Origin: a virus
DNA: 20,005 bases
Reading direction: 5' to 3' (one strand)
Virus record (IMG/VR): IMGVR_UViG_3300005782_000036
Span: 1 to 20,005 of that record
Made by a program: the position numbers and the translations under genes
Shown: positions 1 to 20,005 of the stretch, one piece after another
Numbering within the stretch: position 1 is the first letter of the stretch
How the letters are laid out: each line of letters starts with the position of its first letter
The notes under the pieces: model-generated
The model's database searches: none
Seen by the model: only the letters and a program-made list of their open reading frames with translations
Told to the model about the DNA's origin: nothing

Positions 1-1818
1 TCTGAGAACCAGGTCGTCGCCTGTGAGATATTCAGTGCTCGGATCCGGGCTTGCGTTCATGTCCGTGTATGCGCAGCGCCATTTTCCCTGTTCGTCTATT
101 ACCTGGAAACCGCCGATATGCTGGTTGAGCGCCTGGTCGACCGCCTGAAGGCTTTTTGGCTTCTCGATCACGTAGGTGAGCTGCCATACAAACGCAGAGG
201 CCAGGGCTGTGAAATTGCCATTGTTGATTTTTGATTTCCTGATCCGCGCCCTCTGCAAAAGATCCCGCTTGATCGCCTCCGGGATCATTCTGTCGTAGTG
301 GATCTCCTCTGTCTGATCGGGCGGATCATCCGGCGTGGGAGCCTCGGCCTCCCTGAATCGCACCTGCTGGTCGTAGCAATGCACAGTTACCATGCCGTCG
401 GCCACCTCCCAGTCCTCGATCCAGAGCGTCCTGAAAGCGAGGAAATCACTCTCGGCCAGCCCGGCGCCTGCGAAGCCGAGCATGACAACTACCTCGTCAT
501 TCTTCATCTCGTAGCGCGAAAAAAGCCCCGATATCATGCCCCCTGGATCGAGCATCTCGATCTGGCTGATATCCGTGAAACTGGCCTTGCCTGCTAACGG
601 ATCGCCGTCTGTCGAATAATCCGGAGCCTCCTTGACAACGTTCGGGTATCCGAAAAGCCTGCTGCTGGCCAGTACGAACTTGTGGCTGTCATAGAAAACC
701 GCCCGCATGGAAAAGACTCTGGGCGTCTCGAGCCTGGTCGAATCCGACTCGAATACCGGCTTGACCTGCACGTAGCGCTGCGTTATCCTGAATCCGTCCC
801 TGGCCGTTTTCCAGGCAAGAAATTTCAAGAGGTACTGCGATCCTGATTCACGCATTTTAAATACAACTTTCGTGCCGGACGGTTCCACGTAGCGCAGCTC
901 GAGCTCGCCTCTATAACCCGCTGGATCCCCCAGGTCGAATTCCCAGATCCCGGAGCCTGTTGCTTCGTATCCCTGCGCCTCGAACTTGAACGCCATGGAC
1001 TGATCCGGCTCGATGAACTTCGAGTCCTCCGCATTGAACAGGTAGAAATTTCCGTTGCCGTGCATCCCCCTGGCTTCGCCGACTTTCAGCCTGAGGAAAA
1101 AAATATTATACAGGCTGTCAACCGAGATCACTATTGCGCAGGGTGTGTACCCGCCCGGCATCCAGACATTCTTCTTGCTGAAATCGAACACTCTCCAATT
1201 CTGCCCTGCAGAATCCGTCTCGATCACCGGGCCGCCGTCCTCGACGCTTTCTCCATCCAGGGAGTGATCGATCACGATCTCGTCTATCTTGTCCGCGCCG
1301 GTGAAAAGGCGCTCGAGCTCGCTCGGACTGTCCACCCTCTCGCGACTTCCCCCATACCAATGCGCGTGCAGCGCTCTGTTCGGATGCTGGAAATTGGTGA
1401 GAAGGAATATTTTGCTGTTGCCCTTGTAAGTGTTCTCCCTGTTCTCGAGGCCGATATAAAGTTTCTGCAGCTTGAACGCCCTGGAGAACTGGACTACCTG
1501 GGCCGCAGTCATCAAATAACCTGGTTTTGGTTCTCTTTCATATCCTAAAAAGCGGTATCTTCCTGCAGCGTAAAACCTTCTCTCGGCCTGCTGTTTTTCC
1601 TGCTGCTCGATTATCACAGCCTCCGAGGATATAGCCAGGCGCAGCTCGTCGGTTGGATGATCGACATCCAGGTTCGAGACTTCTTCCCCGGCCGCCCAAT
1701 CACCGCGGAAATTCTTCTCTGCATAGAGCACCGTAGGCTTGAACTCGAACAGCAGCACAGGCTCCACCTTGCCTGCAGCCGCCGCCTTTCTCCATGCTGT
1801 TGTTGGAGTTAAACTCAT
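1..1818 (-). CDS. Tail-tip / hub-like protein, 3' end beyond window (partial)
   Basis: An uninterrupted minus-strand frame runs from an ATG at 1818 to the left edge, giving at least 606 residues with no stop. I translated it by hand; it begins MSLTPTTAWRKAAAAG. A GAGGG Shine-Dalgarno core lies just upstream of the ATG. The middle (roughly residues 400-480) contains a stretch with DPGGMISGLF, then VVVMLGFAG, then LWIEDWEV and MVTVHCYDQQVRF. This resembles the hub-type beta domains of siphovirus tail-tip proteins that follow the tape measure gene. There is no signal peptide or membrane segment. Its place, second gene after the tape measure, fits a tail-tip, central hub or host-recognition role. 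The exact family is not recognised. An AT-rich 500-base gap separates it from the preceding tail gene. Confidence 0.8.
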   Translation of the reverse strand, partial: MSLTPTTAWRKAAAAGKVEPVLLFEFKPTVLYAEKNFRGDWAAGEEVSNLDVDHPTDELRLAISSEAVIIEQQEKQQAERRFYAAGRYRFLGYEREPKPGYLMTAAQVVQFSRAFKLQKLYIGLENRENTYKGNSKIFLLTNFQHPNRALHAHWYGGSRERVDSPSELERLFTGADKIDEIVIDHSLDGESVEDGGPVIETDSAGQNWRVFDFSKKNVWMPGGYTPCAIVISVDSLYNIFFLRLKVGEARGMHGNGNFYLFNAEDSKFIEPDQSMAFKFEAQGYEATGSGIWEFDLGDPAGYRGELELRYVEPSGTKVVFKMRESGSQYLLKFLAWKTARDGFRITQRYVQVKPVFESDSTRLETPRVFSMRAVFYDSHKFVLASSRLFGYPNVVKEAPDYSTDGDPLAGKASFTDISQIEMLDPGGMISGLFSRYEMKNDEVVVMLGFAGAGLAESDFLAFRTLWIEDWEVADGMVTVHCYDQQVRFREAEAPTPDDPPDQTEEIHYDRMIPEAIKRDLLQRARIRKSKINNGNFTALASAFVWQLTYVIEKPKSLQAVDQALNQHIGGFQVIDEQGKWRCAYTDMNASPDPSTEYLTGDDLVLR

Positions 1819-2320
1819 TTTCCCTCATTTAAATCGTTTTTATTGATCATTCTCTTTTAAAATAGAGCTTTTCAAAAGTGTTGAGTTTTTGGCCCTGATT
1901 TCGCATTATCTCCTGTTTTGCTAAAATCGTGTCCCCGCAAATGCCCGTCTAACAAGGGTTTGATTTTTGGTGATTTTTGGTTTTACTCAAAACTTTTTTC
2001 CAAAATCGGAAACTTGAATTTTTTTAAAATCGAAAAAAACTTTTCTTCCAAAAAAACTTTTTCGTTTTTTTGAAAATCGAAAAAAACTTTTTTCCAAAAT
2101 TGAAAACTTGAAATTTTTGAAAATCGAAAAAAACTTTTTTGCTCCTGGAACTTTTGAAAACTTCCGAAAAATGCGAAAAATCAAATGCCCATATATCAAG
2201 GGTTTGCGGGGTTCGGAATTTCCCGAAAACCGAGATAATGCAAAAACTCGACCGAAATTCCAACCTCTTTTCAAATGCCCATATATCAAGCATCTGCGAG
2301 GACAATAATTAAGAATAATC
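1819..2320. repeat. AT-rich, internally repeated non-coding stretch
   Basis: No convincing gene lies in this 500-base gap. It is much richer in A/T than its surroundings. A segment of about 54 bases at 1991-2044 is repeated imperfectly at 2085-2138 (period 94). A 20-base sequence, TCAAATGCCCATATATCAAG, occurs exactly twice (2181-2200 and 2271-2290, 90 apart), with a degenerate third copy at 1937-1958. An 8-base inverted repeat AAAAAAAC/GTTTTTTT with a 6-base loop lies at 2050-2071. Minus-strand frames through it are long but consist only of K/F/S-rich low-complexity residues. Function unknown; it could be a repeat insertion or an untranslated leader of the 1818 gene. Confidence 0.75.
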
Positions 2321-2348
2321 GTAGGGGCGGTTCGCGAACCGCCCGTAC
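2321..2348 (+). repeat. REP-like palindrome, family R1
   Basis: The sequence starts GTAGGGGCGG, has the perfect palindromic core GGCGGTTCGCGAACCGCC and ends GTAC. It is followed by AGGGGTGTGTCA, which leads directly into the tandem stop codons of the 264-residue tail gene. The GTAG at the foot of a hairpin matches known REP elements served by RAYT transposases. Other R1 copies are at 11389, 12694 and 19940. Confidence 0.9.
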
Positions 2349-2360
2349 AGGGGTGTGTCA

Positions 2361-3155
2361 TCATTTCACCTCATCTGCTGTCAAAATCCCATGCCGCACT
2401 GTCTGAGAAAACGGGAATCGCTTCATAGCTCCTCCGTCATTTAAATAAAGCGGATCCGTGGCCTCGCTCGTGGGATAGGTCAGCCACCACCAGTTCTTGC
2501 CCTCTGCGCCCGCCTGTGTCCACCACAGGGCTAACAGATCGTATTTTGCATCTGTCAGATTTGCGAATTCCGCCTGCAGTACTCGCCGCTTGAACCTGAA
2601 CACCCATTGAGAGCTCCCGCCAGCGCCGGCTACCATCTCCCCGATCTTCTCCTCCTGGTACGGGTCGAACTCTCCATAAGGCCCGAAAGTGAGCTCGATC
2701 CGTTTGCCGGCCCACAGGTTGAATATCTGAGGTTTCGCGCTCAGGCCCGTGATTCTTATTCTCCAGTATTGCCTGCTCACTGCAATGAACGTGCGCCAGT
2801 AGATCAAGTTATTGCTCAAACCGCTTATCGTAACTACCGTAGTCCAGTCCGTGCCATTGGCCGAATGCTGGAAATAGATCGTGGCCGACCCGCCCTCGAG
2901 GGTGAATCCCTTATCCAGCACAAATGTATCGAGCTCCACTGCTGCTGAAAAAAACCAGGTCACCCGCTGCTCGCTCTCGCCCGCGACTCCTTTCCACAGA
3001 GAGCCCCGATTTCGGTCCGTAAGGAAAGCCAGCGGATAGTTCTCATCCTCGCTCAGGGCATTGCCGCTGCCGTCCGTGAATGAAACCGAATCAGCCTCCT
3101 CGAGCTTATTCTGTGCCAGGATGTGAGGAAATTCGCTCAATTTTTCTCCTGTCAT
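2361..3155 (-). CDS. Tail protein with discoidin-like beta-sandwich, after tape measure
   Basis: Encodes 264 residues and has no signal peptide. The central part (about residues 68-140, from VTWFFSAAVELDTFVLDKG through YWRIRITGL) has the aromatic-rich alternating pattern of a discoidin/carbohydrate-binding-like beta sandwich. The last third is rich in W and Y. It lies directly downstream of the tape measure gene, where siphoviruses place the distal-tail protein or its functional replacement, so a tail-tip adaptor is the best inference. Start choice is open: ATG 3155 lies at the edge of a repeat, while a TTG at 3140 has a well-placed AGGAG five bases upstream, which would shorten the protein by five residues. 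The gene ends in TGATGA. Confidence 0.7.
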   Translation of the reverse strand: MTGEKLSEFPHILAQNKLEEADSVSFTDGSGNALSEDENYPLAFLTDRNRGSLWKGVAGESEQRVTWFFSAAVELDTFVLDKGFTLEGGSATIYFQHSANGTDWTTVVTISGLSNNLIYWRTFIAVSRQYWRIRITGLSAKPQIFNLWAGKRIELTFGPYGEFDPYQEEKIGEMVAGAGGSSQWVFRFKRRVLQAEFANLTDAKYDLLALWWTQAGAEGKNWWWLTYPTSEATDPLYLNDGGAMKRFPFSQTVRHGILTADEVK

Positions 3156-3202
3156 TCCCCTCTATCAAGAGGGGTGCCTGCGTCAGCAGGCGGGGTGTGT
3201 TA
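3156..3202 (+). repeat. Stop-codon-linked palindromic repeat (R4 variant)
   Basis: This repeat fills the whole gap between the tape measure gene and the next tail gene. It has the arm CCCCTCTATCAAGAGGGG, then a small palindrome GCCTGCGTCAGCAGGC, then GGGGTGTGTTA. The final TTA is the stop codon (TAA) of the minus-strand tape measure gene. The left arm CCCCTCTATC and the right arm GGGGTGTGTTA are the same as those flanking the R2 element at 5578. Confidence 0.85.
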
Positions 3203-4855
3203 CCCGCTCGGCAGCGATCCGCTGCGCTGCATCTCGTAAATCCGGTTGCGAAGGACCCGGTCTACTCCGGCGCGTCCGAGCGCAGCATCCAGGCCTCCCT
3301 CGCCGCCCGTATTGATCACCACTACCTGCGGCGCCCCTCCGCCCGATCCGCCCTGGCTGCCATAGCTTGTTCCCCCGTATCCCGCGCCTCCGCCGTAACC
3401 TCCGCCTCCGCTGGGCCGTCCTGCAAAACCGCTCATCGATCCGCCCAGAGCCTGAAGTGCAATCCCCGCGGCAACAGCCCCGCCACCTTTGGCTCCCCAA
3501 GAGAGAGCCATTTCAGCCAGACCGGAAAGCATGTACATCTGTCCCTGGCGGATCGCGATCTGGGCCAGTGCGGAAAGCATGCTGCGTTTCATCGCCTCTG
3601 CCGCCGACATCGAGCCAGAAGCCCACACCTGGAAGAAATTGCTCACTCCCAGGGTCATCATGTCCAGGGAAGCTATTGTGAAATCCGAGTATTCTCGCTG
3701 CTTTTTGGTAATATTTCCTAATACATCTTCAAGCTCCGTCATTTTTTGGATATATGCATCTGCAGCCGCGGTTGGAGGCGCGCCAGGAATTTCCATTCCA
3801 GAAGGCATCGGCGCAGCAGGAGGAGCGATTAATCCAGGAAGGGCTGGTCTCGCCGGTAATTCAAATTCCGGGCGGGCTTCAATTTTTCTTTGCTCGGCAG
3901 CAACTCTACCAGCCAGAATACGAGCCATTGCCAGATTGATTTTACCTGTTTGCCATTCAATTTTTTCGTATTCAAATCTCATTCTCTCCGGCATCATAGT
4001 CCGGGCTACTTTAGCCCATTCCATTGCGATTATTTTTTCATCTACTTTTATGAGCCCGAGAGCAACTGCATCAAGGCGGTTAGCAGTATCGAAAAGTTGT
4101 TCGTTTAGACCTCCGACCCCATATGCGAATGTGGTAATCTCTGTGGCTGCATTTGATACGAGAGGGGCAAATGGCTTAAAACCGGATTCCATCAAATCGC
4201 CTATTGCATTCCACATCTGCTGGATCGCGCCCCCGGTAGTCTGGGTCATCTGCTCTTCCATACCGCTCATACGGATTTCAATCCATCTCAAGGCCGCTTC
4301 GAATTTCTCGCTTTTCGGTATCGCTTCATCAAGGATTATCCCATACCTGCTCAACGTTGACGTATATCCTACAGCCGCCTTGGCCAATAGATCCACAGCC
4401 GTTTCAAGACCGCCGGTTTGAACAGCAAAATCCATCGAGGCTCGCATTACCCGTTCCATCTGATCTTCCTGAATGCCGCCCAGGGTAATCAGCTTGGATA
4501 TCATCGGCAACAGCTGCTCGTCTCCATAGCGGCTGGCTCTCTGAAGGCTCGATGCCAGATCCTGATAATGCTGCGAAAGCTCCGGAGTGTATTTCCCGGC
4601 AGACCGCAGTGATGCCTCAACGCGCATAACTGCGTATTCTTGCGCTATCCAGAGATCCATCGATTTTTTGCCCAGCGCCATTATGGCTGCTAATGCCGCC
4701 ACTCCGGCAATTTTAAGCTTCCCGAAAGATTCCTGTACCTTGTCTACCTGCTTTTCTTCATCCTTGAGCGCCTTGGTCTGTTCCTTTACCTCGCGAGTAA
4801 CGACCTTGCCGTCCTTATATTTGATCTCAAGGATAATTGTTTCTTTATCTGCCAT
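3200..4855 (-). CDS. Tail tape measure protein
   Basis: Encodes 551 residues, mostly helical. After a charged N-terminus that looks like a coiled coil (about residues 10-48), there is a hydrophobic segment IAGVAALAAIMALG. It continues with long amphipathic helices, a P/A-rich linker near residues 340-375, a second hydrophobic alanine-rich part near 440-475 and a glycine-rich tail (GGGGYGGGAGYGG). This layout, and its place directly after the frameshifting tail chaperone pair, identify a tape measure protein. It sets tail length and is ejected with the DNA. At 551 residues it is short; by the usual rule of about 0.15 nm per residue the tail would be near 80 nm. The start overlaps the preceding reading frame by 11 bases. 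Confidence 0.88.
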   Translation of the reverse strand: MADKETIILEIKYKDGKVVTREVKEQTKALKDEEKQVDKVQESFGKLKIAGVAALAAIMALGKKSMDLWIAQEYAVMRVEASLRSAGKYTPELSQHYQDLASSLQRASRYGDEQLLPMISKLITLGGIQEDQMERVMRASMDFAVQTGGLETAVDLLAKAAVGYTSTLSRYGIILDEAIPKSEKFEAALRWIEIRMSGMEEQMTQTTGGAIQQMWNAIGDLMESGFKPFAPLVSNAATEITTFAYGVGGLNEQLFDTANRLDAVALGLIKVDEKIIAMEWAKVARTMMPERMRFEYEKIEWQTGKINLAMARILAGRVAAEQRKIEARPEFELPARPALPGLIAPPAAPMPSGMEIPGAPPTAAADAYIQKMTELEDVLGNITKKQREYSDFTIASLDMMTLGVSNFFQVWASGSMSAAEAMKRSMLSALAQIAIRQGQMYMLSGLAEMALSWGAKGGGAVAAGIALQALGGSMSGFAGRPSGGGGYGGGAGYGGTSYGSQGGSGGGAPQVVVINTGGEGGLDAALGRAGVDRVLRNRIYEMQRSGSLPSG

Positions 4856-5225
4856 CTCTGTGAATCATCTCCCTTTCATGCTGGGACCTGGCTGTCAAAA
4901 AAGCGTGATAGATTTCAAAATCACGCCATGAGATTTCTTTCGGACTCGGCCTGAATGCCTCGATATACGAATTCAAAAAGAAAGCATAAAGCGTCTCTGG
5001 AAATTCAGACTGATATTCGAGATATTTCTTTATCTCGCAGACCTCGCAGGAATCGCAAATCGGGCATCCCTGCGGATCATCGCCATTATACAAAAAGCAC
5101 TTTTTTAGCTTATCCTGCCTGGGATCATCCGCATGCTTGAAAGCCTCGCGAATGTCCCTGATCAGTTTTTTTGGAACCCTTCCTCCAATCTGCCTGCCTG
5201 AGACAGAAGAGCGTCCACTGCCCAC
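4845..5225 (-). CDS. Tail assembly chaperone, frameshift extension (T part)
   Basis: This frame overlaps the end of the 5548-5162 gene and lies in the -1 frame relative to it. Translation probably enters by slippage at 5165-5171, adding 106 residues (LIRDIREAFK... to the end) to the upstream protein and giving a fusion of about 234 residues. Independent initiation is unlikely: the only upstream start is a GTG at 5225 with a poor ribosome site. The arrangement matches lambda G/GT, in which the longer product recruits the tape measure protein. Unusually, the extension has four cysteines in a CxxCxxCxxC pattern (CPICDSCEVC), suggesting a bound metal. It overlaps the tape measure start by 11 bases. 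Confidence 0.78.
   Translation of the reverse strand: MGSGRSSVSGRQIGGRVPKKLIRDIREAFKHADDPRQDKLKKCFLYNGDDPQGCPICDSCEVCEIKKYLEYQSEFPETLYAFFLNSYIEAFRPSPKEISWRDFEIYHAFLTARSQHEREMIHRDGR
5162..5171 (-). promoter_or_regulatory. Programmed -1 ribosomal frameshift site A AAA AAC, then TGA
   Basis: On the minus strand the heptamer A AAA AAC occupies 5171-5165 in the correct phase (X XXY YYZ) for the upstream frame, and the stop TGA follows directly at 5164-5162. Slippage by one base continues into CTG ATC AGG in the downstream frame. I did not identify a convincing downstream stem-loop by eye. Confidence 0.85.
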
Positions 5226-5548
5226 TGCTTATGCTCCAGCGGAACGCGATCCTTCCAATCTTTCACGCCGGTAACATCATATCCCTCGACCTTCTTTATA
5301 CAGGCATCCCACAGGAATTCTGCCGACTCCCCGAGATCGAGAATGATCCTGCGCTCGGCGCCGATTCCCTCGGTCCGGTTCAGCCGCCTCTGGTATTCCT
5401 TCTTGTCTTCTGCAGTAGGCTCGCGGAAAACATGAACCAGCTCATATCTGGCTCCCTCGATTACCACTACTCGCCTGATCTTGATTTCCTCTACTTCCTG
5501 GAGAGAGAAAAGTGGCTTGATCGGAACTACCTTAGAATCTTTACTCAT
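5162..5548 (-). CDS. Tail assembly chaperone, zero-frame product (G part)
   Basis: Encodes 128 residues from ATG 5548, which has AGGAGG seven bases upstream. A TTG at 5554 would add two residues but is worse placed. The protein is soluble and acidic/basic mixed, begins MSKDSKVVPIKP and has no membrane segment. It sits between the tail tube and tape measure genes, the standard place of the G-type tail chaperone. Its last sense codons read CAA AAA AAC and are followed at once by TGA, which makes a textbook -1 slippery site. Sequence alone does not place it in a named family; the call rests on position, size and the frameshift signal. Confidence 0.78.
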   Translation of the reverse strand: MSKDSKVVPIKPLFSLQEVEEIKIRRVVVIEGARYELVHVFREPTAEDKKEYQRRLNRTEGIGAERRIILDLGESAEFLWDACIKKVEGYDVTGVKDWKDRVPLEHKQWAVDALLSQAGRLEEGFQKN

Positions 5549-5565
5549 TTGCAATCCTCCTCTAA

Positions 5566-5618
5566 ATCCCCTCTATCGTAGGGACACGGCGCCGCCGTGT
5601 CCGTACAGGGGTGTGTTA
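5566..5618 (+). repeat. REP-like palindrome, family R2, with shared outer arms
   Basis: The core at 5578-5606 starts GTAGGGACACGG and ends CCGTGTCCGTAC. It is flanked on the left by CCCCTCTATC and on the right by AGGGGTGTGTTA. The final TTA is the stop codon (TAA) of the tail tube gene. It fills nearly all of the gap between the tail tube and tail chaperone genes. Confidence 0.88.
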
Positions 5619-6656
5619 CGTGGCAAAATACTCTGGAATCGTACCCTCAGTGGTCAATATCTTTATCGGGCTGTTCAGTTCCCCTGTCGAATCGTGATGG
5701 CCCTCGATATCCAGCTCGATATGAAGCAGTCCCTCCTCATAGCCGTAGTCCACCCCGTTATAAACTGCTTTCGGTATGGTGATCTCTACCTCGTCATGGT
5801 CCTCTGGCTCCGAGCCGGTGATCAATGCTCCCAGGCACGATACCACTACCGCGGCCTCTGTACCCAACTGCTGCGCAGCCCGGAACGTAGCCAGGTCCGC
5901 AGCCGCTGCCAGAATCCGCAACGATAGGCTCATGTTCCGCTCAGGCGTGTACGGCCAAACTGCAGGATATATCCTGTTCGCCTCCGCGGCCGCTTTCTGC
6001 CAGGCCAGCTCCTCGTTGATCCCTGATTCGAGAGTGAGCTCGAAAGAGCGAAGCTGAGCTCTTATGTCCGAATCGATTTCGAACTTCCCGGCGTAATTAT
6101 ACAGGTAGCGCAATGCGGCTGCATCTGGAAACGTGTAGGCTGTCAGGTCGCCGATCTTGGTTCCTGTCAGGGAAGCCGATGCCTCGAGCCGGTTCCGTCC
6201 CTCCCCGCGGATAGTCAGGCTGCGCACGGCCAGGTCCTGGACGCCGTAATCGTTTGCATCCTCGAGGATCGCCAGGGTGGTCTGGTAAGCCTCCGGCCTG
6301 GTTCCCAGAGGCAGGAATTTTGCCGTGTGCCCGTAAACCTTGCCTGCCTCGATTATCGATTCTGTTTCGTCCGAGAAAAACATGGCGATTAGATAACCTA
6401 AAAAATCCACGGGCAGCGGCTGCATCGGGATCTCGAGCTGAACGAACTGCCTGATCTTGCCCCTCTGAGTCTCCCAGTCATGGCCAGAGCCGACCATTCC
6501 CCGGTCCGTCCAATGCTCGGCATTCTCGTTAATAATGAGCGGATCTGCTAATTTCAGATGTTTGGTCAGATCGGCTTCTTCCACCGGCGTGCCGAAAGCT
6601 GACTGCTTCTTGATCGACCAGGCGATCTCGCTTGCCGATCTCTGTACGATTGCCAT
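5616..6656 (-). CDS. Phage tail tube protein (major tail protein)
   Basis: Encodes 346 residues from ATG 6656, preceded by GTGAGGT. An in-frame upstream ATG at 6689 would start inside a repeat and has no ribosome site, so I rejected it. The protein begins MAIVQRSASEIAWSIKKQSA and has the pattern of long tail tube proteins: an N-terminal stretch with AFGTPVEEADLTKHLKLADP, a central part with LTIRGEGRNRLEASASLTG and a beta-rich C-terminal half ending in EGTIPEYFAT. It follows the tail terminator gene and precedes the chaperone pair, which is the normal place. No sheath gene accompanies it, so the tail is probably non-contractile. The exact Pfam family is uncertain. Confidence 0.78.
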   Translation of the reverse strand: MAIVQRSASEIAWSIKKQSAFGTPVEEADLTKHLKLADPLIINENAEHWTDRGMVGSGHDWETQRGKIRQFVQLEIPMQPLPVDFLGYLIAMFFSDETESIIEAGKVYGHTAKFLPLGTRPEAYQTTLAILEDANDYGVQDLAVRSLTIRGEGRNRLEASASLTGTKIGDLTAYTFPDAAALRYLYNYAGKFEIDSDIRAQLRSFELTLESGINEELAWQKAAAEANRIYPAVWPYTPERNMSLSLRILAAAADLATFRAAQQLGTEAAVVVSCLGALITGSEPEDHDEVEITIPKAVYNGVDYGYEEGLLHIELDIEGHHDSTGELNSPIKILTTEGTIPEYFAT

Positions 6657-6674
6657 TTTTACCTCACTTTTTTT

Positions 6675-6711
6675 AATCCCCCTTATCAAAGGGGGACACA
6701 GGGGGTTGTTA
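6675..6711 (+). repeat. R4 palindromic repeat at gene end
   Basis: Contains CCCCCTTATCAAAGGGGG, a near-perfect hairpin, followed by ACACAGGGGGTTGTTA. The last three bases are the stop codon (TAA) of the gp37-like gene. On the transcribed strand it would form a GC-rich hairpin right after the stop. Confidence 0.88.
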
Positions 6712-7146
6712 CACCTGTTGTCTCACCTGCCAGGTTTCGATTGTCATTGTATAGACTGTTGCGCCTAAAGTGAGCATAAACGAATCCGGAGCGATCCCCA
6801 GAATACTGATCGGCGCCAGGCCGTCGATCCCCAGCCTCTGGCCCATAATTGCATCGCGCACGTCCTCGATCAGAGCATAAGTGGATTCCAGACTGTAGCG
6901 CGCACTGCGGAAATCCTCTGCTGCAAGAGTCAAGCGAAAGGTCAATATCTCCTTGGCTATCGAACCGTCGCTTGCCAGCTCCTCGTGAACCTCGCCGTCC
7001 AGGGCCACCCCGCAAAAAGGAAAGTTGATTATCTCAGCATAGCCGAATCCCGGAAATGATTTGACTGTCCTAGTACTCAAGCTCGATACCTGAGACACTA
7101 TCCTGGAAATCAGCGCGTCCGAAATAGCTTTTATGCTCGATGCCAT
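6709..7146 (-). CDS. gp37-like tail terminator / completion protein (DUF1834-like)
   Basis: Encodes 145 residues and begins MASSIKAISDALISRIVSQV. Size, the alternating beta/alpha pattern and position directly after the gpG-like gene match the Mu gp37 (DUF1834) class, which caps the tail tube at the head-proximal end. The start codon abuts the stop of the upstream gene with no gap, so the two are probably translationally coupled. The family name is inferred from context and overall look rather than from a diagnostic motif. The gene ends exactly in an R4 repeat. Confidence 0.65.
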   Translation of the reverse strand: MASSIKAISDALISRIVSQVSSLSTRTVKSFPGFGYAEIINFPFCGVALDGEVHEELASDGSIAKEILTFRLTLAAEDFRSARYSLESTYALIEDVRDAIMGQRLGIDGLAPISILGIAPDSFMLTLGATVYTMTIETWQVRQQV

Positions 7147-7647
7147 TTAACGGGATCTCCCTGTGCGCAGAAAACGGCCTGCCATGAATTTTATTTTTTT
7201 CAGCAGCTCGGGATCCTGCTTTCTAAGGTTCGTGGCCACCACTATGAATTTTTTCTTTTTGCCGAACAAGCCGAAAACCCCACCCTTTTTCTTGCCTACG
7301 CCGCGGATCTGCAGGAAATAAGCATGCTTTGCCTCGTTCAGAATCCTTATGGCATTCCCAGCACGCTTGTAAACATATCCTCCTTTCAAGGTTCCCTCAT
7401 CGATCAGCTTGCGCGTTCTACCTCGCTTTTTTTTATATTTGATCGTTTTAGCTTCCAGTCCGGGCCAGGGTGCGCCGGGTGGCCCGCCGCCGGAGACGCT
7501 CTGTCCTGCCGCACTGCGGAAATAGCCCTTATGGGTTTTTACAGCCTCCCTGCCAATCGCCTGTAAGGCCTCCCGCGGATTGAGAGCTCGTTTGCCCACC
7601 CCCTCGAGCCGCTTGATCGCCTTGTCAAATCCTTTTGAAGCCGCCAT
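7147..7647 (-). CDS. Phage virion morphogenesis protein (Mu gpG-like)
   Basis: Encodes 166 residues from ATG 7647. It begins MAASKGFDKAIKRLEGVG, is strongly basic and contains the segments GREAVKTHKGYFRSA, GPPGAPWPGLEAKTIKYK and HAYFLQIRG. These are typical of the phage virion morphogenesis (tail S / Mu gpG) family, which completes the tail end before it joins the head. The ribosome site is AGGAG followed by eight bases, and it is the last unit of a 27-copy heptamer array. An open frame continues upstream through the array to 7926, but that part is only RRQESGV-type repeat peptide and is not considered native. Neighbours are the DUF1320 and gp37-like genes, as in Mu-type phages. Confidence 0.85.
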   Translation of the reverse strand: MAASKGFDKAIKRLEGVGKRALNPREALQAIGREAVKTHKGYFRSAAGQSVSGGGPPGAPWPGLEAKTIKYKKKRGRTRKLIDEGTLKGGYVYKRAGNAIRILNEAKHAYFLQIRGVGKKKGGVFGLFGKKKKFIVVATNLRKQDPELLKKIKFMAGRFLRTGRSR

Positions 7648-7652
7648 TTGTC

Positions 7653-7841
7653 TGACTCCTGACTCCTGTCTCCTGTCTCCTGACTCCTGTCTCCTGTCTC
7701 CTGACTCCTGACTCCTGTCTCCTGTCTCCTGACTCCTGTCTCCTGTCTCCTGACTCCTGACTCCTGTTTCCTGACTCCTGACTCCTGTCTCCTGTCTCCT
7801 GACTCCTGACTCCTGTCTCCTGACTCCTGACTCCTGTCTCC
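7653..7841 (-). repeat. Heptanucleotide tandem array, 27 copies
   Basis: On the plus strand there are exactly 27 contiguous 7-base units, each TGACTCC or TGTCTCC, with a single variant TGTTTCC at 765-771 of the 7000s (7765-7771). On the transcribed minus strand each unit reads GGAGTCA or GGAGACA, so AGGAG recurs every 7 bases. The array ends eight bases from the gpG-like start codon and begins about 10 bases from the stop of the DUF1320 gene. All three minus-strand frames are open through it. Similar heptamer arrays (STRR) are known from cyanobacterial chromosomes. Confidence 0.97.
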
Positions 7842-7849
7842 TGATCCCT

Positions 7850-8326
7850 TCACAATTTATCCAATTTCTTCTTCGTGTATTTTCGCGGATCGTCGTCATC
7901 CAGGTCGTCATCCGTGTCCAGGGCATCGGTCCTATACTGGGCTTCCGGCTCTTTCGCCTGGGCTCCGGATGTGTCCAGCCCCAGGCTCAGCTTGCCGTTC
8001 GAGGCTGCCTGGAGTTTGCTCAGGCAGGCCTTGTACTGTGTGAGCCAGTCGTCACTCACTGCCCGCCGGCGAAGGTATAGATAATAGACCGCCATCTGTG
8101 CGCTCAAACGGTTGATCTCATCCGGCACAGGCGAATATGTGCGCAGACTCGGCCAGCGCCCCAGGAGATAGCTGTCGATCTCACCGTCTGCAGAGGCGAT
8201 CACTTCGTTTAATACATCGATTACTTCAGGACTTAAAATAGTAGCCTGATCGCTTTTGCTCGCTAGCTGGACAATTTCATCTTCCTCTGCCCATCGGGTT
8301 AGATCGCTGATTTCGCTGTACGCCAT
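7850..8326 (-). CDS. DUF1320 family head-tail connector (Mu gp36-like)
   Basis: Encodes 158 residues and begins MAYSEISDLTRWAEEDEIVQ. The opening, followed by ADGEIDSYLLGRWP and a later LSAQMAVYYLYLRRR, is the characteristic pattern of DUF1320 proteins such as Mu gp36. These are thought to form the connector ring between portal and tail. The C-terminus is an acidic D-rich stretch followed by a lysine-rich end. The start lies 6 bases after the stop of the exported-protein gene. The stop overlaps a GTG (GTGA at 7850-7853) that could start translation into the heptamer array. Confidence 0.85.
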   Translation of the reverse strand: MAYSEISDLTRWAEEDEIVQLASKSDQATILSPEVIDVLNEVIASADGEIDSYLLGRWPSLRTYSPVPDEINRLSAQMAVYYLYLRRRAVSDDWLTQYKACLSKLQAASNGKLSLGLDTSGAQAKEPEAQYRTDALDTDDDLDDDDPRKYTKKKLDKL

Positions 8327-8332
8327 GTTTGC

Positions 8333-9160
8333 TCACTCGCTCTGAATTATTAAATTCTCTCCCGAGATTGCTACCGTATCCGCCGCAACCAGACCGATCC
8401 TCTCAACCTTCATCCAGGGCATATTGTCAATACCTGTAACTGCCTTATAATTCCAGGTCCCGGCTTCGGTGCTATCGACAGTCCATGTACTGTCCGCCAG
8501 GGTATCCGATGATACGAATGAGGCATAATACCCGGCATGGGATGTTGAGTATAGAGACCTGTATAAAGCCGCTACGGTGTCCGCTGGCTGATATCCGAAT
8601 ACCATGCTCTTGACACCGTAGCCGATCCAGACCGGCTGGCTGCTCAGTGCTCCCGTGCCTGATACGTTTGGACTTGAATACCGTAATCGGAAAACATACT
8701 GGCTCCCCTGCGTGATCTTGGCGCTGGTTATATAAAATTCGTCTCCGGCGGCCATTCCTGAAGAATCGGGTACGATATAAAACAGGCTGTCTGGAACCAG
8801 GCTATTTTTGAGCGCAGCGCTGTCAGGTATCCAGAAGGCAGCATACGAGGCTCCGTAATGCCGCTGGGAATAGACTCTGCCAAAGTAATTGACAGTGTAA
8901 TTATAGGTCACTGTCAGGCCGTCTCGCGCCTCGACAATCACTCTGGCCTGGATCGGTTTATTCATCAATGATTGCTTTGACAGATTCCAGCCGGACCAGT
9001 CCAAAGCGGTTCCGGAGATATTCCTGTCGGTTACTGCAAATGAGGCCACCGGAAACTCGATAGATGCCGGGTTCGTATTCTGAGCTACTCCTGCCAGATA
9101 GCAAAAGCCCAGAATCAAAAACACAACCCCGGCTAACAGGATTAAAAGTCGTTTGAACAT
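8333..9160 (-). CDS. Exported or membrane-anchored protein of unknown function
   Basis: Encodes 275 residues. The N-terminus MFKRLLILLAGVVFLILGF is a short basic stretch followed by a hydrophobic segment, i.e. a signal peptide or signal anchor. The cysteine after LGF is not in a good lipobox, so I do not call a lipoprotein. The remaining 250 residues are rich in S, T, Y and D, look beta-stranded and are nearly cysteine-free, as in envelope or surface proteins. No family is recognised. It is located between the HeH/LEM and DUF1320 genes of the head module, where phages normally carry only cytoplasmic virion proteins. A role at the host surface, such as blocking superinfection, is possible but not shown by the sequence. 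Confidence 0.6.
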   Translation of the reverse strand: MFKRLLILLAGVVFLILGFCYLAGVAQNTNPASIEFPVASFAVTDRNISGTALDWSGWNLSKQSLMNKPIQARVIVEARDGLTVTYNYTVNYFGRVYSQRHYGASYAAFWIPDSAALKNSLVPDSLFYIVPDSSGMAAGDEFYITSAKITQGSQYVFRLRYSSPNVSGTGALSSQPVWIGYGVKSMVFGYQPADTVAALYRSLYSTSHAGYYASFVSSDTLADSTWTVDSTEAGTWNYKAVTGIDNMPWMKVERIGLVAADTVAISGENLIIQSE

Positions 9161-9192
9161 AATATGAACTCCTCGCTGCCTAAGTAGTAATC

Positions 9193-9281
9193 TCCCCCTT
9201 AAAAAAGGGGGACACAGGGGGTTGTCTCGCTCCCCCCTTCTGTAGGGACACGGCGTGCCGTGTCCATGTGGGGGTGTGTCA
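9193..9281 (+). repeat. R4 and R2 palindromic repeats between two genes
   Basis: Two elements lie in tandem: R4 at 9193-9225 (CCCCCTTAAAAAAGGGGG hairpin, ending GGGGGTTGT) and R2 at 9242-9268 (GTAGGGACACGG...CCGTGTCC). GGGGGTGTGTCA follows the R2; its last three bases are the stop codon (TGA) of the HeH/LEM gene. No gene fits in this gap. Confidence 0.88.
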
Positions 9282-9563
9282 TTCCCCTCTCTTCTCCAGC
9301 TCTTCCTGGATCAACACGGCCCTCTCCCGGTTGTTTTTCGCACCGGAAATATCAACCTCGAGCTCGGCGGCCCTGGCCTCCAGCTCAGCCCTGTTCATCT
9401 TGCCGGGCCTCTTTTTCTCCGCCTGTTTTTCCTCTGCGACCGAGATGGTTTTGCAAAGTCCCCGCTCGACCCCGCTCTCGACCAGCTCGTCCGGGATATT
9501 CACGATTGAGCCTACAGGCTTTTCAAAGGCCGCGATCCATGGTTTTAGCAGTTTGACTTTCAT
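9279..9563 (-). CDS. HeH/LEM-domain virion-associated protein (Mu gp35-like)
   Basis: Encodes 94 residues from ATG 9563, which has AAAGGAGA just upstream. An in-frame ATG at 9647 lies in repeat sequence and is rejected. The N-terminal half (MKVKLLKPWIAAFEKPVGSI...) is followed by a charged linker (EEKQAEKKRPG) and a C-terminal helix-extended-helix motif, MNRAELEARAAELEVDISGA and onward. This organisation occurs in small proteins encoded next to the capsid gene in Mu-like phages (gp35 class). Its role in the virion is not established; it may help assembly at the head vertex. Confidence 0.68.
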   Translation of the reverse strand: MKVKLLKPWIAAFEKPVGSIVNIPDELVESGVERGLCKTISVAEEKQAEKKRPGKMNRAELEARAAELEVDISGAKNNRERAVLIQEELEKRGE

Positions 9564-9586
9564 TGTTTCTCCTTTCGTTTTATTCC

Positions 9587-9739
9587 CCTTCTGTAGGGGC
9601 GCCCGGCTGGACGCCCCTACAACGAATGTCATTCCCCGTAGGGACACAGCGTGCCGTGTCCGCCTTCTGTAGGGGCGTCCGGCTGGACGCCCCTACAATG
9701 AATGTCATTCCCCGTAGGGACACGGCGCCGCCGTGTCCG
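9587..9739 (+). repeat. Tandem R3-R2-R3-R2 palindrome cluster (76-base period)
   Basis: Four hairpins fill the gap after the capsid gene: R3 at 9593-9620, R2 at 9638-9661, R3 at 9669-9696 and R2 at 9714-9738. R3 reads GTAGGGGCG(C/T)CCGGCTGG then ACGCCCCTAC. The two R3-R2 pairs are offset by exactly 76 bases. The two R2 cores differ (AGCGTG versus GGCGCCG) and the two R3 cores differ by one base, so the copies have diverged. Confidence 0.9.
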
Positions 9740-9751
9740 CAAGGGTTGTTA

Positions 9752-10705
9752 TCACGCATAAGCGGTCGTGATCAGGTAGCCGCAGCCCACGTCCACGACT
9801 TTCTCGGTCTGCTCGATCAGGCCCTCGATCACCGTGGCGTGACCCCTGTTATTCCGGTAGCGGTACATGGCAATATCCAGCGCTCCGGCTATCGGCCTGC
9901 GGAACTGGTAGGCCAACGAAAGCGATCTCTTGCTCGGAGCTCCCTTTTCCACATAAGCCACGAGTACGCTGTTGTCATCCCACAGAAAATCAAGGCTCTG
10001 GGCAGCCACTCCTGCAGCAGCCTCGTCAAACAGCGCTGTCGGGATCATCACCTCGAGCCCGAAAATCTTGGGCGGCAGATCGCCGTTGACCAGCAGGGTC
10101 GAATCAGTATGTACGACCAGGTCGCGGATCTTGCTGTCTTTCTTGGCAGCCACTGCGATATGAGGCGGAATGACTATCGTGTTCGGCTCGACTCCTGCCT
10201 TCTTGCGCACGTTCAGCTTGGCAACATCGATATCGTCCTCGATCTTTACCCCGCTCGCCGCGTTCCAGGCAGCCGTGGCCGCACCGTTTTCGGTGATATA
10301 AGTCGCGCTCATCAGCTTGCCCACGATCCGCACCTCGATCCCGAGCCTGAGCTTGCGCGTGACCAGGGCCGCCGAGTCCCGCTCCGGATTGATCACGGCT
10401 AAGTCGGCATTGTCTATTTCCTCGTCGGGGATCAGCTCACACAGGCCGTGCTGCTGGCACGCGTATGTCTCCGAGCTGTACGCGCGCTTGATCTCGTTGG
10501 AGGGTGTTGCCGGAGCGCGGATCGAGTCGTAATCATCCCTCAATCCCGCGACATTGGAGAACACATAATACTTGCCGGTTGTGGTCGGGACTCTCACCAC
10601 CGGGCAGAGCCGGTCGGCAATGAACGGCCCGCCGAGACGCATGTCCTCCATTGCGAACTGGGTCAGGACCGTGTTCAGATTCTGGGTTGAATATCTGTCA
10701 GCCAT
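9752..10705 (-). CDS. Major capsid protein
   Basis: Encodes 317 residues, starting MADRYSTQNLNTVLTQFAME with a consensus AGGAGA ribosome site. Length, lack of export signals, the pattern of an N-terminal arm followed by mixed alpha/beta sequence (YVFSNVAGLRDDYDS, FGLEVMIPTALFDEA, FLWDDNSVLVAYVEKG) and position after the protease/scaffold and decoration genes identify the HK97-fold capsid subunit, equivalent to Mu gpT. The C-terminal part (SLAYQFRRPIAGALDIAMYR) resembles capsid proteins of uncultured siphoviruses. It ends with tandem stops TGA TAA that run into a repeat. It shares a 38-base leader with the upstream decoration-like gene. Confidence 0.85.
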   Translation of the reverse strand: MADRYSTQNLNTVLTQFAMEDMRLGGPFIADRLCPVVRVPTTTGKYYVFSNVAGLRDDYDSIRAPATPSNEIKRAYSSETYACQQHGLCELIPDEEIDNADLAVINPERDSAALVTRKLRLGIEVRIVGKLMSATYITENGAATAAWNAASGVKIEDDIDVAKLNVRKKAGVEPNTIVIPPHIAVAAKKDSKIRDLVVHTDSTLLVNGDLPPKIFGLEVMIPTALFDEAAAGVAAQSLDFLWDDNSVLVAYVEKGAPSKRSLSLAYQFRRPIAGALDIAMYRYRNNRGHATVIEGLIEQTEKVVDVGCGYLITTAYA

Positions 10706-10738
10706 TTTTATCTCCTGGTAGTCAAATCAATTTCGTAA
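10701..10738 (-). promoter_or_regulatory. Duplicated translation leader, capsid copy
   Basis: The 38 bases from the start codon region upstream (with the ribosome site AGGAGATAAAAATG) match 36 of 38 bases of 11256-11293, which precedes the decoration-like gene. The two differences are adjacent to the ribosome site. Confidence 0.85.
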
Positions 10739-10740
10739 TT

Positions 10741-10852
10741 TCCCCCTTACCAAAGAGGGACACAGGGAGTTGTATTCCCCATTCCGTAGGGACACGGCGC
10801 CGCCGTGTCCGTGTGTCTGTCTCCCTCTTGCCAAAGGGGGATATAGGGAGTT
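10741..10852 (+). repeat. R4-R2-R4 repeat cluster
   Basis: R4 at 10741-10773 (CCCCCTTACCAAAGAGGG...GGGAGTTGT), R2 at 10786-10810 (GTAGGGACACGGCGCCG...) and a second, more degenerate R4 at 10822-10852 together fill the gap between the decoration-like gene and the capsid gene. No open frame of interest is present. Confidence 0.85.
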
Positions 10853-10861
10853 CTCCCCGGC

Positions 10862-11260
10862 TCAGCCTGCGGCTTTCGCCACGGGGATATCCATGACAAA
10901 CACAGAGATCAATTGACCTGCAGCACTTGAGGCCATCTTGGCCTTGCCGATGATTTTCTGCGAAGCAGAATACATCGTTGCCGCACCATCTACCCGACCA
11001 GTGCTCGAACAGACCAGATAAAGCCCCTCAGTGATTGCATTGTCATGGGCCAGAGCAAGGCAAGTGCTACCCGGCCCTGCCACGCGACATTCTTTGCCGG
11101 CATAACCGATTTCCGTTGTAATGCCCTCTCCATCCTCACCCGCGCCCGCTGCCACCAGCACAGAGCTGGAGAGCTTTACATAAGTGCCTTTGGGGATCTC
11201 TGTGTCCCCGACCACGTAAGTATCTACGTTGACAAAATTATTTCTCAATTTAAGAGCCAT
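10862..11260 (-). CDS. Capsid decoration / cement-like protein (DUF2190-like)
   Basis: Encodes 132 residues, beginning MALKLRNNFVNVDTYVVGDT. It has a repeated beta pattern with small residues (IPKGTYVKLSSSVLVAAGAG, ALAHDNAITEGLYLVCSS, KIIGKAKMASSAAGQLISVF) and no membrane segment. Small beta proteins of this type (DUF2190, cement or decoration proteins) are encoded directly upstream of the major capsid gene in Mu-type head modules, and they coat the expanded shell. The family assignment rests on size, pattern and position, not on a unique motif. AGGAGA precedes the ATG in a leader almost identical to that of the capsid gene. Confidence 0.62.
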   Translation of the reverse strand: MALKLRNNFVNVDTYVVGDTEIPKGTYVKLSSSVLVAAGAGEDGEGITTEIGYAGKECRVAGPGSTCLALAHDNAITEGLYLVCSSTGRVDGAATMYSASQKIIGKAKMASSAAGQLISVFVMDIPVAKAAG

Positions 11261-11293
11261 TTTTATCTCCTGGTTATCAAATCAATTTCGTAA
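11256..11293 (-). promoter_or_regulatory. Duplicated translation leader, decoration-gene copy
   Basis: This copy holds the ATG and AGGAGA of the decoration-like gene and matches the capsid gene leader at 10701-10738 in 36 of 38 bases. It ends at a repeat cluster, as does the other copy. Confidence 0.85.
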
Positions 11294-11300
11294 CAATTTC

Positions 11301-11365
11301 GTAGGGACACAGGGCAGGGCTCGTTAGCGAATGCGTCACGAGCAGGGATGTGGCCGCCGTGTCCG
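11301..11365 (+). repeat. Composite R2 element with a second palindrome in its loop
   Basis: The R2 5' half GTAGGGACAC (11301-11310) and 3' half GCCGCCGTGTCC (about 11354-11363) are separated by some 43 bases. That insert carries its own inverted repeat GCTCGT (11319-11324) / ACGAGC (11338-11343). It looks like one repeat inserted in the loop of another. Confidence 0.7.
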
Positions 11366-11375
11366 CAGGGGATTT

Positions 11376-11498
11376 ATTCCCCTCTATCGTAGGGGCGGTT
11401 CGCGAACCGCCCGTACAGAAATTTCTCTTTCCCTTTATCAAAGGGGGCCTGAGGGGGATTTCCCCTCCCCCTTAAAAAAGGGGGATACAGGGGGTTGT
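11376..11498 (+). repeat. R1-R4-R4 repeat cluster downstream of protease gene
   Basis: R1 at 11389-11416 is preceded by the shared left arm CCCCTCTATC. Two R4 copies follow, at 11430-11461 (GGGGGCCTGAGGGGGATT form) and 11466-11498 (CCCCCTTAAAAAAGGGGG...GGGGGTTGT). The last ends 7 bases from the stop codon of the protease/scaffold gene. Confidence 0.88.
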
Positions 11499-11505
11499 CC
11501 TTGCC

Positions 11506-12111
11506 TCAGGCAGCCACCTGGGCCCTGATCCTTACCGAGGCCTCGGAGAACGAAAGCTTCTCGTTGCCGGGTACCTCCATCAGGTCGTAGCAGGCCGCGG
11601 TGTGCTTGTCGTCCTCGGTTTCCTCGCCGCCCCTCATCTTGATCACCCTCTTCAGGGCAGCCCTTTCACTGGCCATGCGGCCTGTGAGCTGGATATTCTG
11701 GCCAGGAGCCGAATGCTCGCCGAGCAGGCCGTTGTCCTTGCGCTCGGCCACTTCCTCGAGGATCGCCTTGCGGCCCTCGGTGTCCAGGCGCTCGCCGAGC
11801 TTGGTATAGCCTGAGCCCTCGGCAGGAGTGAGCCGGCTCTCTTTCTTGGCCTGCTCGATTTTCTCCTTGAACTCGGACAGCTCGGCAGCTTTCTGCGTCT
11901 CGGCCAGCTTGGCCTCGGCCTCGTTCGCCCGCTTCTTTTCAGCCTCGAGCGAAGTGTTCAGCTCAGCCGTCTTGGATTCGGACTCGGAGAGCCGGGCCTC
12001 GGCCTGCTTCAACTTCTCGGAGAGCTCTGTCTTTTCAGCAGAGCCGAAAAAACTCTTGAGTGTATCCGTGACACTCGCGGTTACGCTTTTGGTGATTGTC
12101 GCCTCGTCCAT
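11506..12111 (-). CDS. Internal-start scaffold protein (Mu gpZ / lambda Nu3-like)
   Basis: Within the protease gene, codon 182 is an ATG (12111-12109) preceded by AAGGAGGAG at an ideal distance, in the same frame. Translation from here gives a 201-residue protein, MDEATITKSVTASVTDTLKS and onward, consisting only of the coiled-coil scaffold part. This is the same arrangement as Mu Z inside I and lambda Nu3 inside C, where the scaffold is made in excess of the protease. The ribosome site is stronger than those of most genes in the window. Confidence 0.85.
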   Translation of the reverse strand: MDEATITKSVTASVTDTLKSFFGSAEKTELSEKLKQAEARLSESESKTAELNTSLEAEKKRANEAEAKLAETQKAAELSEFKEKIEQAKKESRLTPAEGSGYTKLGERLDTEGRKAILEEVAERKDNGLLGEHSAPGQNIQLTGRMASERAALKRVIKMRGGEETEDDKHTAACYDLMEVPGNEKLSFSEASVRIRAQVAA

Positions 12112-12654
12112 GGTTGTCTCCTCCTTTTTTTCGGACGATTCCTTCTCCCCATTATTAAAGGGGGACAAAGGGGGTTGTTCTTCCCCGGCCGGTTCTATCC
12201 AGACGAATGAATTAGAGGCGCCGCCATGAAACAAATGGGGCACCGGGTCCAGGCCTTTAGCCGCGGGGGGCGCCGCTCCCAGAAATGAGAGCGCAGTCAA
12301 ATAGACCCTGCCTGTTGAAATGTGCGGCATATCCATTGCTACTGAGCGGCTGCGATAGGCCCCTGATTTGAGCCATTCTCGCAGTTGATCGCTGACCTTG
12401 GTCAGCTTTGCCTGGAGCTTGTCGCCTGCCACGCGCAGCTCGGAGACCCAGCCTAAGGCAGGGCCGAATCCCCAATGATCCGTATCTATCGGGGCCTCCT
12501 GGAGCTTGGGTGAATAATCGGCAGCCATGTCTTTCAGATCCTGCTGAGTGATCTTAATTATACTCGGCTTGCCGCCTTTCGAGCCTTCCCATTCACCGAC
12601 GCGCGTTATATCGAACCAGCCCTGGTCTATATGATAATCAGTTATTTCGTCCAT
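11506..12654 (-). CDS. Mu I-like capsid protease fused to scaffold
   Basis: Encodes 382 residues. The N-terminal part (about 1-155) is the Mu I-type prohead protease: it has APIDTDHWGFGPALGWVSEL near residue 55 with His60, GAYRSRSVAMDMP near 98-110 with a candidate catalytic serine, and ALSFLGAAPPAAKGLDPVPH near 121. A linker of about 30 residues follows. The C-terminal part (from about 182) is a charged, E/K/A-rich coiled coil (about 200-285), as in scaffold proteins. The protease cleaves scaffold and capsid subunits during head maturation. Residues 159-170 (EQPPLSPFNNGE) are encoded by an R4 repeat. AGGAG six bases before ATG 12654 supports the start. Confidence 0.9.
   Translation of the reverse strand: MDEITDYHIDQGWFDITRVGEWEGSKGGKPSIIKITQQDLKDMAADYSPKLQEAPIDTDHWGFGPALGWVSELRVAGDKLQAKLTKVSDQLREWLKSGAYRSRSVAMDMPHISTGRVYLTALSFLGAAPPAAKGLDPVPHLFHGGASNSFVWIEPAGEEQPPLSPFNNGEKESSEKKEETTMDEATITKSVTASVTDTLKSFFGSAEKTELSEKLKQAEARLSESESKTAELNTSLEAEKKRANEAEAKLAETQKAAELSEFKEKIEQAKKESRLTPAEGSGYTKLGERLDTEGRKAILEEVAERKDNGLLGEHSAPGQNIQLTGRMASERAALKRVIKMRGGEETEDDKHTAACYDLMEVPGNEKLSFSEASVRIRAQVAA
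12146..12178 (+). repeat. R4 repeat inside the protease/scaffold gene
   Basis: CCCCATTATTAAAGGGGG followed by ACAAAGGGGGTTGT matches R4 with a few changes. It lies in frame in the linker between protease and scaffold and encodes QPPLSPFNNGE. The surrounding domains are intact. Confidence 0.88.
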
Positions 12655-12669
12655 ATTATCTCCTGCATT

Positions 12670-13743
12670 TTAAAAACGCCGTGTCCGCACTTTGTAGGGG
12701 CGGTTCGCGAACCGCCCATATTCATTCATCCCTGCAGGAAAATTTATCTCCTGCATGATTGTGCTATAAAGCAACTCTGCGCTCATCAATTCAGCCGGCG
12801 GCATATCAAATCCTTTGGCTGGCTGTACATCCGGATAATCAGTATCCGGCTTGATTTTCTCTGTCTCTACATCGAGCACTGAGACCTCGATCACTTCACA
12901 GCGGCATCGATGATGAAGCGGTGGATAATAAACATCCCAGAAATCGTCATCCCGCGAATAAACCTGTCCGTCCAGAGGTCCGCAGATATCGCATACAGCC
13001 TCGTCTCCTACTGTTACAAACTGAAGGTACGGGTAAAATTGTCTCAGTCCCTCTGTATCCCGCTGAAGCTCGCTCCACCTGGCTGCGTTGGCTGCCGAAT
13101 GGATATTGGTCAGCAGCGTTGTTTCCAGGTGGTACGGGTTTGCCCTGGTAACTCCCAGGGCGCCCCATGCTTCTTTCGCTGCCTTTAAAAATTCTCCCCT
13201 GGTCAGGTCTCCCTTGATCGCATCATCGACCAGGCCCTTGACCGAGCGCACGAGCAACTCATTTTCAGTGTTCGCTATTGTAAACGCCGCTGCATGAGTT
13301 CTTTTAGCCACGGCTGCGAACTCCGACTTTGTCATCGGAATCTTGTTCTTGAACCACCTCCAGGATTCACCTGCAGAGCCGATCGGGGCCTCTGTCCAGT
13401 CAGTATATTTCAGCCTGGCTGCCTGAGCTGTCAGGCCCTTGATTTCTTTCTTTTCAGCCCACTGGAAATATCCCCTCTGGTGAGCGTCGCGCCATGTCAG
13501 CGCCCGCCCGATCATCTTGCTGCTCAAAAGCACCCCGCTGACATGCTCCACCACGCGTTTCGGCACTACCGGGTTCCAGAAATTCTCTATCCAGTTCAGG
13601 CTCTCAGCTCCGACAATCGCTTTCTCGTGGCTGGCCAGCCAATCGTTCCACAGCCGGATCGCCTCTGCCCGCGACTTCCCGTAATGCCGGCCTAATATCT
13701 TTTCCCTGCGCTTGGCTAACTGTTTCCGGCCCTTTTTCCTCAC
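12670..13743 (-). CDS. Mu F-like minor head morphogenesis protein
   Basis: Encodes 357 residues. The C-terminal half holds the Phage_Mu_F domain: HSAANAARWSELQRD near 215, then CDICGPLDGQVY (Cys251, Cys254) and YYPPLHHRCRCEVIEV (His277, His278, Cys280, Cys282), a probable metal site. This is the SPP1 gp7/Mu gp30 class, which sits at or near the portal and is needed for head assembly. The start is GTG 13743, overlapping the portal stop as GTGA, so the two genes are coupled. The last 16 residues (from Tyr342, YGRFANRPYKVRTRRF) are encoded by repeat sequence, so the native C-terminus has been replaced or extended. Confidence 0.92.
   Translation of the reverse strand: MRKKGRKQLAKRREKILGRHYGKSRAEAIRLWNDWLASHEKAIVGAESLNWIENFWNPVVPKRVVEHVSGVLLSSKMIGRALTWRDAHQRGYFQWAEKKEIKGLTAQAARLKYTDWTEAPIGSAGESWRWFKNKIPMTKSEFAAVAKRTHAAAFTIANTENELLVRSVKGLVDDAIKGDLTRGEFLKAAKEAWGALGVTRANPYHLETTLLTNIHSAANAARWSELQRDTEGLRQFYPYLQFVTVGDEAVCDICGPLDGQVYSRDDDFWDVYYPPLHHRCRCEVIEVSVLDVETEKIKPDTDYPDVQPAKGFDMPPAELMSAELLYSTIMQEINFPAGMNEYGRFANRPYKVRTRRF
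12676..12720 (+). repeat. R2 remnant plus R1 palindrome inside the F-like gene
   Basis: GCCGTGTCCGCAC (half of an R2 element) is followed by an R1 copy at 12694-12720 (GTAGGGGCGGTTCGCG...). Both lie in frame in the 3' end of the F-like gene and encode its last 16 residues. Confidence 0.88.
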
Positions 13744-15071
13744 AGACCACTGGCCTCCTCCTGTTTCTTGATCTCATCCAGGTCCTCTTCCCCTGCCTCC
13801 ATCTCCGGGAACCTTACCGCCGGCATCTTTTTCCCAGCTAAAGGAATATCGTCATCCGCCGGCGCCGGCATCCCGACCTGCTCGCGCAGCCAGTCCTCGC
13901 CCACAGGCAGGGCGAGTTCGTTGACCGCCACCGAAATCCCGCGCAGATAGGCCTGGATATCTTTCTCCTCTTCGAACGGGATCCGGAACCTGGGATACAT
14001 GCCCCGGTCCTGTGCTCCGAAATTTATATCCACTAGCCTGACAATCACCTCATCGAGCTGCTCCTGGTTCCAGCGTGAATCCTCCTCGCAGATATGCTGC
14101 TGCTGCTTGCTCTGGAACTTGGCCAGGGCATGCGTGCCTGCCTCGCTTTCCGTGCTCAGGGTCTGGCCCAGGATCGCCTTTGCATACTGGCGGTCCACAT
14201 ATTCCTCGATCAGGAAACGGAACAATTGGACCACGCCGGAATGCTTCATGTCCAGGACTTTGAAATCCGTACCCTCCGGCCCGATCCCGACCGAGTTTGC
14301 GATCATCTGCTTGAGGACCTCCAGCAATGCGTTCTGTTCGTCTTTCGAGATCCCGCGCGGGTAATTGGCCCACAGGAACGGCGCGCCGAACCTTTCGATA
14401 AATCTTACCAGCTCCTTGATTCCGTTCGACTTGAAAAACCACAGCGGATATAGCTCCCTTAACAGTCCTTCTCCATAGGGCGTTTCATCTGAGCCCCAGG
14501 TGTTGCTCAGGAAATTCATCTGCGGCAACTCTTTTTTACCCAGTCCTCCTGAGCCAGTCAGAACCAGCTCGCTCTTCTCATCGAAACGGAAACGCTCCGG
14601 ATCGCGGGTCTTGAATTCCTGGATACCGTAATAGCCGTCCGGCCTCAGCTTGTAGATTATCTCCACCGGGAGAAAGCCGTAAGCAATGGCTCGAAAAAAC
14701 CGGCTCCGCGATAGATGAAATCCTTTAATGTCCGCAAATATATCGCTGATAAATTTCGCCATGCCCGCTTCATCATCCGGATCGTCAGGCCCCGGATTTA
14801 TATTATAGCCCTGGGCCATGACTATATTGGCTCGCATCCGTAAACACATCGCAAGCTGCGTATCCTTGCGCAGCATCGTGCCGTATAGCTTATAGCCCTC
14901 AGTGGAATGATCCTCGAGGGTTTTATCCGATACTGTCTGCAATCCGCCGAAAAGAAGGCCCAGCGCCCTGTCAGCCAGCGGACTCGATAGCTCTTTGCCG
15001 ACATGTATCTTTACTGTCGGCCTGCCGCCGGGCCTGCGCCGCGGCCTAGTGCGATTTGTATCTTTTGCCAT
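13740..15071 (-). CDS. Portal protein, DUF935 family (Mu gp29-like)
   Basis: Encodes 443 residues, starting MAKDTNRTRPRRRPGGRPTV after a GAGGG ribosome site. DUF935 marks include MRANIVMAQGY (about 79-89), FFRAIAYGFLPVEIIY (125-140), DETPYGEGLLRELYPLWFFK (195-214), ERFGAPFLWANYPRG (226-240) and LGQTLSTESEAGTHALAKFQ (301-320). These fit a full-length Mu-type portal. It forms the dodecameric ring through which the terminase pumps DNA and to which the connector attaches. The C-terminus is acidic. Overlap GTGA with the F-like gene suggests coupled translation, and 16 bases separate it from the upstream CCGHG gene. Confidence 0.94.
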   Translation of the reverse strand: MAKDTNRTRPRRRPGGRPTVKIHVGKELSSPLADRALGLLFGGLQTVSDKTLEDHSTEGYKLYGTMLRKDTQLAMCLRMRANIVMAQGYNINPGPDDPDDEAGMAKFISDIFADIKGFHLSRSRFFRAIAYGFLPVEIIYKLRPDGYYGIQEFKTRDPERFRFDEKSELVLTGSGGLGKKELPQMNFLSNTWGSDETPYGEGLLRELYPLWFFKSNGIKELVRFIERFGAPFLWANYPRGISKDEQNALLEVLKQMIANSVGIGPEGTDFKVLDMKHSGVVQLFRFLIEEYVDRQYAKAILGQTLSTESEAGTHALAKFQSKQQQHICEEDSRWNQEQLDEVIVRLVDINFGAQDRGMYPRFRIPFEEEKDIQAYLRGISVAVNELALPVGEDWLREQVGMPAPADDDIPLAGKKMPAVRFPEMEAGEEDLDEIKKQEEASGL

Positions 15072-15087
15072 TTACCCTCAAATTATT

Positions 15088-15375
15088 TTATTTATAAGGC
15101 CCTAAAATCTCGGCGTTACTTGCATAAGCTTTGTAATAGAGTTTTGCAGATGGTAGAATCAAAATCATTCTCCCATCTTGTAATTCAATCTGTCCAGACA
15201 TTCTCCCATGCCCGCAACAACTTCCTCGCATATCTATTCCGCCCTCCTGCAAAGCTCTCACTATCGGAGCAATGCATGAATCTATTCCCATTTCCCGCCA
15301 TTTCTCTTTTCCAGGCGAACTAAGATCAGCTGGGATTTTAACTTTTACTGGAGTAAAATTTCCTGGTTTACACAT
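15088..15375 (-). CDS. Small phage protein with CCGHG motif, function unknown
   Basis: Encodes 95 residues. The core IDSCIAPIVRALQEGG, then GSCCGHGRMSGQIELQDGR, is a recurring pattern in small phage proteins I recognise from many phage and prophage genomes, but no function has been assigned. The paired cysteines and histidine could bind metal. No membrane segment is present. It lies between terL (14 bases away) and the portal gene (16 bases away), in the packaging module, so a link to packaging or early head assembly is possible. The ribosome site is weak, which suggests coupled translation. Confidence 0.72.
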   Translation of the reverse strand: MCKPGNFTPVKVKIPADLSSPGKEKWREMGIDSCIAPIVRALQEGGIDMRGSCCGHGRMSGQIELQDGRMILILPSAKLYYKAYASNAEILGPYK

Positions 15376-15389
15376 TCGATTATTTTATT

Positions 15390-17123
15390 TTAGCCGAATA
15401 CTTTGCTGAGTGATTCTTTCGTGGTACGGGGTTCTGCTCCCCGGAAATCCTCAGGGCTGAACGTTCCGTAGCCGGCTAATTCCTCCGCGATCCTGGCACT
15501 GTTGGCTGCCATGCCGAAATGGTTCGGCACGTTAGTCTTGTAAACCCTCGCCTTTACACCGCTGGCCCGCTCGATAGTATCCGCTGTCAGTTGTTTCAGA
15601 TGCGACCTGAACTCCTCGATCGATACGAGCTGTTCGCCCTGGTGAATCTTCATGGCCGGGATCTCGATTGCGTGGTTTGCAAATTCTCCGGTTGTATCAT
15701 CCAGGCTCTCAGTCCTGTCCCTGTGTACGACATTAACCTCTTTCTCGTACATCCCCTCGGTTGTCAGCTTCTGGCTTTCCTTGAAATACTGGAGAAAGCC
15801 CCTGGCACGCAGGCCGGCTTTCAGCAGGCCCAGGATAATGTCTTTGGCTTTGGCTTTGTACGGCATCGCATCGATCACGTAAACCGGCGGGCCGAACTCG
15901 AAGGCCAGCTTACCGATGCGGCCCCAATCCTCGGTTGCCTCCATCCAGAGAATCCTCGGCCGGCCCTCATTATTGCGACCGCGGATCACGATATGCAGAG
16001 TATCCCCGACATCTACTCCCATTCCGGTGGCCACTCCTGCATTCGGGGACATCAGGTATTCAGCCTCGCAGTTATCGAGAACCCTGTCCGTGATCGGCTG
16101 GCTCTCTCCGCCATAGGGATAGCCGAGTATCGAGATGGTGAAATTTTTCTTCTCGCTGGACTTTCGCGCACGAAGATATTTTTTCATTATCGCATCGGCG
16201 GGATCCGCCACATGCTCAGGCTTGATCGTTGTATAAAGCTGGCTCAGGTGATAGCCGCGGACATCCCGGCCGGGATATTTCGGCACCCACTCGCCGGCGG
16301 CCATATCGAGTTCAGCGCGGCATTTCAGGCAGCCCCTGTAATATTTCCGTCCCTCGAGCTTACTCTTTTTCCCAGGCGACCTGATAAAGTTCTGCGGGAA
16401 ATCCTCCTCCAGGCAGTTGAAATGCCCGCACACAGGACAGCGCAGCATCCAGAACCGTTGGTCACTCTCCTGAAAACTCTTGTCGATCCCGTAATCCGCA
16501 ATCGACGGCTGGCTCAGCTCGCTCGACCATTGAAGAAACGAATGCAGAATCCGGTCAAATGCGAATTCCTTGTTCTCCTGATTCGCCTCGTCCAGCTCAT
16601 CCAGGATCAGATAGTCTCCATCCACTGTTTTTACCTTGCCCTTGGTCATCATACCGCGCATGAAAATCTTTGACTTTCCAATATTCTTAAGGCCTTTATT
16701 ATAAGCGCCTCCGGTTTCCCTGGCCTCGAGTACCCGCTCCCGCAGGAACTCTGTATTCTGGATCATCGGATCGAGCCGGTCAGCGCCGAACTCCTCCACG
16801 GCATCATCTGTGTGGAAATAGTAAAGCACCTTGAGTTTGTACTGGTCGCATAGCCAGAGGGCTTTCAACACGTGGTAAACACTGATCCCGACCTGGGCCG
16901 CCTTGCGGTAGCGCTCTTCCGGAACGTGCTCCTCGTAGATCTCCCGCAGGTATTCGTGACCTTCCAGAGAAAAGAGCCGGATCTGTCCGCCGGTCTGGAT
17001 CTTGATCTTGTGGTGCGCGATCCAGTCGAGCAGCTCTCTGCGGGTACGTTTCTGGGTCTTGATCCGGATCGTGGACATCACCCGGTCGAGACTGCTGCGT
17101 TTTTTATATCTCGGACTGGTCAT
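15390..17123 (-). CDS. Terminase large subunit, lambda gpA type
   Basis: Encodes 577 residues. It has the gpA-type deviant Walker A RKAAQVGIS (73-81; compare lambda KSARVGYS), Walker B YLILDE (171-176), two zinc-knuckle-like pairs (CPVCGH at 229-232, CLKC at 265-268) and nuclease-domain acidic residues in GVDVGD (Asp371) and VYVIDAMP (Asp418), ending with NHFGMAANSARIAEE. It is the ATPase that packages DNA into the prohead and the nuclease that cuts it. The start at 17123 lacks a clear ribosome site because a cassette has been inserted directly upstream; a second copy of the first eight codons lies at 17935. An alternative start is Met16 (17078). Confidence 0.93.
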   Translation of the reverse strand: MTSPRYKKRSSLDRVMSTIRIKTQKRTRRELLDWIAHHKIKIQTGGQIRLFSLEGHEYLREIYEEHVPEERYRKAAQVGISVYHVLKALWLCDQYKLKVLYYFHTDDAVEEFGADRLDPMIQNTEFLRERVLEARETGGAYNKGLKNIGKSKIFMRGMMTKGKVKTVDGDYLILDELDEANQENKEFAFDRILHSFLQWSSELSQPSIADYGIDKSFQESDQRFWMLRCPVCGHFNCLEEDFPQNFIRSPGKKSKLEGRKYYRGCLKCRAELDMAAGEWVPKYPGRDVRGYHLSQLYTTIKPEHVADPADAIMKKYLRARKSSEKKNFTISILGYPYGGESQPITDRVLDNCEAEYLMSPNAGVATGMGVDVGDTLHIVIRGRNNEGRPRILWMEATEDWGRIGKLAFEFGPPVYVIDAMPYKAKAKDIILGLLKAGLRARGFLQYFKESQKLTTEGMYEKEVNVVHRDRTESLDDTTGEFANHAIEIPAMKIHQGEQLVSIEEFRSHLKQLTADTIERASGVKARVYKTNVPNHFGMAANSARIAEELAGYGTFSPEDFRGAEPRTTKESLSKVFG

Positions 17124-17129
17124 ATTTTT
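17100..17129 (+). repeat. Direct repeat, left copy (contains terL start)
   Basis: This 30-base sequence ending CTCGGACTGGTCATATTTTT recurs at 17912-17941 with one mismatch (TATATC here, TATGTC there). On the minus strand it holds the terL ATG and codons for MTSPRYKK. The two copies bracket the plus-strand cassette. Confidence 0.95.
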
Positions 17130-17142
17130 TTTTAAAAAAGAC

Positions 17143-17171
17143 TTGACAAACCCTAACGCATATGTTATATT
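17143..17171 (+). promoter_or_regulatory. Consensus sigma-70-type promoter of the cassette
   Basis: TTGACA at 17143-17148, 17 bases of spacing, then TATATT at 17166-17171. This is the best promoter match seen in the window and it points away from the phage late genes, into the two plus-strand genes. Confidence 0.85.
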
Positions 17172-17199
17172 TAATTACAATCAATCAAAGGAGGTTCTT

Positions 17200-17571
17200 A
17201 TGACTGCGCCTGTTACTACAAAACAAGCCGCCCAAATATTGGGCTGCAACGCCTCCCGCGTGCGCCAGCTCATTCTATCCGGTCGTTTACATGCGAAAAA
17301 GCATGGCCGGGACTGGCTAATGTCAAAAAATACAATCTTGAAATTCGCCCGGCTGGAACGGAAATCCGGCCGTCCATCTTCAAAACTGGAGGAAACAATG
17401 TTTTATTTTGCCTATTTTGATGATACAAACCAGTCCTGCCGTATCTATCATACTGGTCAAATTTTGCCAAAAAGCAAACACTGGCACCTTTTCGATAGTG
17501 AACAAGATTACAAAAAATTGGTTTCCCGCGTAAAAGAGATCAATCCCGATGCAAAAATCGAAGTTCTATAA
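17200..17571 (+). CDS. HTH (excisionase/MerR-like) DNA-binding protein, cassette gene 1
   Basis: Encodes 123 residues from ATG 17200, which has AAAGGAGG five bases upstream. Residues 6-50 (TTKQAAQILGCNASRVRQLI, then SGRLHAKKHGRDWLMSKNTI) form a winged helix-turn-helix of the excisionase/HTH_17 type. The C-terminal half, from Met67 (MFYFAYFDDTNQSCRIYHTG), is not recognised. That Met has its own GGAGG at 17388-17392, five bases upstream, so a separate 57-residue product is possible. It is one of only two genes read on the plus strand and is driven by a strong promoter. It may regulate its own cassette or assist DNA rearrangement; neither is shown. Confidence 0.85.
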   Translation: MTAPVTTKQAAQILGCNASRVRQLILSGRLHAKKHGRDWLMSKNTILKFARLERKSGRPSSKLEETMFYFAYFDDTNQSCRIYHTGQILPKSKHWHLFDSEQDYKKLVSRVKEINPDAKIEVL

Positions 17572-17620
17572 TTATCAATCATTCACGCTGATCTCAGTCA
17601 GCCAAATAAAGGAGTGAATA

Positions 17621-17851
17621 ATGATCGAGATTAAAACCAAGTCTTACAAGGCCGTAAATCCTCGCGGCGATTTGACTCGCGGGGAGTTCGGCGAAGTTGT
17701 CCGTAACGTCCATGTGGTTACGGACACAAACGGCGAATATGGCTCTCCGTCTATTGGAGATATCCTTGTTTGGGATTCCACTTTTGGCTGGCTACCTGGT
17801 GATGATTGGGCCAGCAAATGGGCCATCAAATTCGCCGATAGTCTCCTTTAA
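17621..17851 (+). CDS. Unknown 76-residue protein, cassette gene 2
   Basis: Encodes 76 residues from ATG 17621, with AAAGGAG at 17608-17614. The sequence (MIEIKTKSYKAVNPRGDLTR to KWAIKFADSLL) is soluble, W-rich toward the end (LVWDSTFGWLPGDDWASKW) and matches no family I know. It follows cassette gene 1 by 49 bases, has no separate promoter and is followed by a strong terminator, so both genes form one small operon. Its small size and cassette setting are typical of phage accessory (moron) genes. Confidence 0.78.
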   Translation: MIEIKTKSYKAVNPRGDLTRGEFGEVVRNVHVVTDTNGEYGSPSIGDILVWDSTFGWLPGDDWASKWAIKFADSLL

Positions 17852-17888
17852 CTTTCAAACATCCGCCGCGCTGATTCTATCAGCCTAT

Positions 17889-17917
17889 AGCCCCGGCCTG
17901 AAAACCGGGGCTTTTTT
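17889..17917 (+). terminator. Rho-independent terminator of the cassette
   Basis: AGCCCCGG (17889-17896), loop CCTGAAAA, CCGGGGCT (17905-17912), then a run of six T to 17917. The stem is perfect. The T run belongs to the right direct repeat. In the minus direction no T run follows, so late transcription toward terL should pass. Confidence 0.95.
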
Positions 17918-17941
17918 ATGTCTCGGACTGGTCATATTTTT
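17912..17941 (+). repeat. Direct repeat, right copy (remnant of terL start)
   Basis: Matches 17100-17129 at 29 of 30 positions. On the minus strand it encodes a relic MTSPRHKK that then reads into APVFRPGL and a stop. A weak AGGG lies upstream of this relic ATG. Confidence 0.95.
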
Positions 17942-17998
17942 ACCCTATGAGCTCCATTGGGCAGCCTCAAAATGCCTCGGAGGGGTTTCGGTATCCCT

Positions 17999-18028
17999 TT
18001 GTACGCTCCACGGCGCGTTGTGTCCCTA
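17999..18028 (+). repeat. Degenerate R2 palindrome at the end of the terS-like gene
   Basis: Read on the minus strand it is GTAGGGACACAACGCGCCG followed by TGGAGCGTAC, an R2 element with several changes and in the opposite orientation to the other copies. The TAG within its leading GTAGGG is the stop codon of the terS-like gene. Confidence 0.72.
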
Positions 18029-18463
18029 CGGCGATTTCTCTTTCAGGCGTTCCCCGAGCTCGGAAAGCACCTCCGGATCCTCGAACAGCTCCCGGAATTG
18101 TTTCATTTCCTTTAACGTTTCCAGGAGGATCTCTGCGTCCTCCACGTAAATCAATCGCTCGCGAACTGCTTTTGTCTTCTGAAATTCTTTAAGTGTATTG
18201 ACAAGGCCGTGTATTTTTTGAGCGTTTATTTCCTTTCCTTCCTCTTCTTTCAGTTCATCATCGATCAGCCTGCAGAGCAGTCTGCCGAGCTTCTCCTGCA
18301 GGTTCATGTTGTTGTCGCGCTGCTGCTCCCAGTTGCCGTCCTTTCGCCATCTATAAAATGTTTTTTTTGGCACTTTCGTTCTGTCGCAGACTTCCTCTAT
18401 AAACAGCAGCTCATCTATATACAGCCGCTCGCATTCGGCTTTCAGTTCTGAGTCGTGGGCCAT
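18026..18463 (-). CDS. Putative terminase small subunit (HTH protein, Mu gp27 / DUF1804-like position)
   Basis: Encodes 145 residues. Residues 22-46 (IEEVCDRTKVPKKTFYRWRK) form a helix-turn-helix of the kind found at the N-terminus of phage small terminases and DUF1804 proteins. The rest is helical and charged, as expected for an oligomerising region. The start MAHDSELKAECERLYIDELL is close in style to DUF1804. It would recognise phage DNA and bring the large subunit to it. Its stop codon is supplied by an R2 repeat. It is separated from terL by the inserted cassette. Confidence 0.72.
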   Translation of the reverse strand: MAHDSELKAECERLYIDELLFIEEVCDRTKVPKKTFYRWRKDGNWEQQRDNNMNLQEKLGRLLCRLIDDELKEEEGKEINAQKIHGLVNTLKEFQKTKAVRERLIYVEDAEILLETLKEMKQFRELFEDPEVLSELGERLKEKSP

Positions 18464-18603
18464 CTTTTCTCCATGATCGAGATCTCTACATCGGCCAGGC
18501 TAATGGCAATTGACACTTTCATCCGATCCAGCTTGTATCTTAGATACAGATCAATTACGATCCATTTCACTGTCCGGCCTGTTTTTGGAAGACAGTTCAA
18601 CAT
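18442..18603 (-). CDS. Possible nested small gene, 53 residues
   Basis: An open frame from ATG 18603 to TGA 18442 encodes MLNCLPKTGRTVKWIVIDLY and 33 further residues. GGAG lies seven bases before the ATG. It bridges the 87-base gap between the 70-residue gene (overlap 53 bases) and the terS-like gene (overlap 22 bases). In this window every other gap is either a few bases or filled with repeats, so a gene here would fit. No family is recognised and the overlaps leave real doubt. Confidence 0.4.
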   Translation of the reverse strand: MLNCLPKTGRTVKWIVIDLYLRYKLDRMKVSIAISLADVEISIMEKRWPTTQN

Positions 18604-18763
18604 TTCTTAACTCCAGCCAGCGTATCAATCTTTCGTAAAGAGCGTCCCGCTCGGCTCGCAGCCGCCTGTTTTGCTTTACCAGCCAGAGGATTGCAAATGA
18701 AAGCATCAGCGGGATCGCCCAGGGACTGGAGAATATCTCGACCAGGAACTCGATACCGAACAT
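18551..18763 (-). CDS. Small membrane protein with coiled coil (Mu gp25 / DUF2730-like position)
   Basis: Encodes 70 residues. Residues about 12-29 (SPWAIPLMLSFAILWLVK) form one membrane segment, followed by a basic R-rich coiled-coil stretch (NRRLRAERDALYERLIRWLE). In Mu-like phages a single-span protein of this build (DUF2730) occurs just before the small terminase gene; spanin-like or holin-accessory roles are alternatives. The start is 8 bases from the stop of the upstream gene. Confidence 0.55.
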   Translation of the reverse strand: MFGIEFLVEIFSSPWAIPLMLSFAILWLVKQNRRLRAERDALYERLIRWLELRNVELSSKNRPDSEMDRN

Positions 18764-18770
18764 GGCCGCC

Positions 18771-19076
18771 TCAATCAGCGAGCAGCTGCTTTAATTGCTC
18801 CTTCTCCATAAGGCGCTCAGCGACTTTCTCGTCATGGCCCATGCGCTGGAGAGCGCGCTCGATCCTGGTCTCGGATACTGTAGTAAAGACTTCTCCGAAC
18901 TCCGCCGACCAGCCCTTGTCCAGAGAAAGGGTCCCGGCTTTATCACCCAGCATTAAACCGAGAACATGCCTTTGAGCGTTCTTTAATTCAACTGCAACAG
19001 GATGGCCTTCGGGATACTTGTCGATCAGATACTTCAGGCCATCGTTTATCTGAAGAAGAGCGTCAGCTTTGTCCAT
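18771..19076 (-). CDS. Hypothetical phage protein, 101 residues
   Basis: The protein MDKADALLQINDGLKYLIDK to QLLAD is soluble, helical and not recognised. The start overlaps the end of the upstream gene by 14 bases, and its stop is followed within 8 bases by the next start, showing that it is part of the late operon. A conserved-looking stretch is HPVAVELKNAQRHVLGLMLG. No function is proposed. Confidence 0.65.
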   Translation of the reverse strand: MDKADALLQINDGLKYLIDKYPEGHPVAVELKNAQRHVLGLMLGDKAGTLSLDKGWSAEFGEVFTTVSETRIERALQRMGHDEKVAERLMEKEQLKQLLAD

Positions 19077-19413
19077 TCATTACCTCCATGAGACTGTCTC
19101 TTAAGAATTCCTTGGTTATTTTCGCCAGTTTTTTCGAGTAAAGCTTGAGATCGTCCGGGTCTTCTGTCTTTTCGATTTCCTTGATCAAGAAGTTCAGCTT
19201 TTCAGATACGCTCAGATCGCCGTTTCCTTTCAGCATGTTTTTCAGATCCAGCCTGTAATCGGTCAGCCCAGCTATCGATCTGTTTACCAGGTCGATTAAC
19301 CAGTCGTATTCCTCCTTATGCGCCGAGTTAAAGTGTAGCCGTTTCCAGATCACCTGGATCTCGATCGCCCGGTTGGTTACCTTGAGTAGCCCTTCAAGCT
19401 CCTGCCTGCTCAA
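19063..19413 (-). CDS. Hypothetical helical phage protein, 116 residues, TTG start
   Basis: The frame begins with TTG at 19413; GGAGA lies six bases upstream and no ATG or GTG alternative is well placed. The product (LSRQELEGLLKVTNRAIEIQ..., initiating with Met) is all-helical and charged with no membrane segment. It lies 13 bases after the membrane-protein gene and overlaps the next gene by 14 bases. The family is not recognised. Confidence 0.62.
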   Translation of the reverse strand: MSRQELEGLLKVTNRAIEIQVIWKRLHFNSAHKEEYDWLIDLVNRSIAGLTDYRLDLKNMLKGNGDLSVSEKLNFLIKEIEKTEDPDDLKLYSKKLAKITKEFLRDSLMEVMNGQS

Positions 19414-19425
19414 ATTCTATCTCCG

Positions 19426-19905
19426 TTATATTTTGAAAGAGCTGACAGCCGCCGCGATCAGCAGGTTAAGCGTGCGTGTGCTGAGCAGCCATTCCTTGCC
19501 TTCGCTTTTCAGCTTTTCAGTGAGCTGCTCGACAGCAGCTGCTTTGCGTTCCGCATTGCCGGCAAGGTCCGAAGCATTGATCGATTGGATCACTTTACGT
19601 GCCGACTCGAGGCCCTCATCGAAGATCTTTTCCAGGGGATCATCATTTGCCTTGGTTACCTCGAACTCGATCAGCATTTCGATTGCGTGGTCGGCGGTCT
19701 CGATCCCTTGCTCGATGGCCGCTTCCTTGATTTTCTGGAAAGCGACTTTGAACCTCTCAGCGCCAGGCAGATCGCTATCCATCAGGGTGGCTACAATTTC
19801 TTGGGCTACAGGCTTTAATTCAGCGATAATTTCACCTGTACGCCCTCTGAAAATTAGAGCGAAAATCCAGATTAAACCTCCAAAAATCTTTCCGAAAATA
19901 GACAT
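19426..19905 (-). CDS. Membrane-anchored helical protein, possible holin
   Basis: Encodes 159 residues after a strong AAAGGAGGAG ribosome site. One hydrophobic segment (FGKIFGGLIWIFALIF, about residues 4-19) is followed by RGRTG and a long amphipathic helical domain (KFKVAFQKIKEAAIEQGIE near 55). A single N-terminal span with a soluble helical tail fits LL-H-type holins or other phage membrane accessory proteins. No endolysin gene is visible next to it; it could lie beyond the right edge. The holin call is an inference from topology only. Confidence 0.5.
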   Translation of the reverse strand: MSIFGKIFGGLIWIFALIFRGRTGEIIAELKPVAQEIVATLMDSDLPGAERFKVAFQKIKEAAIEQGIETADHAIEMLIEFEVTKANDDPLEKIFDEGLESARKVIQSINASDLAGNAERKAAAVEQLTEKLKSEGKEWLLSTRTLNLLIAAAVSSFKI

Positions 19906-20005
19906 TTCAAGCTCCTCCTTTCAAGTGGATGATTCAGGCGTAGGGGCGGTTCGCGAACCGCCCGTATTCTCTAAGGTGAATTGTTGCATCATGTCAGGCG
20001 GGGGT
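19906..20005. other. Right-edge intergenic stretch with an R1 repeat
   Basis: After the ribosome site of the 19905 gene there is an R1 palindrome (19940-19967, GTAGGGGCGGTTCGCGAACC and so on). The last 38 bases include AGGCGGGGGT, similar to the arm of the R4 variant at 3156. No gene or promoter is evident. Confidence 0.7.

Follow-up and report, generated by a model that had tools for sequence, protein, structure and literature searches.

Two kinds of short palindromic repeats at gene ends in a Mu-like phage head-and-tail block

Introduction

REPs are regarded as chromosomal repeats that are moved by a domesticated host transposase, and a phage lineage is a possible vehicle for their spread from genome to genome. 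The small dispersed repeats of cyanobacteria, which go back to Elhai et al. in 2008, are reportedly very short and are said to nest in other repeats.

The closest described elements form the GTAG-tagged REP superfamily, which, in the accessible part of its description, consists of short stem-loops tagged with GTAG on one side and falls into numerous families whose stems and loops are interchangeable (PMC3733652). Its members occur in several phyla and lie within ~20 bp of 3' ends, and the TAG of the tag can be a stop codon (PMC3733652). The repeats of Di Nocera et al. 2013 are chromosomal, and in the accessible portion of the main text the word phage occurs solely in connection with CRISPR spacers (PMC3733652). 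RAYT genes have been described, in the accessible parts of two further papers, with two inverted REPs flanking them (PMC2817692, PMC8266576). The GTAG-REP superfamily and its placement near 3' ends are already known. What appears to be new in the present locus is the density of such elements in a phage virion operon, their nesting and their turnover at orthologous stops; searches of the open-licence PubMed Central literature listed no earlier case of REPs in such an operon.

Results

The window, i.e. the whole stretch of 20,005 nt analysed here, is a 20-kb virus record that covers the block of head and tail genes in a Mu-like phage. No named phage was found with a close portal, terminase or capsid, the nearest showing less than 30% identity. 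Two non-autonomous palindromic repeat kinds occupy this block, GTAG-tagged REPs (R1, R2 and R5) and the untagged R4. The window has ten strict GTAG-tagged hairpins, where 100 dinucleotide shuffles yield 0.01 on average and never more than 1; all ten share one orientation, arms of 9-10 bp and loops of 0-2, in keeping with the stems of about 6-13 bp and short loops of the GTAG-REP superfamily. The tag is unpaired or only partly pairable in nine, where the other end is not CTAC; three copies end in GTAC, so that three of the four tag bases could pair, and the fold of 5555-5621 is a case in point. The tenth, at 9669, is a full palindrome, and so is a near-copy at 9592. Because they combine a GTAG tag with a stem, the elements are REP-like, which bears out the REP likeness that the sequence-only reading had seen in the GTAG at the hairpin foot; tag, stem and gene-end placement together fit the GTAG-REP superfamily. 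R4 is a second family without GTAG, of the form CCCCCTT-n-AAGGGGG-n-GGGGG; at 6678-6710 it reads C-arm, ATCA, G-arm, 4 nt, second G-arm, TTGT, and none of its copies is tagged. Folding z values range from -2.2 to -5.8 across seven window stretches. A search of the window and the related records L235 and L232 against Rfam 15 gave no gathering-score match to a known structured RNA.

Several elements share an outer frame, CCCCTCTATC...GGGGTGTGTTA, around different hairpin cores. The sharing had been noticed in the first reading and holds, while complete copies number just two, at 3157-3202 (untagged core GCCTGC-GTCA-GCAGGC, z -5.59) and 5568-5616 (R2 core at 5578-5602, z -2.85). The exact left half occurs at 3157-3166, 5568-5577 and 11379-11388. 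The right half stands alone at 2321, as CCGTACAGGGGTGTG together with an R1 GTAG hairpin (2321-2357), the left half alone at 11389, joined to R1 (11389-11412) in an element spanning 11379-11418, and a degenerate frame with an R2 core (9242-9265) lies at 9230-9278. A bare frame was found at 5036 in L235, where inner G-arm and spacer read AAGAGGGGATTT; elsewhere in L235, TAACACACCCC..GGGG surrounds another core at a place where the window carries R4. Frame and R4 can be read as one thing: the frame is an R4-type element in which a GTAG-REP, or some other hairpin, stands in place of the inner G-arm and spacer, and modular exchange of cores within a shared frame is supported. The elements also nest, the R2 at 11300-11370 being broken in its loop region by the palindromic stretch GCTCGT...ACGAGC, while the L232 copy is uninterrupted. 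Beyond the stop of the major capsid gene (9752) lies a tandem duplication of R5-R2, 76 bp in length, which begins with the R5 full palindrome TGTAGGGGCGCCCGGCTGGACGCCCCTACA (9592-9621) and R2 (9638-9661) and continues with a second R5 (9668-9697) and R2 (9714-9738). All window elements are given on the + strand.

The elements cluster at stop codons. The motif T(AA/GA/AG)CA(CA/AC)CCC is present five times on both strands together (shuffle mean 0.1, maximum 1 in 200 shuffles), and all five copies lie on the late-gene strand at the gene stops 9279, 6709, 5616, 3200 and 2361. An element starts 0 nt past the stop at 3200 (the 3157-3202 frame, which adjoins the tape-measure-like gene 3200-4855 and takes in its stop), 5616 (tail-tube-like gene 5616-6656), 6709 (R4 at 6678-6710, gene 6709-7146) and 9279 (degenerate frame, gene 9279-9563). 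It starts 3 nt later, past a second stop, at 2361 (TGATGA, gene 2361-3155) and 9752 (TGATAA). Six such stops had been proposed: all six have an element at or near the stop, and the exact motif of stop plus CA(CA/AC)CCC is found at five, the letters next at 9752 being CAACCCT. Further copies lie upstream of gene 8333-9160 (R4, 9194-9226), downstream of gene 10862-11260 (R4, 10821-10856), downstream of the protease/scaffold gene with its stop at 11506 (R4, 11465-11499) and upstream of the holin-like gene 19426-19905 (R1, 19940-19963, outside the span of the first reading). Placement is not strictly at stops, since two elements are inside ORFs: an R4 at 12145-12179 in the protease/scaffold gene, in a linker ahead of an internal MDEATI start, and an R1 at 12694-12717 in the 3' end of the MuF ORF, which together with the adjacent half R2 encodes the last MuF residues.

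Apart from the copy at 12694, tagged elements are mainly intergenic and near 3' ends, in the window as in cellular genomes. By type of gap, 62 cellular copies are convergent, 96 unidirectional and 19 divergent, where gap length predicts 30.1, 97.3 and 49.5; 62 of the 96 unidirectional copies are closer to the stop. The window stops and this gap bias uphold the claim of gene-end placement. Counts of copies inside genes are upper bounds, because the gene caller is crude and misjudged several small window ORFs. The placement claim leaves aside the viral loci (11 in number, with 51 elements, 23 of them called inside genes), since they depend on the same caller and most of them were picked for carrying R1.

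We then turned to orthologous gene ends. L232 is 82-87% identical to the window in DNA outside the terminase, and six palindrome differences separate the two, every one present in the window only: R1 and half R2 at the MuF end; a 36-nt in-frame R4 piece in the protease linker; an extra R4 (11465-11499), an extra R1 (11379-11418) and the palindrome inside R2 between the protease and the next gene; and 51 nt with an R4 (10740-10774) upstream of the capsid gene. The flanks of this 51-nt stretch share just TAC, with no clear target-site duplication. Common to both records are the R2 at 10786-10810, the R4 at 10821-10856 and, with an R4 element of L232, the right part of the R4-type copy at 11428-11462. 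Both arms of an R2 differ in a paired manner, GGACACGG/CCGTGTCC in the window corresponding to GGATACGG/CCGTATCC in L232. L235 carries 13 hairpins, placed at the orthologous gene ends or at neighbouring ones, with cores mostly different from those of the window; some form inverted pairs, and one supplies the TAG stop of Gp36. No elements were found in L236, L237 and L238. For the junction comparison, the genes of the window, L235, L236, L237 and L238 were listed manually, on the basis of ORFs and blast matches, and its counter takes strict GTAG hairpins only, so that R4 copies and the bare frame score 0 there. The differences from L232, the other cores of L235 and the lack of elements in three relatives argue that elements have been gained and replaced at orthologous gene ends, with the direction of change read from outgroups; the comparison of ends with and without repeats, suggested by the first reading, thus revealed gain or replacement. 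At the capsid gene, the single comparable place, the element comes after an existing stop without creating one. The elements are not special recombination breakpoints: the break between L001 and the window falls in the last capsid codons, before the repeats, and the identity step with L232 is at the terminase gene end, where there is no element.

A single mobilisation system had also been proposed, with GTAG-tagged REPs moved by RAYT transposases as the known model, and this part is so far not supported. The two families differ in tag and architecture, and no Y1 transposase was detected in the window or nine other virus records tested, all possibly fragments. Among cellular genomes, the element-rich G003, G018 and G020 (222-247 pattern matches) gave no Y1_Tnp match, and an element lies within 100 bp of the gene at 1 of 37 Y1 loci examined. 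RAYT-sized genes next to such elements were found in G011 only, where two of them have a GTAGGGGCACGGCATGCCGTGCCCC element, at 70 bp from one and 82 bp from the other, each on a single side; tests for a general RAYT link found none outside this genome.

Discussion

The best explanation, which we consider probable, is a Mu-like head-and-tail block that has repeatedly been invaded by two non-autonomous palindromic repeat kinds. It builds on direct observations: the anatomy of the elements, their excess over chance, presence, absence and replacement at orthologous ends, and clustering at stops. Copies would have entered by way of an enzyme acting in trans, which for the tagged elements is most likely a RAYT/TnpA-REP. 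Survival would be confined mainly to the short gap that separates a stop codon from the following ribosome-binding site, or to in-frame positions within protein linkers, because insertion elsewhere would break genes. Settled copies may then serve the upstream cistron as protective hairpins at the mRNA 3' end, a role that would suit the hairpin cluster around the capsid gene; such putative capping of mRNAs, also envisaged in the sequence-only reading, is plausible.

It is possible, if somewhat doubtful, that the phage simply mirrors its host, as a long-resident prophage in a REP-rich chromosome that takes up elements at background rate. Element-rich genomes do exist, the richest having 539 pattern matches over 6.0 Mb, and R1 is also found on phage contigs of other kinds (17 viral contigs). 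Pattern density may speak against it, being 0.40/kb in the window (8 matches) and 0.92/kb in the L235 record (17 in 18,424 b), in a comparison where several viral records were picked for carrying R1, versus at most 0.14/kb in 27 cellular genomes that do not include the host. Host searches gave no genome contig with the exact frame, no R4 motif in 23 genomes or in 64 from the phylum to which G004 belongs, and no capsid protein in partial samples of 395, 14 and 39 genomes of three phyla; in a partial sample of 400 genomes from the phylum of G013, just three distant capsid matches appeared (27-30% identity). This explanation is compatible with repeated invasion and differs from it in denying the phage a special role.

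We regard it as unlikely that the palindromes are the phage's own regulatory 3' hairpins, kept by selection, with a borrowed or convergent likeness to chromosomal REPs and no need for present mobility. Elements do fill most of the long window gaps, folding energies are low, and a hairpin of unrelated sequence follows the capsid stop in the window, L235, L001, L237 and L238, L236 being without one. Yet the elements sit inside ORFs and in one another, differ frequently in presence from L232, and have cores that recur across many cellular phyla; REP cores of 24-25 nt are identical between Cyanobacteria, Chloroflexota, Bacillota, Bacteroidota and others. It is very improbable that the hairpins are late-gene intrinsic terminators or attenuators: the stems are GC-rich and follow stop codons, but they do not combine a GC-rich hairpin with a sense-strand U-run, terminator-like sites are not enriched (15 versus 10.0 +/- 3.7 in shuffles), only 3 of the 15 fall on elements (R1 at 12698 and two overlapping the end of the 9230-9278 frame), all against the genes, and the elements lie within an operon whose downstream genes need expression.

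A broader idea, which we put forward as quite unlikely, is that transposable Mu-like phages are themselves hosts and carriers of REPs, with invasion, nesting and exchange at late-gene junctions faster than in chromosomes, use of the elements as 3' mRNA caps and phage-borne spread between bacteria of different phyla. If this were true, caps would set virion protein stoichiometry, and the spread would help explain identical cores in different phyla. In any case, the lineage with its changing elements is compact and open to comparison, so that gains, nesting and replacements can be read from it directly. The old question of useful mRNA hairpins versus tolerated parasites becomes accessible to experiment in an operon that needs tuned amounts of capsid, tube and scaffold.

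How the elements relate to known systems can be set out as follows. The nesting resembles that of the cyanobacterial small dispersed repeats, by description rather than by sequence. With the GTAG-REP superfamily, as far as the accessible text describes it, the phage elements share tag, stem-loop, exchangeable cores, 3'-end placement, TAG as a stop and presence in several phyla; they differ from the chromosomal members in that these copies, with their GTAGGG cores, lie in a phage virion operon and are nested in a second repeat family (PMC3733652). RAYT/TnpA-REP systems and REPtrons, in the accessible parts of their descriptions, have the same type of substrate, tag plus palindrome, and the Haemophilus GTAGGGTGGGCTT..AGCCCACC with its RAYT has the same layout as the window elements (PMC2817692, PMC8266576). 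Unlike in such REPtrons, no RAYT was found in the phage records tested, and only G011 has elements beside RAYT-sized genes, single-sided, at 70 and 82 bp. REPINs and BIMEs, as outlined in the accessible part of Bertels and Rainey 2011, are clustered palindromes as in the window, whereas the REPIN, an inverted REP pair as a unit, does not occur there, 10 of 10 copies having one orientation (PMC3116915). Finally, the hotspots of the transposable phage Ab30 at BIMEs, in the accessible part of that report, likewise link Mu-like phages with REPs; Ab30 inserts beside chromosomal REPs, whereas the window phage has REPs within its own operon (PMC5977238).

Results

The complete 20,005-base virus record carries its late genes on the minus strand: a GpA-type terminase (15390-17123), Mu portal (13740-15071), MuF (12670-13743), Mu protease/scaffold (11506-12654), a 132-aa gene at the decoration-protein place, named by position only (10862-11260), the major head protein, or capsid (9752-10705), Gp36 (7850-8326), a tail-tube-like protein (5616-6656) and a short tape-measure-like protein (3200-4855). 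A strict finder, requiring GTAGGG and then a hairpin of at least 7 bp, returned 10 tagged hairpins in the window, compared to a mean of 0.01 in 100 dinucleotide shuffles; their cores are R2 (five), R1 (four) and R5 (one), and a mismatched second R5 at 9592 falls outside the count. All ten tags are on the plus strand, which makes them antisense to the late genes, and in nine copies the 3' arm runs into something other than CTAC, leaving at least part of the GTAG tag unpaired. The R4 family has no GTAG tag and is built as C-arm, loop, G-arm, about 4 bases and a second G-arm. The 3' end of gene 18026-18463 holds a degenerate palindrome that resembles R2 but is oppositely oriented (18002-18029).

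The sequence-only reading had proposed that hairpins with shared outer arms and differing cores lie at or near at least six gene stops, and both observations held. A coreless copy of this frame, CCCCTCTATC-AAGAGGGGATTT-AGGGGTGTGT, occurs in the related virus record L235 and matches the R4 plan, while in the window a tagged R2 (5568-5616), or AAGAGGGG with another hairpin (3157-3202), takes the place of its middle piece; arms and cores thus appear interchangeable. A core could be swapped by insertion, followed by loss between two similar G-arms. As for the six stops, four elements start 0 nt past the stop and two start 3 nt past it, behind a second stop. The string stop+CA(CA/AC)CCC has five exact matches in the window, every one at a gene stop, compared to 0.1 in shuffles. 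The orthologue of gene 6709-7146 in L235 is followed by an element that starts with TAACACACCCC, at a place occupied by R4 in the window; Gp36 of L235 takes its stop codon from the TAG of one tag.

Comparison of orthologous gene ends revealed turnover. The window aligns to L232 (IMG/VR 3300028837_000487) at 97.6% in the terminase and at 82-87% elsewhere, and six palindrome pieces of the window are absent from this relative. One, at the MuF end, is R1 with half of R2 and encodes the last residues there; another, 36 nt long and in frame, is an R4 within the linker of the protease/scaffold gene. Three precede the decoration-like gene, namely an R4, an R1 and a palindrome within R2, and the last is a 51-nt stretch that includes R4 and precedes the capsid gene. 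No L232-specific element was seen in this comparison, and the L232 R2 before the decoration-like gene carries a paired change on both arms. At its gene ends L235 (64% in Gp36, 71-72% in portal and capsid) carries 13 strict copies, with mostly different cores, and L236, L237 and L238 (capsid 52-74%) have no strict copies. L001 and the window agree at 99.8% over 7,373 bases, with an identical element set in that stretch, so that L001 represents no independent gain; its capsid stop has the same position and is repeat-free, the window element coming after that stop. The identity ends in the last capsid codons (L001 7330-7389, window 9768-9830) with another lineage beyond, L001 being either a mosaic phage or an assembly join. 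Across 79 portal relatives (1.118 Mb), GTAGGGGCG occurs eight times, by our estimate about what base composition alone would give. The R2 core was found in seven viral contigs, three of them (L001, L232 and L235) of the window lineage.

Other phage settings were also recorded. L022 (IMGVR_UViG_2531839184_000003) has a Mu-type transposase match and seven R4-type elements, several near early-region genes, a second phage setting for R4; the contig L017, which encodes a portal/minor-head protein, carries six R1-like hairpins (3948-9539), two of them inside the portal ORF.

The window holds further features. A small ORF between terminase and portal (15088-15375) is absent from L232. A 30-base direct repeat, 97% identical (17100-17129 and 17912-17941), flanks a small plus-strand gene group encoding a helix-turn-helix protein. 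Upstream of the 1-1818 gene lie imperfect, AT-rich tandem repeats whose periods are 47 and 94 bases (1989-2180), adjoined by three AAATGCCC..CAAG motifs (1937, 2181, 2271). A 7-base unit, CAGGAG(A/T) in the gene direction, recurs about 27 times in the gap that separates Gp36 from the next gene (7652-7844), forming a long array of ribosome-binding-site-like motifs; in L237 and L238, Gp36 is preceded by three GGAGATAAA-like units. The capsid gene and its small neighbour are each preceded by a 39-nt leader, 95% identical (10700-10738 and 11255-11293), containing the ribosome-binding site and start. Because the L232 capsid leader resembles it while the small gene's is shorter, these sequences suggest copying between leaders.

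In cells, R2 cores are present in a minimum of 119 genome stretches from Cyanobacteria, Bacillota, Bacteroidota and Chloroflexota and, going by record titles among the matches listed, several further phyla. Exact R1 is present in 3 of 23 genomes (43 matches in one, both strands counted), and pattern matches range from 0 to 539 per genome in 27 cellular genomes. Among the matches listed, 119 loci hold 260 elements, 39 within called genes and 44 at locus edges; convergent gaps hold 62 (30.1 expected), unidirectional gaps 96 (97.3) and divergent gaps 19 (49.5). The upstream stop is the nearer end for 62 of the 96 unidirectional elements, and a stop is nearer for 12 of 16 elements in the cellular genome G011, but a smaller set of 19 elements lacks this bias (4 of 8 unidirectional copies). 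These repeats thus tend to lie near stops in cells as well, although not in every set.

Discussion

The proposal that a RAYT mobilises these hairpins fared less evenly. We found no Y1 transposase in the window, and Y1_Tnp matches occur in 17 of 32 genomes or records (17 of 23 cellular, 0 of 9 viral) and in 4 of 4 of a further set. GTAGGGGCACGGCATGCCGTGCCCC lies near both RAYT-sized genes of G011, at 70 and 82 bp; an element lies within 100 bp of the gene at 1 of 37 Y1 loci, L248, one of these two, and farther away at L303 and L304. Element-rich G003, G018 and G020 (247, 224 and 222 pattern matches), whose assemblies are possibly incomplete, gave no Y1 match. Given such genomes with no Y1 match and the single locus with a near element, the RAYT route is only possible.

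For seven stretches of the window the predicted fold is more stable than in shuffles (z -2.2 to -5.8), and the window has no excess of terminator-like sites. The capsid stop is followed by hairpins, unrelated in sequence, in L237, L238 and L001 (the last read by eye), and by none in L236. These hairpins weakly support a 3' protective role, which REPs may have taken over in the window lineage.

Tagged REPs at 3' ends, with tags supplying stop codons, are already described in PMC3733652, as are REPs as hotspots for a transposable phage in PMC5977238. We found no report, in the open-licence PubMed Central literature, of nested REPs filling a virion operon and turning over among related phages. 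Tagged REPs themselves are known; what is new here is their nested crowding of a phage virion operon, with turnover among relatives.

Follow-up and report, generated by a model that had tools for sequence, protein, structure and literature searches.

What does a long array of seven-base repeats do between two structural genes of a virus? The window considered here, a stretch of 20,005 nucleotides from the IMG/VR virus record IMGVR_UViG_3300005782_000036, carries on its minus strand (mRNA sense) 27 tandem heptamers AGGAG(A/T)C plus one degenerate copy, located between a head-tail adaptor gene and a neck-like gene. A preliminary description of this locus had proposed that changes in copy number could act as a frame switch and vary the N-terminus of the second protein. 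The data presented below favour another reading: the array is probably a spacer of host type, expanded by slippage, whose last unit was co-opted as a Shine-Dalgarno (SD) site.

Organization of the array and its flanking genes

The array occupies the whole gap between the two genes, from the adaptor stop codon to a point 6 bases short of the neck gene ATG (Table 1). The core AGGAG was found in 26 of the 27 units, the remaining one being AGGAAAC, which confirmed the 27-copy array with AGGAG every 7 bases described earlier and added a degenerate copy to it. With each unit written as its position-6 base and x standing for AGGAAAC, the order of units is ATTATTAATTxTTAATAATTAATAATT. TRF reported 27.6 copies with 90% matches in the window, and a three-core pattern matched the array 25 times, against none in 100 dinucleotide shuffles; the locus thus displays a tandem 7-nt unit well beyond chance, as do heptamer SSRs. 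Blocks of units recur along the array, as an internal exact repeat of 67 bp and as a unit match of 0.85 when the units are shifted by 7, a pattern that fits replication slippage or unequal exchange. Because the sequence is a metagenome assembly and the array includes this 67-bp repeat, the figure of 27 copies is provisional. A G-quadruplex was also considered and rejected, since four runs of at least three G are needed and the units carry GG pairs only.

The last AGGAG ends 8 nt upstream of ATG 7647, a good SD spacing, and AGGAG leaders resembling the last unit precede many other genes of the window. The final unit is therefore placed as previously suggested, and it is likely to be the ribosome site of the neck-like gene. 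The name 'gpG-like' given to this gene is a weak assignment: the tail completion/Neck1 profile PHROG 222 matched only at E=3e-4, and Pfam Phage_tail_S at E=0.1. A blastn search of the adaptor and neck gene pair against annotated phages returned no match, nor was a second copy of the neck gene found among the viral contigs. It is worth adding that the capsid and cement-like genes of the window share a 39-bp leader, 95% identical and including CAGGAGATAAAAATG (10700-10738 and 11255-11293).

Table 1. Position of the array, flanking genes and candidate start codons in the window
Feature	Position	Strand	Basis or remark
Mu gp36-like head-tail adaptor gene	7850..8326	-	Pfam PF07030 E=2.5e-20; PHROG 195 E=1.2e-19; ORF
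ATG within adaptor gene, in frame with neck gene through array	7924..7926	-	ORF 7147-7926
GTG overlapping adaptor stop, proposed alternative start	7851..7853	-	lacks a recognisable SD; two bases out of frame
Adaptor stop TGA	7852-7850	-	sequence
Degenerate first unit AGGGATC	7843..7849	-	abuts stop codon; sequence
27 heptamers AGGAG(A/T)C	7654..7842	-	sequence, TRF, shuffle test
Last AGGAG core, likely Shine-Dalgarno site	7656..7660	-	8 nt before ATG; window genes with similar leaders
AGACAA between last unit and ATG	7653-7648	-	sequence
Neck/tail-completion-like gene ('gpG-like'), start ATG 7647	7147..7647	-	L021 homologue; PHROG 222

The homologous gap in related phages and chromosomes

The same gene order was found in IMGVR 3300031553_000049 (L021/L031), with an adaptor 64% and a neck gene 50-53% identical to those of the window. 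The start methionine of its neck protein coincides with that of the window protein, no array precedes it, and a palindromic repeat of 68 bp, of the GTAGGGGC type, stands in the homologous gap where the window has its heptamers. Six chromosomal relatives, and likewise L030, kept the adaptor and the next gene; both the array and the neck gene were absent, leaving a gap of about 120-275 nt. The heptamers are thus missing at homologous sites of L021, L030 and the six chromosomal clusters, as is typical of SSRs whose presence or length varies, and since array and neck gene are absent or replaced in relatives, neither belongs to the constant part of phages of this type. A further contig (L029), which ends before the array is reached, matches the window with 99.8% identity across 7,373 bases.

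Two additional features were recorded in this comparison. The GTAGGGGC-type repeat of L021 (6477-6545) lies flush with the stop codon, and palindromic repeats of the form GTAGGGGC...GCCCCTAC / GTAGGGAC were observed in gaps of the window (9587-9740, also at 2321, 11389, 12694 and 19940), GTAGGGGC occurring 8 times in the window and 19 times in L031. From the end of the capsid gene onward (window 9768, L029:7373), the window and L029 switch abruptly to unrelated DNA, which may reflect either recombination or an assembly chimera.

Host link

Relatives of the capsid protein were detected by profile in 'Candidatus Glassbacteria' and in a Gemmatimonadales MAG, and all six genomes examined of the Glassbacteria class (Gemmatimonadota) encode relatives of the major capsid protein (MCP) of this phage. 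A search for a spacer or prophage junction tying the phage to a host found none; on the basis of the capsid relatives, the host would belong to a Glassbacteria-class lineage.

The pattern (AGGAGNC)x3 was present in 4 of the 6 class genomes and in 5 of 194 genomes from elsewhere in the phylum, a difference for which Fisher's test, applied post hoc to a small sample, gave p=2.8e-5. The broader pattern AGRAGWC matched several times, mostly between genes, in each of G002, G003, G006 and G008, and had no match in G001 and G004. The longest of these chromosomal arrays has about 18 period-7 units; like the phage array, they combine A and T variants of position 6, and they come after stop codons, not ahead of starts. 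One unit family is therefore repeated at several intergenic places of the host lineage, and the phage array looks like a member of it.

As a separate observation, each of the six class genomes (G001-G004, G006 and G008; L132-L144) harbours one full-length capsid relative within a syntenic Mu-like head and tail cluster corresponding to window 2361-17123. On their upstream side, the clusters of G006 and G004 are bordered by the same chromosomal genes (PALP enzyme, PTS EIIA and others), and the chromosomal terminase belongs to PHROG 38, whereas that of the window is of gpA/Mu type (PHROG 675). This class-wide cluster looks like a vertically kept element, either gene-transfer-agent-like or domesticated.

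Placement and variation of the heptamer family

Scanning the viral contigs with AGGAGWC x3 yielded 62 stretches which, together with the host loci, provided 123 non-redundant other arrays for a placement test. Genes were called with our own script, using coding scores and with the arrays masked; these calls replaced earlier ones based on the longest ORF, which had shown no orientation bias but assigned genes to the wrong strand when contigs were GC-rich. A gene ending at, or running into, the 5' side of the array was found in the AGGAG sense in 60 cases, 33 of them after a clear stop codon, and in antisense in 2. The window array, which abuts a stop codon, conforms to this placement. At the other side, 13 sense and 12 antisense starts were counted within 25 nt, which shows no sense preference. 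This placement speaks against the family, taken overall, being a ribosome-site device. Arrays filling a gap from stop to start and ending with an SD-like unit were also observed in unrelated viral contigs (twice in L078, and in L091 and L028), so that the configuration of the window is not unique.

With 28 units, the window array was the longest found, the others having mostly 3-5 units and at most 17. Near-identical contigs from different metagenomes had equal copy numbers at every common array, these having only 3-8 units; an apparent difference between L024 and L027 (5 versus 8 units) was discarded as an effect of where the pattern cut the arrays, the aligned gaps being equal. L024, L027 and L077 also display inverted array pairs (AGGAGNC then GNCTCCT) in most intergenic gaps, identical between contigs from different metagenomes.

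Reading frames and alternative explanations

The preliminary description had stressed that all frames are open through the array. This is true, but as 7 and 3 are coprime, one set of seven codons is read whichever frame is used, and it includes no sense-strand stop; open frames are near-automatic for a stop-free 7-nt unit and carry no information. The frame arithmetic put forward for the GTG overlapping the adaptor stop (GTGA at 7850-7853) was also correct: at a distance of 206 nt from the ATG, this GTG is two bases out of frame, and one unit more (213 nt, 71 codons) or two fewer (192 nt, 64 codons) would bring it into frame. Slippage by one or two units could in this way join the GTG to the neck gene and add a repeat peptide of 64-71 residues, an idea which nevertheless appears highly improbable. 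The neck gene has its own ATG and SD, which function whatever the copy number, so that frame changes cannot switch it on or off, and the adaptor, whose stop lies upstream of the array, is unaffected. No recognisable SD precedes GTG 7853. The frame of the neck gene is open through the array already at 27 copies, up to an ATG at 7926 that had been overlooked, and there is hence no off state. Moreover, the L021 homologue begins at the same methionine without any heptamer, and near-identical pairs of other family arrays lacked copy-number variants. Judged by its sequence, the array could at most alter which upstream frame is joined to the neck gene, not whether that gene is read, and it did not show the on/off or frame switching by copy number that defines phase variation. 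A switch would matter more if it were true, but the evidence does not favour it.

A multiple-SD leader, in which the 26 extra AGGAG cores raise initiation at the neck gene ATG as standby or sliding sites, or lower it as decoys, so that the amount of neck-like protein depends on copy number, is unlikely too, though it deserves more credit than the frame switch. The cores all lie in the mRNA sense, the last one is ideally spaced, and the centroid fold of the array RNA is nearly open, with scattered 3-bp hairpins only; in Haemophilus, heptamer copy number before hmw1A/hmw2A alters expression, there via the promoter (PMC2651432). An effect of copy number on the translation rate of the neck-like gene is possible by this analogy. 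On the other hand, the balance of sense and antisense starts near family arrays, the position of host-lineage arrays after stops and the expression by relatives of the neighbouring genes without an array all speak against such a leader. The more specific proposal that the phage recruited the host heptamer as an expandable ribosome-loading array, slippage changing the number of AGGAG cores and thereby the amount of neck/tail-completion protein, would be less likely still. CsrB-type RNAs expose CAGGA-type repeats in loops, and the array transcript might similarly titrate CsrA or another regulator that binds GGA, or bring the gene under the control of such a protein. Unlike neighbouring units can fold into mini-hairpins (GAC-AGGA-GUC or GUC-AGGA-GAC) that present GGA in the loop, some of which are seen in the centroid fold, the minimum free energy of the array RNA is below that of shuffles (z -2.7), and CsrA is encoded in all four class genomes tested (G001, G002, G003 and G008). 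However, alternation of unlike units was not enriched (15 alternations, p=0.48), and G048, with the most array matches in the phylum sample, had no CsrA match; we consider this decoy very unlikely. Finally, a real array could have been mis-sized, in either direction, or mis-joined during assembly, given the metagenomic source and the 67-bp repeat. As the A/T variants make the unit order unique over most of the array and both flanking genes stand in the order expected from relatives, there is little chance that the locus is such an artefact.

Probable origin of the array

The spacer reading introduced above would start from the AG(R)AG(W)C heptamer SSR family dispersed between genes of the likely host chromosomes (Glassbacteria class, Gemmatimonadota). 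Once in the phage, the array may have grown by replication slippage or by unequal exchange of unit blocks within an adaptor-neck gap free of constraint, until it took up all the space between stop codon and SD. The ordinary SD site of the neck-like gene would then be the last unit, and the other 26 units would be mainly spacer, nearly neutral for the phage. Some observations count against this. The array is the longest found (28 versus 17 units) and something may therefore maintain it. Its core matches the SD style of the phage itself (CAGGAGATAAAAATG before the MCP and cement genes) and could stem from a local SD instead of the host. Lastly, two of the six class members have no arrays, which weakens the host-type origin.

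Comparison with known heptamer systems

The STRR heptamers of Calothrix differ in unit from AGGAGWC. They are mentioned in PMC4692102, through a cited work, as short tandemly repeated heptanucleotides of a bacterial genome. The earlier comparison of the window with known heptamer repeats was apt, such repeats having been published for Xanthomonas and Nostoc (PMC4692102). There, GGGAATC and GGGGA(C/T)T heptamers vary in length between relatives and reach 26 units, and their authors judged phase variation unlikely. The placement is the same as in the family described here, with a sense gene ending at the 5' side. In contrast, the AGGAGWC unit has GG pairs only and would form no strong G-quadruplex, the window array lies in a phage and ends in an SD that looks used, and the other family arrays mostly have 3-5 units. 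TAACTGA direct repeats of Beggiatoaceae, Cyanobacteria and Bacteroidetes are also located between genes, in up to 43 copies and with a patchy distribution, and in one genome most of them immediately precede start codons (PMC4679880); TAACTGA includes a stop codon but lacks an SD, whereas AGGAGWC leaves the sense strand open and contains an SD core. For Haemophilus influenzae, the passage of PMC2651432 citing Dawid 1999 gives 13-38 TGAAAGA heptamers upstream of hmw1A/hmw2A. According to that passage, those arrays are part of the promoter of a surface-adhesin gene, where variation in copy number and an effect on expression have been documented, whereas the window array is known from sequence alone.

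Heptamer arrays upstream of genes are consequently already known (PMC4679880, PMC2651432, PMC4692102), and the window array is unusual for its length and its SD core. A literature search for the exact unit returned only unrelated matches such as primers. What the locus adds is that a heptamer family of an uncultured bacterial class is also found between structural genes of a related phage. Two general questions, the over-representation of heptamers in bacteria and their position after stop codons, thereby gain examples that are phage-sized and can be manipulated.

Other tandem repeats were noted in the material. The 6.7-kb contig L025 contains arrays of several heptamers (GGGGATA, CACTGAC/CACTACC and AGGAGWC), and the window carries A/T-rich tandem repeats of 47 and 94 bp at 1989-2180.

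Follow-up and report, generated by a model that had tools for sequence, protein, structure and literature searches.

A putative moron cassette, bracketed by a duplicated terL start, between the terminase genes of a Mu-like phage

The window examined, a linear viral fragment of 20,005 bases, carries the late region of a Mu-like phage on its minus strand, with genes for a holin, several small proteins, terS, terL, a Mu-type portal protein, and a Mu F-like head protein, together with further late genes. The cassette described here occupies the gap that separates terS (18026–18463, minus strand), a DUF1804-like gene with a match to that family and a 50% identical counterpart in the related contig L013, from terL (15390–17123, minus strand), which encodes a Mu-like/GpA-type large terminase (phrog_675, E value 1e-115). 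The inserted segment (17130–17911) was delimited by its absence from the related contigs L013, L016, and L092 and by its composition, with a GC content of 0.446 versus 0.544 for terL and 0.482 for terS. It is read from the plus strand, opposed to the late operon, and comprises, in order, a promoter, a gene for an HTH_17 protein (gene 1, 17200–17571; 123 aa), a gene for a 76-aa protein (gene 2, 17621–17851), and a terminator. The promoter (17143–17171) is of the sigma-70 type, TTGACA-17-TATATT with an extended -10 element (TG), and matches the consensus at 11 of 12 bases. Strong ribosome sites precede gene 1 (-12.2 kcal/mol) and gene 2 (-8.2 kcal/mol). The terminator hairpin (17889–17912) runs into the T tail TTTTTTAT, giving a feature of 17889–17919 with the same tail in L004, a contig considered below. 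The original prediction of a plus-strand operon with a promoter, two genes with strong ribosome sites, and a terminator inside a minus-strand late operon was confirmed at the level of sequence.

The N-terminal part of the gene 1 protein contains an Xis/MerR-like HTH_17 domain (Pfam, 1.9e-9, above the cut-off) with a PHROG excisionase match at 5e-6 and a score against TIGR01764 just below that model's cut-off; the C-terminal stretch of ~60 aa is without relatives. Searches of viral contigs, plasmids, and 40 related records returned no informative relatives of gene 1, annotated phages gave matches at the level of the HTH only, and a search of defense families matched nothing but the HTH part. 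Xis-like and HTH_17 domains are frequent in regulators. The earlier description of gene 1 as an excisionase-like HTH protein consequently holds for the domain, whereas a role as an excisionase is doubtful because such HTHs are so common in regulators. Gene 2 belongs to no family and had no relatives in annotated phages, plasmids, or genome contigs, with a 96% identical protein encoded in L004. Predicted structures of the two cassette proteins (pLDDT 47 and 42) were too poor for a structure search.

L004 is a contig of an unrelated phage with a Terminase_2-type terS. Its similarity to the window covers a predicted exchange unit of hairpin, gene 2, and hairpin (17584–17893, plus strand; 92% DNA identity), with the upstream hairpin at 17585–17603 and the downstream hairpin at 17868–17885, the latter differing from the upstream hairpin of L004 in its first base only. 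Beyond the hairpins, nothing but the terminator tail GGGCTTTTTTAT is similar. The unit in L004 is the last in a four-gene plus-strand cassette that lies amid minus-strand genes, adjoins terS/terL, and has a promoter-like TTGACT-17-TATATT; the terL-start repeat of the window is not found with it. By sequence comparison, gene 2 and its flanking hairpins thus form a unit that is also present in an unrelated phage. Seven of the 10 codons that differ between the two copies of gene 2 are changed synonymously, which was counted as support for coding constraint. Across the four hairpins of the window and L004, every stem pair is kept, two of them by double change; this compensation was equaled in 35 of 500 shuffles with four sequences only, and the compensated pairs are only suggestive of conserved stems. 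An exact search of viral contigs for the gene-2 hairpin returned L004 only, and the hairpin is not repeated ahead of many genes in one genome but confined to the surroundings of gene 2 in two phages. A looser pattern combined with TATAGCC retrieved 13 more contigs, none with paired stem context, as expected by chance, and the hairpin was rejected as a wider recombination site.

The cassette is bracketed by direct repeats at 17100–17129 and 17912–17941, which are identical at 29 of 30 bases and contain 21 consecutive exact matches, TCTCGGACTGGTCATATTTTT. The left copy spans the intact start of terL, with the ATG at 17123 (minus strand), seven further codons, and the 6 nt that precede the ATG, and encodes MTSPRYKK. 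The right copy holds a relic terL start (MTSPRHKK...) together with the original upstream sequence and a moderate ribosome site, and its first 8 bases are at the same time the T tail of the terminator, so the securely duplicated target measures ~22 nt. The flanks had been predicted to match at 29 of 30 bases, with the terL ATG in both and a relic start on the far side, and comparison bore this out; the extent given as the ATG plus eight codons is corrected here to the ATG plus seven further codons. No repeat of this kind is expected in shuffled sequence, and none of 5000 simulated flanks reached 21 nt. The core TCTCGGACTGGTCATATTTTT was found nowhere else in the window, even when 3 mismatches were allowed, and the repeat was absent from the viral contigs searched except for the terL start of the same phage. 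It is therefore linked to the cassette ends and is not, as the original prediction had weighed against its own reading, a dispersed sequence. When 122 TerL-bearing contigs were scanned for exact recurrence of their terL start region within 3 kb upstream, the window gave 21 nt and all others at most 14 nt. Exact repeat pairs of at least 16 nt spaced 250–3000 bp apart numbered only 28 in 1.29 Mb of related loci (the window was excluded by the filter), and such repeats are hence no habit of these phages.

The cassette is an insertion between terS and terL because relatives have these genes adjacent and because the terL-start repeat is unique among the 122 contigs. Among relatives in which the whole junction is present, L013 is the closest (TerL 65% identical, terS 50%, small genes in the same order), with terS and terL 101 bp apart and terL starting behind GGAGG; the spacing is 33 bp in L016 (TerL 44% identical), and the two genes overlap in L092 (41%). 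These empty sites support the original claim that recombination delivered a cassette to the 5' end of terL, and they provide the relatives with adjacent terS and terL that had been anticipated. The opposite case, in which all homologous phages carry the genes at this place without repeats, does not apply, the cassette being absent from all three. A second whole copy of the cassette in other phages, which had also been envisaged, was not found, and the gene-2 unit alone recurs, in L004. None of the empty sites found belongs to a phage whose TerL is more than 65% identical, and the pre-insertion sequence is for that reason inferred only. A contig from another sample (L011; 3300011118) matches 7.4 kb of the window at 99.8% identity, continues across the left repeat and 11 nt into the cassette, and ends at its position 8249, equivalent to 17140 in the window and just before the cassette promoter. 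As L011 runs past the left repeat, the left junction has been seen twice, and the right junction is spanned by a single assembly. That the right junction is an artefact in which two variants were joined via the common 21-nt word would agree with this single assembly and with the end of L011 just inside the cassette. Against it stand the presence of the left junction in a second contig, the one-base difference between the two repeat copies, and the exact joining of the right copy at the terminator tail, and an artefact is judged highly improbable. As a separate observation, the end point of L011 near the promoter may mark variation of the cassette in that population.

Consequences for terL can be read from its start signals. 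Ahead of the intact ATG there is no ribosome site (-0.2 kcal/mol), and the relic start retains a moderate one (-5.6 kcal/mol) with the original upstream sequence; nearly all other genes of the window have ribosome sites of -5 to -12 kcal/mol. An opposing transcription unit now lies directly upstream of the intact gene. The earlier statement that the cassette rebuilt terL is accordingly right for the codons, whereas the ribosome-binding site was left behind with the relic start. With the codons kept and this site lost, TerL production would be less efficient, and its output was probably reduced by the insertion. TerL is probably still made because its frame is intact and the TerL of L013 begins at a similar place. 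Because terL, with the cassette in place, lacks a ribosome site and is separated from terS by transcription in the opposite direction, the cassette might also be conceived as an excisable packaging brake. Recombination between the repeats, with the Xis-like gene 1 assisting, would then excise 812 bp and leave one terL start preceded by the upstream sequence it had originally, and packaging capacity would depend on this excision. This reading is considered extremely improbable.

Several routes of arrival were weighed against these features. If the cassette were a site-specific integrative element, the repeats would be attL/attR cores, gene 1 an excisionase, and the integrase would act in trans. 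The Xis-like HTH, the rebuilt target reading frame, and a repeat length within the range of tyrosine-recombinase cores are in keeping with this. It is nevertheless decidedly improbable, since neither cassette gene is an integrase and no integrase lies in the 20 kb, as had been predicted; the core occurs only at the terL start of the same phage, with no other integration site and no second copy; the repeat lacks a core-plus-inverted-arm structure; and the gene-2 unit of L004 is without the repeat of the window. With no integrase, known transposase, or second copy, the earlier likening of the repeat to the attachment core of a mobile unit is unsupported. Integron attC sites and CRISPR-like repeat duplication were also rejected, as there were no attC motifs and neither cas genes nor a repeat array.

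That gene 1 is the transposase of an ultra-small transposon whose target duplication is unusually long is very unlikely. The cassette resembles the mycobacteriophage mobile elements known as MPMEs in being a tiny insert near the 5' end of a gene, as is MPME1 of phage Hope (PMC3029335), and the 123 aa of gene 1 equal the MPME reading frame in size (PMC4351075); its ends are A/T-rich (AAAAAAG...CTTTTTT). MPMEs, however, have inverted repeats near their ends, add 6 bp rather than a long direct repeat, and occur in several copies (PMC3029335, PMC4351075). Apart from the A/T run, the ends of the cassette show no inverted repeats, and the cassette has neither a 6-bp addition nor further copies, gene 1 being found in no other viral contig and the gene-2 unit recurring once, and gene 1 has no catalytic-domain match. 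Transfer from a partner phage that carried the cassette beside a near-identical terL start, with two copies left by unequal crossover or Campbell-type insertion via 21–30 nt of homology, is unlikely. The 21-nt exact stretch could be used by homologous recombination, and two parents would account for the single base by which the copies differ. The repeat was nonetheless found in no other contig save at the terL start of the same phage, 21–30 nt is short for RecA-type recombination, and the proposal moves the origin one step back.

The reading given about an even chance is that of an accessory, or moron, cassette of a Mu-like phage that is expressed in the prophage and was copied in by illegitimate recombination. 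The assignment to the morons follows from the empty gap in relatives, the promoter and terminator, and the recurrence of the gene-2 unit in an unrelated phage. The sequence agrees with moron status in that the cassette is absent where the flanking genes adjoin, has its own promoter and terminator, and differs in composition, and the most fitting name for it is a moron whose insertion footprint can still be read. Its genes are predicted to be made in the quiet prophage because the promoter is independent of late activation. Gene 1 would then supply a putative regulator and gene 2 a product putatively acting on the host or on superinfecting phage, which is the weakest step. For the insertion itself, it is proposed that a strand being synthesized over the start of terL changed template to the cassette at the short A/T stretch ATTTTT, was extended along the cassette as far as the terminator tail TTTTTTAT, and re-annealed by this tail to the matching TTTTTTAT of terL codons 6–8, ~22 nt behind the point of departure. 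The stretch between the two microhomologies would be copied twice, and a direct repeat would result. ATTTTT is indeed present as microhomology at the left junction. The terminator tail GGGCTTTTTTAT, identical in L004, has 8 nt in common with terL codons 6–8, which read TTTTTTAT on the plus strand, and within the 3-kb terL–terS stretch this 8-mer occurs only at the two repeat copies. The sole repeat mismatch directly follows TTTTTTAT, as expected for a base supplied by the cassette, with the caveat that single-base mismatches also arise through mutation. A further caveat is that the donor flanks are represented by the L004 terminator tail and that T tails are common by function. We infer that microhomology-primed illegitimate recombination is the simplest reading that uses all of the facts.

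A second gene of accessory appearance lies at 15088–15375 (minus strand; 95 aa, GC 0.41, no ribosome site) between terL and the portal gene and is absent from L003 and L013. An exact 12-bp direct repeat, ATTATTTTATTT, flanks it at 15082–15093 and 15379–15390 and was matched in 10 of 5000 simulations. This gene is a possible second footprinted insertion and hints that the phage lineage repeatedly gains genes by such repeat-leaving insertion. In two other TerL-bearing phages, small accessory-looking genes lie between exact direct repeats of 16–17 nt, at 2013–2028 and 2417–2432 in L037 and at 498–514 and 847–863 in L078, and these are possibly the same kind of footprint.

Other repeats were noted in the window. 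Three families of dispersed palindromes, GTAGGGGCGGTTCGCGAACCGCCC (2318, 11386, 12691, and 19937), GTAGGGACACGGCG... (5573, 9702, 10774, and 18000–18034), and TCCCCCTT..AAAGGGGGACACAGGGGG (6670, 9186, 10734, 11459, and 12139), lie mostly in intergenic gaps, and one copy falls where terS ends (3'). A segment of about 50 bp containing one palindrome (near 10734–10784) is missing in the near relative L003, so these repeats come and go in the lineage. A heptamer array of CTGACTC/CTGTCTC (7645–7845) encodes an RRQESGV/RSQETGD-like N-terminal extension of the 7147–7926 reading frame, and 47-bp A/T-rich tandem repeats, AAAACTTTTTTCCAAAATCG..., occupy 1989–2176 between two late genes.

The route by which phage genomes acquire morons has yet to be explained, and the 30-letter duplicate of the terL start is a rarely seen footprint of how extra genes arrive. 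Both junctions can be read here: a gene start is duplicated, 8 nt are shared at the junction, and a mobile gene unit is bounded by hairpins. The short hairpins adjoining gene 2 recall the ESAS of cluster K mycobacteriophages, a short hairpin beside gene start signals (PMC3203893), and, going by the account relayed in PMC4503421, the PeSLs of T4-like phages, a stem-loop linked to module shuffling. Compared with these elements as so described, the gene-2 hairpin differs in sequence, lies at two loci only and on both sides of one gene, and has no promoter in the repeat. Morons were defined, with Mu-like examples, in PMC4378225, where the flanks of accessory regions bore no sign of a recombinase target and the mechanism of acquisition was called "mysterious." The cassette shares with them its absence in relatives, its own promoter and terminator, its deviating composition, and its position between genes that are adjacent in relatives; unlike them, it has two genes, opposes the late operon, and has a clear junction footprint. 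Accessory genes bracketed by direct repeats have already been published for cluster O mycobacteriophages (PMC4351075). Corndog gene 14 encodes an Xis-like protein and lies between 17-bp direct repeats, and YungJamal gene 60 is on the opposite strand between imperfect 24-bp direct repeats at a two-gene junction; in both cases the repeat is single in sister phages. The window matches both in the bracketing repeats, the former in its Xis-like protein, and the latter in its orientation, whereas it contains two genes rather than one, has a promoter and terminator, shows visible microhomology, and is flanked by a repeat that is both longer and better matched (29/30). It is a further, well preserved case, and together with the cluster O genes it suggests a rule by which accessory genes, some with an Xis-like HTH, come to lie between direct copies of a neighboring-gene boundary.
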